Shown piece by piece: positions 1-64,000 of a stretch of 64,000 bases of DNA; position 1 is the first letter of the stretch, and the number at the start of each line of letters is the position of its first letter. The DNA lies in the NCBI RefSeq assembly GCF_016862935.1, contig NZ_BONX01000023.1, positions 372,001-436,000 on the forward strand, in the 5' to 3' direction. A model generated the notes under the pieces. That model did not search any database. It was not told where the DNA came from and worked only from the letters and a program-made list of their open reading frames with translations. The position numbers and the translations under genes are program-made. This stretch comes from Plantactinospora mayteni (GTDB taxonomy: Bacteria; Actinomycetota; Actinomycetes; Mycobacteriales; Micromonosporaceae).

Positions 1-1429
1 CGCCGAGGGCCACCACCCGCCAGAACTGCTCGGTACGGGTGGCCGTGCCGCCGCCATCCGGTGCCGGTGGCTGTGCCGGTGCCGGTGGCTGTGGCTGTGC
101 TGGCGCCGGCAGCCGCTCGACGGCGTACCGGGTCAACCGGACCAGCCCGAGGGCCGCCCCGGCCAGCAGTACCACCGGGACCAGGGCCTTCGCCCGGAAC
201 GACATCAGCGGCATGTCGACGGCGGCGAGGAGCCAGCCCAGCGCGTGCCAGACATAAAGCGAGACGAAGACGATCAGCAGGGACCGGGACAGCGCCTCCC
301 GGAGAGTCACCACCAGGAAGCCGAGGCCGAAGAGGCAGAGCGCGCCGAGTACCGAGGGCGAGAGCATCGGCAGGGCCAGGTCGCCGGAGTTCAGGGTGAT
401 CCACCGGTTGTTCAGCGACTCGAACTGCGGCGCGGTCAGGAAGTTCCAGGCCAGCGGCGCCCAGTACGGCGAGGCCCCGACCGCCGCGATGGCCAGTACG
501 CCGAGGCCCCGGCCGGCGAGCCGCCAACTGAACTCGCCGCGCCACCGCTGCACCGCCAGGAAGAGAGCGAACACGATGACGAAGACGAAAAAGTAGTAGT
601 AGTAGACGCAGAACAGCACCGCGCCGATCAGGCCCAGCACGACCGGGTGCCGAGGCCGCAGACCGGGCCGGGTCAGCCCGTGTACGGCCTCCAGCCACCA
701 CGGCACGATCGCGACCAGCACCAGCCAGCCGTACGACTCGTACAGCTCGGGGACGACGAGCGGCACGGCCGAGATCAGTGCCGCGACCCGTACCGGCACC
801 AGCCGACGCCAGAGCAGGTACGAGATGAGCGGCGTGAGGAAGCCGACCGCGACCAGGCCGTACTTGAGCATCTTCCACGGCGCCACTCCGGCCAGGTCGG
901 CGGCCCGGCCGAGCAGCCAGAAGAAGCCGGGCGCGTAGTAGGCCGGCAGATCCCGATAGGTGTAGTCGGCGAGCCGCCACGAGTCGGCGAACCGGGTGAC
1001 GATGGCGGTCCGGAACGTCTGGTCGCCCTGTAGCCCGTTGGCGTCGAACGGGGTGCCGTGCAACGCGGTGAGCAGGGTCAGCGCGGCGAGGCCGCCGAAG
1101 AGCGCCGGCAGCAGGTCGGCATCCCAGGACTGGCCACGGCGCCGGGCCCACCAGACCGCGAGCACGGCGAGGGCGGCGACGACGAGCGCGGCGGTGTGCA
1201 GGCCGTACTCGGTACGCCCGGAACGGGGGCTGACCCCGGCCCGTACCGCCAGGGCGTGGATCGCCAGCACCACCAGTCCGGCGGCACCGGCGAAGAGCAG
1301 TGGCCGGAGCGCCAACAGGCCACGCTGGACGAGGCCGGTGGCCGGCGCGGCTCCGGACGGTTCCGGATCGGTGACCGGCCGCTCGGGTACGCGGACACGC
1401 TGATCCTGTTCGGCAACCCCGTGTTCCAC
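1..1429 (-). CDS. AftA-like arabinofuranosyltransferase, C-terminus outside the window
   Basis: Large polytopic membrane protein whose reading frame runs off the left edge, leaving about 476 N-terminal residues. After a charged 40-residue tail come hydrophobic segments. A hydrophilic loop carrying GDQTFRTAIVTRFADSW and DLPAYYAPGFFWLLGR resembles the N-terminal domain of AftA, the galactan 5-O-arabinofuranosyltransferase that primes arabinan on cell-wall galactan using decaprenyl-phospho-arabinose. The extracytoplasmic C-terminal domain is not visible, so AftA versus a related GT-C enzyme cannot be settled. GTG at 1429 was chosen because a purine-rich AGCGGGGA lies just upstream; an ATG 14 bases further upstream is in another frame. 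It stands alone, transcribed leftwards. Confidence 0.72.
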   Translation of the reverse strand, partial: MEHGVAEQDQRVRVPERPVTDPEPSGAAPATGLVQRGLLALRPLLFAGAAGLVVLAIHALAVRAGVSPRSGRTEYGLHTAALVVAALAVLAVWWARRRGQSWDADLLPALFGGLAALTLLTALHGTPFDANGLQGDQTFRTAIVTRFADSWRLADYTYRDLPAYYAPGFFWLLGRAADLAGVAPWKMLKYGLVAVGFLTPLISYLLWRRLVPVRVAALISAVPLVVPELYESYGWLVLVAIVPWWLEAVHGLTRPGLRPRHPVVLGLIGAVLFCVYYYYFFVFVIVFALFLAVQRWRGEFSWRLAGRGLGVLAIAAVGASPYWAPLAWNFLTAPQFESLNNRWITLNSGDLALPMLSPSVLGALCLFGLGFLVVTLREALSRSLLIVFVSLYVWHALGWLLAAVDMPLMSFRAKALVPVVLLAGAALGLVRLTRYAVERLPAPAQPQPPAPAQPPAPDGGGTATRTEQFWRVVALG

Positions 1430-1617
1430 GTATCCCCGCTCATCTCCCCAGAGGACAGAACCCGGAGCAGGGTAGCCGACTCTCGACCTGGTACCGCTCC
1501 GCCGTTCCACCGACCTCCGCTGGTCGAACGGCCACCCCGACCATCCCCCGGCCAGCCCAGCTCGACCCCGGCTCAGCCCAGCCCGGCTCAGCTCAGCCCA
1601 GGTCGACTCGACTCGGC

Positions 1618-2301
1618 TCAGCTCGGCGGGTCGGTCGGCGTGCCGGGGCGGACCAGGCCGGTCTCGTACGCCACGATCACCAACTGGACCCGGTCCCGGA
1701 CGCCGAGCTTGGCGATCGCCCGGGTGATGTGGGTCTTGGCGGTCAGCGGGCTGATGAAGAGGCGCCCGGCGATCTGCTCGTTGGACAGCCCGGTGGCGAC
1801 CAGCCGGAGGACCTCGCGCTCCCGTTCGGTGAGTACCGCCAGCCGCGCCTCCGTGTCGGTGGCCGCCACCGGCCGGTGCGCGAACTGCTCGACGACCCGG
1901 CGGGTGACGCTCGGCGAGAGCAGCGCCTCGCCGGCGGCGACGATCCCGACCGCCTGGCGGAGCTGGGCCGGCTCGATCTCCTTGGTGAGGAATCCGCTGG
2001 CGCCGGCCCGTAGGGCGGCGAAGACGTACTCGTCGGTCTCGAAGGTGGTCAGGATGATGACCCGGCAGCCGGACATCGCCGGATCGGTCACGATCCGCTC
2101 GGTGGCGGCGAGACCGTCCAGGCCCGGCATCCGGATGTCCATCAGCACCACGTCCGGACGCAGGGTACGAGCCAGCCGGACCGCCTCGTCGCCGCTGGCC
2201 GCCTCGCCGACCACCTCGATGTCCCGTCCCCGGCGCAGCAGGCTGCGGAATCCGGCCCGCACCAGGGCCTGGTCGTCGGCGAGCAGCACGCTGATCGTCA
2301 C
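1618..2301 (-). CDS. NarL/LuxR-type response regulator
   Basis: 227-residue two-domain response regulator. The receiver domain (about 1-120) has the acidic pair DD at 9-10, phospho-acceptor Asp55 in VVLMDIRMPG and the conserved Lys in FLTKEIEP. A LuxR-type helix-turn-helix fills the last 65 residues (TEREREVLRLVATGLSNEQI, then TAKTHI). GTG at 2301 overlaps the stop of the histidine kinase gene in a GTGA, so the pair is translationally coupled. It should act as the DNA-binding output of that kinase. The stimulus cannot be deduced; no transporter or other target gene is co-transcribed. Confidence 0.93.
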   Translation of the reverse strand: MTISVLLADDQALVRAGFRSLLRRGRDIEVVGEAASGDEAVRLARTLRPDVVLMDIRMPGLDGLAATERIVTDPAMSGCRVIILTTFETDEYVFAALRAGASGFLTKEIEPAQLRQAVGIVAAGEALLSPSVTRRVVEQFAHRPVAATDTEARLAVLTEREREVLRLVATGLSNEQIAGRLFISPLTAKTHITRAIAKLGVRDRVQLVIVAYETGLVRPGTPTDPPS

Positions 2302-3566
2302 GGTCGGAAGCCTGCCACAGGAATCGTGGCGCACACCGCGTAGCCGCCATCGTCGGCGGCTCCGGCGGTGAGGGTGCCGCCGAGGGCGGCGACCCGTTCC
2401 CGCATCCCGTTGATGCCGTGCCCCGGCACCGTCGCCGGGCCGGGGCCGCTGCCGTCGTCGACCACCTCCACCCGAACCGAATCGGGGGTGATCACCAGCC
2501 GCACCGTCGCCCGCCGCGCGCCCGCGTGGTTCACCGTGTTGGTCAGGGCCTCCTGGATCACCCGGTAGCAGGCCAGCGCCACCGGCGCGGCGACCGTGTC
2601 GGGGTCGCCGGTGACGTCGAGGGCGACCGCCAGGCCGCTGGCCCGGGTCCGGGCGGCGAGTTCGGCCAGGCCGCCCAGGTCGGCCTGCGGGGCCGGCACG
2701 CTGTCCGCGTCCGGCCGGTCGCCCGGAGCACGCAGTACGTCGATCAGCGACCGCAGGTCGGCCACCGCCTTGCCCCGGACCTCCTGGGCGGTACGCAGCG
2801 CGGCCCGCGCCTCGGCGGTGGAGTCGTCCAGCGCCTCGTCCACCACCCGCAACTGCACACCCACCACGGTCAGCGTGTGCGCCACCACGTCGTGCAACTC
2901 GCGGGCGATCTGCAACCGCTCCTCCGCGCCCCGGCGATCCGCCTCCAGCCGTCGCTCCTGCTCGGCGTGGGCCAGCCCGGCGGCGAGTTCGGTACGCCAG
3001 CGCAGCCAGTTCCGGAGCGCGACCGCGACCGCGATGGTCAGGGCCAGGCCGAGCGCCTCCCCACCGACCTCGCCGATCGCCCGCTGCGCGTCCTGACCCT
3101 CGACCGTCCACTGCCAGTTGACCGCGAAGGTCAGTTGGAACAGCCCGGCCCCGACGGCCCAGCGCAGGCCGTGGCGCCGGGGCGTGTCGTCGGCCGCCAG
3201 CACGAAGAAGATCACCGACGCCGGCCAGACCCAGCCGGCCTCGGTCAGCTCGGCGACCCGGAACGCGGTGACGGCCGCCAGGCTGACCAGCAGTACCGCC
3301 ACCGGCCAGCGGCGGCGCAGCAGCAGGAACAGGCCGAGCCAGGCGGCCAGCGGCAGGGTGCCCTCATAGGTGATCGGCGCCCCGGCGACGGCGGTGCCGA
3401 CCGGCACCCCGAGCAGGGTCAGGTTGACCAGGGACAGGTTGTTCCAGACTCGCCGGCGCCGGGCGGTGGCACCGCCGATCCGAGCCTCGTCGCGCCCCGG
3501 CACGGTCTGGTCGGGCCCGACCGCCGCCCCGACCGGGTCCGGTGATCGCGGTACCGTCGTCGTCAT
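2298..3566 (-). CDS. NarL-family sensor histidine kinase
   Basis: 422-residue membrane sensor kinase. Several hydrophobic segments (about 45-185) are followed by a dimerisation helix with the phospho-acceptor His225 in QIARELHDVVAH (HisKA_3 type) and a C-terminal HATPase_c domain with the N box (EALTNTVNHAGA) and G boxes (DDGSGPG, GHGINGMRER). It lacks an obvious extracellular sensor domain, so it probably senses within the membrane. ATG at 3566 sits 5 bases after a strong GGAGGAGG; an upstream in-frame TTG at 3587 has no such site. Its partner is the overlapping response regulator downstream. Confidence 0.93.
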   Translation of the reverse strand: MTTTVPRSPDPVGAAVGPDQTVPGRDEARIGGATARRRRVWNNLSLVNLTLLGVPVGTAVAGAPITYEGTLPLAAWLGLFLLLRRRWPVAVLLVSLAAVTAFRVAELTEAGWVWPASVIFFVLAADDTPRRHGLRWAVGAGLFQLTFAVNWQWTVEGQDAQRAIGEVGGEALGLALTIAVAVALRNWLRWRTELAAGLAHAEQERRLEADRRGAEERLQIARELHDVVAHTLTVVGVQLRVVDEALDDSTAEARAALRTAQEVRGKAVADLRSLIDVLRAPGDRPDADSVPAPQADLGGLAELAARTRASGLAVALDVTGDPDTVAAPVALACYRVIQEALTNTVNHAGARRATVRLVITPDSVRVEVVDDGSGPGPATVPGHGINGMRERVAALGGTLTAGAADDGGYAVCATIPVAGFRP

Positions 3567-3745
3567 CCTGGCCTCCTCCGCCGGCAAGCCTGCCGCACAC
3601 CTCGGCGAGGGGCGACAGGATCGACGCTAGGCAGCACGGGCCTGCGCCGCGTCAGCCCACCGCCGACACCTGCGGCTGCCCGCGTGGAGCACGACGTACA
3701 CCGGACGGAGTACCGGAAGGCGTGAGTCGACGGGGCCGGTCGGGG

Positions 3746-4486
3746 TCAGGCGGTGCCGCTGCCGTCGAGCAGGAGGGCGACGACGAGCACGCAGAGCAGC
3801 GCGACCGGCAGGCCCCAGCGGACGACCCGGGTACGCCAGCCCGGGCCGGGGACCGGGGCTCCGGAGGTCGACTCGACCGCCCGGTCGGCGAGCAGCCGGC
3901 CGGAGGCGAGCGGCCACCAGGCGGCCACCAGCAGCAGTACGCCGGCCCCGAGCAGCGGCCAGCCGGGCAGTCGGACAGCCACCTGTTGCCAGACCAGCAC
4001 CGGTACCGTCGTCACGGCGATCGCGGCGGCCCCGACCAGGCCGAACCGCCAGTCCGGAGTCGGCCGGTACGCCCGCCCGGGCCGGAACAGCAGTGCGACG
4101 ACGAGGACGATCCCGGCCACCCCGGCGAGCGCCGAGCCGAGCTGGCCGGCGGTCACCTCGGCAGTCCCGTACCCGGTCACCGCCTGCACCCCGGCGAGCA
4201 GCGCCATCACCCCGACCAGGGTGCTGGCGGCGACGAAGCCGCCCAGCCAGGGCGACCGCCGCCCGTCCGGATCCGGTTCCGGTTCTGCGGAACGGAGCCC
4301 GTGGGCGAGTGCCGCCGCATATTCGGTCGGCTCGCCGAACGCCTCGGTCGGATCCGCCCCCGGATCGGCGCAGTACGTGTCGACCTCGGTCAGTGCCGCG
4401 CGGATCTCCGCGCCGGGCACCCCGCGCCGCCGGGCCTCGGCCGCGAACGTCGTGCGCCAGTCGTCGAGCGGTGAACTCCGGGACAT
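3746..4486 (-). CDS. HAAS-like membrane protein
   Basis: 246-residue protein. A soluble N-terminal region of about 85 residues (DDWRTTFAAEARRRGV... EVDTYCADPGADP) resembles the HAAS/DUF1700 fold seen in actinobacterial proteins that accompany PadR-type signalling. About five transmembrane segments follow, and no catalytic motif is visible. ATG 4486 is used; an in-frame TTG at 4498 would overlap the upstream stop by 4 bases and is a fair alternative. It is the last gene of the operon beginning at 6814. The function is unknown, and the HAAS resemblance is by pattern only. Confidence 0.75.
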   Translation of the reverse strand: MSRSSPLDDWRTTFAAEARRRGVPGAEIRAALTEVDTYCADPGADPTEAFGEPTEYAAALAHGLRSAEPEPDPDGRRSPWLGGFVAASTLVGVMALLAGVQAVTGYGTAEVTAGQLGSALAGVAGIVLVVALLFRPGRAYRPTPDWRFGLVGAAAIAVTTVPVLVWQQVAVRLPGWPLLGAGVLLLVAAWWPLASGRLLADRAVESTSGAPVPGPGWRTRVVRWGLPVALLCVLVVALLLDGSGTA

Positions 4487-4494
4487 CGTCGGGC

Positions 4495-5112
4495 TCAACC
4501 GCCGAGGGCGTCGCGCAGTTCGCCGGCCCGCTGCCGGCCCAGGCAGAGCGGGCCGGTCAGCTCCAGCCAGGAGCCGTCCCGGAAGGTCACCCGGAGCCGG
4601 GCGCCGTGCAGCCGATGCCAGCGTCGGCGTGCCCCGGTCACCTCCGCCCGAGCCACCGACCAGAGGGGCTTCAGCTTCGCCGCCACCACCGGCCTGCGCC
4701 GCTCCCCGAACGGCCGTACCTCGGTGGAGCGGCCGACCCGGAACACCACGAGCCGCCGGTCGGTGACCACCGCCAGCAGCTTGGCGTCGGTGGGTACCGC
4801 CCGGACGTAGTCGGCGGCGACCGAGTCGAGCCGACCGCGTGCGGCGCGGCCGAAGAACAGCCGGATCAACCAGTCGGTCGGACCCCCGCCGCCGATGTTG
4901 TCGATCGCCTCGATGCCGCTGAGCGCCACGTTGGCCAGCCCCATTCCGGCCACCGCCGCCCCGTCGCCCGGGGCAGGATCCGGTGGTCGGGGCGGCGGGT
5001 CCGGTGCCAGCCCGTGCGGGCGCTTCGCCTCGCTGAGCGCGACGATCACCTCACCCGGTTCGAGCTTGCTCGTGACCGCGTCGGCGTAGAGGTGGCGGTA
5101 GTCGGTGGGCAC
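4495..5112 (-). CDS. conserved hypothetical protein, possible PH-like fold
   Basis: 205 residues, mostly soluble, with a Pro/Gly-rich segment near 40-55 and a short hydrophobic stretch around 50-70. The second half (KLLAVVTDRRLVVFRVGR, then VTFRDGSWLELTG) has the alternating strand pattern of small PH-like domains that actinobacteria often place beside type VII or membrane genes. No catalytic residues are recognised. GTG 5112 begins 3 bases after the stop of the YbaB-like gene, and the 3' end meets the next gene almost directly, so it is clearly within the operon. Confidence 0.72.
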   Translation of the reverse strand: MPTDYRHLYADAVTSKLEPGEVIVALSEAKRPHGLAPDPPPRPPDPAPGDGAAVAGMGLANVALSGIEAIDNIGGGGPTDWLIRLFFGRAARGRLDSVAADYVRAVPTDAKLLAVVTDRRLVVFRVGRSTEVRPFGERRRPVVAAKLKPLWSVARAEVTGARRRWHRLHGARLRVTFRDGSWLELTGPLCLGRQRAGELRDALGG

Positions 5113-5115
5113 GGC

Positions 5116-5445
5116 TCAGCCCAGCGGATAGTCGTCGGCGGCGTTGCCCAGCACCTCCCGCATGGAGTCCTGCAACCGCCGGGTCGCCTCCCGCTGCGCC
5201 CGCCGGATGGTGCCGGTGATCTCCGCGCCGAGCTGGTCCGGGCTGTATCGCATGCCCCGGGAGGTGATGTCGACCCGGTCCACCCGGCCGCCGTGGTCGA
5301 CCGCCACCCGTACGGCGCCGCTCTCGCTCTCCATTTCGACCGGCTGCGCCTGGAGTTCCTCGATCCGCCGGTTCATCTGGGACTGCAAGCCGTCCAGGCT
5401 GTTCGCGAGCTGCTCCAGCCGATCCAGCGCGGGATATTCCGCCAC
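5116..5445 (-). CDS. YbaB/EbfC-family DNA-binding-like protein
   Basis: 109 residues matching the small YbaB/EbfC fold: an N-terminal amphipathic helix (LDRLEQLANSLDGLQSQM), a three-stranded sheet (GAVRVAVDHGGRVDRVDI) and a C-terminal helix. The family includes nucleoid-associated dimers. In actinobacteria divergent copies sit beside ESX/EspC-type secretion-associated genes, as here, and may instead be chaperones or secreted cargo. It lies 61 bases downstream of the WXG-like gene and 3 bases upstream of the next gene. Whether it binds DNA is not shown by the sequence. Confidence 0.8.
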   Translation of the reverse strand: MAEYPALDRLEQLANSLDGLQSQMNRRIEELQAQPVEMESESGAVRVAVDHGGRVDRVDITSRGMRYSPDQLGAEITGTIRRAQREATRRLQDSMREVLGNAADDYPLG

Positions 5446-5506
5446 GTCGTCCTCTCCTACCCTCGTCCGCTTCGGTGCACGGTCGACCGGTCCGCCGGGG
5501 CGGCCG

Positions 5507-6433
5507 TCAACCCACCGAGTCGATCAGATCCTGCGCGCTCTTGGTGTACGGGCCGATGTCCTCCCGGTAGGTGCCGTCGGTCGCGTAGTTGCGATCCTTC
5601 GTCCCGTCCGAGATGTCGTGCATGCCGACGGCGGTGTCCAGCACCGCACCGCCCTTGCCGCTCAGGTTGACCGGCGAGATCTGGTTGAAGACGAAGCGGG
5701 GTACGCCGACCTTGAGGCTGTGCTCGGCCAGGATCGCCCGCCCCTGTGCGGTACGGCCCTGCTGCTTCCAGATGGCGTACTCCTTCTTCAGCTTGCGCAG
5801 CTCCATCACCCGCTGGCGGTAGCGGGTGAGCAGCGCCTTGACGTCGTCCAGCTTGCGGGCCAGCTTCACCAGCACCCGGACCAGCTTGCTGACGATCCGG
5901 GCACCCCGGCCCAGCGTCAGCGCCAGCCGGGCCAGCCAGCGTACGACGAATGCGGCGATCGACGCGCCGAAGCTGAAGAAAGCCGCCGCGGCGGCGATGA
6001 TCGCCTCGATCAGGAACGCGGTCAGGAACTCGAAGATCAGTTCGCAGAGCAGGTTGAACGCGTCGACGGCCGCGTTCGCCGCCTCGATCAAGACCTCCTT
6101 GGCCGCGTTCAGTCCCTCGGCGAGCTGCCGGATGGTCTCCTCGACGTTGGTCAGCCCGGTCTGGAACGCCTCCTGTGCGCTGCCGCCCCAGGCCGGCGGC
6201 TGGAGCTGGGCCCGGTCGGTCTGCTGCTGTGCCGCGATGCCGAGTACGTCGGTCGACGCGGCGAGACAGCGTTCCGCGCCCCGCATCAGGTCGTCCGGAT
6301 CGCCGGCCACCTGTTCGAGCAACTGCTCGAACGGTGACAGCACCGTCCGGGTGAACCCCTGGAGCGGCTCCGGTACGGAGCCGATGAACTGCTCGAAATA
6401 GTTCTTGCTGCGTTCGAGCGCGACGGTCGACAC
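5507..6433 (-). CDS. WXG100-like secretion-associated membrane protein
   Basis: 308 residues. The N-terminal half is helical with a WGGSAQEAF motif near residues 83-91, the Trp-x-Gly turn of WXG100/PPE-like type VII secretion substrates. A strongly hydrophobic Ala/Phe/Ile-rich stretch follows (about 125-175), then a basic helical region rich in Lys/Arg and a C-terminal part of about 70 residues (VPRFVFNQISPVNL...) of unknown fold. The architecture recalls LXG/WXG polymorphic toxins, but no toxin motif is recognised. GTG 6433 follows GGGGGAG at a good distance. It is the second gene of the operon, after the EspC-like gene. Confidence 0.78.
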   Translation of the reverse strand: MSTVALERSKNYFEQFIGSVPEPLQGFTRTVLSPFEQLLEQVAGDPDDLMRGAERCLAASTDVLGIAAQQQTDRAQLQPPAWGGSAQEAFQTGLTNVEETIRQLAEGLNAAKEVLIEAANAAVDAFNLLCELIFEFLTAFLIEAIIAAAAAFFSFGASIAAFVVRWLARLALTLGRGARIVSKLVRVLVKLARKLDDVKALLTRYRQRVMELRKLKKEYAIWKQQGRTAQGRAILAEHSLKVGVPRFVFNQISPVNLSGKGGAVLDTAVGMHDISDGTKDRNYATDGTYREDIGPYTKSAQDLIDSVG

Positions 6434-6496
6434 TCGGCGCTCCCCCTTCGTGGTCTTCGGTGTACCGCGCCGGCGTCGTGTCGCGGCAGTGCCTGG

Positions 6497-6814
6497 TCAG
6501 CCGCCGAACCGGGCCTGCGCGGCGGCGTCGCTGTTCAGGTACGAGTCCCGCTCGGCGGTGATCGCGTCGGCGATCACCTCCATCACCTCGACCCCGTCGG
6601 CCAGGGCCTGGAGGCACTCGTCGAGGCAGGACTCGTACTGGTCGTAGAGGGTGAACGAGGCGGGCATGATGCCGAAGGAGGAGCGCTCGACGGCGCCCTC
6701 CCGGAGCCGGCCACGAATCTCGTCGAAGTCGTCCGCCCGGGCGTAGCTGGTCTTGGAGAAGGTCTCCAGTGCCGCCGGGTCTACCGTGAACCCGTCACCT
6801 GAACCGCCAGTCAT
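6497..6814 (-). CDS. EspC-like type VII secretion target
   Basis: 105 acidic, helical residues beginning FTVDPAALETFSKTSYARAD, the pattern of the EspC/ESX-1 secretion-associated family: a short helix-turn-helix hairpin partner of WXG proteins, with SFG-x-M as the turn. It is the first gene of the five-gene leftward operon. Such proteins pair with WXG-like partners as secreted heterodimers, so it probably partners the downstream 308-residue protein. No EccC ATPase or membrane core gene lies in the window, so secretion would need an apparatus encoded elsewhere. Confidence 0.78.
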   Translation of the reverse strand: MTGGSGDGFTVDPAALETFSKTSYARADDFDEIRGRLREGAVERSSFGIMPASFTLYDQYESCLDECLQALADGVEVMEVIADAITAERDSYLNSDAAAQARFGG

Positions 6815-7163
6815 GACAAGGCACCCTAATAGATCACTTCCTGCTCATTGACCCGCCCACCACCGATCAGGGCACCAATTTGGGCCTGTTCGGTCGACTT
6901 GTACACCCTGGCGTCGGATCGACACCCGGCGTGGTCGGATCGGCGCACGTCGCCGCTGGCGAGGAGGCGGAACCCGAGGGCGCCCACCCCGAACCCGGCC
7001 GGACGACCGTCCACGATGGGCTCGGCCGGCGCCTCCGCGTCAACGGGTCGACGGGTCGACGGGTCGACGGGTCGACGGGTCGAGCGAGAGTGGGACAACG
7101 GCCGGAAGATCCGCTGCCGAGATAGGCTCGCCGCGGGTAGATCCGTCCGACCGAGGAGCAACG
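6815..7163. other. 349-base gene-free stretch upstream of two divergent genes
   Basis: No credible protein gene is visible; open frames here are artefacts of repeat sequence. The stretch separates the divergent EspC-like and metallophosphoesterase genes and must hold both promoters. It contains the GGGTCGAC repeat at 7045-7084. A TAGGCT at 7123-7128 would suit a -10 element for the rightward gene. Confidence 0.6.
7045..7084. repeat. 8-base tandem repeat GGGTCGAC, five units
   Basis: Four exact units of GGGTCGAC followed by one unit differing in its last base. Each contains the palindrome GTCGAC. It lies 80-120 bases upstream of the metallophosphoesterase start and outside any gene. Confidence 0.95.
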
Positions 7164-8003
7164 ATGGCCCGGATTGCGCTGATCGGCGACGTCGGCGGCC
7201 ATCCCGACCAGCTACGCGGCGCCCTGCACGCGCTCGGCGCGGACGCCGACCGGCCCGGCCTGCCCGACGACGTCACGGTGGTGCAGGTCGGCGATCTCGT
7301 CGACCGTGGCCCGGACAGCGGCGCGGTACTGGAGATCGTCCGCTGGTATCTCGACCACCAGCCGGAGCGGTGGATCCAGCTCGCCGGCAACCACGAGGCG
7401 CAATACCTGCCGGGCGGTACGCCGTTCTGGCCGGACCGGCTCGTCGACGCCGACGCCGACCTGCTCCGCTCCTGGTGGGCGGCGGGCCGGCTGCGGGTGG
7501 CCGTCGCGATCCGGACGGCTGACTCGGCTGACCTGCTGGTCTGTCACGCCGGGTTGACGGTCGGCGCCTGGCGGGAGCTGGGTGAGCCGCCGAGCGCCGC
7601 GCTCGCGGCCCGGCTGCTCGACGAGCGCCCGCAGCCGCTGCTCTTCCGGGGCGGGGAGTTCGGGGTGGACCGGGCGGCCGGGCCGTTCTGGGCCGAGGCG
7701 GGCTGGGAGCTGCACGAGCCGTGGCTGGCGTACTTCGCCGGTGGCGGGTTCGTGCCGTTCGGCCAGGTGCACGGGCACTCCCAGGTCGTACGCTTCGCCG
7801 ACCGCACCTGGCGCTGCCCCGGCCGGGTACGCCAGCGCGCCACCGCCGACTGGTCCACCCGGCACGTCCGGGTACGCATCGGCGGCCGGACCTTCACCGG
7901 CATCGACCCGAAGCACGGGCGTACCGGCGCGACCGGCTGGCAGCCGCTGGTGCTCGACGGCGCCCGGCTCCTCACCGGCCACGAACTCCCCGAGGGCCGG
8001 TGA
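7164..8003 (+). CDS. calcineurin-like metallophosphoesterase
   Basis: 279 residues with the full metallophosphoesterase signature: GDVGGH near the N-terminus, GDLVDRG about 40 residues later, GNHE around residue 78, and a later HGHSQ that completes the di-metal site. It should be a cytoplasmic phosphoprotein or nucleotide phosphatase of the PP-loop-free bacterial Ser/Thr phosphatase family; the substrate is unknown. ATG 7164 follows GAGGAG at 5-7 bases. Monocistronic, with its own leader holding the GGGTCGAC repeat. Confidence 0.9.
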   Translation: MARIALIGDVGGHPDQLRGALHALGADADRPGLPDDVTVVQVGDLVDRGPDSGAVLEIVRWYLDHQPERWIQLAGNHEAQYLPGGTPFWPDRLVDADADLLRSWWAAGRLRVAVAIRTADSADLLVCHAGLTVGAWRELGEPPSAALAARLLDERPQPLLFRGGEFGVDRAAGPFWAEAGWELHEPWLAYFAGGGFVPFGQVHGHSQVVRFADRTWRCPGRVRQRATADWSTRHVRVRIGGRTFTGIDPKHGRTGATGWQPLVLDGARLLTGHELPEGR

Positions 8004-8155
8004 CCGGGTCGCCACCGCAGGCCCACGTCGCCTCCGTGGGCCCACTGAGCGATCGACACGCTTAACGTCCAGGGTCGGCCGCCGTCGGCGCGCCGGCCCC
8101 CGCTGTTGCCCAAACCGGATCGGGTACGTCCGCCAGCGTCGATACCCGCCCGAGG

Positions 8156-8201
8156 CCCGCCGGGATTCGGGCAGTATGCCCGCCGGGATTCGGGCAGTAT
8201 G
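8156..8201. repeat. perfect 23-base tandem duplication upstream of the hydrolase gene
   Basis: Two identical adjacent 23-base copies beginning CCCGCCGGGATTCGGGCAG at 8156-8178 and 8179-8201, ending 29 bases before the hydrolase start. The last part (GGGCAG) recurs a third time just after. Its place in the promoter/leader suggests either a recent slippage or paired protein-binding sites. Confidence 0.95.
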
Positions 8202-8230
8202 GGCAGAAAGCAGCGGATCCAGGGGGAACC

Positions 8231-9118
8231 ATGATCGGCGGAGTGCAGCACCGGACCGCGACGGTCGACGGCATGGCCGTCTTCTACCGCGAGGCCGGCC
8301 CGCCGGACGCGCCCCCACTGGTCCTGTTGCACGGCTTCCCGACCAGTTCGCACATGTTCCGGAACCTGATCCCGGCGCTGGCCGACGACTACCACCTGGT
8401 GGCGCCGGACCACATCGGCTTCGGCTACTCCGCGGCTCCGTCCCTGGGCGACTTCCCGTACACCTTCGACGCGCTCACCGACGTGACCATGAGCCTGCTG
8501 GACCAACTCGACATCCGCCGCTACGCCGTCTACATGCAGGACTACGGTGCGCCGATCGCGCTGCGGCTGCTGCTGCGCCGGCCGGAGAGCATCTCGGCGA
8601 TCATCAGCCAGAACGGGAACGCGTACCAGGAGGGGTTCGTCGAGGAGTTCTGGAAACCGCTCTTCGCGTACGCGAAGGATCCTGGACCGCAGAACGAGGC
8701 CGCCGCCCGGCTGGCCTTCACCGAGAAGGAGGTCCGGGCGCAGTACGAGACCGGCGTGCCGGACGTAGGCCTGGTCAGCCCGGACGCCTGGCACCACGCG
8801 TTGGAGGTCCTCGGCCGGCCCGGCAACCACGAGAACCAACTCCAGCTCTTCCGGGACTACCAGACGAACCTCGACGTCTATCCGAAGGCGCAGGAGTGCT
8901 TCCGGCAGACCCGGCTGCCGCTGCTCGCGGTCTGGGGCGGCAACGACCCGATCTTCGGACCGGACGGTGCCCGCGCCTTCCAGCGGGACCTGCCGGACGC
9001 CGAGATCCACCTGCTCGACACCGGCCATTTCGCCCTGGAGACGCACGTCGACGAGATCGCCGGACAGATCCGGGAGTTCCTCGGCCGGACCCAGCGACAG
9101 CCGATGATGGCCCGATAG
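8231..9118 (+). CDS. alpha/beta hydrolase, haloalkane dehalogenase/epoxide hydrolase type
   Basis: 295 residues, the usual length. Oxyanion HG motif at 34-35 (LLHGFPTSS), nucleophile elbow QDYGAP with Asp104 rather than Ser, acid Asp239 in GGNDPIFGP and His266 in TGHFALE. An Asp nucleophile in a QDxG context marks haloalkane dehalogenases, epoxide hydrolases and fluoroacetate dehalogenases, not simple esterases. The middle region (about 130-215) is the helical cap. ATG 8231 follows AGGGGG at a good distance. It stands alone and ends facing the SMI1/KNR4-like gene. Substrate undetermined. Confidence 0.88.
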   Translation: MIGGVQHRTATVDGMAVFYREAGPPDAPPLVLLHGFPTSSHMFRNLIPALADDYHLVAPDHIGFGYSAAPSLGDFPYTFDALTDVTMSLLDQLDIRRYAVYMQDYGAPIALRLLLRRPESISAIISQNGNAYQEGFVEEFWKPLFAYAKDPGPQNEAAARLAFTEKEVRAQYETGVPDVGLVSPDAWHHALEVLGRPGNHENQLQLFRDYQTNLDVYPKAQECFRQTRLPLLAVWGGNDPIFGPDGARAFQRDLPDAEIHLLDTGHFALETHVDEIAGQIREFLGRTQRQPMMAR

Positions 9119-9189
9119 CGGGGGCGCCCGTCCGGGTGCCGAGTCCATGGACCGTTCTTCCTCGGCAGGGGACGAGGTGCGCCGAGTTC

Positions 9190-9951
9190 CTATTCAGCCT
9201 CGTCCCAGGCGAAATCGAACTGACCTGACTCGACCCGCTCGACGAAGGACGGGACGTCGTCGGCCTGTGGGATCGCCGCTGCCCAACCCTCACTGGTGAT
9301 GTCCACCAGCAGTACCGGTGCCGGATCCTGCCGAAGATCCAGCACAAGATGCTCGCGTGAGCCGTTGCCGCCGATGATCGCGATGCCGGGATGGTTGGCG
9401 GCTGCCACCTCGCCCCAGGCGTCGAGAAGTTCGATCGACTCCTGTGGTCGGTAGAGCCAGAGGTAGCACCCGCTGGGCAACCAGCCACGGCGGAACCACG
9501 ACGCGCTCTGTAGGTAGCCGCGCCAGGCGGCGGGGAGCGGAGCCCCGAGCGACTCCGCCACGGTGAACTCCTCGTCCGGCACCGACGCCCGGTAGTCCGC
9601 CTTCTCGACGATCGCGCCCACGATGTTCGCGTTGAGCTCGGCCAGATCCTCGGCCGGAATCCAATACTCGCGAACATCGTCGCCGCCCACCTGCCGCTGC
9701 GGATAGCGGTCCAGGAACTGCCGGCGCACCTGGAACGAGGTGACATACCCGGCCCCACCGGCCGGGACGTTCCACTCCCGAGTGATCCTGGTGGCATAGC
9801 CGTGGTCGAGGACCGGATAGAAGATCGTTTGCTCGGGCAGCCGCGCCGGCCACGCCCGCCAACCCGAGGCTGCCACCAGGTCCAACTCGGCCTGCCCGGC
9901 CGGCCGCCACAGCACCACGGTGTCCTCGTCCGACCCCGGCACGGCTGTCAC
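9190..9951 (-). CDS. two-domain protein with C-terminal SMI1/KNR4 (SUKH-like) domain
   Basis: 253 residues. Residues 10-120 (VVLWRPAGQAELDLVAASGW... FYPVL... GYVTSFQVRRQFL... VGGDDVREYWIPAEDL) match a small actinobacterial domain that, from memory, is often labelled ADP-ribosylation/crystallin J1. Residues 125-245 (EFTVAESLGAPLPAAWRGYL... WLYRPQESIELL... VDITSEGWAAAIPQADDVPSFVERV) have the SMI1/KNR4 pattern, common in immunity proteins of polymorphic-toxin systems. GTG 9951 overlaps the preceding stop in a GTGA. It is the third gene of the Panacea cluster. Whether it is effector or immunity partner is unknown. Confidence 0.75.
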   Translation of the reverse strand: MTAVPGSDEDTVVLWRPAGQAELDLVAASGWRAWPARLPEQTIFYPVLDHGYATRITREWNVPAGGAGYVTSFQVRRQFLDRYPQRQVGGDDVREYWIPAEDLAELNANIVGAIVEKADYRASVPDEEFTVAESLGAPLPAAWRGYLQSASWFRRGWLPSGCYLWLYRPQESIELLDAWGEVAAANHPGIAIIGGNGSREHLVLDLRQDPAPVLLVDITSEGWAAAIPQADDVPSFVERVESGQFDFAWDEAE

Positions 9952-10256
9952 ACCGGGTAGCTCAGGGTGGCGAAGTTGTCGGCCTCGACCTGGTGCTTCT
10001 CCTCGTTGATGAAGTACGAGCAGAGCACCACCGTGAAGCCCGTCCTGGGCCCCTCGGCGGTGTTGCGGATCCGGACGGACCACAGGTTGGCGAACCCGGG
10101 CTCCCGCCGGGCGCCCTCGTACGGGTCGTCCGCCCTGCTCAGGATCCAGTTGACGACGACGAGAACCAGATCCTGGGACGGCGACTCGCGCTCGATCCAG
10201 CCGTCGAGGCGCTGTTCGAACTCCAGCAGCTTCCACGGCCCGCGTTCATCAGGCAC
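9948..10256 (-). CDS. small orphan protein between Panacea and SUKH genes
   Basis: 102 residues, soluble, with segments QDLVLVVVNWILSRADDPYEGA, broken by charged turns, and TGFTVVLCSYFINEEKHQVEAD. I do not recognise a family. The strand-rich pattern and the absence of membrane or DNA-binding motifs leave the function open. GTG 10256 overlaps the Panacea gene's 3' end by 8 bases (GTGCCTGA), and its stop overlaps the next start, so all three genes are translated as one coupled unit. Its place directly behind a Panacea antitoxin-like gene is where PanAT systems put the toxin. Confidence 0.65.
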   Translation of the reverse strand: MPDERGPWKLLEFEQRLDGWIERESPSQDLVLVVVNWILSRADDPYEGARREPGFANLWSVRIRNTAEGPRTGFTVVLCSYFINEEKHQVEADNFATLSYPV

Positions 10257-10803
10257 TTGGCCGCAACCGGGCGCGTAGCGACTCCAGGTCGTCCAGCCGG
10301 GGTGTGCTGCTACGCCGCTCCTCGGCACCCTTGAGCAGCGCCCGCACCTCGGCCGCGTCCACCAGCGGCTCGTCGTCGTCGGCGTCGCCGGCCCCGTCGG
10401 CGACGAAGTATTCCCGGAGCCGGTCCAGCTCCATCCGCACGCTCTCGCCCGGCAACCGGGAACTGTTGGCGAACTGCCAGGGCGGCTCGTTGTGGCTGAG
10501 CCGTTCCAGGTCGTTGCCGGAGAGCCGGCCGTAGCGGCTGACGACGTACCCGATGGTGTTCAGCTCGGCCTCGCCGGGCGTGGCGCGCTCGGCGGGCACC
10601 TCGCCCTGCTTCTCGGCGTACCAGAGGGCGCCGACCACGGGGCCCATGTCCCACGCGGAGATCGTTTCGGCGAACAGCGGCGTCCCGAATGCGGCGAGGT
10701 GGTGCCCCTGGCAGTAGTAGAGCAGTTTGTGGAGTTTCTTCGTCGTCAGACCTGGGATCCGGTCACGGAGAGCTGCGGCTACGTCGTGCGCGGACACGGT
10801 CAT
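10249..10803 (-). CDS. Panacea (SocA-like antitoxin) domain protein
   Basis: 184 residues. Residues 5-130 match the Panacea domain: DVAAALRDRI, LTTKKLHKLLYYCQGHHLA, a small linker, ISAWDMGPVVGALWY, and the late SHNEPPWQ motif. The family includes SocA, a proteolytic adaptor antitoxin, and PanA, the promiscuous antitoxin domain of PanAT toxin-antitoxin systems. The last 50 residues are acidic then basic and may hold the toxin-specific part. ATG 10803 gives the usual N-terminus; longer in-frame starts up to 10920 would add an unconserved tail. First gene of the overlapped trio. Confidence 0.82.
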   Translation of the reverse strand: MTVSAHDVAAALRDRIPGLTTKKLHKLLYYCQGHHLAAFGTPLFAETISAWDMGPVVGALWYAEKQGEVPAERATPGEAELNTIGYVVSRYGRLSGNDLERLSHNEPPWQFANSSRLPGESVRMELDRLREYFVADGAGDADDDEPLVDAAEVRALLKGAEERRSSTPRLDDLESLRARLRPSA

Positions 10804-10941
10804 CGGGCCAGGATAGTGCGGGACCCTCGACCCGGGTGGGCACTCCGGCGGCGATCCTCGGTCAGACATGCGTTCGATTATGGCCAGCCCGACCGACATC
10901 CTCGGCAGCGCCTCGATCATCGGCGATGACGATCGGGAAGC

Positions 10942-10972
10942 TTGACCTCAACATTCGTTGCGGTTCTAGCGT
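10942..10972 (+). promoter_or_regulatory. SoxR-box-like promoter of the flavin reductase gene
   Basis: A -35 TTGACC (10942-10947) and a -10 TAGCGT (10967-10972) are 19 bases apart, the long spacing typical of MerR/SoxR-controlled promoters. Between them lies the inverted repeat CCTCAAC-ATTC-GTTGCGG (6 of 7 pairs). The whole closely matches the SoxR consensus TTGACYTCAA...TTGARGTTTTA. Transcription would begin near 10979, making the mRNA almost leaderless. Confidence 0.72.
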
Positions 10973-10979
10973 CGACCGC

Positions 10980-11579
10980 ATGACCGAGCAGGAACGCTCC
11001 CCCACCGTCCCCGCCCCGGAACTCTCCCTCGCCGTCATCGTCGGCAGCGTCCGTCGACCTCGGGTCGGCCGGAAGGTCGCCGACTGGTTCGCCGAAACGG
11101 CCCGACAGCGCACGCACCTCGCCGTCGACCTCATCGACCTCGCCGAGGTCGCCCTGCCGCTGCACGGCACCCCACCCGGTGGCAACCCGAACAGTCCCAT
11201 CTCCGGCCGGCTGGCCTCGGCGGACGGCTTCGTGGTGGTGACCCCGGAATACAACCACAGCTTTCCGGCCGCGTTGAAGAACGCGATCGACTGGCACTAC
11301 CGCGAGTGGATGTTCAAGCCCGTCGCCTTCGTCTCGTACGGGCCTTCCTCCGGCGGGGTCCGGGCCGTCGAGCAGTTACGCCTGGTCTTCGCCGAGTTGT
11401 ACGCCGCCACCACCCGCAACGCGGTCGCGCTCACCGCACCCTGGAGCCTCGTCGGCCGAGACGGGACCCTCACCGTCGACGCACCCACCCGGCAGGCCGC
11501 CGACACGACCCTCGACGAGTTGACCTGGTGGGCGAGCACCCTGCGCAGCGGGCGCCTCGACAACCCCTATCCGGTGTGA
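10980..11579 (+). CDS. NADPH-dependent FMN/quinone reductase
   Basis: 199-residue flavodoxin-like protein. It has an N-terminal VIVGSVRRPRVGRKVADWF phosphate-binding loop for FMN, the signature TPEYNHSFPAALKNAIDW at about 83-100, and FVSYGPSSGG for the flavin ring. The family reduces FMN, quinones or azo compounds with NAD(P)H in the cytoplasm. A SoxR-type box in the promoter fits a role in coping with redox-cycling compounds; a SoxR-controlled homologue is known in Streptomyces. ATG 10980 starts about at the predicted transcription start. The gene converges with gatA. Confidence 0.9.
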   Translation: MTEQERSPTVPAPELSLAVIVGSVRRPRVGRKVADWFAETARQRTHLAVDLIDLAEVALPLHGTPPGGNPNSPISGRLASADGFVVVTPEYNHSFPAALKNAIDWHYREWMFKPVAFVSYGPSSGGVRAVEQLRLVFAELYAATTRNAVALTAPWSLVGRDGTLTVDAPTRQAADTTLDELTWWASTLRSGRLDNPYPV

Positions 11580-11704
11580 ACCTCCGGGACGGCAACCCTC
11601 GACTACCAGGGCCACCGTCCCGTCCGACGCCCAGAGCACCGCCGGCGCGGCATGTGGGCGGACATGCGGGCCGGGCGGCTGCCGGACGAGCGGGGACGTC
11701 CGGC

Positions 11705-13189
11705 TCAGAGCTCCGGCGGGGTGAGGGTGCCGATCACCGACTCCAGCGCGGCGCCGACCCGGTACATCCGGTCGTCCGCCATCGTCGGCGCCATGATCTG
11801 CAACCCGACCGGGAGCCCCTCGGACAACCCGCACGGCACCGAGATGCCCGGCCCGCCGTAGAGGTTGGTCGGGATGGTGAAGAGGTCGGCCAGGTACATC
11901 TGGTAGGGATCGGCGGTGCGCGAGCCGAACGGGAACGCCACGAACGGTGTCGTCGGCGAGATCAGCACGTCGGCCTGCTCGAACGCGGCGGTGAAGTCGC
12001 GGGTGATCAGGGTACGCACCTTCTGCGCCTGCCCGTAGTAGGCGTCGTAGTAGCCGGACGAGAGGGCGTACGTGCCGAGCATGATCCGCCGCTTGACCTC
12101 GGGGCCGAAGCCGGCGTCCCGGGTCAGCGACATGACCTCCTCCAGGCCGCGGTTGCCGTCGTCACCGACCCGCAGCCCGAACCGCACCCCGTCGAACCGC
12201 GCCAGGTTGGACGAGCACTCGCTCGGCGCGATCAGGTAGTAGGCCGGCAACGCGTACTGGAAATGCGGGCAGGAGACCTCGACGACCTCGGCACCGAGCT
12301 TGGTCAGCGCGTCGACGGCGTCCCGGAACGCGGCGGTCACGCCCGGCTCGGCACCCTCGCCGGAGAACTCGGTGACCAGGCCCAGCTTCACCCCGGTCAG
12401 GTCCCCGGAGGCGCCGGCCCGGGCTGCGGCGACCACGTCCGGCACCGGTGCGGGGATGGAGGTGGAGTCGCGCGGGTCGTGCCCGCCGATCGCCTCGTGC
12501 AACAGCGCCGCGTCCAGCACGGTACGCGCACACGGGCCGGGGGTGTCCAGCGACGACGAGAAGGCGACCAGGCCGTAGCGAGAGGTGCCGCCGTAGGTCG
12601 GCTTCGCCCCGACGGTACCGGTCACCGCGCCGGGCTGCCGGATCGAGCCACCGGTGTCCGAGCCGATCGCCAGCGGCGCCTCGTACGCGGCCAGCGCGGC
12701 CGAGCTGCCCCCGCCGGAGCCGCCCGGAATCCGGCCCAGGTCCCACGGGTTCCCCGTCGGCCCGTACGCCGAGTATTCCGTCGACGAGCCCATCGCGAAC
12801 TCGTCCATGTTGGTCTTGCCCAGCATCACGGTGCCGGCGGCGCGCAGCCGGCGCACGATCGTCGAGTCGTACGGCGGGCGCCAGCCCTCCAGGATCTTCG
12901 ACCCCACGGTGGTCGGTACGCCCTTCGCGGTGAGCACGTCCTTGACCGCCACCGGCACCCCGGCCAGCGGGCCCAACTCCTCCCCGGCGGCCCGCTTCGC
13001 GTCGACCGCGCGGGCCGCCTCCAGCGCACCGTCGGTGTCGACGTGCAGGAAGGCGTGCACCCGGTCGTCGACCGCGGCGATCCGGTCCAGGTGCGCCCGG
13101 GTCACCTCGACCGCGGACGCCTCGCCGGTGGCGATGAGGGCCGCGATCTCGGTCGCGGTCATCCTGGTCACGTCAGCCATGGTGGTCAC
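11705..13189 (-). CDS. gatA: Asp-tRNA(Asn)/Glu-tRNA(Gln) amidotransferase subunit A
   Basis: 494-residue amidase-signature protein. It shows the Ser-cisSer-Lys triad: Lys83 (VAVKD), cis-Ser158 in [11 protein letters not shown] and nucleophile Ser182 in [10 protein letters not shown]. The 24-residue Ser-Ser spacing equals that of known GatA. It releases ammonia from glutamine for transamidation of Glu-tRNA(Gln)/Asp-tRNA(Asn) in the GatCAB complex. GTG 13189 overlaps the gatC stop (GTGA). gatB does not follow; the next gene downstream is a convergent flavin reductase, so gatB must lie elsewhere. Confidence 0.97.
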
Positions 13190-13527
13190 GCGTTCCCTTC
13201 CGCCGGGCCCTCACCGCGCGGGCTGGGCGGCTCGTCCTCGTCCAGGATGCGCGGCACCCGGAACCGGTCCTCCTCGCTGTCCGGTGCCCCGGAGAGCGCC
13301 TCCGCCCGGGTCAGCCCGGGCACCACCACGTCGTCGCGCAGCACGTTGGTCAGCGGCACCGAGTGCGAGGTGGGTGGGATGTCGGCGGCGGCCACCTCAC
13401 CGACCCGCGCGACGGCCTGGAGGATCACGTCGAGCTGGCCGGCGAAGGTGTCCAGCTCCTCCTCGGTGACGGCGAGCCGCGACAGTCGCGCCAGGTGCGC
13501 GACCTCCTCGCGGGAGATGGCGGACAT
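13186..13527 (-). CDS. gatC: Asp-tRNA(Asn)/Glu-tRNA(Gln) amidotransferase subunit C
   Basis: 113 residues, typical GatC: N-terminal [20 protein letters not shown], a middle [20 protein letters not shown], then [16 protein letters not shown] and a final [13 protein letters not shown]. It wraps the GatA-GatB interface and stabilises the complex. ATG 13527 is 7 bases from AAGGGGG; the in-frame ATG at 13542 is less well placed. The last 12 residues form an unconserved acidic tail. It is the promoter-proximal gene of gatCA. Confidence 0.95.
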
Positions 13528-13811
13528 CGGTGCCCCCTTCATGCCTGGACGTCTACGCGGCTTCCGCCGTCGACCTTCGCGGCGCAGCGTGGCACGCGCG
13601 CCGTGACCTGAGCGAGTCTATTTGTCACCCCGAGCGCCGCCGTCCCCGACTCCCCCGTGGCCCCGAGCCGTACCCGCCCGCCCCGGTCCGGCATCGTCCC
13701 CGACCGCCCCGGGTCCGGCTTCCTCCCCGACGTCCCGGTGCGGCTTCCTGCTCGACGTCCTGGTGCGGACCGAGCCCGACGGCAGGTGCGGGGCGGGGGC
13801 GGCAGCCGCGT

Positions 13812-16349
13812 TCACTCCACGCTCGGATGGAGCCGGGCGGTCGCCTCGGCCTTCGCCGGTCCGCCGGGCGTCGTCACCGGCGCGGCCGGATCGACCGGCG
13901 CGGCCAGCACGTCCAGCTCGGTCGTCGGCGTCTCCACTCCGGCCGGCCGGCCGCCGAGCGCGGGCTCGTCGACGCGGTCCGGGCGCTCCGGCTGCCCGGG
14001 CCGCTCGCCGAGCTGGGCCGCCCGGTCGCCGTTCCGCGCCGCCCGGCCGTCGCACTCTCCGCCTCGGCCGTCGTCCTGGCCACCCGAGCCGTCGTCCTTT
14101 CCATCCCGGCCGTTGTCCTGCGCACCCAGGCGGTCGCCCCGTCCGTCCCGGCCGTTGTCCTGCGCACCCAGGCGGTCGCCCCGTCCATCCCGGCCGTTGT
14201 CCCGGCCGCCCCGGCCGTCGTCCCGTCGGGTCCGGCTGCCGGAACCGGCCCGCTCCGCGCCGACCGTGCCGGAGTCGCCGGCGCCGGACCGGGTCGCGGG
14301 GCTGATCGGCCGGTACCGCGCGAGCCAGGTGACCAGGTCCTCCGCCGGCATCGGGCGGGCGAAGAACCAGCCCTGCGCGACCTCGCAGCCGGCGTCGTGC
14401 AGCAGCCGCCAGGTGCGCTCGTCCTCCACTCCCTCGGCGACGACCCGCAACCCCAGGGCACCGGCCAGCTCGATCACCGACCGGACGATCGCCGCGTCGT
14501 CGGCGTCGGCCACCATCCCGAGTACGAACGACCGGTCGACCTTCACCTCGGCCAGCGGCAGCCGCCGCAGGTGCTGCATCGAGGAGTAGCCGGTGCCGAA
14601 GTCGTCCAGCGCGATCGCCACCCCGATCCGGTCCAGCCGGGAGATGGTGGCCAGCACCCGGCGCGGGTCGGCCATCAGCGCGCCCTCGGTCATCTCCAAC
14701 TGGATCCGCGACGGCGGTACGCCGTACTGGGCGAGCCGCTCCGCGATCTGGTCGGCGATCTCCCCGGTGTGCAGGTCGCGGACGCTGACGTTGACCGCTG
14801 CCCGCAGGTCCAGCCCGGCGGCGGACCACTTGGCGAGCTGCTCCACCACGTCGTCGACGACCCGGCGGGTCAGCAGCCGCATCACCGCGCTCTGCTCGGC
14901 GACCCGAATCAGCTCCTCCGGGTCGACCATGCCACGCCGGGGGTGCCGCCAGCGCAGCAGCGCCTCCACCCCCACCACCTCGCCGGTGGCGATCGCGATC
15001 TGCGGCTGGTAGTAGAGGGCGATCTCACCGGCGTCGTCGGCCCCGGTCTCCAGTACCCGGCGCAGGTCGGCCAGCAGGCTCAGTCGCTCCGCCGAGTTGT
15101 GGTCGGACTCGGCGGCGTAGACCGCCACCGGGTCGCCCCGGTGCTTCGCGTCGTACATCGCCACGTCGGCGTGCCGCATCAGGGTGGCGAAGTCGGCGCC
15201 GTGCTCCGGATAGAGGGCGATCCCGATCGAACCGCCGACGTCCAGCGGCAGCCCGTCCAGCGGTACGGGATCGGTCAGCTCGCCGACGACCCGGTCGGCG
15301 ACCCGCCGGGCGTCGGCCACCCCGTCGAGCCGGGTGGCCAGGATGGCGAACTCGTCCCCGCCGAGCCGGGCGATCACGTCCGGTGGGTGTACGGCGGCGG
15401 TCAGCCGGGCGGCGACCTCGATCAGCAGCCGGTCCCCGACGGCGTGCCCGAGGGCGTCGTTGACGTGCTTGAAGCGGTCCAGGTCGAGCAGCAGCAGTGC
15501 GAGCTGGGCATCGGGGGCCTGCTTGCCGGCCAGCTCGGCGTGCACCGCCACCTGCTCGGTCACCTCGACGAGCAGCGCCTCGCGGTTGGCCAGCCCGGTC
15601 AGCGGATCCTGCCGGGCGAGCTGTTCCCGCTCGGCGGAGAGCCGGGCCATCCGGGAGACCGCGTAGAGCGGCAGCACCGTCATCGGTACCAGCGCCGGGC
15701 TGGTCCGAGCGGCGGCGACCAACACCGGGGCGAGCAGCAGCAGCGACCCGGTGGCGAGCAACTCGAAGCCGAGCCCCTGCCGGATTCGGGTCCACCACCG
15801 GCCGCCGAAGCGCAGCCGGACGGCGGTGGCGACCAGGCCGTGGTTGACGGTCAGCCAGGCGCCCGCCGCACCGATCGCGACGAGGACGTCGAGGGCCCGG
15901 AGCCGGCTGGTCGCCCCGAAGTCGTCGCCGGGTACGAGCCGGACGACCGCGTCGGCGGCGGCGAGGGCGCAGGCGTACTGGGCGGTGTTGAAGATCGTGC
16001 GCCACGGGGCGTACCGCATGCGCCAGCCGGAGACCAGCACGGCGGCGGCCTGCACCGCGATGGCCGGCCCCGGACCCCACTCCAGAGCGATGGCGAAGGT
16101 GAAGCAGATCGACGGGAAGACGGACATGCTCCGCCGCTCGGCGTGCGGGCTGAACGGCCGGGCGTCGAAGGTGACCGCGAGGGCCGCCATCAGCCAGAAC
16201 GCCAGCGGCAGCCGGGACAGCTCGCCGGGCAGGGCGAGCAGCGACCCGGCGGAGACCCCGACGGCCAGGCCGACGACGGCCCAGACGAAGCCGAAGAACG
16301 GTGCCGTCCGATCTGGAGGGACGGAGTTCCGCAGCACGGCGGCCTCCAT
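13812..16349 (-). CDS. membrane-bound GGDEF-EAL cyclic-di-GMP enzyme
   Basis: 845 residues. About six transmembrane helices (20-230) form a MASE-like sensor. The GGDEF domain (245-405) has an intact GGDEF at 330-334, and the EAL domain (425-685) has EAL at 462-464 plus the catalytic acids in EMTEGAL, LDDFGTGYSS and AEGVED. Both halves look catalytically competent, so it may make and break c-di-GMP. A 150-residue Arg/Asp/Gly-rich tail contains a 14-residue tandem repeat (DNGRDGRGDRLGAQ) and looks disordered. ATG 16349 follows GGGAGG. Monocistronic; downstream lies a 280-base spacer before gatC. Confidence 0.92.
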   Translation of the reverse strand: MEAAVLRNSVPPDRTAPFFGFVWAVVGLAVGVSAGSLLALPGELSRLPLAFWLMAALAVTFDARPFSPHAERRSMSVFPSICFTFAIALEWGPGPAIAVQAAAVLVSGWRMRYAPWRTIFNTAQYACALAAADAVVRLVPGDDFGATSRLRALDVLVAIGAAGAWLTVNHGLVATAVRLRFGGRWWTRIRQGLGFELLATGSLLLLAPVLVAAARTSPALVPMTVLPLYAVSRMARLSAEREQLARQDPLTGLANREALLVEVTEQVAVHAELAGKQAPDAQLALLLLDLDRFKHVNDALGHAVGDRLLIEVAARLTAAVHPPDVIARLGGDEFAILATRLDGVADARRVADRVVGELTDPVPLDGLPLDVGGSIGIALYPEHGADFATLMRHADVAMYDAKHRGDPVAVYAAESDHNSAERLSLLADLRRVLETGADDAGEIALYYQPQIAIATGEVVGVEALLRWRHPRRGMVDPEELIRVAEQSAVMRLLTRRVVDDVVEQLAKWSAAGLDLRAAVNVSVRDLHTGEIADQIAERLAQYGVPPSRIQLEMTEGALMADPRRVLATISRLDRIGVAIALDDFGTGYSSMQHLRRLPLAEVKVDRSFVLGMVADADDAAIVRSVIELAGALGLRVVAEGVEDERTWRLLHDAGCEVAQGWFFARPMPAEDLVTWLARYRPISPATRSGAGDSGTVGAERAGSGSRTRRDDGRGGRDNGRDGRGDRLGAQDNGRDGRGDRLGAQDNGRDGKDDGSGGQDDGRGGECDGRAARNGDRAAQLGERPGQPERPDRVDEPALGGRPAGVETPTTELDVLAAPVDPAAPVTTPGGPAKAEATARLHPSVE
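14104..14202. repeat. 42-base tandem repeat inside the GGDEF-EAL gene
   Basis: Units at 14104-14145 and 14146-14187 are nearly identical, with a partial third to about 14202. Each encodes 14 residues (DNGRDGRGDRLGAQ). Because the unit is a multiple of 3, copy changes would lengthen the tail without frameshift. Confidence 0.93.
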
Positions 16350-16530
16350 GTGACCTCCCGAGCCTCTCGGTCTGGGCGCGGCGGCTGCCGCGCGACGTGC
16401 CTCCCATGAAACGCCCTGACCCGGCCCGCGCGGGGGGCGACAGACGCGAATCGGGTCTAGTCGTGACTAACTTGAAATACGGCGCATCTTGCCCGCGCAA
16501 ATCGACTACAGAGAGCTGATCAGTCCATCA

Positions 16531-18985
<2,455 letters not shown>

Positions 18986-19953
18986 AGCGCGTCGAGCAGG
19001 GCGTGCAGCGCGGGCTGGGCCGGGGCCGACTCGCGGACGGCGGCGTAGATCGTCCGTACCGGCTCCGGGTTGCGGACCCGACGGACGGCCACCGCCGGGT
19101 GCCGGTTGCCCAGCCCCAGCTCCGGTACGAGGCTGACGCCGAGCCCGGCGGCGACGAACCCCTGTGCGGTGGCGTAGTCCTCGCTCTGCACCGCGAACTC
19201 GGGACGGAAACCGGCGCCGGCACAGGCGTCGAGGATGGTGTCCAGGCACGGGCCCGGCCACTCGCTGCCGACCCACGGCTCGGCGGCCAGCTCGGCCAGG
19301 TCGAGAACGCGCCGGGCTGCCAGCGGATGCCGGGCGGGCAGCACCGCCCGGTAGCCGTCGGCACAGAGTCGCAGGAAGCGGATCCCGTCCACCGGTGGCC
19401 GGTCCGGGGCGCGGACCACCAGGGCCAGGTCGGCCCGGCCGGCGCGTACCTCCAGCAGCGGGTCGTCGGGGTCGGTCAGCCGCAGCTCGACCCGTACCCC
19501 GGGGTGGTCGCGGCGCAGCTCGGCCAGGGCGGGGGCCACCAGGGCGGCGCCGGCGGTGGCGAAGTAGCCGACCGTGACCCGCCCGGCCCGGCCGGCCCGC
19601 AGGTCGGCCAGAGCGCTCTCCGCCTCGGCGACGTGCCGGTCGATTCCGGCGGCGTGCTCGGTGAGCACCCGGCCGGCCTCGGTGGGCCGGACCCCGCGCC
19701 CGGTCCGCTCCAGCAGGGCGATCCCGGCCTCCTTCTCCAGCGCCGCCATCTGCTGACTGACCGCCGACGGCGTGTAGCCCAGCTCCCTCGCGGCGGCGGT
19801 GACGGAACCGCTGGTCACCACCGCCCGCAACACCTGCATCCGGCGTACGTCGAGCATGTAGGGCAGCTTAACAGTACGTGCAGATCTTTTCTCTTGTCTG
19901 AAAACGCCTGGTCAGGACAGGGTGGGAACCGACCACCCCGACAGGAGGCGTAC

Positions 19954-20919
19954 GTGCCCACCGGCCAACCCCGGACCGTCCTCCGGATGGCGCTGCTGGC
20001 CCTGCTCTGGGGCTCCGGCTTCCTCTGGATCAAGATCGCGCTGAACGGCGGCCTCACCCCGGCCCAGATCACCGTGACCCGCTGCGCCCTCGGCGCGGCC
20101 GTACTCCTCGGACTGGCCCGTGCCGCCGGCCAGCGGCTGCCCCGGGACCGCCGGACCTGGCTGCACCTCGTCGTCGCCGCGCTGTTCTGCAACACCCTGC
20201 CGTTCTTCCTCTTCGGCGTCGGCGAGCAGACCGTCGACTCCGGGGTGGCCGGGGTGCTCAACGCCACCACGCCGCTCTGGTCGCTGCTGATCGGCCTCGC
20301 GTTCGGCACCGAACGGGCCGGGCACCCGCTCCGGCTCGCCGGCCTGCTGCTCGGCTTCGCCGGTACCCTGCTGATCTTCGCCCCGTGGCGACAGCACGGC
20401 CTGACCAGCCCGGGCGCGCTGGCCCTGCTCGGCGCGGCGGCCAGCTACGCGGTCGCGTTCGCCTACATGGCCCGGTTCCTCGCCGGCCGGCGGACCGGCC
20501 CGCTCGCGCTCTCCGCCGCCCAGCTCTCCGCCGCGACCGGGCTGGCCGTGCCCGTACTGGCCGCCGCGCCCGGGACCCCGGCCGGGCCCACGCTCGGCGC
20601 ACTCGCCGCCGTGCTCGTGCTGGGCATCTTCGGTACGGGGATCACGTTCCACCTGAACTACCGGCTGATCGCCGAGGAGGGGCCGACCGCCGCCGCCACG
20701 GTCGGCTACCTGCTGCCGGTGGTCTCGGTGGCACTCGGCGCGCTCGTGCTGGCCGAACAGCTCGGCGCCCGGGTGATCGCGGGGATGGCCGTCGTGCTGC
20801 TCGGAGTCGCCCTCACCCGGGTCCATCGTCGTACGCCCGGTCGACTGAGCGGTCGGAACCGGCGGCCCGACACCACGCCCTCGGTGGACCGCCCGGTCCG
20901 GGCCGCCGGCGTCGAGTGA
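19954..20919 (+). CDS. EamA/DMT-family exporter
   Basis: 321 residues with ten predicted transmembrane helices in two EamA repeats. Typical pieces are LLALLWGSGFLWIKIAL in TM1, GVAGVLNATTPLWSLLIG in the first repeat and TAAATVGYLLPVVSVALGAL in the second. The family exports amino acids, drugs or metabolites. GTG 19954 lies 5 bases after AGGAGG. It is divergent from the LysR gene and probably controlled by it. Its stop overlaps the start of an MFS-like remnant (GTGA), so it once headed a two-gene operon. Confidence 0.9.
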   Translation: MPTGQPRTVLRMALLALLWGSGFLWIKIALNGGLTPAQITVTRCALGAAVLLGLARAAGQRLPRDRRTWLHLVVAALFCNTLPFFLFGVGEQTVDSGVAGVLNATTPLWSLLIGLAFGTERAGHPLRLAGLLLGFAGTLLIFAPWRQHGLTSPGALALLGAAASYAVAFAYMARFLAGRRTGPLALSAAQLSAATGLAVPVLAAAPGTPAGPTLGALAAVLVLGIFGTGITFHLNYRLIAEEGPTAAATVGYLLPVVSVALGALVLAEQLGARVIAGMAVVLLGVALTRVHRRTPGRLSGRNRRPDTTPSVDRPVRAAGVE

Positions 20920-21015
20920 ACACGCCGGACGGGCAGACCCGGCCCGCAGACTCCCCGTGGCGGATCGCCGCCTTCCGTACCCTGTTCACCGCCACCACGC
21001 CGAGCCAGCTCGGCG
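20916..21015 (+). pseudogene. 5' remnant of an MFS transporter gene
   Basis: A GTG at 20916 overlaps the EamA stop codon in a GTGA, as in a coupled operon. The first 33 codons (SPWRIAAFRTLFTATTPSQLG) resemble the cytoplasmic N-terminus and start of TM1 of major facilitator transporters. The resemblance then ends, 25 bases before the 3' end of the convergent ADP-ribosylglycohydrolase gene. I read this as a deletion that removed the rest of the gene. The match is short. Confidence 0.42.
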
Positions 21016-21038
21016 GGCAGGCCACGGCGGGCCGGTGT

Positions 21039-22070
21039 TCAGTCCCAGGCGGCGCCGAGGGTGGTGAGCTGGTCGGCGTACTCGATGCGGTCGCGCCAGT
21101 CGGCGGGCCAGGCCGGCATCCCGTACGCCGCGCCGACGAACGCGCCGGCCAGGCAGGCGATGGAGTCCGAGTCGCCGGAGGTGGTGGCGCCCCGGGCGAG
21201 CGCCGAGACCGGGTCGTCGTGGTGCCGGATCGCGCAGTACAGGGCGGTGGCCAGCGCCTCCTCGGCGATCCAGCCCGCACCGGTGGCCGCGCACGGATCG
21301 CCGCCGTAGTCGGGCATGGCCAACGCCGCGTCGAGCGCGTCGAGTACGCCGAGGCACTCGTCCCAGCCCCGGGCGATGAAGGTGACCGGGTCATCGACGG
21401 CGGGACGCTGCCACAGGTCGCCGAGCCAGTCCGCCCGGTAGACCGTGCGCTGCCGCATCGCCCTGTCGCGCAGCAGGCCGGGCAGCTCGGTCAGCGCGGC
21501 GCCGTCCCGCAGCACCCGGACCGCGTACGCGGTCAGCTCGCTCGCGGCCAGCCCGGTCGGGTGCCCGTGGGTCAGCGCGGCCTGCAACTGGGCGACTCCG
21601 GCCAGCGTCTCCAGGTCGTAGCCGGGGACCAGGCCGACCGGGGTGACCCGCATGTTGGCGCCGCACCCCTTCGAGTCGGCGATCGTCGCCGCCCGCCAGG
21701 GCAGCCCCTCGGCCAGCCCGCCGCAGGCGCGCAGGCAGGTCATCCCGGGGGCGCGATTGTTCTCCGGGCTGTGCGCCCAGGCCACGAAGCGCTGCCGGAG
21801 CAGCGGCTCCAGTACCTCCGGGGTGGCGGACGCACCGGCGTCGTGCAGCGCCCAGCCCACCGCCAGGCCCATCTGGGTGTCGTCGGTGACCCGGGCCGGC
21901 TCCCCGACCAGGTCGCGCGGGCCGGCCGGGCCGTACCGGCGGTGGATCTCGGCGACCGGCAGGAACTCGGTCGGCGCGCCGAGCGCGTCGCCGTAGGCGA
22001 GCCCGAACAGTGAACCGGAGGCGCGGGTGACGGTCGGCGAGGCGCTCGGGACGGCAACCGGATCGTGCAT
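21039..22070 (-). CDS. ADP-ribosylglycohydrolase (DraG-type) family protein
   Basis: 343 residues with the DraG family metal motifs: GDALGAPTE early, VTDDTQM with Thr62-Asp63-Asp64-Thr65, and GDSDSIACLAGAFVGAAYG late. These bind the two Mg ions that activate water for cleavage of an N- or O-glycosidic ADP-ribosyl bond. Substrates in the family range from ADP-ribosyl-Arg proteins to small ribosides, so the exact reaction is open. An upstream ATG at 22079 is equally possible. It is not linked to a nitrogenase DraT. It is one of three family members in this window. Confidence 0.88.
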   Translation of the reverse strand: MHDPVAVPSASPTVTRASGSLFGLAYGDALGAPTEFLPVAEIHRRYGPAGPRDLVGEPARVTDDTQMGLAVGWALHDAGASATPEVLEPLLRQRFVAWAHSPENNRAPGMTCLRACGGLAEGLPWRAATIADSKGCGANMRVTPVGLVPGYDLETLAGVAQLQAALTHGHPTGLAASELTAYAVRVLRDGAALTELPGLLRDRAMRQRTVYRADWLGDLWQRPAVDDPVTFIARGWDECLGVLDALDAALAMPDYGGDPCAATGAGWIAEEALATALYCAIRHHDDPVSALARGATTSGDSDSIACLAGAFVGAAYGMPAWPADWRDRIEYADQLTTLGAAWD

Positions 22071-22130
22071 GGCGGCCATCTTTCCCGAGTCGTTCCGGCG
22101 CCGCCACCCGCCCGCTCGGCCGGCTCAGGC

Positions 22131-22224
22131 CGCCTCCCGGACCCGCCGCCTCCCGGACCCGCAGCCGGACCAGTCGTGCCAGCAGAGGCAGATCGGCCGG
22201 GTCAGTCGTCCCAGCAGAGGCAGA
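22131..22224. repeat. two small direct duplications at the 3' end of the VOC gene
   Basis: A perfect 16-base tandem pair (CGCCTCCCGGACCCGC) occupies 22131-22146 and 22147-22162. A 22-base direct repeat with one mismatch lies at 22171-22192 and 22203-22224; the second copy is the last seven codons and stop of the VOC gene. Both look like local slippage or duplication events. Confidence 0.88.
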
Positions 22225-22576
22225 ACGGGTGGCCGGCGGGATCGGCGTAGACCCGGAAGCCCTGGCCCGAGCCGGGCAGCCGGGTGGCGCCGAGCGCCAG
22301 CACCAGCGCCTCGGCCGCGTCGACGTCGTCGACGGTGACGTCCAGGTGGAACTGCTGTGGCCGGCTCGGGTCGGGCCACCGCGGCTCCCGCAGGTTGACC
22401 GCCTTCTGGAAGGCGAGCCGGGGATGCTGGCCGGGATCGCCGCCGAGCACGACCCAGCCGTCCTCGTCGTCGGCGCCACGATCGTCCACGGGCAGCCCGA
22501 GCAGCTCCGAATAGAAGCCGGCCAGGGTACGGGGATCAGGGCAGTCGATGACGACGGAACGCAGTTGACCGATCAT
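22202..22576 (-). CDS. VOC-superfamily (glyoxalase-like) protein
   Basis: 124 residues forming one VOC module pair: LRSVVIDCPDPRTLAGFYSEL at the start, FHLDVTVDDVDAAEALVLAL in the middle and the closing RVYADPAGHPFCLCWDD. Metal ligands expected of the fold could be the His and Glu/Asp in these strands. The family includes glyoxalases, dioxygenases and drug-binding proteins; this glyoxalase-like subgroup is widespread in actinomycetes with no known substrate. ATG 22576 (MIGQLRSV) is preferred over 22585. It lies 36 bases downstream of the MetE-like gene. Confidence 0.85.
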   Translation of the reverse strand: MIGQLRSVVIDCPDPRTLAGFYSELLGLPVDDRGADDEDGWVVLGGDPGQHPRLAFQKAVNLREPRWPDPSRPQQFHLDVTVDDVDAAEALVLALGATRLPGSGQGFRVYADPAGHPFCLCWDD

Positions 22577-22612
22577 GCCTCCCATCCTGCCCGCGGAATG
22601 TGACAGAAAAAC

Positions 22613-23662
22613 CTACTCCTCGGCGAGTCGCCGACCGGCGTCCCGGCAGGCGGTGAGGACGGTCCGGGCGTACTCGTCGGTGGCGCCGGCCAGCCCGCAG
22701 GCGGGGGTCACCACCACCTGCTCGGCAAGCCGGGCGCGGGGGAAGCCGAGCCGGTCCCAGAGCTGGCGTACCCGATCGGCGACCTGGGCCGACGACGGAC
22801 CGCGCCCGGCCGGCGGCGGCAGCGTGGATGCCGCCCCGGCGAAGAGCCCGAGCCCGGCGTCGATCGCCTCGCCGACCGGGTCGAGTCGGTCCACCAGCGC
22901 CAGGTCGAGCGCGACCGCGACCGCCCCGGTGGACCGGACCAGCTCCAGGGGTACGTCCCGGGCACAGCAGTGCAACACGACCGGCGCGTCGACCGCCGAC
23001 ACCACGGTACGGAGCAGTCCGGTCGCCGTACCCGACTCAACCGGCCGGTACGCCCCCAGTCCGCTCTCGGTCGGAATCCGCCCGGCCAGTACGGCGGGCA
23101 GCGCCGGCTCGTCCAGTTGCAGCAGTACCGTCGCCCGAGGCAGCCGGCGGCGGACCTGCGCCACGTACCCGCGCAGCCCCTCGGCGAGCGACTCGGTCAG
23201 TTCCCGGACCGCACCCGGGTCGCGGAGCATCCAGCCACCGACCGGCAGCTCGACGTTGGCGGCCAGGGTGAGCGGACCGGTCGCCTGGACCTTGAAGGTG
23301 CCGGTGAACTCGCCGGCCTGCTCGGTCATCTGGTCCAGGTCACGTTCCAGCAGGTCGAGCGCCTGCCGCAGGTCCCGCCCCGGGCGACCGGCGATCCGCC
23401 AGCGGGCGGCGTACAGCTCGACCGGCAGCTCCACCAGCAGCCCGGCGCTCCGGCCCACCAGGTCGGCACCGGGTCCCCGGCCGGGCAGCTCGGGCAGGTG
23501 CGGCACGGGCAGCTCGCCGAGCACGATCCGCTGGGCCTCGGCGATGTCGGTACCCGGCATCGACCCGATGCCGGAGGCCGCCCCGGCCGGCCACGGCCAC
23601 GCCGGTCCGGTCGCCGCCGTCGATTCCGCAAGTTGATCGGGCACCTGCTGTTGATCGGTCAC
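22613..23662 (-). CDS. MetE-like (UROD/cobalamin-independent methionine synthase) protein
   Basis: 349 residues, about half the length of full MetE, corresponding to its catalytic C-terminal barrel: GIGSMPGTD at the N-terminus, KVQATGPLTLA, LLQLDEPALPAVLAG and VVLHCCARDVPLELV, where the Cys/His residues would bind zinc. Actinobacteria often carry this single-domain form near mnmA and ligA, as here. Likely roles are methyl transfer to a thiol or core MetE activity with an alternative donor; homocysteine methylation is not proven. Starts at GTG 23662, 10 bases after the LtrA gene's stop. Confidence 0.8.
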   Translation of the reverse strand: MTDQQQVPDQLAESTAATGPAWPWPAGAASGIGSMPGTDIAEAQRIVLGELPVPHLPELPGRGPGADLVGRSAGLLVELPVELYAARWRIAGRPGRDLRQALDLLERDLDQMTEQAGEFTGTFKVQATGPLTLAANVELPVGGWMLRDPGAVRELTESLAEGLRGYVAQVRRRLPRATVLLQLDEPALPAVLAGRIPTESGLGAYRPVESGTATGLLRTVVSAVDAPVVLHCCARDVPLELVRSTGAVAVALDLALVDRLDPVGEAIDAGLGLFAGAASTLPPPAGRGPSSAQVADRVRQLWDRLGFPRARLAEQVVVTPACGLAGATDEYARTVLTACRDAGRRLAEE

Positions 23663-23671
23663 GTCGGCAGG

Positions 23672-24922
23672 TTATCCCGGCTCCTGGTCTTCACGGTCCT
23701 GCCCTTCCTGCTCCGGCCTCGCTTCGCGGTCCTGCCTCCGCTGTCGCGCGGCGCGGCTCTGCCGGCCGGGCAGGAAGACGTAGACGAGGACCACCGAGAG
23801 CAGGGCGGCGGCGGTGACCAGGCCCACCACCAGCGGCGGAAGCCGGACCAGACCCGGAGAACTGGCCAGGAGCAGCCCCAACGCCGTGCTGGTGCGCCAG
23901 ATGGGATGCGCGTAGACCAGCAGGCCCATCAGGCTCCGCCCGGCCAGGAACAGCACGGCACCGCCGAGCACCGCCATCGACCAGGAGGCCGGCGCGTCGC
24001 CGAGCGGATTTACGATCATCAGCTCGCCGCCGACCGCGGTCAGCACCGCCCCGGCGATCATGAGCGCGTGGAAGTACGCCGCGTAGACCGCGCCCCGGGG
24101 CTGGTTGCGCTCGATCGCCCCGCCGAGCCGCCGGCTGACCGGTACGAAGTACATCCAGAGCATCAGGCCGGCGTTGACGAAGACCACGGCGAGGGCCACC
24201 GTCCGGACCAGCCCCATCCCCTCCCGGGCGTACGTCAGGCCGGTGACCAGGATGATCTCGCCCAGCGCGACGATGAAGATCTGCTGGTACCGCTCGGAGA
24301 GGTGCTCGCCGACCACCCGCAACTGGGCCGGTCGCAGCCGCCCGAGCCAGGGCACCGGCCAGCCCAGCGAGGCGATGACGTAGTCCAGCAGGATCGCCAC
24401 CAGCCAGAGGATCTGCCGAGCCGCCCCGGTCAGGACCGCGCCGACCACCCAGGGGATCGCCGAGAGCCCGAACCAGACCGCGACCAGCCGACTCCGCTGC
24501 TGGATCGGGTGACCGCGCAGCGCCGGCAGCAGCAGCGCGGCCCGACCGAGGTGGATCAGGGCGTACGCCCCGGCGAACACCAACCCGTGCTGGCCGTACG
24601 CCTGCGGGATGGCGGCGGCCTGGACGAGGCCCACGAACATCACGCCGAGGACCAGGCCCCGGATCAGCGGCTGGTTGGGGTCGTACCAGTCGGTCGACCA
24701 GGCGGTGGCGACCCACACCCACCAGACGGCGGCCAGCAGGATCAGCGTCTGCCCGAGGTTGAACCAACTGAGGTCGCCGACCATCCGGGCCGAGAGCAGG
24801 GTGAACGCGACGATGAAGGCCAGGTCGAAGAAGAGTTCCAGGAACGACGCCTGCCGGGAGTGCTCACTCTGGCGGAGCAGCCGTGCCGGTCCCGCCCGCT
24901 CCGCTCGCTGCCCCTCCGCCAA
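23672..24922 (-). CDS. LtrA family membrane protein
   Basis: 416 residues, 12 or so transmembrane helices, with LtrA hallmarks: SFLELFFDLAFIVAFT after the N-terminus, VWWVWVATAWSTDWYDP and LSERYQQIFIVALGEIILV. The family was named from a Listeria low-temperature-requirement locus, but its biochemical role is unknown. The start appears to be TTG 24922 behind AAGGCGG; a better start was not found. The last 30 residues are a charged Arg/Glu/Gln tail. It sits between mnmA and the MetE-like gene. Confidence 0.87.
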   Translation of the reverse strand: MAEGQRAERAGPARLLRQSEHSRQASFLELFFDLAFIVAFTLLSARMVGDLSWFNLGQTLILLAAVWWVWVATAWSTDWYDPNQPLIRGLVLGVMFVGLVQAAAIPQAYGQHGLVFAGAYALIHLGRAALLLPALRGHPIQQRSRLVAVWFGLSAIPWVVGAVLTGAARQILWLVAILLDYVIASLGWPVPWLGRLRPAQLRVVGEHLSERYQQIFIVALGEIILVTGLTYAREGMGLVRTVALAVVFVNAGLMLWMYFVPVSRRLGGAIERNQPRGAVYAAYFHALMIAGAVLTAVGGELMIVNPLGDAPASWSMAVLGGAVLFLAGRSLMGLLVYAHPIWRTSTALGLLLASSPGLVRLPPLVVGLVTAAALLSVVLVYVFLPGRQSRAARQRRQDREARPEQEGQDREDQEPG

Positions 24923-25075
24923 TTCGTCCGCCTTGCCTGGTCCGTCCCGGTATTCGTATCACGGGGCGGCGCTCCGCTTCCGGACGAACGAGGATTCCCG
25001 GCGGGTCGACCATTCCCGGCGGCCTCGACCGGGGACTCCGGGCTCCCGGGGTACGCCGGGATGGCTCAGCCAGGC

Positions 25076-26155
25076 TCAGGCGGCGGCGCTGATGGTGGCG
25101 GAACCGAGCACGACGTCGCCACCCGGATCGGGCCGGTACACCACGATCGCCTGCCCGGCCGCCACCCCACGGACCGGCTCGCGCAGCTCGGCGCGCAGCC
25201 CCGCCCCGTCGAGCCGGACGTTGGCCGGCACCACCTGACCGTGCGCCCGCAACTGCACCTCGCAGTCAAGCGCGGCGGTCGGCCGGGGCCCGCCGGTCCA
25301 GACCGGACGCTCGCCGGCCACCGTGGACACCTCCAGCGCCTCGGCCGGGCCCACCGTCACGGTGTTGGTCTTCGGGGTGATCGAGAGCACGTACCGGGGT
25401 TTCCCGTCCGGGGCCGGTACGCCGAGCGACAGCCCCTTGCGCTGCCCCACCGTGTAGGCGTACGCGCCGCTGTGCGCGCCGACCACCGCACCGGTGCGGG
25501 CGTCGACGATCTCGCCGGGGGCCTCGCCCAGCTTGTCGGCGAGGAAGCCCCGGGTGTCGCCGTCGGCGATGAAGCAGATGTCGTGCGAGTCGGGCTTGTC
25601 GGCGACGGCCAGGCCACGGCGGGCCGCCTCTTCGCGTACCTGTGCCTTGGTCGAGTCGCCGAGCGGGAAGATCGACCGGTCGAGCTGCTCCCGGGTGAGC
25701 ACCGCCAGCACGTACGACTGGTCCTTGCCGAGGTCGACGCTGCGCCGGAGCAGCCCGTCCGGGCCCAGCCGGGCGTGGTGACCGGTGACCACCGCGTCGA
25801 AGCCGAGCGCCACCGCCCGGTCCAGTACGGCGGCGAACTTGATCTTCTCGTTACAGCGCAGACAGGGATTCGGGGTACGCCCCGCCGCGTACTCGGCGAC
25901 GAAGGTCTCCACCACGTCCTCGTGGAACCGGTCGGCCAGATCCCACACGTAGAACGGGATGCCGAGCACGTCCGCCGCGCGCCGGGCGTCCCGGGAGTCC
26001 TCCAGCGTGCAGCAGCCCCGGGCACCGGTCCGGTACGTCTGCGGATTGCGCGCCAGCGCCAGGTGTACGCCGGTGACGTCGTGTCCGGCCTCCACCGCCC
26101 GCGCGGCGGCGACCGCCGAGTCGACCCCGCCGGACATCGCTGCCAGTACCCTCAC
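25076..26155 (-). CDS. mnmA: tRNA-specific 2-thiouridylase MnmA
   Basis: 359 residues. The PP-loop SGGVDS at 8-13 binds ATP. Cys98 and Cys101 ([12 protein letters not shown]) and Cys194 (DICFIADGD) are the catalytic thiols, and a C-terminal beta-barrel follows [11 protein letters not shown]. It makes s2U34 in tRNA(Glu/Gln/Lys), taking sulfur ultimately from a cysteine desulfurase, which is encoded immediately upstream. GTG 26155 lies 8 bases after GGAGGGG. Confidence 0.96.
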
Positions 26156-26240
26156 CGGTCCATCCCCTCCACCCGACGAGCGTAGCCGGCCCGCCGGGCG
26201 CGTCGACCGAGCCACCGGCGCCGGAAGCGGTCGGCGCCGG

Positions 26241-27419
26241 TCAGCTCCGGGTGGACTTGACCGCGCCGGCCCGGCGGGCCCGCTCGACCACTGCGGGCAG
26301 CGCGGCGACCAGCGCGGCGACGTCCTCGGCGGTCGAGGTGTGCCCGAGCGAGAACCGCAGTGACGACCGGGCCCGGTCGTCGTCGGCACCCATCGCCAGC
26401 AGCACGTGCGAGGGCTGCGCCACCCCGGCCGAGCAGGCCGAACCGGTCGAGCAGGCGATCCCCTGCGCGTCGAGCAGCATGAGCAGGGCGTCCCCCTCGC
26501 AGCCGGGGAAGGAGAAGTGCGCGTTGCCGGGCAGCCGGTCGGCCGGGTCGCCGTTGTACACCGCCTCCGGCACCGCCTGCCGGACCCGGGCCACCAGGTC
26601 GTCGCGGAGCGCCGCGACCCGGGCGGCGTACTCCTGCTGGGCCTTGACGGCGGCCTCGACCGCGACGGCGAAGGCGACGATCCCGGCGGCGTCCAGGGTG
26701 CCGGACCGGACGTCCCGCTCCTGCCCACCGCCGTGCAGCACAGGTGTGCAGCCGACGTCCCGGCCGAGCAGCAGCGCGCCCACCCCGACCGGCCCGCCGA
26801 GCTTGTGCCCGGTGACGGTCAGCGCGGCCACCCCGCTGGCGGCGAAGTCGACCGGTACCTGGCCGACCGCCTGCACCGCGTCGGTGTGGAACGGGATGCC
26901 GTACGCGGCGGCCACCTCGGCGAGCGCGGCGATCGGCTGGACGGTGCCCACCTCGTTGTTCGCCCACATCGCGGTGACCAGGGCGACCTCGCCGGCGTGC
27001 GCGTCGAGTTCGGCCGCCAGCCGGTCGGGGTCGAGTCGACCCGCCTGGTCGACCGGCAGCCAGCTCGCGGTGGCCCCGTCGCGGGTGGCCAGCCACTCGA
27101 CCGAGTCCAGTACGGCGTGGTGCTCGACGGCGCTCGCCACCACCCGGATCCGGCCCGGGTCGGCGGCCCGGCGCGCCCAGAAGATGCCCTTGACCGCGAG
27201 GTTGTCGCTCTCGGTCCCGCCACCGGTGAAGACCACCTCGGACGGCCGGGCACCCAGTACGGCGGCGATCCGCTCACGGGACTCCTCCACCCGGCGTCGG
27301 GCACACCGTCCGGCGGCGTGCAGTGACGACGGGTTGCCGACCTCGCGAGCGGTCGCGGCGTACGCCTCCAACGCCTCTTCGAGCATCGGAGTGGTGGCCG
27401 CGTGATCAAGGTAAGTCAT
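26241..27419 (-). CDS. cysteine desulfurase (IscS/NifS type)
   Basis: 392 residues of the PLP fold type I desulfurase family: YLDHAATTP at the start, [10 protein letters not shown] for PLP stacking, Schiff-base Lys206 in [10 protein letters not shown] and the catalytic loop ending in Cys329 (STGSACSAG). It takes sulfur from cysteine as a protein persulfide. mnmA follows 85 bases downstream, so tRNA thiolation is the likely main customer. ATG 27419 is preferred over 27425 because a TAGGCT -10 element would place the transcription start at about that codon, giving a leaderless mRNA. Confidence 0.95.
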
Positions 27420-27431
27420 CAGCATCCAGCC

Positions 27432-27440
27432 TAGTGCCAG
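27432..27440 (-). promoter_or_regulatory. probable -10 element of the cysteine desulfurase gene
   Basis: On the minus strand the sequence CACTAGGCTGG lies just before the ATG codons. TAGGCT is a common actinobacterial -10 hexamer, and its spacing of 7-8 bases to the ATG at 27419 suggests leaderless transcription. No clear -35 was identified. Confidence 0.4.
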
Positions 27441-27619
27441 GGTTCGGGCCGGCGCCTCGGACGCCCGGCCCCGCGCCGCCGGCCCGGCACCGGCGCCCGA
27501 GGTGCCGATCCACTCCCGGCCAGCCACGGAACCCAGCCGGGTGCCCTGGGGCGGCCCGGCCGGGTATCGGAGGTCACACGGCGCACGGCGACCTGTTCAC
27601 CGCCGAGGGCGCCCGCCGG

Positions 27620-28579
27620 CTACCGCCGCTTGCGGATCTCCTCGGCGGCCTGCGGTACGACCTTGAACAGGTCCCCGACCACACCGAAGTCGGCCAGCTC
27701 GAAGATCGGCGCCTCGGCGTCCTTGTTCACCGCGACGATCGTCTTCGAGGTCTGCATGCCGGCCCGGTGCTGGATCGCGCCGGAGATGCCGAGCGCCACG
27801 TAGAGCTGCGGCGAGACGGTCTTGCCGGTCTGGCCCACCTGGAACTGGTGCGGATAGAAGCCGGAGTCGACCGCCGCCCGGGACGCGCCCACCGCGCCGC
27901 CGAGCAGGTCGGCCAGCTCCTCCACCAGCTTGAAGTTGTCGGCGTTGCCGATCCCGCGCCCGCCGGAGACCACCACCGACGCCTCGGTCAGCTCCGGCCG
28001 GCTGCCCTTCTGCTCGGCCACCCGCTCGACCACCCGGGCCAGCCGGTCAGGCTCGCCGAGCGCGACGTCGAGCTGCTCGACGGTGGGCGTGGCGGCGGCC
28101 GGGCTCGGGGTGACCGAGTTCGGCCGCAGGGTCACCAGCGGCAGGCCCCGGGTCACCTTCGAGGTGACGATGGTCGAGCCGGCGAAGGCGACCTGGGTGG
28201 CGGTGCCGTCGGCGGCCAGTCCGACCACGTCGGTGAGTACCCCGTTGTCCAGCTTGACGGCCAGCCGGGCGGCGATCTCCTTGCCCTCCTGGCTGGAGGC
28301 GAGCAGTACGGCGGCCGGTTGCACCCGGCGGACCAGCTCAGCCAGTACGGTCGCCTTCGGCGCCACCAGGTAGTCGTCGATCTCCTCGTGCTCGGCCGCG
28401 TAGATCTTCTCCGCGCCGTACTCGCCCAGCCTGTCGCCGAGCGCGGCGGCGGCACCCGGACCGCCGAGCACCACCGCGGCCGGCGTACCCAGCTCGCGGG
28501 CGAGGGTGAGCAGTTCGAGCGTGACCTTCTTGACGCCGAACTCGCGGGTGGCCTCGACGACGACGAGAACCTCGGTCAT
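27620..28579 (-). CDS. etfA: electron transfer flavoprotein alpha subunit
   Basis: 319 residues. N-terminal alpha/beta domain and the C-terminal FAD-binding signature: [46 protein letters not shown] and [20 protein letters not shown]. With EtfB it carries electrons from acyl-CoA dehydrogenases to the quinone pool. ATG 28579 is 7 bases after AGGAGG and 28 bases downstream of etfB, so the two form one operon. Confidence 0.97.
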
Positions 28580-28607
28580 GACTTCTCCTCCTGATTCCCG
28601 GTCGCGC

Positions 28608-29387
28608 TCAGACGAACTTCTCGGTGGCGAGGAACTCGACCAGCCGCGTGCCGCCGGTACCGTCGTCGGTGACCCGCTCGCCGCCGGACCGCTCCGGGCG
28701 GCGGCTGTGCGCGAGCACCGTGCTGGTGGCGCCGGCGAAGCCCACCTCGTCGGCGGCGACGCCCAGGTCGGCCAGGGCGAGGGTCTGCACCGGCTTCTTC
28801 TTGGCCGCCATGATGCCCTTGAAGGAGGGGTAGCGCGGCTCGTTGATGGTGTCCCAGACCGAGACCACGGCCGGGGTCGCGGCGGCGACCACCTCGTAGC
28901 CCTCCTCGGTCTGCCGCTCCACCGTGAGGTTGCCGCCGTCCACGGTCAGCTTGCGGGCGCCGGTCAGCGCGGCGATGCCGAGCCGCTCGGCCAGCATGTG
29001 CGGCATGACCTGCACCCGGCCGTCGGTCGACTCGGCACCGCAGAGCACCAGGTCGGCGCCGAGCTGGCCGAGCGCGGCGGCGAGCACCTTGGAGGTGGCC
29101 ACCGCGCAGGACCCGTGCAGGGCGTCGTCGAGCACGTGCACGGCCTTGTCCGGGCCCATCGACAGCGCCTTGCGGATCGACTCGGCGGCCTTCTCCGGGC
29201 CCATGGTCAGCACGGTCACCTCGCCGCCGTGCGCCTCCTTGATCCGCAACGCCTCCTCGATGGCGTACTCGTCCATCTCGTTGATGACGTTGTTCGCCGA
29301 CCCCCGGTCGACGGTGTTGTCGGCACCGCGCAGGTTGCGGTCCGCGCCCGAGTCGGGCACCTGCTTGACGAGTACGACGATGTTCAT
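28608..29387 (-). CDS. etfB: electron transfer flavoprotein beta subunit
   Basis: 259 residues with the EtfB pattern: MNIVVLVKQVPDSGADRNLR, NEMDEYAIEEALRIKE, the AMP-binding VLCGAESTDGRVQVMPHMLA and the VWDTINEPRYPSFKGIMAAK recognition loop with its KK pair. First gene of etfBA. An operator-like dyad (29527-29557) lies in its upstream region, consistent with control by a fatty-acid-degradation regulator of the TetR type, which is inference. Confidence 0.97.
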   Translation of the reverse strand: MNIVVLVKQVPDSGADRNLRGADNTVDRGSANNVINEMDEYAIEEALRIKEAHGGEVTVLTMGPEKAAESIRKALSMGPDKAVHVLDDALHGSCAVATSKVLAAALGQLGADLVLCGAESTDGRVQVMPHMLAERLGIAALTGARKLTVDGGNLTVERQTEEGYEVVAAATPAVVSVWDTINEPRYPSFKGIMAAKKKPVQTLALADLGVAADEVGFAGATSTVLAHSRRPERSGGERVTDDGTGGTRLVEFLATEKFV

Positions 29388-29526
29388 CGCGCTTCGACGA
29401 CCCTCCTGTTGATGGCGATCCCCGCTGTTCGTGGCGATCCCGCCCGGTTGCTCGGTTGCAGCCTCCCGCGTTCCTTAACGATCGGTCAACCGAAGACCGA
29501 CGGCCCGGCGCGCGGAAAGGTGTGGC

Positions 29527-29557
29527 GTTACTTACGGCCAATGTTACCCGCAAGTAG
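29527..29557. promoter_or_regulatory. operator-like inverted repeat upstream of etfB
   Basis: Arms TACTTACGG (29529-29537) and CCGCAAGTA (29548-29556) pair at 8 of 9 positions with a 10-base spacer. Within the right part, TTACCCGCAAGTAG is itself a partial palindrome of the TTAC-N6-GTAR kind used by TetR-type lipid-metabolism regulators. It lies 140-170 bases before the etfB start. Confidence 0.5.
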
Positions 29558-29629
29558 CCTAGGGCTCCGGACGCCCTGCGGTGACCCGACTCACCGTCGC
29601 CCCGCCGCCCCCGGACGGGGCACCCGGGG

Positions 29630-30037
29630 TCAGCCGGCCGCGTCCAGCGCCTCCCGTACGGTCGCCATCATCGCCGCCTCACTCGGGCTGATCCCGTCGT
29701 GCGCCCGGGCCACCTCCTCGGTGGCCCGCAACACCGCCGAGCGATAGCTGGCCACCTCGTCGGGTGCCTTCGAGCGGAGGATCTCCACCGAGCGGCGCAG
29801 CGCCGGCAACACCGTCGCCGGCACCTCGGCCGGCGACCCGCCGGGCAGCCGGGGCAGGGCACCGGTGGTGAGCAGCTCCCGGACCAGCCCGGTGGTGCCG
29901 GCGAAGGCGTTCGAGGCGGCCAGACTCTCCTTGATCATGGAGAACGCGCCGGGTTCGGCGCTCGACACCAGGAAGACCGCGCCGAACGCGGCCCCCTTCA
30001 GGGTCGCCCGCTCCTCATCGGTCAGCGGCAACGTCAC
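29630..30037 (-). CDS. conserved hypothetical protein
   Basis: 135 residues, helical and soluble (LTDEERATLKGAAFGAVFLVS, SMIKESLAASNAFAGTTGLV, SEAAMMATVREALDAAG). No cofactor or catalytic motif is visible. It resembles small actinomycete proteins of unknown function that follow an acetyltransferase gene. GTG 30037 overlaps the GNAT stop (GTGA), so the two proteins are co-translated and may act together. The 5' extension of this frame to 30235 lies inside the GNAT gene and is not real. Confidence 0.78.
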   Translation of the reverse strand: MTLPLTDEERATLKGAAFGAVFLVSSAEPGAFSMIKESLAASNAFAGTTGLVRELLTTGALPRLPGGSPAEVPATVLPALRRSVEILRSKAPDEVASYRSAVLRATEEVARAHDGISPSEAAMMATVREALDAAG

Positions 30038-30855
30038 GGATTCGGAGTGTAGACGTACGGCGTGGTGGTGGTGACCGGGACGAAGCCGAGCCGCTGGAGA
30101 ATCGGCCGGCTGTCCTCCGAGGCGTCCACCTGCAACAGGCTGAAGCCCCGGGCGTCGGCCAGCCGGGCCCGGTGGGCCAGCAGCGACCGGTAGATGCCCC
30201 GGCGGCGCCAGTGCGGCAGGGTCGCCCCGCCCCACAGGGTGCCGAACCGGGTACCGGAGACGAACCGGATCCAGGCGGCGCTGACCAGCTCGTCGTCGGT
30301 CTCGGCGACCACGATGGTCAGCGGCGGCTGGTCCAGCTCGGCACCGACGGCCAGCTCCCGTTCCAGCCCGTCGGCCAGCCAGCTCCCGTCGTCGTCGCCA
30401 CCCCAGACCCGCGCCTTCAGCTCCGCGATCCGGTCCAGGTCCGCGCGCTCGGTCACCTCACGCAGGCGTACCCCCTCCGGCGGCACCGGCAGCGTCGCCG
30501 CCAGCGACGCGACCGGGCCGATCACCACGGTCTCCCGCTCCTCCGGGGCGAAACCGGCGGCCACCAACCGGTCCGGCAGATCGGCCGGCTGGTCGTGGCC
30601 GTGCAGCTTCCACTCGACCGACTGGCCCAGCCCGGCGAAGTGGTCCCGCTGCCGCGCGATCAACTCGTCCAGCGCCGCCCCGGTCAGCCCACCCAGGTCG
30701 CGGTAGGTGAGGAAGCCGGCCCGGTCCAGCCCCTCGATCCGCAGCAGCGGACCGTCCCGGTCCACCGTCACACCCGGCGGCACCGGCTCCGGCGGGCGGG
30801 CCCGCAACTGGTTGTCGTAGGCCGTCCGCAGTAGGTCGGCGTCAAAGTCTGTCAC
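30034..30855 (-). CDS. GNAT-family N-acetyltransferase
   Basis: 273 residues. The C-terminal half carries the GNAT core: VRLREVTERADLDRIAELKARVW, an acceptor-strand region IVVAETDDELVSAAWIRFV, the acetyl-CoA loop LPHWRRRGIYRSLLAHRARLA (R/Q-x-x-G-x/A-like WRRRGIY) and FSLLQVDASEDSRPILQRLGF. The N-terminal 120 residues look like a degenerate second GNAT repeat. Substrate unknown. GTG 30855 is divergent from the DUF202 gene with a 42-base gap. Confidence 0.87.
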   Translation of the reverse strand: MTDFDADLLRTAYDNQLRARPPEPVPPGVTVDRDGPLLRIEGLDRAGFLTYRDLGGLTGAALDELIARQRDHFAGLGQSVEWKLHGHDQPADLPDRLVAAGFAPEERETVVIGPVASLAATLPVPPEGVRLREVTERADLDRIAELKARVWGGDDDGSWLADGLERELAVGAELDQPPLTIVVAETDDELVSAAWIRFVSGTRFGTLWGGATLPHWRRRGIYRSLLAHRARLADARGFSLLQVDASEDSRPILQRLGFVPVTTTTPYVYTPNP

Positions 30856-30897
30856 CCGCCCAGGCTAAGCGCGCTGTCCACCCGATAATCTCCGAAC

Positions 30898-31290
30898 GTG
30901 TACCAGGCGGTCCGGCGGTGGTTCGACCCCCGTGAGCTACGGGAGGTCGGCGAGACGCCGGACTACCGCTTCTCGCTCGCCAACGAACGCACCTTCCTGG
31001 CCTGGCTGCGTACCGGGCTGGCGCTGATCGCCGGTGGGCTCGCCGTGGCGCAGTTCCTGCCCCCGATGCCGGTACCGCACCTGCGCGAGGCACTCGCCGT
31101 GGCCCTGCTGCTGCTCGGCGGCACGGTGGCGGTGCGGGCGGTGGACCACTGGGCGCGTACCGAGCGGGCCATCCGGCTCGGCCACGAGCTTCCGGCCTCG
31201 CGGTTTCCCGCCGTACTCGCCCTGCTGATCGGGCTCGGTGCCGTACTGCTGGTGGTGGCGGTCCTGGTGCAGGCCGCCCGGAACCCGTGA
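30898..31290 (+). CDS. YidH-like DUF202 membrane protein
   Basis: 130 residues, three transmembrane helices, with the DUF202 signature SLANERTFLAWLRTGLALIAGG at the beginning of the fold. The role of YidH/DUF202 proteins is unknown. GTG 30898. Its stop overlaps the start of the second DUF202 gene (GTGA); YidH and YidG homologues are commonly paired like this. Confidence 0.9.
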   Translation: MYQAVRRWFDPRELREVGETPDYRFSLANERTFLAWLRTGLALIAGGLAVAQFLPPMPVPHLREALAVALLLLGGTVAVRAVDHWARTERAIRLGHELPASRFPAVLALLIGLGAVLLVVAVLVQAARNP

Positions 31291-31631
31291 GCCCGGAGCG
31301 GGAGGGGCCGGGGCAGGTGGGGTCGGAGCGAGAGGGGTCGGGGCGGGACGCTGGGCTGGCCGGCGAGCGGACCCGGTTGGCGTGGCGGCGCACCGTACTG
31401 GCCGTCGGCGTGGTGGCGGTGCTCACCGCCCGGCTGGCCCTGTCGAACGGGACGGTCGGGGCGCTGGTCGCCGCGCTGGCCGGGCTGGGCTGGCTCGGCG
31501 TACTGGTGGCGACCTTTCCGCGGTTCGCCGGCCGGCGCGGCGACCCCGGTCGGGCGTTACCGGTGGCCGCGCTGGTCACCGCCGGTTTCGCCGGACTCGG
31601 CCTGCTACTGGTGCTGGCGTCGGTGCGCTGA
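31287..31631 (+). CDS. second DUF202 membrane protein (YidG-like)
   Basis: 114 residues. After a 20-residue charged lead (SPEREGPGQVGSEREGSGRD) comes LAGERTRLAWRRTVLAVGVV, a shorter DUF202 motif, then two further hydrophobic segments. GTG start coupled to the upstream DUF202 gene. The two probably form a hetero-oligomer in the membrane (inference from constant pairing). Confidence 0.87.
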   Translation: MSPEREGPGQVGSEREGSGRDAGLAGERTRLAWRRTVLAVGVVAVLTARLALSNGTVGALVAALAGLGWLGVLVATFPRFAGRRGDPGRALPVAALVTAGFAGLGLLLVLASVR

Positions 31632-31658
31632 CGGGATCGAGTACGTCATCATGGCCAG

Positions 31659-32084
31659 ATGGTCCGCCTCTACGCGCTCCTCGCCATCGGACAGCTCATC
31701 CTGGCCGTCGTCGCTCTGATCAGCTGCCTGTCGGCCGAGGACGACGAGATCCGCGCGCTCCCCCGGTTCGCCTGGGTTCTGATCATCCTGTTCTTCCCGC
31801 TGGTCGGCTCGATCGCCTGGTTCGTCGCCGGCCGCCCGGCCAGCCCCGAACGGCCGGTCGCCGGTGGTCGCCCGGCCGGTGGTCGCCCGGCCGGTGGTCG
31901 GGACCGCCGGCCGCCGCTGGCCCCCGACGACGACCCGGAGTTCCTCCGTTCCCTGGACGACGAGCGGTCGAAGCGGGACCGCGAGCTGCTCGACACCTGG
32001 GAGCGGGACCTCCGCCGCCGGGAGGAGGAGCTGCGGCGCCGGGAGAGCCCGCCACCCCGGGAAGAGGACAAGCCAGACGCCTGA
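31659..32084 (+). CDS. PLDc_N-domain membrane protein
   Basis: 141 residues. Two N-terminal transmembrane helices with ALPRFAWVLIILFFPLVGSI, the phospholipase-D-nuclease N-terminal domain also found at the start of cardiolipin synthases, but no HKD catalytic motif, so it is a stand-alone membrane domain. A Gly-Gly-Arg-Pro-Ala repeat (GGRPAGGRPAGGR) and a charged Glu/Arg coiled-coil-like tail follow. ATG 31659, 27 bases after the DUF202 pair. Confidence 0.82.
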   Translation: MVRLYALLAIGQLILAVVALISCLSAEDDEIRALPRFAWVLIILFFPLVGSIAWFVAGRPASPERPVAGGRPAGGRPAGGRDRRPPLAPDDDPEFLRSLDDERSKRDRELLDTWERDLRRREEELRRRESPPPREEDKPDA

Positions 32085-32198
32085 CCGACGGCCGTCCACG
32101 GCCATAGCCGGCTCCGACGGCACCCGGCTCCGACGGCTCCCGGGCACCGGGGTGATGGTGCGGGCTGCCCGGTGACGGTGCCAGGCACAATCGAGCGC

Positions 32199-32440
32199 GT
32201 GCAGATCGCCATGCTCGGGCCGCTGGAGGTCACGGCCGACACCGGGGCACCGGTGCCGGTCAGCGGTCCCCGGCTGCGCCGGCTGCTGATCCTGCTCGCG
32301 CTCGACGCCGACCGGGTGGTCGACACCGGCCGGCTGATCGACGGGCTGTGGGAGAACGAACCACCGGCGGGTGCGGCGAACGCGTTGCAGGCGCTGGTCT
32401 CCCGGCTCCGGCGTACCGTGCCGGACGCGCCGATCGAGTC
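32199..32440 (+). pseudogene. truncated BTAD/AfsR-SARP-type regulator
   Basis: From GTG 32199 the frame reads VQIAMLGPLEVTADTG, then VSGPRLRRLLILLALDADRV, then LIDGLWENEPPAGAANAL and VSRLRRTVP. That is the OmpR-like winged helix that begins BTAD/SARP regulators of secondary metabolism. After about 80 residues the similarity stops (…DAPIE) where the bacterial transcriptional activator domain should follow; the frame continues only as Pro/Arg-rich nonsense. I read it as a deletion remnant, lying beside a DrrAB-like exporter it may once have regulated. Confidence 0.7.
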
Positions 32441-32552
32441 GCATCCGACCCGCGACCCGCCCCGGGCACCGGCCCCGCGCCGCCGCACCCAGGCCGGCTC
32501 GCCGCCGCACCGGGCCGCCTCGCCCCGCACCCGAGCCGCCTCACCTCCCGTG

Positions 32553-32601
32553 GCGCCGCGCCTCGGCGGCGCGTCCCGGGATGCCGCCGCCCGGGCGGCG
32601 G
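32553..32601 (-). terminator. GC-rich hairpins after the ABC permease gene
   Basis: Two hairpins immediately downstream of the permease stop: GCGCCGC-GCCTCG-GCGGCGC (32553-32572) and the perfect 18-base palindrome CCGCCGCCCGGGCGGCGG (32584-32601). Neither is followed by a T-run, as is usual for actinobacterial terminators. They could serve either strand. Confidence 0.4.
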
Positions 32602-32606
32602 ACGGC

Positions 32607-33413
32607 TCACACCCGCCGCATCACCGCCCGGACGGCCAGCGGGGCGAAGACCACCGCGATGCCGAGTCCCCAGAGCAGCGAGGTGACGATCGGTCCCGAC
32701 TCCGGACCGGAGACCAGCAGCCCGCGCAGCGCGTCGGCCAGCGTGGAGACCGGGTTGACCTTCACCCAGGCCTGGAGCCAGCCGGGCATGCTCTCGGTCG
32801 GCACGAAGACGTTGCTGGTGAAGGTCAGCGGGAAGATCACCATGAAGCCGAAGATCTGCACCTTGTCCGGCTCGCTCACCAGCACACCGACCAACACCGA
32901 GATCCAGGCGGCGGCCAGCGAGAAGGCGAGCAGCAGCGCGAACGCGCCGAGTACGCCGAGCGGGCCGGTACCGATCCGGAAGCCGAGCACCATGCCGATG
33001 CCGAGCAGCAGCGCGATCGACCACGCCTGTTTGACCGTGTCGGCGAGGATCCGCCCGGCCAGTGGCGCCCAGCGGGCGATCGGCAGCGAGCGGAGCCGGT
33101 CGAAGACTCCCTTGGTCAGGTCGGTGTTCAGCCCGAACCCGGTGGTCATGGTGGCGAAGAGCGCGTTCTGCACCATGATGCCGGGCAGCATGAACCGCAG
33201 GTAGTCGGTGGGGCTGTCGGCGATCGCGCCACCGAAGACGTACGTGAAGAGCAGCACGAACATCAGCGGTTGGATGCTCAGGTCGAGCAGTTCCATCGGG
33301 TTGTGCTTGATCTGGACCAGGCTCCGCCAGGCCAGCGTCATGGTGTGCCGGATCCCGACCAGCGGGCTGACCCGCCGGGTGGGCACCGGCGCCGGTGCGC
33401 TGATCGTCGTCAT
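32607..33413 (-). CDS. ABC-2 type exporter permease (DrrB-like)
   Basis: 268 residues with six transmembrane helices of the ABC-2/DrrB family: WRSLVQIKHNPMELLDLSIQ, then PLMFVLLFTYVFGGAIA, GVFDRLRSLPIARWAPL and the late FVPTESMPGWLQAWVKVNP with LADALRG. Such permeases export polyketides, drugs or lipids. ATG 33413 overlaps the ATPase stop (ATGA), so the two are coupled. Hairpins follow the gene. Confidence 0.92.
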   Translation of the reverse strand: MTTISAPAPVPTRRVSPLVGIRHTMTLAWRSLVQIKHNPMELLDLSIQPLMFVLLFTYVFGGAIADSPTDYLRFMLPGIMVQNALFATMTTGFGLNTDLTKGVFDRLRSLPIARWAPLAGRILADTVKQAWSIALLLGIGMVLGFRIGTGPLGVLGAFALLLAFSLAAAWISVLVGVLVSEPDKVQIFGFMVIFPLTFTSNVFVPTESMPGWLQAWVKVNPVSTLADALRGLLVSGPESGPIVTSLLWGLGIAVVFAPLAVRAVMRRV

Positions 33414-34372
33414 GCCGGCACCTCCGCCAGTTCGGTCCCGTCCTCGGCCCGGTGTCCGGTCAGCGACAGGAAGACCTCGTCCAGGCTCGCGCCCCGCAGC
33501 GCGAGTTCGGCGATGGTGACGTCGGCGTCTTCGAGCCGGCGTACCACCGCGGGCAGCACGTCGCCGCCGCTGACCGGGACCGTCGCGGTGTGCTGGTTCA
33601 GCTCCGGCTCGGCACCGGCCACCTCCCGCAGCACGCCGACCACCATGGCCAGGTCGCCGGGGTCGGCCGGGCGGACCACCAGCGCCTGCCCGCCGACCTT
33701 CGCCTTCAGCTCCTCCGAGGTGCCCTGGGCGATCACCCGACCATGGTCGATCACCGCGATCTCGTCGGCGAGCTGGTCGGCCTCCTCCAGGTACTGCGTG
33801 GTGAGCAGCACGGTCACCCCCGATCCGACGAGGTCCCGGACGATGCCCCAGAGTTCGGTACGGCTGCGCGGGTCCAGCCCGGTGGTCGGCTCGTCCAGGA
33901 AGAGCACCCGGGGCCGGCCGACCAGGCTCGCCGCCAGGTCCAACCGCCGCCGCATGCCTCCGGAGTACGTCTTCGCCGCCCGGTCGGCCGCGTCCGAGAG
34001 GTGGAACTCGGCGAGCAGTTGCCGGGCCCGGGCCCGGGCGTCGCCCCGGGAGTACCCGAGCAGCCGGCCGATCAGCAGCAGGTTCTCGGTGCCGGTCAGC
34101 GTCTCGTCGACCGAGGCGTACTGCCCGGTGAGGCCGATCACCTGCCGCACCTGGTGCGCCTGGCGGAACACGTCGTACCCGGCGACCGTGGCGGTGCCGG
34201 CGTCCGGCCGGAGCAGGGTGGCGAGTACCCGTACCGCGGTGGTCTTTCCGGCCCCGTTCGGGCCGAGCAGGCCGAAGACGGTCCCGGCTCGTACCCCCAG
34301 ATCCACTCCGGCCAGGGCGGTGGTCTCGCCGAAGCGTCTGACCAACCCCTCGGCCCGGATGGCGTAACTCAT
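33410..34372 (-). CDS. ABC exporter ATP-binding protein (DrrA-like)
   Basis: 320 residues: Walker A GPNGAGKTT, Q-loop in LTGQYASVDETLTG, signature YSGGMRRRLDLAASL, Walker B VLFLDEPTTGLD and the switch TQYLEEADQLADE. After the ATPase domain comes the DrrA-type C-terminal extension (about 225-320). ATG 34372 follows GGGAGA by 7 bases; ATG 34396 is an alternative. Partner of the downstream permease. A truncated regulator lies on the other side of that permease. Confidence 0.93.
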   Translation of the reverse strand: MSYAIRAEGLVRRFGETTALAGVDLGVRAGTVFGLLGPNGAGKTTAVRVLATLLRPDAGTATVAGYDVFRQAHQVRQVIGLTGQYASVDETLTGTENLLLIGRLLGYSRGDARARARQLLAEFHLSDAADRAAKTYSGGMRRRLDLAASLVGRPRVLFLDEPTTGLDPRSRTELWGIVRDLVGSGVTVLLTTQYLEEADQLADEIAVIDHGRVIAQGTSEELKAKVGGQALVVRPADPGDLAMVVGVLREVAGAEPELNQHTATVPVSGGDVLPAVVRRLEDADVTIAELALRGASLDEVFLSLTGHRAEDGTELAEVPA

Positions 34373-34614
34373 CAACTGTCTCCCGTCGGTCTTCATCGGT
34401 GCCCCAGCATGACCAACGGGTCTGACTCTGGGCTGACACCAGCCGTTCGGTGCTGACAACCGGCTGACACGCACGGTCGGCGACCGGCTGGTGCGGAGTA
34501 CGCCGTTCCGGGGACCTGTGACCGTGGCCGGCCGTAGCATGGCCCAGATCGGTGCCCACCACCCCTCGCACCGCTGGTTGGCGCGTGGCCGCGCCCGGGC
34601 GAAGGACGATAGGC

Positions 34615-36657
34615 ATGGCACACGGGGTGGTGATCGGGCCGGTATGGCCGGCTGACGGGTCGCCGGAGCCCGACGACCGCCGGCCCCGCCGACCGCGGTG
34701 GCTCGGGGGTTCACCGGCGGGGCTCGGCGCGCTGACCTTCGGGCTGACCCAGGCGGTACTGCTGTTCTGGTGGGCCGCCCGCTATCCCGGCCTGTTCAGC
34801 CCGGACTCGCTCGACCACGTCTGGCAGGCCACCACCGGCAACTGGAACACCCACCACCCGGTCAGCTACACCGGACTGGTCTGGCTGTCGATCCGGCTCA
34901 CCGGCGGAATCGGCGCGCTGACCCTGGTGCAGACCACCGCCCTGGCGGCCGGCCTGGCGTACGCGGTCACCGGCCTGCGCCGGATCGGCGGCCCGGCCTG
35001 GGCCTGGGTCACGGCGGCGGTGGTGGTCGTCGCGCTGCCTCCGGTCGGCATCTTCACGGTCTGCGTCTGGAAGGACGTGCCGTTCGTCGTCTGCCACGTC
35101 TTCCTGCTCGGCACGGTGGCCCGGCTGCTCGCCGCACGCAGGCTGTTCGCCGTGGGTCGCCTGCGCGCCACAGGCCGGATGCGCGCCACCGACCGGATGT
35201 TCACCGGACGCGGACCGGACGCCACCGGTGCTCGGACGACGGAAGCCACCGGTGCTCGGGCGGCGGCACCCGGGCGTGGCCCGGAGAGTGGCTGGCCAAG
35301 CCGGGAAGACCTCGGTGCGATCGTCCGGCACGCCGCACCTGCGCGCTGGGCGGCCCGACTGCCGGCCGGAAACGCCCGACGGATGCCCTGGGGCCTGCTC
35401 GGTGTCCTCGTCGCCGAGCTGACCCTGGCCTGCCTGTTCCGGCAGAACGGCTTCGTGGTGGTGGCGATCGTCACCGTGCTGCTGGCGGTACTGCTGCGCG
35501 GGGTGGCGCTCCGGATCCTGCTCGCCGGGGTGGTGGCCGCCACGGTCGCACTGCTGACCAACTGGAGCCTGCTGCCCGCCCTCGGGGTACGGGACAGCGA
35601 GTCCATAGTGGCCTACGAGGCGTTCCTCGCCGACCTCGCGATCGGGTACGCCGAGCAGCCGGCCGACTTCCCCGCTGCCGACCTGGCGCTGATGACGAAG
35701 GTGGCGCCGCTGGTGCACTGGCGGCAGTCGGCGGACTGTTACACCGTCGACTCCACCGTCTACCACCCCGACTTCGACCGCCAGGTTGCGGCGGAGCACC
35801 ACGACGAACTGCTGTCGGCCTGGTGGCGGCTGGTACGCCGGTCGCCGGGGACGGTGCTCTCCGCCCGGGTCTGCCGGGGCTCGATCGCCTGGCGGCCGAC
35901 CCCGGCCGGCGGGTTGCGGGCCAACCCGACCGCCTGGGCGTTGCCGATCTACCTGGAACGGGATCCGAGGTTCCAGCGGGAGGAGGTACTGGCGGTCGCG
36001 TACAGCCGGCCGTTGAGCGAGCGGGTCAGCGACGTGGCGGACGTGCTCGCCAGCCGGGTCGGGCAGCCGGAGTGGCTGCTGTGGCGTGGCGCGACCTGGG
36101 CCTATCTGGCGTACCTGACGGTCGGGCTGCTGGCCTGGCGTCGGCGGGACCGGGCCCTGCTGGCCCTGGCCACCCTGAGCCTCGGCAACCAGCTCTCGGT
36201 ACTGGCCGTCAACAACGCGCAGGCCGCCCGCTACATGGCCGCGCCCTTCGTCCTCGGCGTACTGCTGCTGCCGCTGCTCGCGGCCCGTGACCCGGAACAG
36301 ACCGGTCCGGAGGGGCGGGACGCGAACCGGGGCTGGTGGACCGGCGGGTCGGCCGGGGCCGGCGAGGAGCCGCCGCTACGGGTCACCGACCTGACCGTGG
36401 TCGCCGAACCCGGCCTCGCCGACCCGGCCGACCCGGATCACCAGCTCGACCCGGCACACCAGCTCGAAACGACGGACCAGCTCGACCCGTCGGACCGGCC
36501 CGACCCGGCATACCCGCTCGGCCCGGCGGACCGGCGCGAAACGCGCCGGCGGCGCGACTGGACCGAGCAGGTGGACGCGGCGGACGAATCCGGGCTGCGG
36601 GCACCGCCGATCGGCCCGGCCGAGTGGTGGACCGACCCCGCCGACCGGTCCCGTTGA
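34615..36657 (+). CDS. large polytopic membrane protein, possible glycosyltransferase-like
   Basis: 680 residues with about ten transmembrane helices. A short conserved-looking loop after TM1 (YPGLFSPDSLDHVWQATTGNWNTHHPV) resembles the first loop of GT-C-type and related actinobacterial membrane proteins of unknown function. A hydrophilic insertion (about 185-255) and a C-terminal tail of 90 residues rich in Asp-Pro pairs (DPADPDHQLDPAHQLE) are probably disordered. No nucleotide-sugar motif is seen. ATG 34615 follows GAAGGA. It is divergent from the ABC exporter. Confidence 0.8.
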   Translation: MAHGVVIGPVWPADGSPEPDDRRPRRPRWLGGSPAGLGALTFGLTQAVLLFWWAARYPGLFSPDSLDHVWQATTGNWNTHHPVSYTGLVWLSIRLTGGIGALTLVQTTALAAGLAYAVTGLRRIGGPAWAWVTAAVVVVALPPVGIFTVCVWKDVPFVVCHVFLLGTVARLLAARRLFAVGRLRATGRMRATDRMFTGRGPDATGARTTEATGARAAAPGRGPESGWPSREDLGAIVRHAAPARWAARLPAGNARRMPWGLLGVLVAELTLACLFRQNGFVVVAIVTVLLAVLLRGVALRILLAGVVAATVALLTNWSLLPALGVRDSESIVAYEAFLADLAIGYAEQPADFPAADLALMTKVAPLVHWRQSADCYTVDSTVYHPDFDRQVAAEHHDELLSAWWRLVRRSPGTVLSARVCRGSIAWRPTPAGGLRANPTAWALPIYLERDPRFQREEVLAVAYSRPLSERVSDVADVLASRVGQPEWLLWRGATWAYLAYLTVGLLAWRRRDRALLALATLSLGNQLSVLAVNNAQAARYMAAPFVLGVLLLPLLAARDPEQTGPEGRDANRGWWTGGSAGAGEEPPLRVTDLTVVAEPGLADPADPDHQLDPAHQLETTDQLDPSDRPDPAYPLGPADRRETRRRRDWTEQVDAADESGLRAPPIGPAEWWTDPADRSR

Positions 36658-36684
36658 CCGCTGCGACGAGCGCGGGCAGCCGGG

Positions 36685-38307
36685 TCAGGCGAGGTTGGAC
36701 GAGCGCGGGTAGGCGTCGGCCGGGTCGGTCAGTACGTTGACCAGGTACGGCACCCGGGCGTCGAACGCCCGCTCCAGCGCCGGCCCCAGGTCGGCCGCCT
36801 TCGCCACCGTCTCACCGGCACCGCCGAGCGCGGTCACCACCTGGTCGTACCGCAGCTCGGGCTGGAGGTCGGCGGCGACGTCGTAGCCGTACATGCCGCG
36901 CATCGGGTGCTTCTCCAGGCCCCAGATGCCGTTGTTGCCGACCACGATCACCACCGGCAGCTTCTGCCGGACCAGCGACTCGACGTCCATCAGTGAGAAG
37001 CCGGCCGCGCCGTCGCCCATCAGCACGCAGACCTGCCGGTCCGGGTAGCTCACCCGGGCTCCCATCGCGTAGCCCATCCCGGTGCCGAGGCAGCCGTACG
37101 GGCCGGGGTCGAGCCAGGTGCCGGGCTGGGCCGGCTCCAGGTAGCGCCCGGCGTACGAGACGAAGTCGCCGCCGTCGCCGATGGTGACCGCGTCCGGGGC
37201 GAGTACCCGGCGCAGTTCGCCGTAGACCCGGGCCGGCTTGATCGGGTCGGTCTCGGCCGCCATCGCCGCCGCGTCCCTGGCCCGGGCGGCCTCCTCGGCG
37301 GTACGCAGCCCGTCGATCCACTGCTCGTGGTCGGCCCGCTCACCGGAGTAGTCGGCGAAGGCGGTCAGGATCAGCCGCAGGTCGCCGGCCGGACTGACGG
37401 CCGGCTCGACGTGCTGGGCCCGCTGGCTGGGCGCGTCCACCACGTGCACGACCCGGGCGTCGCCGAAGTCGCCGAAGCCGAGCCGGAAGTCCAGCGGGGT
37501 GCCGACCACCACGACCAGGTCGGCGCCGCCGAGCGCGGCCCGGCGGGCCTTGGCGAAGCTGAGCGGATGGCCGGGCGGCAGCGCGCCCCGCCCCATCCCG
37601 TTGGTGAAGACCGGTACCCGGAGCGCCTCGGCGGCGGCCCGCAGCGCCTCGACGGCATCCCCGGCGTACACGTCGGAGCCGGCGACGATCACCGGGCGCT
37701 CGGCCCCGGCGATCAGCCGGACGGCCGTCGCCACCTCGTCCGGGTCCGGCTCGACGGGCACGATCGCCGGTCCGGCCGGCGGCGCCACCTCACCGGTGGA
37801 GAAGACCACCTCCAGCGGCAGGTCCAGGAAGACCGGCCCCCGGTGCGGGGTCAGCGCCTCGGTCAGCGCCCCGGCCACCGCACCCGGCACGTCGTCGGTC
37901 GACCAGACCGTGGCCGCGTGCTTGGTGACCGGGGCGACCAGCGGGACGTGGTCGATCTCCTGGAGGCTGCCCGAACCCCAGCGGAAGGCCGGGGCGCGAC
38001 CGCCGAGCACCAACACCGGGGAGGCGTTGAAGAACGCACTGGTCAGCCCGGAGATCCCGTTGGTGACCCCGGGACCGGCGGTGAGGACGGCCAGCCCTGG
38101 CCGGCGCTGCAACTTGGCGACCGCCTCGGCGGCGAAGACAGCGGACTGCTCGTGCCGGACGTCGTAGATCGGAAAGTCGGTACGGTGCGCCGCGTCGTAC
38201 AGCGGGAAGACGTGGCCGCCGGAGAGGGTGAACATCTCCCGCACGCCGTACGCCCGCAGGGCCGCCAGGGCCAGGTCGCCGCCGTGTCCTTCGATCCGTT
38301 CCGTCAT
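36685..38307 (-). CDS. TPP-dependent acetolactate-synthase-like enzyme
   Basis: 540 residues with three TPP-enzyme domains. The catalytic Glu lies in DVRHEQSAVFAAEAVAK, the middle FAD/ADP-binding-like domain includes PVIVAGSDVYAGDAVEAL, and the metal/TPP motif is MGDGAAGFSLMDVESL ending at NNGIWG. It could be an anabolic acetolactate synthase large subunit without its own small subunit, or a 2-hydroxyacyl-CoA/oxalyl-CoA lyase-type relative; no regulatory subunit gene is adjacent. ATG 38307 follows AGGAG by 5 bases; GTG 38313 is an alternative. It ends tail-to-tail with the preceding membrane protein. Confidence 0.87.
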   Translation of the reverse strand: MTERIEGHGGDLALAALRAYGVREMFTLSGGHVFPLYDAAHRTDFPIYDVRHEQSAVFAAEAVAKLQRRPGLAVLTAGPGVTNGISGLTSAFFNASPVLVLGGRAPAFRWGSGSLQEIDHVPLVAPVTKHAATVWSTDDVPGAVAGALTEALTPHRGPVFLDLPLEVVFSTGEVAPPAGPAIVPVEPDPDEVATAVRLIAGAERPVIVAGSDVYAGDAVEALRAAAEALRVPVFTNGMGRGALPPGHPLSFAKARRAALGGADLVVVVGTPLDFRLGFGDFGDARVVHVVDAPSQRAQHVEPAVSPAGDLRLILTAFADYSGERADHEQWIDGLRTAEEAARARDAAAMAAETDPIKPARVYGELRRVLAPDAVTIGDGGDFVSYAGRYLEPAQPGTWLDPGPYGCLGTGMGYAMGARVSYPDRQVCVLMGDGAAGFSLMDVESLVRQKLPVVIVVGNNGIWGLEKHPMRGMYGYDVAADLQPELRYDQVVTALGGAGETVAKAADLGPALERAFDARVPYLVNVLTDPADAYPRSSNLA

Positions 38308-38417
38308 CGCCACTCCTGTCGTCCGCCGTGCCTGCCGCTCGTCCGCGCCGTGATCCTGCGAGGTTACCGGCCGGTCGGGAAGAAGATGAACGACACTCGG
38401 CTATCCCTGGGCAGGGG

Positions 38418-39191
38418 CTACCGACCGGTGAAGTCGGGACGACGCTTCTCGACGAAGGCGGCCATCCCCTCCCGGCGGTCGTCGGTGGCGAAGAGCGCGG
38501 CGAAGAGCTGGCTCTCCCAGGCCAGCCCGGAGGCGAGATCCATCTCCAGTCCACCGTCCACGGCCTGCTTCGCCGCCCGCAGCGCCTGGGCCGGCCCGGT
38601 CAGGTACGGCCGGACCAGCGCCACCGCCTCGGCGTACACCGACTCGGCCGGGACCACCCGGTCGGCGAGGCCGATCCGGAGCGCCTCGGCAGCGTCGACC
38701 ATCCGACCGGACATGATCAGATCCTTGGCCCGGGCCGGGCCGACCAGCCGGGCCAGCCGCTGGGTGCCGCCCGCGCCGGGGATGATCCCGAGCTTGATCT
38801 CCGGCTGACCGAGTTTCGCGTCCTCGGCGACCACCCGCCAGTCACAGGCCAGCGCGAGTTCGCAGCCGCCACCGAGGGCGTACCCGGTGATCGCCGCGAC
38901 CACCGGCTTCGGGATCCGGGCGAGCGCGCCGAGCGCGCTGGAGAGGTCGGCGGCCCGCTCCGCCATGTCGACGTACGACATGTCGGCCATCTCCTTGATG
39001 TCCGCGCCGGCCGCGAAGACCTTCTCCCCGCCGTACACGATGACCGCGCGGACGCCGGGGTCGGCGGAGACCGCGGTGGCGGCGGCGCGCAACTCCTCCT
39101 GCACCTGGGTGTTCAGGGCATTCATCGGCGGCCGGTCCAGCCGGATCGTGCCGATACCCTCGTTGGTCTCCACCCGGACGAAGTCGCCCAC
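38418..39191 (-). CDS. enoyl-CoA hydratase/isomerase
   Basis: 257-residue crotonase. The oxyanion-hole segments are KVFAAGADIKEMA and ALGGGCELALACDWR, and the catalytic Glu region is LGQPEIKLGIIPGAGGTQRL, the glutamate pair pattern of true enoyl-CoA hydratases. It hydrates 2-enoyl-CoA in beta-oxidation. GTG 39191 lies 6 bases after GGAGG. It is 110 bases upstream of the acetolactate-synthase-like gene and may be co-transcribed with it. Confidence 0.93.
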   Translation of the reverse strand: MGDFVRVETNEGIGTIRLDRPPMNALNTQVQEELRAAATAVSADPGVRAVIVYGGEKVFAAGADIKEMADMSYVDMAERAADLSSALGALARIPKPVVAAITGYALGGGCELALACDWRVVAEDAKLGQPEIKLGIIPGAGGTQRLARLVGPARAKDLIMSGRMVDAAEALRIGLADRVVPAESVYAEAVALVRPYLTGPAQALRAAKQAVDGGLEMDLASGLAWESQLFAALFATDDRREGMAAFVEKRRPDFTGR

Positions 39192-39328
39192 AGCCCACCT
39201 CCACGTCGAAGTCGCGAGGCTCACCCTAACGGGCGTTCGGCCAGCCCCGGCAGGTCGGTGGGGATTCGCGGTGGCACCCGCGGGGTACCGTTTCGGATAC
39301 GCTGAGCACGTCAGACTCGGCCGAGCGG

Positions 39329-39808
39329 ATGGCGATGACCACCTACTACGACGACCGCACGATACGGATCACCTCGGAGGCGATCCGCGTCGACGGTCGG
39401 GCCTATCCGCTGGCCGAGGTCGCCCGGATCTGGCACGTCCGGGGCGCCCGCTCCTGGGGCACCCTCGCCGGCCGGGGTGCGCTGCTGGCCGGGCTCGCCG
39501 GCCCGCTGGTCGCCGCCGCCATCGGCATCCTGATCGCGGTACGCCTGCACACCTCGCTGACCGCCACCATCGCGATCGTCGGCGTCTCCATTCTCGTCGG
39601 GCTCGCCGCCGCCCCGGTCGCCGACTACCTGCTCGAACACGTCGACCGGAGCTACACCCGGGGCGCGCACCGGCTGGAGATCTGGGCACAGTGGCGAGGG
39701 GTGCCGGTCCGGCTGCTCAGCACCGGCGACGCGCTGCGGTTCGGCCAGGTCTACCGGGCCCTGGAGCGGGCCGTCGAGCAGGCCCCGGTCGGCAGCGCCC
39801 GGCACTGA
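39329..39808 (+). CDS. DUF6232 membrane protein, first copy
   Basis: 159 residues. N-terminal strands YYDDRTIRITSEAIRVDGRA and YPLAEVARIWHVRGARSWG, two central transmembrane helices (about 50-100) and a C-terminal PVRLLSTGDALRFGQVYRAL, the DUF6232 pattern. Function unknown; the protein looks like a small membrane-anchored PH-like fold. ATG 39329 or 39335. A homologue at 43232 lies on the other side of the sugar importer operon; both share the DALRFGQ motif. Confidence 0.84.
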   Translation: MAMTTYYDDRTIRITSEAIRVDGRAYPLAEVARIWHVRGARSWGTLAGRGALLAGLAGPLVAAAIGILIAVRLHTSLTATIAIVGVSILVGLAAAPVADYLLEHVDRSYTRGAHRLEIWAQWRGVPVRLLSTGDALRFGQVYRALERAVEQAPVGSARH

Positions 39809-39943
39809 CGGATCAGGCATCCATTGATCTAAGTTCTTGACCCCCTTCCGCCTACCCTCCTACTGTTGCCAGCAGGTTTCGTGCGCGGATCGGCCGTTGC
39901 GGAGCGGTGGTCGGTCCCACCCGCAGCGGCGCGAGGAGACACG

Positions 39944-41266
39944 ATGGCGAATGTGCAGCCCGGCCGAACCGTCCCCCCGGTGCCGTCAGGCCCCACGCCG
40001 AGTCCGCTCAGCCGACGTCGCCTGCTCGGCGGCGCCGCGTACGCGGCCGGCGCGCTGGCGCTGCCGGTGGGGCTGGCCGGCTGTGAGAAACCGACCGAGG
40101 GCGGCAGCGGCGGCGGGACGGTGACCTTCGGCTCCAACTACTCCGACGAGGTGCCGAAGAAGGCGATCGCCGAGGTGCTCGCCAACTCCGGGCTCGACGT
40201 GAAAATCAACACTGTCGACCACAACACCTTCCAGGAGAACATCACCCGCTATCTCCAGGCGACTCCGGACGACGTCTTCACCTGGTTCTCCGGGTTCCGG
40301 ATGCAGTATTTCGCCGCCCAGGGGCTGGCCACCGACATCTCCGACATCTGGCAGACGATCGGCGGCGACTTCTCGGCAGCGATGAAACAGGCTTCCACCG
40401 GTACCGACGGCAAGCAATACTTCGTGCCGTTCTACTACTACCCGTGGGCGCTGTTCTACCGGAAGAGTCTCTTCCAGGAGAAGGGCTACCAGGTCCCGAC
40501 GACCTGGGACGACCTCAAGGCGCTGGCCGGGAAGATGAAATCGGACGGGCTGATCCCGATCGCCATGGCCGACAAGGACGGCTGGCCGGCGATGGGCACC
40601 TTCGACTACGTCAACATGCGTACCAACGGATACGACTTCCACGTCAGCCTGATGGCCGGCAAGGAGTCCTGGGAGGACAGCCGGGTCAAGCAGGTCTTCA
40701 CGCTCTGGCGGGAACTGCTGCCGTACTGCCAGCCGGGGGCGAACGGGCGGACCTGGCAGGAGGCGGCACAGTCGCTGGGCCAGAAGCAGACCGGGATGTA
40801 CCTGCTCGGCATGTTCGTCGGCCAGCAGTTCCAGGGCGAGGTCGCGGCGGACCTGGACTTCTTCCCGTTCCCGCAGATCGCCGAGGCGCACGGGCAGGAC
40901 GCGGTCGAGGCACCGATCGACGGCTTCATGATCTCCAGCAAGGTGAAGAACGTCGACGGGGCGAAGGAGCTGCTCCGCTATCTGGCCAGCGCCAAGGCGC
41001 AGAACGCGTACCTGAAGAGCGACCCGAACAACGTCGCCACGCACAACGGCGCCGACACCAGCGGCTACAGCGCCTTGCAGAAGAAGGCGGTCGAGCTGGT
41101 CGGCGGGGCGAAGCAGATCTCCCAGTTCCTCGACCGGGACACCCGACCGGACTTCGCCTCCACGGTGATGATCCCCTCGTTGCAGAGCTTCCTGAACGCG
41201 CCGGACGACGTCGACGGGCTGTGTAGGCGGATCGAGTCGCAGAAGAAGACCATCTTCGCCTCCTGA
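39944..41266 (+). CDS. sugar ABC transporter substrate-binding lipoprotein
   Basis: 440 residues. A twin-arginine-like start (SRRRLLGGAAYAAGALALP) is followed by lipobox LAGC, so it is a Tat-exported lipoprotein. The mature part has the carbohydrate-binding CUT1 fold: DVFTWFSGF, FVPFYYYPWALFYRKSLF, WDDLKALAGKMKSDGLIPIA. ATG 39944 follows GAGGAGA. It begins the operon with two permease genes; no ATPase gene is present, so a shared MsiK-type ATPase would be needed. Confidence 0.93.
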   Translation: MANVQPGRTVPPVPSGPTPSPLSRRRLLGGAAYAAGALALPVGLAGCEKPTEGGSGGGTVTFGSNYSDEVPKKAIAEVLANSGLDVKINTVDHNTFQENITRYLQATPDDVFTWFSGFRMQYFAAQGLATDISDIWQTIGGDFSAAMKQASTGTDGKQYFVPFYYYPWALFYRKSLFQEKGYQVPTTWDDLKALAGKMKSDGLIPIAMADKDGWPAMGTFDYVNMRTNGYDFHVSLMAGKESWEDSRVKQVFTLWRELLPYCQPGANGRTWQEAAQSLGQKQTGMYLLGMFVGQQFQGEVAADLDFFPFPQIAEAHGQDAVEAPIDGFMISSKVKNVDGAKELLRYLASAKAQNAYLKSDPNNVATHNGADTSGYSALQKKAVELVGGAKQISQFLDRDTRPDFASTVMIPSLQSFLNAPDDVDGLCRRIESQKKTIFAS

Positions 41267-41279
41267 CGGGCGGTCGCCG

Positions 41280-42242
41280 GTGACTCCGACTCCGACGGCA
41301 CCGCCGGTCGAGGCTGGGCGGGCTGCGGGCGTACCCCGGTCGCCGGCCCGGCGTCGACGGCGCCGGATCGGCCGGTTCACCCCGCGCGACATCGCGGTGA
41401 TCGGGCTGCTGCTCGGCCTGCCGCTGCTGCTCGACCTGGGGTTGATCTGGGGTCCGGCCCTAGCCTCGATCGGGCTGTCGTTCACCTCGTGGGACGGGCT
41501 GGGCGAGATCCGGCCGGTCGGGCTGGACAACTACGTCAACATCGTCAGCAACTACCCGCCGTTCTGGCCGGCGGTCTGGCACAACCTGCTCTGGCTCGCC
41601 TTCCTCGGCCTGGTCGCCACCCCGTTCGGGCTCTTCCTGGCGGTGCTGCTGGACCGGGAGATGCGGTTCACCCGCTTCTACCAGACCGCGTTCTATCTGC
41701 CGGTGGTGCTCTCGCTGGCGGTGGTCGGCTTCCTCGCCCAGCTCATCTTCTCCCGCGACTACGGCGTGGCGAACGCGATCCTGGGCCGGACCGACAACCC
41801 GGTCGACTGGCTCGGCGACCCGTCGATCAACCTCTGGTCGGTGCTGCTGCTGGTCGGCTGGCGGCACGTCGGGTACGTCATGCTGCTCTACCTGGCCGGG
41901 CTGAAGGCCGTCGACCCGGTGCTGAAGGAGGCGGCGGCGATCGACGGGGCGAACGAGGCGCAGACCTTCTTCCGGGTGGTCTTCCCGACGCTCCGCCCGG
42001 TCAACGTGATCGTGCTGGTGATCACCGTCATCGAGGCGCTGCGCGCGTTCGACGTCGTCTACGCGATCAACCGGGGACGCAACGGTCTGGAACTGCTCTC
42101 GGTGCTGGTCACCGACAACATCGTCGGGGAGGCCAGCCGGATCGGGTACGGGTCGGCGATCGCGGTGATCCTGCTGCTGATCTCCACCGGCTTCATCGCG
42201 GTCTATCTGGTGCAGGTCTTCCGGCGGGAGGACGAGGCATGA
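41280..42242 (+). CDS. sugar ABC transporter permease (MalF type)
   Basis: 320 residues, six transmembrane helices after a basic 35-residue tail. The EAA loop is EAAAIDGANEAQTFFRVVFP, which contacts the ATPase. It begins at GTG 41280, 13 bases after the binding protein. Its stop overlaps the next permease start (ATGA). Cargo is presumably the same sugar the lipoprotein binds, identity unknown. Confidence 0.94.
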   Translation: MTPTPTAPPVEAGRAAGVPRSPARRRRRRIGRFTPRDIAVIGLLLGLPLLLDLGLIWGPALASIGLSFTSWDGLGEIRPVGLDNYVNIVSNYPPFWPAVWHNLLWLAFLGLVATPFGLFLAVLLDREMRFTRFYQTAFYLPVVLSLAVVGFLAQLIFSRDYGVANAILGRTDNPVDWLGDPSINLWSVLLLVGWRHVGYVMLLYLAGLKAVDPVLKEAAAIDGANEAQTFFRVVFPTLRPVNVIVLVITVIEALRAFDVVYAINRGRNGLELLSVLVTDNIVGEASRIGYGSAIAVILLLISTGFIAVYLVQVFRREDEA

Positions 42243-43159
42243 CCGTCGAGCGGGGTACGGCTGCCGAGCGGGGTACGGCTGTCGGCAGGCGCAACCGGCG
42301 CCCGGTCAGCCCGTGGCGGGTGGTGGTCCGGATCTTCCTCTGGGCGATGGCGCTGGGCTGGCTGGTGCCGTTGCTGCTGCCGCTCTACGCCTCGCTGCGG
42401 CCGTACGCCGAGACCGCCGCCGAGGGGTATTTCTCGCTGCCGAAGACGCTGAACTTCGACTACTACGTGCAGGCGTGGCAGGGCGGCAACCTGCCCCGGC
42501 ACTTCCTGAACACCCTGCTGGTGGCCGTACCCGCAGTGCTGTTGACGCTCTTCTTCGCCTCGTTCGTGGCGTTCCTGATCTCGCGGCGCCGGTTGCCCGG
42601 CGGGCGGCTGCTGCTGATCCTCTTCACCGCCGGCAACCTGCTGCCGCAGCAGGTGGTGCTGACCCCGCTCTACCTGATGTACACCAAGCTGCCGCTGCCG
42701 TGGTGGATGAGCTGGCCGTCCGAGCTGGTCTACGACTCGTACTGGGGGATCATCGCGATCCACGTGGCGTTCCAGACCGGGTTCTGCGTCTTCGTGCTCA
42801 GCAACTACATGGACACCATCCCGCGCGAGCTGATCGAGGCGGCCACCGTCGACGGGGCCGGGGTGTGGCGGCAGTACTGGCGGGTGGTGCTGCCGCTGGT
42901 CCGGCCGGCACTCGGCGCGCTCGGCACGCTGGAATTCGCCTGGATCTACAACGACTTCCTCTGGGCGGTGGTGCTGATGTCCACCGGCGACAAGCTGCCG
43001 GTGACCAGCGCGCTGAACAACCTCCGGTCGGTCTACTTCACCGACTACAACCTGCTGGCGGCCGGTTCGATCCTGGTCGCCCTGCCGACACTTATCGTCT
43101 TCTTCGTGCTGCAACGGCAGTTCGTCGCCGGGCTGACGCTGGGCGCCAACAAGGGTTGA
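42239..43159 (+). CDS. sugar ABC transporter permease (MalG type)
   Basis: 306 residues with six transmembrane helices and the EAA loop EAATVDGAGVWRQYWRVVLP, plus the MalG-type C-terminal QRQFVAGLTLGANKG. The N-terminus carries a short tandem repeat (ERGTAAERGTA). ATG 42239 overlaps the upstream stop by 4 bases. It pairs with the MalF-type permease to form the channel. Confidence 0.94.
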   Translation: MTVERGTAAERGTAVGRRNRRPVSPWRVVVRIFLWAMALGWLVPLLLPLYASLRPYAETAAEGYFSLPKTLNFDYYVQAWQGGNLPRHFLNTLLVAVPAVLLTLFFASFVAFLISRRRLPGGRLLLILFTAGNLLPQQVVLTPLYLMYTKLPLPWWMSWPSELVYDSYWGIIAIHVAFQTGFCVFVLSNYMDTIPRELIEAATVDGAGVWRQYWRVVLPLVRPALGALGTLEFAWIYNDFLWAVVLMSTGDKLPVTSALNNLRSVYFTDYNLLAAGSILVALPTLIVFFVLQRQFVAGLTLGANKG

Positions 43160-43231
43160 GGCTGCGGCTGACCCGAATCCGACCATGCGGAACGGTGGCG
43201 CCGACGCCGGGCGCCGCGCTTTGCTGGAACG

Positions 43232-43714
43232 GTGACGCTCTATTACCGGGACGACACGGTACGGGTTACCTCCGAGACCATCCACGTCAACGGGCGCAGC
43301 GTGCCGGTCGCCGAGGTGTCGTACGTCTGGCACGCCCGGGGCCGGGGTACGGCCCGGACCCGGGGGCGACTCGCCGGGCGGGGCGTACTCATCTTCCTGC
43401 TGTCGATCCCGCCGCTGGTGGCGGTGGTCTGCGTGCTGTCGCTGGCGTACTCGGCACAGGACCGGGGCGAGTGGCGGCTCGCCGCGATCATCCTGGCGGT
43501 CTGCGTCGTCGGCGCACTGGCACTGATCCCATTCCTGGAGGTGCCGCTGTACTGGCTCGACCGGTCGTACGAGCGGGGTGCGAAGGTGCAGGAGCTGTGG
43601 GTGCAGTACCGGGGTGAGGAGGTCATCCTGCTCCGCAGCTCGGACGCGCTCCGGTTCGGGCAGATCTACCGGGCGATCCAGCGCGCCATCGAGCAACACA
43701 GCCCGGAGAGGTGA
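43232..43714 (+). CDS. DUF6232 membrane protein, second copy
   Basis: 160 residues with the same layout as the gene at 39329: YYRDDTVRVTSETIHVNGRS, two transmembrane helices and SSDALRFGQIYRAIQRAIEQ. It lies 72 bases after the last permease gene on the same strand. GTG 43232 is the start. The pair brackets the importer operon and may have arisen by duplication. Function unknown. Confidence 0.84.
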   Translation: MTLYYRDDTVRVTSETIHVNGRSVPVAEVSYVWHARGRGTARTRGRLAGRGVLIFLLSIPPLVAVVCVLSLAYSAQDRGEWRLAAIILAVCVVGALALIPFLEVPLYWLDRSYERGAKVQELWVQYRGEEVILLRSSDALRFGQIYRAIQRAIEQHSPER

Positions 43715-43841
43715 CGGTCAGCCCGCCGATCGCTTCGTCGCCGTACTCCGGTCTGTCACGCTCCGCAACGTCGCGGGCGCCGCACTGACGTTGCCCCCGG
43801 CGTCACTTCGAGTGTCGTACCCGTCTCGTAACGTACCCGCC

Positions 43842-44732
43842 ATGCCAAGTGCGGAACACGAGTCCCCGGTCGCCCTGGCCAAGCTCGATCCGAGCCTGGT
43901 GGCCTGGTTGCTGACGAACGTCTTCAACGTGAAGGTCCCCGACTACCACCACGCCCGTACCCACGCCACGGACGTACGGGTGCTGGTGCCGCGCACGTAC
44001 CACGCGGACAGCATGCTGCTCTTCTGCGACCCGGCCGACCAACCACTGCTCGCGGTCGTACTGGAGATCCAGCGCGGCTGGGACTCCGGGAAGCGACGCA
44101 CCTGGAAGCTCTACGTGGCCCAACTCGAAGCCGAATTGGATGTCGACGCGGCGTTGCTGGTCTACTGCCCCGACCCCCGCACCGCCCGTCGCTATCGCGG
44201 GCTCTTCGAGTTCGACGGCCTGAGCCTGTCGCTACGACCGTTGATCTTCGTACCCACGGACGTGCCGCTGGTCGTGGACGTGGACCTGGCTCGGACCAAC
44301 CCGGCGCTGGCCGTGCTCTCGGCCATCTGCCACGGCCACGACGCCCAGGTCGAAGCCACCTTCCCGGCGCTGATGGAGGCGCTTCGCTCGGTCAATCCGA
44401 AGACGGCGATCTTGTATTATGACGTTGTACTGGCCGGACTGCCGGTGGCGGCCCGGACCCGTTGGGAGGCATTTATGACCACCACCGTGGGCTCCGAATA
44501 CCGCAGCGAGCTGCTGCGAGAGCTGGCCGCCCAGCACGAAGAGCTAGGCGAGGCCCGGGGTGAGGCCCGGGGTGAGGCCCGGGCGATCCTGACCGTGCTC
44601 GAAGGGCGAGGCGTGGCCGTACCCGCCGAGGCCCGCGAGCAGATCCTCGCCTGCACCGACCTGACCCAGCTCGACACCTGGCTCCGCCGCGCCGTCAACG
44701 CCACCACCATCGACGACCTCCTCGGCGCATAG
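43842..44732 (+). CDS. Rpn-like PD-(D/E)XK nuclease-fold protein
   Basis: 296 residues. The segment LLFCDPADQPLLAVVLEIQRGWDSGKRRTWKLY... DAALLVY has the D-(x)n-ExQ pattern of PD-(D/E)XK nucleases such as the recombination-promoting Rpn/transposase-associated family. The C-terminus (ILTVLEGRGVAVPAEAREQI, then LTQLDTWLRRAVNATTIDDLL) matches the DUF4351-type coiled tail usually found with it. Just before that tail a GEAR unit is repeated, encoded by a 12-base tandem repeat near 44548-44580. ATG 43842. Solitary; possibly a domesticated transposase-like nuclease. Confidence 0.72.
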   Translation: MPSAEHESPVALAKLDPSLVAWLLTNVFNVKVPDYHHARTHATDVRVLVPRTYHADSMLLFCDPADQPLLAVVLEIQRGWDSGKRRTWKLYVAQLEAELDVDAALLVYCPDPRTARRYRGLFEFDGLSLSLRPLIFVPTDVPLVVDVDLARTNPALAVLSAICHGHDAQVEATFPALMEALRSVNPKTAILYYDVVLAGLPVAARTRWEAFMTTTVGSEYRSELLRELAAQHEELGEARGEARGEARAILTVLEGRGVAVPAEAREQILACTDLTQLDTWLRRAVNATTIDDLLGA

Positions 44733-44848
44733 GCCGCCGTTCAGCTACGGACGACAACAATCCGGATACCCCGACGGTCGCCACCCCGACCCTGGTGGTG
44801 AGCCAGCCCAGTGGCGCCGACAGATGGCCGGTCGACGATCGGGTGGCG

Positions 44849-45511
44849 TCAGGCTTGGCTGAGGAGCCCGGCCTGGTGGGCGAGGATGGCGGCCTGCACC
44901 CGGTTGGTGAGGTTGAGCTTGGCGAGGATCCGGCTGACGTGGGTCTTGACCGTCGCCCCGCTCATGTGGAGGTTCGTGGCGATCTCGGTGTTGGACAGCC
45001 CTCCGCCCACCGCGACGAGGACCTCGCGTTCCTTGCTGGTCAGCACGGTGAGCCTCCGCGCGGCCTCGGATCGACCCGTGTCGGCGTCGATGAAGCGATG
45101 CAGCAGTTTCCGGGTCACCTTGGGCGAGAGCATCGCGTCGCCGCGTGTCGCGCTGCGGACCGCGGCGAGCATCTCCGCTGCCGAGGCGTCCTTGAGGAGA
45201 AAGCCCGCCGCGCCGTGCCGCAGCGCGGTGTGCACGTACTCATCGAGGTCGAACGTGGTGAGCACGACGACCTGCGGCCTCGGCGTGAGGTGGGCGAGGC
45301 GCTCGGTGGCGGTCAGCCCGTCGGCCCGGGGCATTCGGATGTCCAGCAGTACGACATCCGGGCGATGGAGCCGTGCCTGGTGGACAGCCTCGTCGCCGTC
45401 GGCCGCCTCACCCACCACGGTGATGTCCGGTGCGGTCTGCATGATGGTGCGCAGCATCGCGCGTACCATCCACTCGTCGTCGACGACCAACAGCCGGATC
45501 GGCTCGCTCAC
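44849..45511 (-). CDS. NarL/LuxR-type response regulator
   Basis: 220 residues. Receiver domain with DD at 11-12, phospho-acceptor Asp57 (VVLLDIRMPRADG) and Lys in FLLKDASA. LuxR-type output domain (LTSKEREVLVAVGGGLSNTE, TVKTHVSRIL). GTG 45511 overlaps the kinase stop (GTGA). It probably controls the divergent DUF418 gene, its only close neighbour outside the pair; that is inference. Confidence 0.94.
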   Translation of the reverse strand: MSEPIRLLVVDDEWMVRAMLRTIMQTAPDITVVGEAADGDEAVHQARLHRPDVVLLDIRMPRADGLTATERLAHLTPRPQVVVLTTFDLDEYVHTALRHGAAGFLLKDASAAEMLAAVRSATRGDAMLSPKVTRKLLHRFIDADTGRSEAARRLTVLTSKEREVLVAVGGGLSNTEIATNLHMSGATVKTHVSRILAKLNLTNRVQAAILAHQAGLLSQA

Positions 45512-46686
45512 CGGATGTCCTCCGACTTCGGGACGGGCTTGAGCGGCACCTCGGCGGCGATCTCGAACCCGCCGTGCGGCAAGGGGCCGGCAGTCAGCTC
45601 GCCGCCGACGAGCCGAATCCGCTCGGCGATGCCGAGCAGGCCGTGGCCGCCGCCGGGCAGGCCGGGCTGGCTGCCGCGCCGGCCCGGGTCGTTCGTGACC
45701 ACCAGGCGCAGAGCGTCCGGGGCGTGTGTGACGCAGATGTGGGTCCGGGCCCCGGCTGCGTGCTTGTGTACGTTGATCAACGCCTCCTGGGCGACGCGGT
45801 AGAGCGCGTGTTCGACGAGCGCGGGTGGCCGGACGCCGGCCTTGTCGACCACCTCCAGCGTAACCGGCAGGCCGATGCGGCGGGACGCGGCGACCAGGTC
45901 CGTCAGGTCGGCGAGCCCTGGTTGGGGCGCCAGTGGCGCGTCGTCGTCGGCGCGAAGCACCTGTACCAGGGACCGAAGCTCCTCCAGGGATTCGCGTCCG
46001 ATGGTGCCGATCCGCTTGCCGATGGTCACGGCGTCCTGGCCCTCGGTCGCCTCCAGCGCGGTGGAGTGCAGCACCATCAACGACACCCGGTGCGTGACGA
46101 CGTCGTGCATGTCCCGGGCGATCTGGGCGCGTTCGTCGCTGCGCGCCTGAAGGATGCGCTGATGCTGCTCCCGCTCGGCCCGCTCGCGGACCCGGGCGGC
46201 CAACTCGCGCCGGGTGCCGACGTACAGGCCCAGCAGCGCCGGGGCGGCGCAGATGACCGCGCTGAGCGGCCCGGCGGCGTCGAGCCCACCCTCGGCCCAG
46301 ATCGGGATGCCGACCACCAGCGCGGTTGCCAGGGTGCTCGCTGCCACCTTCCACCATGACCTGGTGCGTTCGGCGATGGTGTACTGCGCGAACAGCAGGG
46401 CGACGAACGCGGCCAGGGTCGCCCAGGCGAACACGCCGGCCACGACAACCGCGACCGGCCAGCGACGTCGCCACCACACCGCGGCCCCGACCAGCGCACC
46501 CACCGGAATCGAGAACCACAGCGGTGGGTTCCAGTCGAAGTAGGCGATCTCGTGGGGGCCGAGCGAGCGGGCGGCCCCGCCGTCGCCGGTCGCCGTCGTG
46601 ACGGCGATCGCGAGTACCAGCACCGCGTCGAACAGGCGGCTGCGGTGGGTACGGATCGCCGCCGAATAACGGTGCCACCGACTCAT
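45508..46686 (-). CDS. NarL-family sensor histidine kinase
   Basis: 392 residues. Four to five transmembrane helices (15-155), a coiled linker, phospho-acceptor His194 in QIARDMHDVVTHR and a C-terminal HATPase_c domain (VAQEALINVHKHAAGA, GHGLLGIAERI). ATG 46686 is chosen because the longer frame has no transmembrane match. Divergent from the DUF418 gene across 143 bases. It is a different family member from the pair at 1618-3566. Confidence 0.93.
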   Translation of the reverse strand: MSRWHRYSAAIRTHRSRLFDAVLVLAIAVTTATGDGGAARSLGPHEIAYFDWNPPLWFSIPVGALVGAAVWWRRRWPVAVVVAGVFAWATLAAFVALLFAQYTIAERTRSWWKVAASTLATALVVGIPIWAEGGLDAAGPLSAVICAAPALLGLYVGTRRELAARVRERAEREQHQRILQARSDERAQIARDMHDVVTHRVSLMVLHSTALEATEGQDAVTIGKRIGTIGRESLEELRSLVQVLRADDDAPLAPQPGLADLTDLVAASRRIGLPVTLEVVDKAGVRPPALVEHALYRVAQEALINVHKHAAGARTHICVTHAPDALRLVVTNDPGRRGSQPGLPGGGHGLLGIAERIRLVGGELTAGPLPHGGFEIAAEVPLKPVPKSEDIR

Positions 46687-46829
46687 GCCTCGGCACGTTA
46701 GCCGTGCGCGGAGCGGTGGGCATCGGTAAAAAGTTGTAGCTGGGCGTCGAAAATCAGCGCCAATCCGCCGACGCCGCCGGCACAGGTTGCCGGATGTCCC
46801 GATGGGGTCGTCCTGCCGATGCTGACGCC

Positions 46830-48056
46830 ATGGAAACTCTCCACGCACCACCGAGCCATCGGCCGGTCGCCGCCGCACCGGCATCCGTGGCGGAACGGAT
46901 CGTCAACCTGGACGTCCTGCGGGGCTTCGCCCTGCTGGGCATCCTGATCGTGAACATCACCGTCTTCCAGGGCGAACCGCCGCCCGGAGACGAGTCGGCG
47001 GGCCTCGTCAAGGACATCCTCACGTTCGCCTTCTCCGACAAGTTCTACACGCTGTTCGCGCTGCTGTTCGGGTACGGTCTGGCGATTCAGATGCGGCGGG
47101 CGGGCACGGAACACGTTCCTCGGATGCGGCGACGGTTGGCGTTCCTGCTCGTCATCGGGTTACTCCACGCCGTATTCCTGTTCTTCGGCGACGTACTCGC
47201 CAGCTACGCCATCGCCGGGGCGGTGCTGCTCGCCATGCGCAACCTCTCCCCGCGTACGGTGGCCCGCGCCGCCGTCTGCGCGGTGATCGGCCTCGCCGCC
47301 CTGCACTGGGTACTCGCGCTCGGGTGGGCACTCGCCGGAGGCGCCGGTGACCCGGCTGCCAGCGACGGCGGAGAGGCGGTCGCAGCGGCTGCGGCGGCGA
47401 TGGAGGCGTACCAGGGATCGTTCACCGACATCGTCGGGCAGCGGCTCAGCGACCTCGCCGGCTTCGCGCCGTTGACGCTGGGGCTGCTGCTGCCCAACTA
47501 CATCGCGTTGTTCCTGGCCGGGATGGCCGCTGGCGCGTACGGGCTGCTGGACCGGTCGGACCTCCCGGTACGCCGGCTGCGGCAGGCGCTCGTCATCGGG
47601 CTGGCGGTCGGACTGCCGGGTGCCGCGCTGTCCACCGTCTTCCCCATCTCCGAGGCGAACCCGGTCTCCGTCGCGATACGCGGAATCAGCATGCTGACCG
47701 TACCGGCGCTCACCATCGCCTACGGGGCCGGCCTGCTGCTGCTCCTGCGTACCCGGGCCGGCCGCCGCCTGTCGGGCGTGCTCGCCCCGGCCGGACGGAT
47801 GGCGTTGAGCAACTACCTCGGCCAGTCGGTCCTGTGCGCGTTCCTGTTCACCGGCTACGGCCTCGCCCTGATCGGTACCGTGGGCAGCCTTGCCACGGCC
47901 GGCATCGCCATCGCGATCTTTGCCGTTCAGGTCGTGGCGAGCCGGTGGTGGCTGCGCCGGTTCCGCTTCGGTCCGATGGAGTGGCTGCTCCGGTCGGTGA
48001 CCTACTGGCGCCGGCAGACGTTGCGGCCGGCCCAGGTCATCCCGCCGTCGGCCTGA
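46830..48056 (+). CDS. DUF418 membrane protein
   Basis: 408 residues with about ten transmembrane helices. Typical DUF418 pieces: RIVNLDVLRGFALLGILIVN near the N-terminus, LFALLFGYGLAIQMRRAG and GRMALSNYLGQSVLC. The family is related to acyltransferase-3-like membrane proteins but its activity is unknown. ATG 46830 (METLHAPP) is preferred; no strong ribosome site is visible, so it may be leaderless. It faces away from the two-component pair, which may regulate it. Confidence 0.88.
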   Translation: METLHAPPSHRPVAAAPASVAERIVNLDVLRGFALLGILIVNITVFQGEPPPGDESAGLVKDILTFAFSDKFYTLFALLFGYGLAIQMRRAGTEHVPRMRRRLAFLLVIGLLHAVFLFFGDVLASYAIAGAVLLAMRNLSPRTVARAAVCAVIGLAALHWVLALGWALAGGAGDPAASDGGEAVAAAAAAMEAYQGSFTDIVGQRLSDLAGFAPLTLGLLLPNYIALFLAGMAAGAYGLLDRSDLPVRRLRQALVIGLAVGLPGAALSTVFPISEANPVSVAIRGISMLTVPALTIAYGAGLLLLLRTRAGRRLSGVLAPAGRMALSNYLGQSVLCAFLFTGYGLALIGTVGSLATAGIAIAIFAVQVVASRWWLRRFRFGPMEWLLRSVTYWRRQTLRPAQVIPPSA

Positions 48057-48279
48057 CCCCCGAGACACCAGGTTTCCGCCGGTTGTGGCGTCCCCGGTGC
48101 CCGCTCCCCCGGACGTGGCACGTACGCGCTGCTCAGCAGCCGGGCGGCGTACCGTCCGATGTGGCGGCCCGGATTCGGTCCGGGCCGCCACATCCCCCAG
48201 CCGTCCTGCGAGGTCACCTGATGCCTCTTGGCACGCAACATCTCGAGGGGCGACAGCCTGTGCCCTCGGAATCCTCGGG

Positions 48280-48288
48280 TTATCCACA
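48280..48288 (+). promoter_or_regulatory. isolated DnaA-box nonamer TTATCCACA
   Basis: A perfect TTATNCACA match in an intergenic region of a GC-rich genome. It stands alone, so it is not an origin; single boxes can titrate or regulate through DnaA. Chance occurrence cannot be ruled out. Confidence 0.35.
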
Positions 48289-48352
48289 GGCACCCCGCCA
48301 GAATATTGATCATCCCCTATCCTGATCCGCGCTGAGTAGTCATCTCATAACG

Positions 48353-48367
48353 GATCATGTAATGATC
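48353..48367. promoter_or_regulatory. operator-like palindrome GATCAT-GTA-ATGATC
   Basis: A perfect 6-3-6 inverted repeat overlapping the ATG at 48362, 12 bases before the preferred GTG start. The half-site GATCAT also occurs at 48308-48313, 45 bases upstream. It suits a repressor-binding site in the leader. Confidence 0.5.
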
Positions 48368-48379
48368 GCGGGGGACAAA

Positions 48380-49966
48380 GTGCACAATCACCAAGAGGGG
48401 CAGCCAACCGACGCCACAGAACGGTCCTGGTACCGGCCGGATCCGGCAACCCCGCCGCCGGGTCCGCCGCAGCCCCCGGTGCCGCCGATCCGACCCGGCC
48501 GGGCAACGGTGTCATACGCCGCACCGGGGCCGAGGCGACGGCGACTGCCGCGCTGGGCGTGGGCGGGCATCGGTGCGGGCGGTCTCGTCCTGGTCCTGAT
48601 GCTCGCGGTGACCGTGATCGTGGTGCTCCGGAACGACGGGCAGCAGCCGACGGCCGACCCTTCGCGTCCCACCCCGTCCTACGATTCGCCCTACGATCGA
48701 ATGCACCGACGAGTCGGGGAGATGCTCGCCCGGCGGTCCGCCGCGATGCTACGAGGCGACGAGGAAGCCTGGCTCGCGGATCTGGACCAGCGGCGTACCG
48801 CGCTTCGAGAACGCGAACGGATGCGGTTCCGCAACCTGCAACAGCTACGGCCGACGAGATTCGACCTGGCCAGCGGCGGTGCCCTCGACATCAGGTCCGA
48901 CTCGCTGCCGACCAGCAACGCGGCACCGCCGGCCACGGGACGGTTCGCGATCAACGCACTCATGCAGTTCGAGTCCGACGTCCAACCCCACTTCGCGGCC
49001 TACGCCTATCAGGTCGCCGTCAGCGCGGACACCGTACGGATCGTCGAGGTGTTCGCTCCTGGCTTGAAGACTCTCGTCAACAACCCACGGAGGAACGGTC
49101 CGACCGTCCGCGATGCGCCCTGGGACGCCGAGCCGCTGCGGGCGTCCCGGCGCGGCGACGTGGTCGTCTTCGCCTCGCGGAACAGCAGGTGGGATCCGGC
49201 GAGATATGTCGGCATCGCAGTCCGGGCCAGCTCCTTCGTCCGCAAGTTGTGGGGCGACCGACCCGCGCCGAAGGGTTTCGCCGTCCTGATGGCGGACGAC
49301 CGCGAGTTCGACCGATGGTTCGCCTACGGAAGCGAAGAGCCCGACACCGACCACGCCGGGTACGTCAACTGTCCCGACATCGCCGAGCCGAGCGGGCTGC
49401 GGAAGCTGGTCATCCGCCCGAAGGAATCGGTCGCCGGCTGCCGGATCGTGCTCAGGATGTCGACGGTCGACGACGACCACCGCGCCTACACCCTGATGGT
49501 GCACGAGATGGCGCACGCGATCGGCCCGCACCTGCTGCGGAACACCTACCACGGCGACGACGCCGAACGGCTGAACAGCCCTTTCTGGGCCGTGGAGGGC
49601 TTCGCCGAGTGGGCGGAGAACACCGCCGGTGGCGCGGCCGAGACCAGGGCGGGAATGAACGTGGTCAAGCGGAACTGGTCCCGGTACAAGCCGATGAGCG
49701 GCGACCGGGACGTGCCGTTACCGCAGAATCCCCGGTTCTATTCCGCCGACGACACCCGGACCTCGTTCAACTACGAACTGTCGGCGGCGTTCTACCACGC
49801 GGCGGAGCAGGTCGGCGGGCGGCAGCGGGCCGTCGACCTCTACACCGAGTTCAGCCGGCGCCCGCAACTCGTCTCGGACACCCATTTCATCCTCGACGCC
49901 CAACTGGAGAAGGCAGGCGTCGACCCGGACCGGATGTGGGCGGCGCACCGCAACCTGATCCGATGA
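48380..49966 (+). CDS. membrane-anchored HEXXH peptidase-like protein
   Basis: 528 residues. A Pro-rich cytoplasmic N-terminus (to about 55), one transmembrane helix (about 60-84) and a large extracytoplasmic part. The latter holds VHEMAHAIGPH at about 375-385 with a downstream Glu in VEGFAEWAE (about 404-412), the HExxH plus Glu zinc site of gluzincin-type metalloproteases. A middle domain of about 200 residues is unassigned. GTG 48380 is preferred because GGGGG lies 5 bases upstream and the leader palindrome overlaps the in-frame ATG at 48362. Monocistronic. Confidence 0.75.
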   Translation: MHNHQEGQPTDATERSWYRPDPATPPPGPPQPPVPPIRPGRATVSYAAPGPRRRRLPRWAWAGIGAGGLVLVLMLAVTVIVVLRNDGQQPTADPSRPTPSYDSPYDRMHRRVGEMLARRSAAMLRGDEEAWLADLDQRRTALRERERMRFRNLQQLRPTRFDLASGGALDIRSDSLPTSNAAPPATGRFAINALMQFESDVQPHFAAYAYQVAVSADTVRIVEVFAPGLKTLVNNPRRNGPTVRDAPWDAEPLRASRRGDVVVFASRNSRWDPARYVGIAVRASSFVRKLWGDRPAPKGFAVLMADDREFDRWFAYGSEEPDTDHAGYVNCPDIAEPSGLRKLVIRPKESVAGCRIVLRMSTVDDDHRAYTLMVHEMAHAIGPHLLRNTYHGDDAERLNSPFWAVEGFAEWAENTAGGAAETRAGMNVVKRNWSRYKPMSGDRDVPLPQNPRFYSADDTRTSFNYELSAAFYHAAEQVGGRQRAVDLYTEFSRRPQLVSDTHFILDAQLEKAGVDPDRMWAAHRNLIR

Positions 49967-50030
49967 CCGGCTGACAGCACCAGCTCGCGGTCACCGGCCG
50001 GCGGCGTACCCGGGAAAGCCCTCCGCACGG

Positions 50031-50858
50031 TCACGACCCGCGCGCGTACCGCTCGGCGAGGTCGACGGTACGGCGGGCCGATGCCACCATCGCGCGGTCG
50101 GCGAACCGGCCGTCCGGGAGTACCACCGTGCCGGTGTCGCGGGTCTGTGCCTCGGCGACCGCGTCGAGCAGTTCCCGGGCCTGGGACACCTCTTCGGCCG
50201 AGGGCCGGAACGCCGCCACGATCACGGGTAGCTGCCGGGGGTGGATCGCGGTCCGGCCGAGGAAGCCCATTCGGCGGCCGGCCGCGCAGGATTCGGCGAG
50301 CCCGGACAGGTCGGTGACGTTGGGGTAGACCGGCAGCAGCGGCGGGGGCAGGGCGGCGGCGCGGGCGGCGACGACGATCCGGCCGCGTACCCAGGCAAGG
50401 CCCTCCTCGGCGGTCACGCCGAGGTCGGAGCGGAGGTCCGCCTCGCCGAGCCCGATCGAGGCGACCGCCGGATCGGCGCCGGCGATCTCGTACGCCCGCT
50501 CCACCCCGACCGCCGACTCGACCAGTGGATGCAGCGGTACCGGCACCCGTGCGGCGACCGCCCGTACCGACCTCGGGGACTCCACTTTGGGCAGCCGCAG
50601 CCCGGCCAGCCCCGGTGCCCCGGCCAGGGCGTCGAGGTCGGCGGCCACGTCCGGCCCGGTCAGCTCGTTCACCCGGACGAAGACCGGCACCCGACGAGTC
50701 TCCGCGACGAACTCGGCGGCGGCGCCCCGGGCGTACCCCTTGCGGGTCGCCGCCACCGCGTCTTCCAGGTCGAGGATCACCGCGTCCGCGCCGGAGTCGA
50801 CCGCCTTGCCGAACCGGTCCGGCCGGTCACCGGGCACGTAGAGCAGGGTCAGCAGCAT
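50031..50858 (-). CDS. HpcH/HpaI aldolase-citrate lyase family (CitE-like) lyase
   Basis: 275 residues of the CitE/malyl-CoA lyase superfamily: LLYVPGDRPDRFGKAVDSGA, VILDLEDAVA (Mg-binding acids), VFVRVNELTG with the substrate Arg, RLPKVESPRSV and IGLGEADLRSDLGV. It cleaves or forms a malyl- or citramalyl-CoA-like thioester. ATG 50858 shares a base with the CoA-transferase stop (TGATG), so the two are coupled; together they look like a module that activates an acid to its CoA ester and cleaves it. Last gene of the long operon. Confidence 0.87.
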   Translation of the reverse strand: MLLTLLYVPGDRPDRFGKAVDSGADAVILDLEDAVAATRKGYARGAAAEFVAETRRVPVFVRVNELTGPDVAADLDALAGAPGLAGLRLPKVESPRSVRAVAARVPVPLHPLVESAVGVERAYEIAGADPAVASIGLGEADLRSDLGVTAEEGLAWVRGRIVVAARAAALPPPLLPVYPNVTDLSGLAESCAAGRRMGFLGRTAIHPRQLPVIVAAFRPSAEEVSQARELLDAVAEAQTRDTGTVVLPDGRFADRAMVASARRTVDLAERYARGS

Positions 50859-52090
50859 CAGATCGCTCCCGCCGCCCGCAACTCGGCGATCTCCTCCGCG
50901 GTCAAGCCGAGAGCCGTCAGCACCTCGTCGGTGTCCTGGCCGTGTGCCCGGCCGGTGTGCCGGATCTGCCCCGGGGTCGCCGACATCCGGAACGGCACGT
51001 TCTGCATCCGTACCGGCCCGAGGTCGGGATCCGGCACCGAGACCGCCGTGCCGAGCGCGGTGTACTGGGGGTCGGCCAGGATGTCGCGTACGTCGTAGAT
51101 CGGCGCGACCGCCGCCTGCGCCTCCTCGAACGCGGCCACCACCTCGTCGGAGTCCCGAGCCGCCACCCAGGCGCCGACGGCGGCGTCCAGTACGTCCGCG
51201 TGCGCGGCCCGACCGCTGCCGGTGCCGAACCACGGCTCGTCGATCAGTTCGGGGCGGCCGACCAGCCGCAGCACCCGTTCGGCGATGCTCTGCGCACTGG
51301 TCGAGACCGCCACCCAGCGCCCGTCCGCACACCGGTACGTGTTCCGGGGCGCGTTGTTGTTCGACCGGTTGCCGAGCCGGGGCTGGACATAGCCGAGCTG
51401 GTCGTACCAGGTGATCTGCGGGCCGAGCATCGCCATGATCGGCTCGATGATCGCCAGGTCGACCACCTGCCCGGTGCCGGTGACGTCCCGGGCCCGCAGC
51501 GCCAGCATCACCGCATAGGCGGTGGCGAGCGCGGTCACCGAGTCGGCCAGCCCGAACGGCGGCAGCGTCGGCGGGCCGTCCGGCTCACCGGTCGCGGCGG
51601 CGAATCCACTCATCGCCTCGGCGAGGGTGCCGAACCCGGGCCGCCGGGCGTACGGGCCGAGCTGGCCGAAGCCGCTGATCCGGGCGATCACCAGCCGGGG
51701 GTTGACCTCGTGCAGCTCGGCCGGCCCGATCCCCCAGCGCTCCAGGGTGCCGGGTCGGAAGTTCTCCACCAGTACGTCGGCGTCGGCGACCAGCCGGCGC
51801 AGCAGGTCGGCGCCGGCCGGGTCGGAGAGGTTGGCGGTGACGGTCCGCTTGTTGCGGCCGAGCACCTTCCACCAGAGCCCGACCCCGTCCTTCGCCGGCC
51901 CGTGTCCTCGGGACGGGTCCGGCTTGGCCGGATGCTCCACCTTGACCACCTCGGCCCCGAAGTCGCCGAGGAACGCGGTGGCGAGCGGGCCGGCGAACAG
52001 CGTCGCCAGCTCCACCACCTTCACTCCGGCCAACGCGGCCGGAGCAGAACCCTCGCTCAGCGCGGCCGGAGCAGAATCGGAGGTCGTCAC
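50858..52090 (-). CDS. CaiB/BaiF-type CoA-transferase
   Basis: 410 residues of the class III CoA-transferase family: VKVVELATLFAGPLATAFLG, DFGAEVVKVEHPAKPDPSRG, the catalytic Asp region FRPGTLERWGIGPAEL and LVIARISGFGQLGPYARRPG with DGRWVAVSTSA. It moves CoA between carboxylic acids. GTG 52090 follows AGGAGG and overlaps the esterase stop (GTGA). Its product may feed the CitE-like lyase downstream. Substrate unknown. Confidence 0.9.
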   Translation of the reverse strand: MTTSDSAPAALSEGSAPAALAGVKVVELATLFAGPLATAFLGDFGAEVVKVEHPAKPDPSRGHGPAKDGVGLWWKVLGRNKRTVTANLSDPAGADLLRRLVADADVLVENFRPGTLERWGIGPAELHEVNPRLVIARISGFGQLGPYARRPGFGTLAEAMSGFAAATGEPDGPPTLPPFGLADSVTALATAYAVMLALRARDVTGTGQVVDLAIIEPIMAMLGPQITWYDQLGYVQPRLGNRSNNNAPRNTYRCADGRWVAVSTSAQSIAERVLRLVGRPELIDEPWFGTGSGRAAHADVLDAAVGAWVAARDSDEVVAAFEEAQAAVAPIYDVRDILADPQYTALGTAVSVPDPDLGPVRMQNVPFRMSATPGQIRHTGRAHGQDTDEVLTALGLTAEEIAELRAAGAI

Positions 52091-54258
52091 GGCAGTCCTC
52101 CTGTCGGGTCGACCGACGCCACGAAGACGTCGCCGTTGCCGAGCGCGCCGCCGCCGGCCGGACTGCCGATGGTCAAGCCGCTGACCAGCAGTTTCCCGTC
52201 CTCGGCCCGGGTAGCGTAGACGTTCTCCTCGCCGAAGGCGTCCACCGCGTCGTCCCGGGCGGTGCCGTACTGCGCCGCCAACACCTGCTTGCCGCGCCGG
52301 TCCAGCCGCAGGGTCAGCACGTCTGCCGCGCCGGCCGGTACGCCCAGGGCGCTGCCGGTGAATCCGACCACCGCCACCTCGCCGCCGGGCAGCGCCAGCA
52401 CCTCGGCGCCGGCGTCATCGCCCGCCCCGCCGCTGACGGTCCGCCACCGCTGCCGGCCGGTTCCGTCGTACGCCACGGTCAGCGCGTCGGTGCCGCCGGC
52501 CGTGGCGTCCCCGCCGGTACTGCCGGTGGCGACCACGGTGCCGGCGGTGGTGATGGCGAGGCCGGTCAGCAGGTCGTCGCCGGCGCCGCCCTCGGCTGCG
52601 GTCCACTGCCGGGTGCCGTCCGGGGTGAACCGGGCCAGCCAGCCGTCGACGCCACCCAGGTGTGTGCTGCCGGGCATCCCGGCCGAGGTACTGCCGGCGA
52701 GGTAGACGCCCGAGGCGTCGGCCGCGACCGCGTACGCCTTGTCCTCGCCGGGACCGCCGAACTGGCGACTCCAGCCGACCTGGCCGTCCGGGCCGATCCG
52801 GACCAGGATCGCGTCCTTGTCCCCGGCGCTGGTGCCGGCGTACGCCCCGCTGGTGTAGCCGGCGACATACGCGCCGCCGTCCGGGGCGGGTGCGATGGCG
52901 TAGAACCGGTCCGCCTTGCTCGGGTCGCCGAGCTGGGTCAGCCAGGCCCGCTCCCCGGTGCCGGTCAGCTTCGCCACGAACCCGTCGTCGGCCGGGCTGC
53001 CCGGGTGCGCCCCGTCCAGGTCGCCCCGGGTGTAGCCGGCGGCCAGCACCCCACCGTCGGCGACCGGTACGACACCGTAGAGCCGCTCGTTCGCCGGGGT
53101 GCCGAACTGTACCGTCCACTGTGGCGTACGCAGGTCCGGGCCGAGCCGGGTGAGTACGGCGTCGAGCCCGCCCGCGTACGGCTGGCCGGCGACCGGGCCG
53201 GAGGCGGCGTACCCGATGGTGGCGCCGCCGTCCGGGTCCGCCGCGATGCCACCGGCCCAGTCGGTCCCGGCGGTTCCGTGCAGCGGTCGGGGCAGCCCGG
53301 CCGGCGGGGTGACACTCAGCGTCGGGGCGAGCTGTCGCATGCCGTCCACGAAGGATGGTCGCCAGACGTCCCAGTCGTGGCCGCCGTCCACCACCCGGAA
53401 CTGCGCCGAGACCGCCTCGGAGCGCCGGACGGTGTTGTAGAGCGTGGCGGCCTCGTAGTCGAGGTCGTGTGCCGCGTCCGCCGGATCCGGGTTCGCCCAC
53501 TCGTCGTCGCCGACCGCCACGAACAGCCGGACCGGCAGCTCGGGGTCGAGGGCCGGCAGCAGGGCCGGATAGTTCAGCCGGCCGTAGACGTCGGCGGAGA
53601 ACCGTTCGTCGCCGGCGCCGAAGCCGCCGTACTCCCGGGCCGACGAGTCGGCCGGCGGCAGCGGGCGGTAGACCGCCGGGCTGAGTACCAGCGCGTTGGC
53701 GAAGAGGTCCTGGTGGGCCAGCGCGTAGCGGAGCGCGCCGGCCCCGCCCATCGAATAGCCGCCGACCAACCGGGCGCCCCGATGCGCCGCCGTCCGGTAG
53801 GTCGCGTCCACATAGGAGACCAGGTCGCGGGTGAGCGCCGTCTCGACCGGCCGGCCCGGGTCGTCCGCCCCGGTGTAGCCGGAGTCGACGTACCAGCTTC
53901 CCCGGCCGCTCCACGGCGCGTCCGGGAGTACCGCGATCACCGGCGGCACCTCGCCGTCGGCGATCATCCGGTCCAGGTCGGCCTTGACCCGGGTCCACGC
54001 CGACATCGTGTCGCCGCGCCCGTGCAGCAGGTAGAGCACCGGATAGCGGACGGTGGCGTTGCGCCGGTCGGCGTAGCCGTACGGCAGGTAGACGGTGTAG
54101 TCGATCGGCGAGCCGAGCGCCGCCGACGGCGCGCTCGCCGTGCTCAGGGTGCCGGCCCGGTCCCGGCCCGCCACGGCCCCGCCGGGTACCGCGCCGACCA
54201 GGCCGACCGAGAGCAGCAGTACCCCGGCCGCACCGCCGAGCCGCCAGAATCTCCTCAT
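52087..54258 (-). CDS. secreted esterase (antigen-85/XynZ type) with beta-propeller repeats
   Basis: 723 residues. Sec signal peptide (MRRFWRL, hydrophobic core, AVAG). Residues 50-310 are an esterase-D/antigen-85-like domain with Ser169 in GGYSMGGAG and His294 in DGGHDWDVW. Residues 330-720 carry repeated YxAGYT-SG / AVAADASGVYLAGST pieces (SBBP-type repeats) that should form a beta-propeller. It probably removes acyl groups from a polymeric or glycosidic substrate outside the cell. ATG 54258 follows GGAGGAAGG. Its stop overlaps the CoA-transferase start. Confidence 0.86.
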   Translation of the reverse strand: MRRFWRLGGAAGVLLLSVGLVGAVPGGAVAGRDRAGTLSTASAPSAALGSPIDYTVYLPYGYADRRNATVRYPVLYLLHGRGDTMSAWTRVKADLDRMIADGEVPPVIAVLPDAPWSGRGSWYVDSGYTGADDPGRPVETALTRDLVSYVDATYRTAAHRGARLVGGYSMGGAGALRYALAHQDLFANALVLSPAVYRPLPPADSSAREYGGFGAGDERFSADVYGRLNYPALLPALDPELPVRLFVAVGDDEWANPDPADAAHDLDYEAATLYNTVRRSEAVSAQFRVVDGGHDWDVWRPSFVDGMRQLAPTLSVTPPAGLPRPLHGTAGTDWAGGIAADPDGGATIGYAASGPVAGQPYAGGLDAVLTRLGPDLRTPQWTVQFGTPANERLYGVVPVADGGVLAAGYTRGDLDGAHPGSPADDGFVAKLTGTGERAWLTQLGDPSKADRFYAIAPAPDGGAYVAGYTSGAYAGTSAGDKDAILVRIGPDGQVGWSRQFGGPGEDKAYAVAADASGVYLAGSTSAGMPGSTHLGGVDGWLARFTPDGTRQWTAAEGGAGDDLLTGLAITTAGTVVATGSTGGDATAGGTDALTVAYDGTGRQRWRTVSGGAGDDAGAEVLALPGGEVAVVGFTGSALGVPAGAADVLTLRLDRRGKQVLAAQYGTARDDAVDAFGEENVYATRAEDGKLLVSGLTIGSPAGGGALGNGDVFVASVDPTGGLP

Positions 54259-54288
54259 CGAGTTCCTTCCTCCCAGGTGCACTACGGG

Positions 54289-56241
54289 CTACAGGTCGAC
54301 CGCGCAGCGGAAGCCGATCGACTCCGAGCGGGTCAGTCCGGCGCCGAGGGTCAACAGCTTCACCGAGACCTCCGGCGGCTGCGGGCCGCCGTCGAGATAC
54401 CAGTCCGAGCCGTCGGCCCGGTACGCCGCGCCGCCCTTGAGGATCACGAACCGGGTACGCCCGTCGGTGTGCTCGCTCTCGGTCAGGTTCCAGTTCAGTA
54501 GCTCGGCCCGGCGCAACAGTCCCAGTTCGGCGGCGACCTGCCACTCGTCCTCGGTCGGCAGCCGCAATCCGGCCCAGGCCGCGTACGCCCGGGCGTCGGC
54601 CAGCTCGACGTGGGTGGCCGGCGCCTCGGCCGGGCCCGACATTCCGCCGTCCGCCCACGGCCAGCGCTCCGGCCGGATCGGGCGGTAGCCGGTGGCCCGG
54701 ACGAACTCGGCGTACTCGGCGACGCTCACCTCGCGCTCGGCGATGCCGAACCGTCCGAGGTGGACGGTCCGGTGCAGGGTCACCGGCTGGTGCAACCGGG
54801 GCGGCAGCGGCTTCCACTCGTCGACGTACGGCGCCTCGCCGTAGAGCCCGGTCTCGCGCTGCCGGTGTCGGACCAGCAGCTCCCGCCGCCCGCCGTCGAC
54901 CGCCCGCATGCCCGCCGGAAGGTGACCGGAGCGCACCACCGGCGCCGGGCGGCGGACCGCCGAGCGGGCCGGGAAGTTCGGGTCACCGTCGGCGGGGGCG
55001 TACCGGGGCAGGGTCAGCTCCTCGGCCGTGGCGAGCACGGCGGCGATCCCACCGGCGGGCAGTGCCCCGCCGATCGCCACCCGACCGGGGCCGGCCGGGG
55101 TGGCGGTCAGCTCGGTGCCGGTGGTCAGCTCGTACCAGTGCTGGCCGGGGTGCTCCTCGGTGACCAGCCACGGCCCGTCGTACGCCCCGCCCCGGTTGAC
55201 GACCGTCCACAACGGAGTCTTGTCGTGCTGCCAGCGCGAGGCGTACACCTCGGTCCCGGCCACGTGGTCGGCGAGCGGGGTCCAGTCCTCGGCGCGCAGC
55301 CAGGCCGGATGGCTCCGCTGCACCCGGCGCATCGCCGCCAGTACCGCCCGGTCCCGCTCGTTCCAGCCGACCCAGACCCCGAAGACGCTCTCCCAGACCA
55401 GCACCCCGACCCCGTTCAGCCAGGCCGAGTGCAGCTCGTCGAGGTGGCTGCGGTGCCAGCGCCGGGTGTGGTGCAACACGTGCCGCCGCTCGAACCACTT
55501 GGCCCGGAGCACCCCCGGCACCGGCGAGTCGGCGAACCACTGCGCCCAGGACATCGCGTGGTCGGCGATCCGGGCCAACGGCACCCGGGACTCCCCCTCC
55601 AGCACGATGCCCGGCCGGGCCGCGTCCAGGGTCTTCCGCAGTTCGCCCGCGCCCTCCTTGAGGGTGTCCAGGAACACCCCGTCCACACCGAGCCAGCCGA
55701 CGAGCGCGGCCACCTCGTCCGCGTCGGGGCGCTGGGCCCGGCGGGTACCGACGTCCCACGGGTTGTAGTCGATGAACACCCGTACGCCACGCGCCTGGAA
55801 CGTCCGCACCACCTCGGGCAGCTCCGGTACCTGCCGGTAGTAGTCGAACTGGTTGCGATCGTCCAACCCGATCACCGGGTACGCGTGCCAGAGCACCACC
55901 CCGTCGAAGCCGCCGAAGTCGCGTTCCGCCGCGTCCAGGAAGGCGTCGACGGTGAAGACGCCCCGTTCGGCGTCGTAGAGCGACTCGTCCCAGAGCCAGG
56001 CCAGGCAGACGGTGAAGCAGTCCCCGGCGATCTCGGCGTAGTGGCTGCCGTCGTAGCCGAGCCGGGCCCGCGCCTCGATCCGCCAGCGGGTCAGCCGGTC
56101 CCGCCAGGCCGGCCAGTCCGCCGGGTCGTCCGGGGCGGCGAAGATCTTCGCCTCGTCCAGCTCCGACAGGTCGGCACCGGCCGTCAGCGGCACGGCCGTG
56201 GGCAGGTCGATCGGCCTCGGGACGTAGGGGTTGAACGTCAT
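54289..56241 (-). CDS. TIM-barrel-like protein with C-terminal SUMF1-fold domain
   Basis: 650 residues. The N-terminal 400 look like a glycoside-hydrolase-type TIM barrel: GFDGVVLWHAYPVIGLDDRNQF, RVFIDYNPWDVGTRR, GVDGVFLDTLKEGAGELRK and IVLEGESRV, with acids that could be catalytic. The last 180 residues match the SUMF1/FGE fold (VSVAEYAEFVRATGYRPI, GLRLPTEDEWQVAAELGLLR, final SIGFRCAVDL). The CxxxxC catalytic pair of true formylglycine-generating enzymes is missing, so it is probably a non-FGE member. Stop of the ribokinase gene overlaps its ATG 56241 (ATGA). Substrate unknown. Confidence 0.75.
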   Translation of the reverse strand: MTFNPYVPRPIDLPTAVPLTAGADLSELDEAKIFAAPDDPADWPAWRDRLTRWRIEARARLGYDGSHYAEIAGDCFTVCLAWLWDESLYDAERGVFTVDAFLDAAERDFGGFDGVVLWHAYPVIGLDDRNQFDYYRQVPELPEVVRTFQARGVRVFIDYNPWDVGTRRAQRPDADEVAALVGWLGVDGVFLDTLKEGAGELRKTLDAARPGIVLEGESRVPLARIADHAMSWAQWFADSPVPGVLRAKWFERRHVLHHTRRWHRSHLDELHSAWLNGVGVLVWESVFGVWVGWNERDRAVLAAMRRVQRSHPAWLRAEDWTPLADHVAGTEVYASRWQHDKTPLWTVVNRGGAYDGPWLVTEEHPGQHWYELTTGTELTATPAGPGRVAIGGALPAGGIAAVLATAEELTLPRYAPADGDPNFPARSAVRRPAPVVRSGHLPAGMRAVDGGRRELLVRHRQRETGLYGEAPYVDEWKPLPPRLHQPVTLHRTVHLGRFGIAEREVSVAEYAEFVRATGYRPIRPERWPWADGGMSGPAEAPATHVELADARAYAAWAGLRLPTEDEWQVAAELGLLRRAELLNWNLTESEHTDGRTRFVILKGGAAYRADGSDWYLDGGPQPPEVSVKLLTLGAGLTRSESIGFRCAVDL

Positions 56242-57230
56242 GCCGGCTCCGGGTAGCTCTGTGCGTAGAGGGCGTCGATCTCGTCCCGGGTGGGCAGCGC
56301 GGTGGAGGCGCCGGGGCGTTGCGCACAGGCGGCGCCCGCCGCGCAGGCCCAGCGCAGCGCCGCCGTCACCGCCGCCGGCTCGACCGGCCCGCGCCGCTCC
56401 GCCCAGGCCACCGCCAGCGCGCCGGTGAACGCGTCCCCGGCAGCGGTGGTGTCCACCGCGTCGACCGTCGGCGCCTCGACCGTCAGCCGCAGGCCGAACC
56501 GGTCGGCGTAACACGCGCCCCGGGCGCCCAGGGTCAGCACCACCCGGGGGACCAGGCGCAGCAGGGCGTCCAGCAGGGCGTCGAGCCCGGTCTCGGCGGC
56601 GAGACCGGCCACCATCGCCGCCTCGACCTGGTTGACCACCAGCACGTCCACCGCGTCGAGCAGCTCCGCCGGCAACTGCCGGGCCGGCGCGGCGTTCAAC
56701 ACCACCGTGGTACCGGCGTTCCGGCCCCATCCGGCGGCCTGGGTCACCGCCGGCAGCGGCACCTCCAGCTGGCACAGCAGCACGTCCGCTGCCGCCACGG
56801 CGGCCCGGTCGTCCGCGTCCAGGCTGGTCAGCTCGGCGTTGGCGCCCGGCGCCACCACGATCAGGTTCTCGGCGTCGGCGTCCACCGCGATCAGCGCCAC
56901 CCCGGACGGACCCGGCACGGTACGCAGCCGTCGCAGCTCCACCCCCGCCTCCGCCAGGTTGGCCCGGAGCTGGTCGGCGAAGCCGTCCTGCCCGACGGCG
57001 CCGACGAAGTCGCACCTGGCCCCGGCCCTGGCCGCCGCCACCGCCTGGTTGGCGCCCTTGCCGCCGGGAATGGTCCGCAGCGCGTCGCCGAGCACCGTCT
57101 CGCCGGGCCGGGGCAGCGTCGGCGTCGACACCACCAGGTCCAGGTTGGCGCTGCCGACCACCACCACCCGGACCTCGCCGGACCCGCCCGGGCCGGCGGT
57201 GGGTTCGGCCTTCGGCTCCTCGCCTGTCAT
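56238..57230 (-). CDS. PfkB-family sugar kinase, ribokinase type
   Basis: 330 residues: VVVVGSANLDLVV and [20 protein letters not shown] (substrate-binding GGKGAN), VVAPGANAELT, VVLTLGARGA and the catalytic DTTAAGDAFTGALA. The GGKGAN and AAGD motifs fit ribokinase or a purine-ribose kinase more than fructokinase. It would phosphorylate the pentose released by the neighbouring ADP-ribosylglycohydrolase-type enzymes. ATG 57230, 58 bases after the first of these. Confidence 0.92.
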   Translation of the reverse strand: MTGEEPKAEPTAGPGGSGEVRVVVVGSANLDLVVSTPTLPRPGETVLGDALRTIPGGKGANQAVAAARAGARCDFVGAVGQDGFADQLRANLAEAGVELRRLRTVPGPSGVALIAVDADAENLIVVAPGANAELTSLDADDRAAVAAADVLLCQLEVPLPAVTQAAGWGRNAGTTVVLNAAPARQLPAELLDAVDVLVVNQVEAAMVAGLAAETGLDALLDALLRLVPRVVLTLGARGACYADRFGLRLTVEAPTVDAVDTTAAGDAFTGALAVAWAERRGPVEPAAVTAALRWACAAGAACAQRPGASTALPTRDEIDALYAQSYPEPA

Positions 57231-57288
57231 GCCGACGCACCTTCCGCTCGCGGCTGCGAGGCCCGCAGCACCGGCCCACTCCGCGCGC

Positions 57289-58725
57289 TCACGATTCCGC
57301 CCCGACGGCCGCACCACGGTCCGGCACAGGTCCGGCCGCAGTCCCCGGCACCTGAGCGGTCCCCGAGACCTGGGTCCGGGCCAGCCGCCCGGTCCGCTCG
57401 GCCAGCGCGGCGAACTCGACACCGTCGAAGCCGGCGATGCTGCTGCGCAGCCGGCCGCGCAGCGGTCCGGTCCACTCGGCCGGCAGTCCGGCGGCACCGG
57501 TCAACGCCCCGGTCACCGAGCCGACCGTCGCCCCGGTCGAGTCGGTGTCCCAGCCGCCGCTGACCACCGCGCAGATCGACCGGACCAGGTCGCCCCGGCC
57601 GTACGCCAGGGCCGCCGCGACCAGGGCGGCGTTGTTGCGTACGTGCACCCAGTGCAGGTGGCCGTGCCGGGCGTAAAGGGTGTCGAGCACCGACTCCCAG
57701 TCGGTCGAGCCGGTCGCCGCCTCGGCACCGAGGGCCCGGGCCTCGCGTACCGTCGCCGCGAAGCGGCTCTGCGGCGGCAACACCGACTCGCCCGCGTCGA
57801 GCACACTGTCTACATCGGACGTCACCACGGCGGCCGAGGTCATCGCCGCCACCCAGAGCGCCCCGTGCACCCCGCCCCGGACGTGGCTGACGATCGCGTC
57901 CCGGTGGGCCAGTTCGGCCGCCAGGTCCGGCCGGCCGGGGTGCACCCAGCCGTACACGTCGGTGCGGATCTGGGCACCGATCCACTCCCGGAACGGGTTG
58001 TGCCGCAGCGCGGTCTCCGGTGGGGTCAGCCCGAGCAGCAGGTTCCGGTACGCCACCCGCTCGGCGGTGAAGACCCGTCCGCCGGGCAGCCAGTCCAGCC
58101 ACGCCTGGGCCACCTCGGCACTGCTGAACTCCCGGCCGTACGTCTCCAGCACCCGCAACGCCAGCAGCGCGAAGTTGAGGTCGTCGTCCTCCGGCATCCC
58201 GTCGATGTTCTCGGCCAGGCTGGTCGGCGCGCTGCGCCGGTTCCACGGCCAGCGGGCCGCCACCTCGGCCGGCAACCCGACCCCGGTGAAGTAGCCGGCC
58301 AGCGGCCACCGCCCGGTGGCGGTCAGGATCTCCCGGATGCCCTGCCGGGGAATCTTCTCCACCGGCTTGCCCAGCAGGCAGCCGACCGCCCGGCCCAGCC
58401 AGCCGCCGTGCACCCGGTCCGGCTCCGGCGCCCCGGTCGGCAGCCCGTACTCCGTCGGCCAGCTCGCCCGGATCGCGGCCAGTTCGGTCGGCTCGGCCGC
58501 CGATCCGGCCGGTGGCAGCGCGTCGCACTCGTCGAGCAGTTCCGCCGCCAGCGCCCGCAACTCCGGGCCGGCGGGCTCGGCCGACGCCCCGCTGACCGGC
58601 GGCAGCACGGACCCGCCGGCCGCCGCCCAGCGCCGCGCGACCGCCGAGACGTCCCGCCCCTCGTCGGCGCTGGCCGCCAGCTCGTGCGGCAGCAGATCCT
58701 CCGGCTGTACCCAGGTCAGTCTCAT
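57289..58725 (-). CDS. ADP-ribosylglycohydrolase-family protein, divergent metal site
   Basis: 478 residues, longer than usual, with an extra N-terminal domain of 100 residues. The family core begins at RVHGGWLGRAVGCLLGKPVEK. The usual TDDT metal motif is replaced by EDDDL at 179-183, and the late motif GWDTDSTGATVGS keeps Asp393-Asp395-Ser396-Thr397. It should still bind two Mg ions, but the reaction is probably not protein de-ADP-ribosylation. ATG 58725 overlaps the neighbouring family member's stop (ATGA). Confidence 0.85.
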   Translation of the reverse strand: MRLTWVQPEDLLPHELAASADEGRDVSAVARRWAAAGGSVLPPVSGASAEPAGPELRALAAELLDECDALPPAGSAAEPTELAAIRASWPTEYGLPTGAPEPDRVHGGWLGRAVGCLLGKPVEKIPRQGIREILTATGRWPLAGYFTGVGLPAEVAARWPWNRRSAPTSLAENIDGMPEDDDLNFALLALRVLETYGREFSSAEVAQAWLDWLPGGRVFTAERVAYRNLLLGLTPPETALRHNPFREWIGAQIRTDVYGWVHPGRPDLAAELAHRDAIVSHVRGGVHGALWVAAMTSAAVVTSDVDSVLDAGESVLPPQSRFAATVREARALGAEAATGSTDWESVLDTLYARHGHLHWVHVRNNAALVAAALAYGRGDLVRSICAVVSGGWDTDSTGATVGSVTGALTGAAGLPAEWTGPLRGRLRSSIAGFDGVEFAALAERTGRLARTQVSGTAQVPGTAAGPVPDRGAAVGAES

Positions 58726-59855
58726 GACAGTCCGGCAAACCGCTCGGCGCGCCGGGCGAACCGCTCCCGGTCCCGCGCGAAGACCTCCGCCGCCACCTCG
58801 GCAAGCTCCCGGGCCGGCGCCACCAGGTCGGTCCGGGACGCCTCGGCTACCGTCGCCGACCACTCGGCCGGGACCGCCGCCGCGCCACCGAGCGCCCCGG
58901 CGATCGCCCCGGCCATCGTCGCGGTCGAGTCGGCGTCCCGGCCGTAGTTGACCGCGCCGAGCACCGCCTCGTGGAAGTCCCCCCGGGCCACCACGAGCAT
59001 GCCGAGCGCCACCGGCAACTCCTCGATCGAGTGCAGCCGGCTGGGCCGCCGCGCCCCCAGGCCCGGGTTGCGGTACTCCTCGCCCACCGTGTCGTACGGG
59101 GCGACCGCGGCGCGCAGCGGTGCGATGGCGTCGCGCCAGTCGGCGTACCCCTCGGCCTCCTTGACCACGGCGGCGATCGCCGCCCGGGTGCCGTCCCTGG
59201 CCAGGTCGAGTACGGCGGTCAGCACGTCGGCCACGCCCGCGCCGGGCGACATCGCCGCCGCCACCGCCGCGGCGAGCACCGCCGCCGCCTCCCGGCCGTA
59301 GCTGTGCTGGTGCGCCCCGGCGATCTCGACCGCCTCGGCGTACGCGCCCGCCGGGTCGCCCGCGTTCACGATCCCCACCGGGGCCATGTACATCGCCGCA
59401 CCACAGTTGACGATGTTGCCGACACCGCCCTCCCTCGGGTCGGCGTGCCCGTGGTGCAGGCGGGTGACCAGCCACCGCTCGGCGGCGGCGAGGCGGTGGA
59501 AGGTCACCCCCTCCCGCTCCAGGTCCGGGATGTAGACCACCCGCTCGAGCAGGTCGGGCACGAGCAGTTCCACCACGTCGTACGCGTCGAGATGGTCACG
59601 CTTCCTCCCGTACGCCCGCACCAGCGCGTGGGTCATCAACGTGTCGTCGGTGATGTGCCCGTCGCCCTTGTGGTACGGCGCCAGTGGCCGCGCGGTGGCC
59701 CAGTCGGCGTGGAACGGCGGTGCGACCCCCCGCACCCAGTCGCCGTAACGGGCCCGGATCTGCTCGGGCAGCGCCGTTTCGGTGGCTCCGCCGAGGGCAT
59801 CACCCACGGCGGCACCGACCAGGCAGCCGACCGACTTGTCGAGCAAGTGTTCCAT
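58722..59855 (-). CDS. ADP-ribosylglycohydrolase-family protein, canonical metal site
   Basis: 377 residues with GAAVGDALGGATE, ITDDTLM (Thr69-Asp70-Asp71-Thr72) and NYGRDADSTATMAGAIAGALG (Asp307, Asp309, Ser310, Thr311), the complete DraG-type di-metal site. ATG 59855 follows GAGGTAATC and lies 2 bases after the binding-protein stop. Lying between an ABC importer and a ribokinase, it is best read as a catabolic N- or O-riboside hydrolase rather than a protein-modification enzyme (inference). Confidence 0.88.
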   Translation of the reverse strand: MEHLLDKSVGCLVGAAVGDALGGATETALPEQIRARYGDWVRGVAPPFHADWATARPLAPYHKGDGHITDDTLMTHALVRAYGRKRDHLDAYDVVELLVPDLLERVVYIPDLEREGVTFHRLAAAERWLVTRLHHGHADPREGGVGNIVNCGAAMYMAPVGIVNAGDPAGAYAEAVEIAGAHQHSYGREAAAVLAAAVAAAMSPGAGVADVLTAVLDLARDGTRAAIAAVVKEAEGYADWRDAIAPLRAAVAPYDTVGEEYRNPGLGARRPSRLHSIEELPVALGMLVVARGDFHEAVLGAVNYGRDADSTATMAGAIAGALGGAAAVPAEWSATVAEASRTDLVAPARELAEVAAEVFARDRERFARRAERFAGLS

Positions 59856-59857
59856 GA

Positions 59858-61165
59858 TTACCTCAGGACCTGCTTCCCACCGTCGACGAGCTGGGTACCG
59901 AGCTGGTCGAGCGTGATCTTGTTGGCGAAGTACTGCTGGAGGGCCGGGGTGGCGTACTTCAGCTTCCACTCCGGGTAGCCGTCGACCATCTGGAACGGCG
60001 CCACCGTCAGGTCCTTGGCGCTGTCCGCCGCGACGTCCCAGCCCTGCTTGCCGCCGGTCGTCTTGACCAGCTCCTCGTTCGCCTGCTTACCGGTCGGGAC
60101 CAGCCAGTCGCCCTTGGCCAGCGCGGCCATGTTGGTCGGGTTGAGGAAGTACTCCAGGAACTGCGCCGCCTGCTTCTGGTGCGCGGAGTCGGCCGCGACC
60201 GAGAGGGTCTGCGGGTTGGCGGCCTGGTTGGTGGAGACGCCCTTCACCGGCGGGATGGTCACCCACTCGAAGCCGGCCGGCGCCTGCTCGACCATCTGCT
60301 GGCGCAGCGAGACCGAGCCGGGAATCATCGCGTACTTGCCGGCGAAGAAGCCGGGCAGGGTGTCGGCGCCGCTCATTCCCAGCGCCTCCGGCGAGGCGGT
60401 CTTGCTGGTGTAGAGCATGTCGTGGATCCGCCTCGGCACCTCCTTCTCGGCGTCCCCGATCCGCACCTCGGTCTTGCCGCCGTCGGTGTAGAAGTACTTG
60501 CCGTCGAAGTTGAGCGCCAGGTTCAGTACCCGGTTGGTCGGCGACTTCAGCGCCCAGGCCACGCCGTACTTGCCGGGGCCGGTCAGCTTCTGCGCGTTGG
60601 CCTGGAACTCGTCCCAGGTCCAGCCGCCGTCGGCCGGCGGCACGGCCACGCCGGCCGCGTCCAGCAGCTTCTTGTTGGCGATCACGACCTGCGACTCCAG
60701 CAGGAACGGCACGCCGGTGACCTTGCCGTCGAAGGTCGCGGTGTCCCAGATCCCCTTGTCGATCTGGCCCTTGAAACCGTCGGAGAGCAGGCCGGAGAGG
60801 TCCGCCAGGTAGCCCTGCTTGCTGAACTCGCCGATCGACGCCGCCTCGTAGTGCACGATGTCCGGCGCGTCACCACCCTCGAAGGCGGTCAGCAACTGGT
60901 CGTGTACGGAGTTCCAGTCGCCCTGGACGTACTCGACCTGGATGTCCGGGTGTTCGGCGTTCCACTTGGCCACCAGGTCCTTGTTGGCCTGGAGCGACTC
61001 CTTCTGCCAGGCCAGGCTGAGGAACCGCAGCTTGACCGGGCCGGAACCCTCGTCGTCTCCGCTTCCGCCGCCGCACGCGGCGAGCGCGCCGAGTCCGACG
61101 ACACCGGCCAGCGCGGCGGCGACGACCCGCCGGGAAACTCTTCGTCGGGAAACTCTGTCGAGCAC
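59858..61165 (-). CDS. sugar ABC transporter substrate-binding lipoprotein
   Basis: 435 residues. A basic signal (RRRVSRR) and lipobox LAAC mark a lipoprotein; the mature part has a CUT1 fold: QGDWNSVHDQLLTAFEGGDAPDIVHYEA, then GVPFLLESQVVIANKKLLDA and TWDEFQANAQKLTG. GTG 61165 follows AGGAGG. It starts 29 bases downstream of the MalG-type permease and ends 2 bases before a DraG-type gene. Its cargo is expected to be the substrate of the downstream enzymes. Confidence 0.93.
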   Translation of the reverse strand: MLDRVSRRRVSRRVVAAALAGVVGLGALAACGGGSGDDEGSGPVKLRFLSLAWQKESLQANKDLVAKWNAEHPDIQVEYVQGDWNSVHDQLLTAFEGGDAPDIVHYEAASIGEFSKQGYLADLSGLLSDGFKGQIDKGIWDTATFDGKVTGVPFLLESQVVIANKKLLDAAGVAVPPADGGWTWDEFQANAQKLTGPGKYGVAWALKSPTNRVLNLALNFDGKYFYTDGGKTEVRIGDAEKEVPRRIHDMLYTSKTASPEALGMSGADTLPGFFAGKYAMIPGSVSLRQQMVEQAPAGFEWVTIPPVKGVSTNQAANPQTLSVAADSAHQKQAAQFLEYFLNPTNMAALAKGDWLVPTGKQANEELVKTTGGKQGWDVAADSAKDLTVAPFQMVDGYPEWKLKYATPALQQYFANKITLDQLGTQLVDGGKQVLR

Positions 61166-61194
61166 GGGTGCTACCTCCTGTGGTGGTTGTGTGG

Positions 61195-62127
61195 CTATCC
61201 CTTGACAGCTCCGGCGAGCGACCCGGAGGCCAGCCGGCGCTGCATGACGGCGAAGAAGACCAGGCTCGGGATGGTGGCCAGCAGCGAGCCGGCGGCCAGC
61301 GGCCCGAGCCGGGCGGTGCCCTCGATCCCGACGAACCGGGCCAGCGCGACCGGCAGGGTCGCCAGCTCCGGAGTCTTGATCAGCACCAGGGCGAAGAAGA
61401 ACTCGTTCCAGGCGGAGATGAACGCGAACAGCGCGGTGGCGACCAGGCCGGGGGTCAACAACGGGAAGATCACCCGGCGCAGCGTCTGGAGCCGGTTCGC
61501 CCCGTCGACCGAGGCCGCCTCCTCCAGCTCGCGCGGGATGTTGCGGACGAATCCCTGGAGCATCCAGAGCGCGAACGGCAGCGCCCAGACCACGTAGATC
61601 AGCACCAGCCCGGCGTGCGTGTTGGCCAGCCCGGCCTGCCGGAGTACGAGGAAGATCGGGATGATCAGCAGCACGAACGGGAAGAGCTGGGAGAGGAGTA
61701 CCCAGCCCAGCGCGACCGTGCCCAGCCGGGTCTTGAACCGCGCCAGCGCGTACGACGCCGGGGTCGCGATCAGCACGGTGAGCAGTGCCGAGGCGAGCGA
61801 CACCTGGATGCTGTTCCAGGCCGCCCGACCGAGTTCCTGCTCGGTGAACGCCTGCACGAAGTTGCTCAGCGTCGGGCTCTCAGGTATCAGCGTCGGATGC
61901 AGCTGCACCAGCTCGCGCGGTGGCTTGAACGAGGTGGAGAGCAGCCACACCAGCGGGAACGCCAGGAAGACCAGGTACCCCGAGAGGGCCAGGTATTGCA
62001 GTCCCCGGCCGACCCGCCGGCGGCGCCTCGGCTTCGCCCGGCCGGCTCCAGCGGTCGCGGTGCCGGGCTTTCCCGGCCCGGTGCCGGGCCCGGTGGTCGG
62101 GCCGGTCGACGTCGTGTTCCGGGCCAT
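61195..62127 (-). CDS. sugar ABC transporter permease (MalG type)
   Basis: 310 residues with six transmembrane helices after a basic Gly/Pro-rich tail. EAA loop EEAASVDGANRLQTLRRVIF and C-terminal QRRLASGSLAGAVKG. ATG 62127 is 2 bases after the partner permease stop. No ATPase gene is nearby, as with the other importer in this window. Confidence 0.94.
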   Translation of the reverse strand: MARNTTSTGPTTGPGTGPGKPGTATAGAGRAKPRRRRRVGRGLQYLALSGYLVFLAFPLVWLLSTSFKPPRELVQLHPTLIPESPTLSNFVQAFTEQELGRAAWNSIQVSLASALLTVLIATPASYALARFKTRLGTVALGWVLLSQLFPFVLLIIPIFLVLRQAGLANTHAGLVLIYVVWALPFALWMLQGFVRNIPRELEEAASVDGANRLQTLRRVIFPLLTPGLVATALFAFISAWNEFFFALVLIKTPELATLPVALARFVGIEGTARLGPLAAGSLLATIPSLVFFAVMQRRLASGSLAGAVKG

Positions 62128-62129
62128 CG

Positions 62130-63065
62130 TCAGTTCGCCTCCCGTAGCCGGCGACGGAGGTACACCGCGAGCAATGCCACGACGATCACCACCATCACGT
62201 TGCCGAGCGCCGCCGCGTAGCCGTAGTTGCCGTACCGGAACGCCTCCTCGTAGGCGAAGAGCATCGGCAGCATGGTGCGACCGCCCGGCCCACCAGCGGT
62301 GAGCACGTAGACCAGGCCGAACGAGTTGAAGTTCCAGATGAAGTCCAGCGAGGTGATCGCCACGATCACCGGCATCAGCGAGGGCAGGGTCACGTTGCGG
62401 AACCGCTGCCACGCGCTGGCCCCGTCCATCGCCGCCGCCTCGTGCAGCTCGCGCGGCACCCCCTGCAACCCCGCCAGGAGTACGACGGTGGTCTGCGGCA
62501 TGCCGGCCCAGACCCCGACGATGATCACCGCTGGCAGGGCGGTGTTGAAGTCGCCGAGCCAGGTGGTACGGAGCCCGTCCGCCCCGATCCGGTAGAGAAA
62601 CTCGTTGAGCAGGCCGGCGTCCGGGTGGTAGACCAGCCGCCAGAGGATGCCGACCACCACCGGTGGCATCGCCCAGGGCACCACGGCGAGCACCCGGGCC
62701 ACGCCCCGGAACCGCAGCCGCTGGTCGAGCAGCAGGGCCAGCCCGAGGGCGAGCAGGAACTGGAGCACCGTCACCGCGAACGCCCAGAGCAGGCCGATCC
62801 GGAACGAACTCCAGAACAGGCTGTCGCCGAGCAGTTCCCGGTAGTTCGCCAGGCCGGTGAAGCTGACCTCGACGTTCCGGCCGGCCCGGGCGTCGGTGAA
62901 GCCGAGGTAGATGCCGCGCAGCAGCGGGAACACCGACAGCACCAGCACGGGCAGCAGGGACGGGAGCAGCAGCAGGTAGACGGTGGTCCGGTCAGAACGG
63001 CGACGCCGGGAGCGGTTGCCCGGCCCGGTCCGGTCGACGTCGGGCCGCTCGGCCAGCGTGGTCAC
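62130..63065 (-). CDS. sugar ABC transporter permease (MalF type)
   Basis: 311 residues, six transmembrane helices, EAA loop HEAAAMDGASAWQRFRNVTL. GTG 63065 overlaps the stop of the LacI regulator (GTGA), so repressor and transporter are translated together. It pairs with the MalG-type permease that follows. Confidence 0.94.
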   Translation of the reverse strand: MTTLAERPDVDRTGPGNRSRRRRSDRTTVYLLLLPSLLPVLVLSVFPLLRGIYLGFTDARAGRNVEVSFTGLANYRELLGDSLFWSSFRIGLLWAFAVTVLQFLLALGLALLLDQRLRFRGVARVLAVVPWAMPPVVVGILWRLVYHPDAGLLNEFLYRIGADGLRTTWLGDFNTALPAVIIVGVWAGMPQTTVVLLAGLQGVPRELHEAAAMDGASAWQRFRNVTLPSLMPVIVAITSLDFIWNFNSFGLVYVLTAGGPGGRTMLPMLFAYEEAFRYGNYGYAAALGNVMVVIVVALLAVYLRRRLREAN

Positions 63066-64000
63066 GAGGTCACCCCCACGGTGCCGTCGGCCGGAGCCGC
63101 CCGGCCCCCGGGTCGGGTGGCCCCGCCGCTCGACGGTCGCCGGCTCGACGGCGTACCGCCGGGGGTCGGGCGGCCGACGGTGCTGGAGGCGCGTACCACC
63201 AGGCTCGGCGCGACGTGTTCGCGCCGGGGCGGCAGGTCGGGGTCGGCGATCCGCTCCAGCAGGAGTTCGGCCGCCCGCCGTCCCCGGGCCGCGGAGCCGA
63301 GCGAGACGCTGGAGAGCTGCGGAAAGGCCATCTGGGCCAGCTCGGTGTCGTCCATGCCGACCAGCGCCACGTCCTCGGGTACCCGGCGGCGCTCGGTGAG
63401 CAGCGCGTGCAGGGCGCCGACCGCGATCAGGTCGTTGGCGCAGAGCAGCGCGTCGGGCTCAGCCCGGGCGAAGAGCCGGGCGGCGGCGTCCCGGCCGGCG
63501 GCGTACTGGAAGTCGCCGACCTCGATCAGCCGCTCGTCGACCGGGATGCCGTGGCTGGCCAGCGCGGCGCGGAAGCCGGCGTCCCGGGCCGCCCCCGGCA
63601 CCGTGTCCAGCGGGCCGTTGACGAGGCCGATCCGCTGCCGGCCGGCCGCGACCAGGTGGTCGACGGCGAGCGCCACGCCGGCCCGGGAGTCGGTCCGGAC
63701 GTTGTCGACCGGCGCGTCGTCGGGCAACTGTCCGACCACGACGACCGGGATCGGGCTGACCACGATCGCGTCGAGGTGACGGTCGGTGATCCGGATCGGG
63801 GACATGATCATGCCGTCCACGTACCGGTTGGCCAGCCGGCGCAGCAGGTCGGTCTCGCTCTCGATCTCGCCGCCGGTGGCGTGTACCAGGAGTTGCCGGC
63901 CCGAGGAGGTGACGACGGCCTCGATGGCCCGCATCATCGCCACGTAGACCGGGTTGCCGATGTCGGCGACGGCGAGCGCGACCAGGCCGGTGCGCTGGGA
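63062..64000 (-). CDS. LacI-family repressor, N-terminus outside the window
   Basis: 312 residues are visible. The frame is open to the right edge, so the helix-turn-helix lies outside. The ligand-binding domain is clear: TGLVALAVADIGNPVYVAMMRA, RYVDGMIMSPIRITDRHL, GVALAVDHLVAAGRQRIGLV, PDALLCANDLIAVGALHALL and MDDTELAQMAFPQLSSVSL. The last 45 residues are a Pro/Gly/Ser-rich tail. It is the first visible gene of the operon and should repress it until a sugar-like ligand binds. Confidence 0.92.
   Translation of the reverse strand, partial: SQRTGLVALAVADIGNPVYVAMMRAIEAVVTSSGRQLLVHATGGEIESETDLLRRLANRYVDGMIMSPIRITDRHLDAIVVSPIPVVVVGQLPDDAPVDNVRTDSRAGVALAVDHLVAAGRQRIGLVNGPLDTVPGAARDAGFRAALASHGIPVDERLIEVGDFQYAAGRDAAARLFARAEPDALLCANDLIAVGALHALLTERRRVPEDVALVGMDDTELAQMAFPQLSSVSLGSAARGRRAAELLLERIADPDLPPRREHVAPSLVVRASSTVGRPTPGGTPSSRRPSSGGATRPGGRAAPADGTVGVTS

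Follow-up and report, generated by a model that had tools for sequence, protein, structure and literature searches.

What would bring two proteins of the DraG/ARH family, whose best-known activity is the removal of ADP-ribose from proteins, into one run of genes with a sugar importer, a ribokinase-like enzyme and two enzymes acting on CoA esters? The question is raised by a stretch of 64,000 nucleotides (hereafter the window) from the soil actinobacterium Plantactinospora mayteni, in which the ORF list gives eleven minus-strand ORFs running from position 50031 to past 64000:

63062..64000, minus strand: LacI-family regulator, 3' part, the 5' end lying outside the window (NCBIfam)
62130..63065, minus strand: MalF-type sugar ABC permease (PF00528)
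61195..62127, minus strand: MalG-type sugar ABC permease (PF00528)
59858..61165, minus strand: solute-binding protein, SBP (SBP_bac_1, PF01547; lipoprotein by eye)
58722..59855, minus strand: DraG1 (ADP_ribosyl_GH, PF03747)
57289..58725, minus strand: DraG2 (ADP_ribosyl_GH, PF03747), with an N-terminal extension of about 100 residues
56238..57230, minus strand: PfkB kinase, near-ribokinase (TIGR02152 score; best PDB match a ribokinase)
54289..56241, minus strand: TIM/SUMF1 protein, a TIM-barrel glycosidase-like domain followed by a beta-sandwich and a SUMF1/FGE-fold domain
52087..54258, minus strand: esterase, optional member (PF00756; SBBP propeller repeats; N-terminal signal peptide by eye)
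50858..52090, minus strand: CoA-transferase family III, CoAT (PF02515)
50031..50858, minus strand: CitE-like acyl-CoA lyase (PF03328)

An earlier note on this DNA had described eleven leftward genes whose spacing ranges from overlaps of 4 bases to gaps of 58, and all the ORFs and gaps were confirmed. Overlaps of 4 bases join LacI to MalF, DraG1 to DraG2, PfkB to TIM/SUMF1 and the esterase to the CoA-transferase, and CoA-transferase and CitE overlap by 1 base. The gaps are of 2 bases (MalF/MalG and SBP/DraG1), 29 bases (MalG/SBP), 58 bases (DraG2/PfkB, with the PfkB ATG at 57230) and 30 bases (TIM-SUMF1/esterase, with the ATG at 54258; 6 bases if the GTG at 54282 is the start). The families named were likewise borne out, with Pfam matches for ten proteins and an NCBIfam match for LacI. 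All eleven genes on its list were found, but the LacI gene extends beyond the end of the window and the esterase is optional, being found in 30 of the 80 loci fetched via the TIM/SUMF1 protein.

The non-conservation of the DraG-kinase-importer block that would speak against the earlier note did not appear when the co-occurrence search across genomes was run. Sixty-six of the 80 loci are complete, with enough sequence to either side, and in 60 of them LacI, MalF, MalG, SBP, DraG1, DraG2, PfkB, TIM/SUMF1, CoAT and CitE follow one another in that order; CoAT is present in 64 and CitE in 65 of the 66. The TIM/SUMF1 gene occurs in 53 of 200 genomes of the family, and in 53/53 the same strand carries DraG2 no more than 2.5 kb away. 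As a control free of TIM/SUMF1 bias, 396 genomes were searched phylum-wide for DraG1, which is patchy (10/396, the window genome among those 10). The nine further DraG1-bearing genomes belong to another genus, and DraG1, DraG2, CoA-transferase and CitE form one block in all nine; the PfkB kinase is in 6/9 of these blocks and missing in 3/9, and no importer was found in the block in the nine genomes. The flanking genes of this block are common to all nine genomes and, in the two typed (L158, L162), belong to unrelated families.

Other loci show which parts of the unit travel together. CoAT and CitE are present in 4/4 family blocks without TIM/SUMF1, and two further DraG-like genes occur in 13/13 TIM-less blocks. 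In the alphaproteobacterial loci L104, L108 and L109, the DraG pair stands together with CoAT and CitE in a changed gene order and PfkB is missing, as it is in L133, L134 and L138. Two Kribbella loci (L127, L135) keep PfkB and TIM/SUMF1 without DraG, CoAT or CitE, and in L147 and L149 relatives of DraG2 again have matches to LacI, CUT1 permease and PfkB close by. Outside the window, genes were called roughly, with a simple script based on GC3; the counts were made by tblastn. In Kribbella L114, a plus-strand ORF of 830 residues lies between DraG1 and DraG2; it has no Pfam match and was taken as a shadow ORF, because the opposite strand holds an ORF resembling PhoD and another, of 275 residues, that looks secreted (by eye). 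Taken at the level of sequence, these comparisons support the view that the eleven-gene set forms a single unit under its own regulator and that its conservation extends well outside the genus.

The predicted operators point the same way for the regulator. The LacI ORF reaches C23:436267 if a far upstream TTG is used, and the start is likely near C23:436.2 kb, at an ATG just before an internal operator. The start of lacI carries two palindromes of the LacI type, 43 bp apart. The exact operator core occurs a single time in the 9.84-Mb genome, and one-mismatch matches are found at two more places, one of which is the second operator. The sole other site, C49:7719, has no evident catabolic neighbour (by eye, from the ORF list), and a wider LacI regulon was therefore set aside. 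The motif precedes lacI in 56 of the 57 loci whose upstream sequence is long enough (the miss is L137) and occurs nowhere else in the 1.18 Mb of those 57 loci, a count that leaves out 12 loci with short flanks and one with low LacI identity. LacI thus appears to be a local regulator, predicted to act at the operators of its own operon.

Both DraG proteins score far above the PF03747 gathering cut-off (164.3 bits for DraG1 and 168.4 bits for DraG2 vs 26.2). DraG1 carries E26, TDDT at 69-72 and GRDADS at 305-310, conserved in 75/77, 76/77 and 77/77 sequences (the last as GRDxDS), the shortfalls being gaps. DraG2 carries E123, PEDDDLN at 178-184 and WDTDS at 392-396, with E123 and DDD in 77/77 and DTD in 76/77, the shortfall again a gap. 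We take these to be the catalytic glutamate and the two metal motifs of the ARH/DraG family. The predicted model of DraG2 has the DraG fold. Family, motifs and predicted fold are thus those of the known DraG and ARH hydrolases, whereas the operon context is catabolic, DraG2 is extended at its N-terminus and gave no match when the PDB was searched with phmmer, and the scores fall below the curated equivalog cut-offs for ADP-ribosylarginine or dinitrogenase reductase hydrolase: 56.9 and 25.5 bits for DraG1 and DraG2 vs 337.05, and 54.8 and 18.9 vs 490 bits.

The PfkB protein is probably a near-ribokinase, judged by its sequence: it reaches 272.8 bits against the TIGR02152 ribokinase equivalog, under the cut-off of 299.65, and among proteins of solved structure ribokinases are closest to it (best E 7e-70). 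K58, the GGKGANQ lysine, and D266 are conserved in 61/61 sequences; we assume for them the roles of this lysine and of the catalytic Asp in ribokinase.

The TIM barrel of the TIM/SUMF1 protein belongs to no Pfam family. In the predicted model it is a (beta/alpha)8 barrel in which D192 and E217, invariant in 41/41 sequences, lie at the ends of strands 4 and 5. An Asp after strand 4 and a Glu after strand 5 is the arrangement of clan GH-H. Alpha-amylase-like and GH29 folds are among the best Foldseek matches; the barrel differs from these glycosidases in its fusion to a SUMF1 domain, and the query-normalised TM-scores are low (0.29-0.36). The model thus suggests that the barrel is likely a glycoside hydrolase resembling a retaining glycosidase. 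A signal peptide was not seen by eye. Formylglycine-generating enzyme has a copper-binding cysteine pair, and the pair is absent from the SUMF1 part, where C646 (73%) is the sole column with more than 30% Cys among the 41 sequences; a role as sulfatase activator was rejected. The glycosidase nature of the barrel and the extra DraG-like genes of the TIM-less blocks go beyond the account of the earlier note.

The last two genes encode an apparently intact chemistry pair. The CoA-transferase scores 405 bits vs 23.3 for family III, and its D183, present in 68/68 sequences, aligns with YfdW Asp169 (counted by hand, a 21-residue tag assumed), which we take to be the nucleophile. In the lyase, R62, E114 and D141 of the Mg/substrate site are conserved in 75/75 and align with Rv2498c Arg64, Glu112 and Asp138 (hand count, 8-residue tag assumed). 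The same pair, with the lyase site residues kept, serves the itaconate/citramalate route, in which a family III CoA-transferase works with a citramalyl-CoA lyase (Rv2498c, RipC). Unlike that route, the eleven genes include no hydratase, and the lyase, tied here to glycosidase-like genes and a sugar importer, falls far under the RipC equivalog cut-off (150.3 vs 375 bits).

The earlier note had proposed uptake of a ribosylated compound, hydrolysis, phosphorylation of the ribose and possibly CoA-dependent breakdown of the remaining acid. This is strengthened by a unit with its own regulator that joins DraG proteins, kinase and importer, by the intact ARH motifs, and by the kinase, CoAT and lyase sites. 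Conserved unit, local operator, catalytic-type residues and predicted folds can be read from sequence, and we infer the ribose, the order of steps and the identity of the acid as parts of the best explanation. We give about an even chance to the reading that the operon takes up and breaks down an acylated ribofuranoside, both the ribose and a 3-hydroxy-diacid being used. In such a LacI-controlled catabolic operon serving an imported ribofuranose conjugate, the binding protein and the two permeases would bring in a small glycoside or glycosyl ester, from which the exported esterase, where present, would first strip an acyl group. In the cytoplasm, the TIM-barrel enzyme and the two DraG-type enzymes would take off sugar residues in sequence, the latter opening ribofuranosidic bonds via their two-metal ARH site on a small molecule, not a protein, and the PfkB kinase would yield ribose 5-phosphate. 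The freed acid would be a short 3-hydroxy-diacid, e.g. citramalate, malate, beta-methylmalate or 3-hydroxy-3-methylglutarate; the CoA-transferase would form its CoA ester and the CitE-like lyase would split this ester. More tentatively, and somewhat short of even, the pathway as a whole would be a widespread and undescribed one, in which the imported compound, a 3-hydroxy-diacid ribofuranoside that bears an ester, is attacked by DraG-type enzymes working as ribofuranosidases; a new glycosidase family (TIM barrel plus non-catalytic SUMF1), replaced in other lineages by two further DraG-type enzymes, would take part as well.

Several of the observations above speak against the preferred reading: the block of the other genus has no importer, DraG1 is patchy across the phylum, and L127 and L135 keep PfkB and TIM/SUMF1 alone. 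The sugar, too, may be a different one. The DraG proteins could be general furanosidases whose substrates contain a rare sugar or some furanose other than ribose, in glycosidic linkage, and PfkB would phosphorylate that sugar, ribose being uninvolved. PfkB kinases switch substrate easily, this one stays under the ribokinase cut-off, and its absence from several loci means that ribose as product is not compelled. Moreover, a DraG2-like protein is fused to GH32 in L147, another lies close to GH38 and GH36 in L151, and a third is about 4.5 kb from GH127 in L150, so that DraG2 may not act on ribose. With ribokinases as the best solved relatives of PfkB, and the ARH site known for alpha-ribofuranosyl bonds, we nevertheless consider another sugar rather unlikely. 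Salvage of a nucleoside, NAD or ADP-ribose, to which the growth substrates listed in the earlier note point, would also employ an ARH fold and a ribokinase-like kinase, and finds a precedent in E. coli yegTUV with its nucleoside-type symporter. We rejected it as quite improbable: the eleven genes include no nucleotidase, phosphatase, Nudix, deaminase or other base-handling family, the SBP_bac_1 protein has weak matches to maltose-type binders, and CoAT and CitE are not known to act in base breakdown. Methanopterin, bacillithiol and the alpha-ribazole of B12 were set aside as substrates because each seems to require steps missing in the operon.

Two neighbouring pathways could instead share one operon, the genes from importer to TIM/SUMF1 serving a glycoside and CoAT-CitE an unrelated acid, and the Kribbella loci that hold PfkB and TIM/SUMF1 without the acid pair are consistent with this. 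We regard it as improbable, since CoAT and CitE stay with the DraG genes in all the other-genus and TIM-less family blocks, in nearly all complete loci and in the rearranged alphaproteobacterial ones, which suggests a functional tie. As for protein de-ADP-ribosylation, or a toxin-antitoxin or defence locus, the name of PF03747 brings it to mind, as do the weak hits that NCBIfam gives for dinitrogenase-reductase hydrolase and Tri1. It was rejected as very unlikely indeed: DraG1 lies far under the curated cut-offs, there is no ADP-ribosyltransferase among the eleven, importer and catabolic genes are present, and PADLOC gave no match for the four operon proteins tested.

The preferred reading, breakdown of an acylated ribofuranoside, has shorter relatives. 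In E. coli, yegTUV encodes a nucleoside-type symporter, the ADP-ribosylglycohydrolase-like YegU and the PfkB kinase YegV, its function being given as unknown in the available text of the source (PMC10819704). It resembles the present operon in combining an importer, a DraG-type protein and a PfkB kinase, and in being, according to the same text and the genome record, the single target of a local repressor (PMC10819704; NC_000913). However, the two are too distant for an orthology call (YegU vs DraG1, 23% identity, E 2e-7; YegV vs PfkB, no significant match, E 0.15), and the neighbourhood in the NC_000913 record has no CoA-transferase, lyase, TIM/SUMF1 protein or ABC importer. The staphylococcal R1 region likewise places an ADP-ribosylglycohydrolase beside a permease and a ribokinase; compared by its description alone, in the part of the source available, it differs in having three genes and another permease family (PMC3637587). 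As far as these sources and the genome record go, both are three-gene sets without CoA-transferase or lyase. The claim of the earlier note that an importer and a ribose kinase linked to two DraG proteins form a distinct pathway is thus favoured by the long conserved unit, but weakened by these shorter precedents. Searches on the operon, its enzymes and the acid branch, with subscription journals and preprints mostly outside their scope, returned no description of the operon among the matches listed.

If the preferred reading is true, an operon joining two to four DraG/ARH proteins to sugar import, a ribokinase-like kinase and acid breakdown would suggest that many members of this family are small-molecule glycosidases, and the operon context would give a direct route to their substrates. 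The TIM/SUMF1 protein would be a candidate for a new glycosidase family. The operon would also point to a ribose conjugate, as yet without a name, that is common in soil or plants, and the natural compound behind it may be new to science.

The eleven minus-strand ORFs described in the earlier note were found at the positions assigned to them, with gaps of -4 to +58 bases, and Pfam and NCBIfam agreed with the families proposed. The lacI gene extends past the window end, and its start is seen in the neighbouring stretch L141. Just outside the window, about 0.7 kb beyond lacI, lies another ribokinase-like gene (G000:C23:436937-437824; L141:2902-3837) that shares 58% identity with the operon PfkB. 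PfkB matches upstream of lacI also occur in L086, L091, and L110. The window contains a third DraG-type gene (21039-22079 (-); 212 bits to PF03747, 28% to DraG1, and 25% to E. coli YegU). By eye, a secreted-looking ORF and an ORF possibly encoding an ABC permease were noticed at 39866-42242 (+) and are perhaps a second sugar importer.

To follow the operon in other genomes, we used as a query TIM/SUMF1, the protein that joins a glycosidase-like TIM barrel to a SUMF1 domain. Among named genomes 154 relatives were obtained, and the best 80 of them were taken as loci. These include Plantactinospora endophytica (92%, same genus label as the window genome) and the genera Micromonospora, Asanoa, Phytohabitans, Kribbella, Leifsonia, Agreia, Glycomyces, Amycolatopsis, and Cellulosimicrobium. 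Gene order was counted in the 66 loci with room on both sides, the 14 loci ended by contig ends being left out. Ten genes (LacI, MalF, MalG, SBP, DraG1, DraG2, PfkB, TIM/SUMF1, CoAT, and CitE) were all present and in the same order in 60 of the 66. The observation in the earlier note is confirmed, and more strongly than could be seen there. The exceptions are L105 (Sphingomonas), with only CitE-TIM/SUMF1 of the gene set in that orientation; L135 (Kribbella), with only PfkB-TIM/SUMF1; L108 (Pelagibacterium) and L109 (Devosia), where the set is rearranged and lacks PfkB; and L133 and L134, without PfkB.

The Sphingomonas locus carries two TIM/SUMF1 paralogues, PfkB, a CitE-like lyase, TonB receptors, and a sodium symporter, and no DraG match was found in its 22 kb of sequence. 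Two Kribbella loci, L127 and L135, have only PfkB and TIM/SUMF1 from the set, with a gene for an FAD-dependent oxidoreductase downstream. In six Kribbella loci DraG1 and DraG2 are 2.4-2.7 kb apart; one of these gaps, examined by eye (L114:5322-7847 (-)), holds a PhoD-like ORF (6687-7847) and a secreted-looking ORF (5322-6149) in the opposite orientation. In L094, an FGGY-family kinase gene follows CitE.

Since all these loci had been found via TIM/SUMF1, we checked for search bias. Among 200 genomes of the family, DraG2 was matched in 64 and TIM/SUMF1 in 53. For adjacency, a DraG2 match had to reach 56% identity, which kept 57 genomes and dropped the 7 that had only weaker matches. DraG2 lay within 2.5 kb of TIM/SUMF1 on the same strand in 53/53 TIM/SUMF1 genomes, and four genomes (L142-L145) had DraG2 without TIM/SUMF1, still accompanied by LacI, the importer, DraG1, PfkB, CoAT, and CitE. 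A DraG1 search of 396 genomes of the phylum matched ten: besides the window genome, nine that all belong to a single other genus. In these nine, DraG1, DraG2, CoAT, and CitE follow in a row in 9/9 and PfkB is present in 6/9, with no importer or LacI match in the nine stretches. The genes flanking this block on either side are common to all nine, and were typed in L158 and L162 as follows:
One side: VIT1, glutamate synthase
Other side: lgt, thioredoxin-like gene, tryptophan synthase alpha, PALP-family gene
Judged by these flanking genes, the genus may be Streptomyces.
Two further DraG-like proteins, from L162 and L094, served as extra queries. Both kinds occur in 13/13 stretches lacking the TIM protein (the nine and L142-L145), within which no TIM or SUMF match was detected at E 1e-3. 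Among the 80 TIM/SUMF1 loci, both kinds are also present in five (L094, L097, L098, L101, and L140), and one of the two in L099. From these counts in the family, the phylum, and the TIM-less stretches, the operon core is DraG1-DraG2-CoAT-CitE, usually with PfkB, and the extra DraG pair is largely interchangeable with TIM/SUMF1.

DraG1 and DraG2 both keep the glutamate and the two acidic motifs, which we take to be the catalytic and metal residues of ADP-ribosylhydrolases (ARH); in alphaproteobacterial DraG2 the motifs read AADDDTN and DTDC. A phmmer search of the PDB with DraG2 found no relative, and its structural model (pLDDT 91.7) matches the structures of DraG, MJ1187, and ARH3. A single ORF in L147 (8017-11025 (-)) encodes a DraG domain followed by GH32 domains, next to CUT1-type permease, LacI, and PfkB matches. 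Because DraG2-like proteins lie near other glycosidases, with one GH32 fusion, the DraG2 family probably holds several glycosidase specificities. In L148 (6423-16371 (-)), a DraG2-like gene has an FGE protein and a sulfatase gene on one side and an oligopeptide-type ABC transporter on the other, and an Asparaginase_2 gene then follows.

In the TIM/SUMF1 model (pLDDT 87.3), Foldseek retrieved alpha-amylase-like folds first, then GH129 and GH29 types, with low TM-scores. The invariant D192 and E217 are predicted to lie after barrel strands 4 and 5, the clan GH-H arrangement. We scanned 41 family members, 40 of them drawn from the 80 loci and one being the window protein. Below E 0.1, all 41 matched FGE-sulfatase and no other family; five further families, including GH97, were each hit by one member at E 0.12 to 0.77. 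No conserved cysteine pair was found in the SUMF1 part, whose role is probably binding or structural.

The nearest relatives of PfkB are ribokinases, and it scores 27 bits under the curated ribokinase cut-off. Its absence from several loci could be covered by another ribokinase elsewhere; in the window genome, where this was examined, a second one is present. In CoAT the aligned Asp is conserved, and succinate-hydroxymethylglutarate CoA-transferase is among its nearest relatives of solved structure. By alignment, CitE keeps three residues that lie close to Mg and substrate in Rv2498c, which according to PMC6689899 splits (S)-citramalyl-CoA and (R)-HMG-CoA.

A LacI-type palindrome, GTAAACGTTTAC, overlaps the first lacI codons, and a second operator copy, one change from it, lies 43 bp upstream. 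In the 9.84-Mb window genome the exact core has a single occurrence; allowing one mismatch adds two more sites, of which the second operator is one. Fifty-seven loci had both a LacI identity of 40% or more and sufficient upstream sequence. In 56 of them a degenerate operator motif overlaps the lacI start or directly precedes it (L137 is without it), and nowhere else in the 1.18 Mb of the 57 loci does it occur. Such placement marks LacI as a local regulator dedicated to this operon.

Our literature search on the operon, its enzymes, and the acid branch did not find the present operon described. E. coli yegTUV likewise combines DraG, PfkB, and an importer and has no clear function according to the available text of PMC10819704; its products are too distant from those of the operon for an orthologue call. 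A staphylococcal region also has this combination, its genes merely listed in the available part of PMC3637587. The earlier note's interpretation, uptake and breakdown of a ribosylated compound, is supported in part: the conserved unit with its local regulator stands, and a riboside is a candidate substrate. The esterase is present in 30/80 loci, including Georgenia, Agreia, Herbiconiux, Cellulosimicrobium, and Pelagibacterium (the last at 37%), and its recurrence in such distant lineages hints that the substrate contains an ester. As the simplest fit, a candidate pathway would begin with import of the substrate and, where the esterase is present, de-esterification; the TIM enzyme and the DraG pair would then remove sugars stepwise, ribose would be phosphorylated, and the freed acid would be cleaved in a CoA-dependent manner. 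We read the operon as one for the catabolism of a sugar conjugate, built around an unusual enzyme family.
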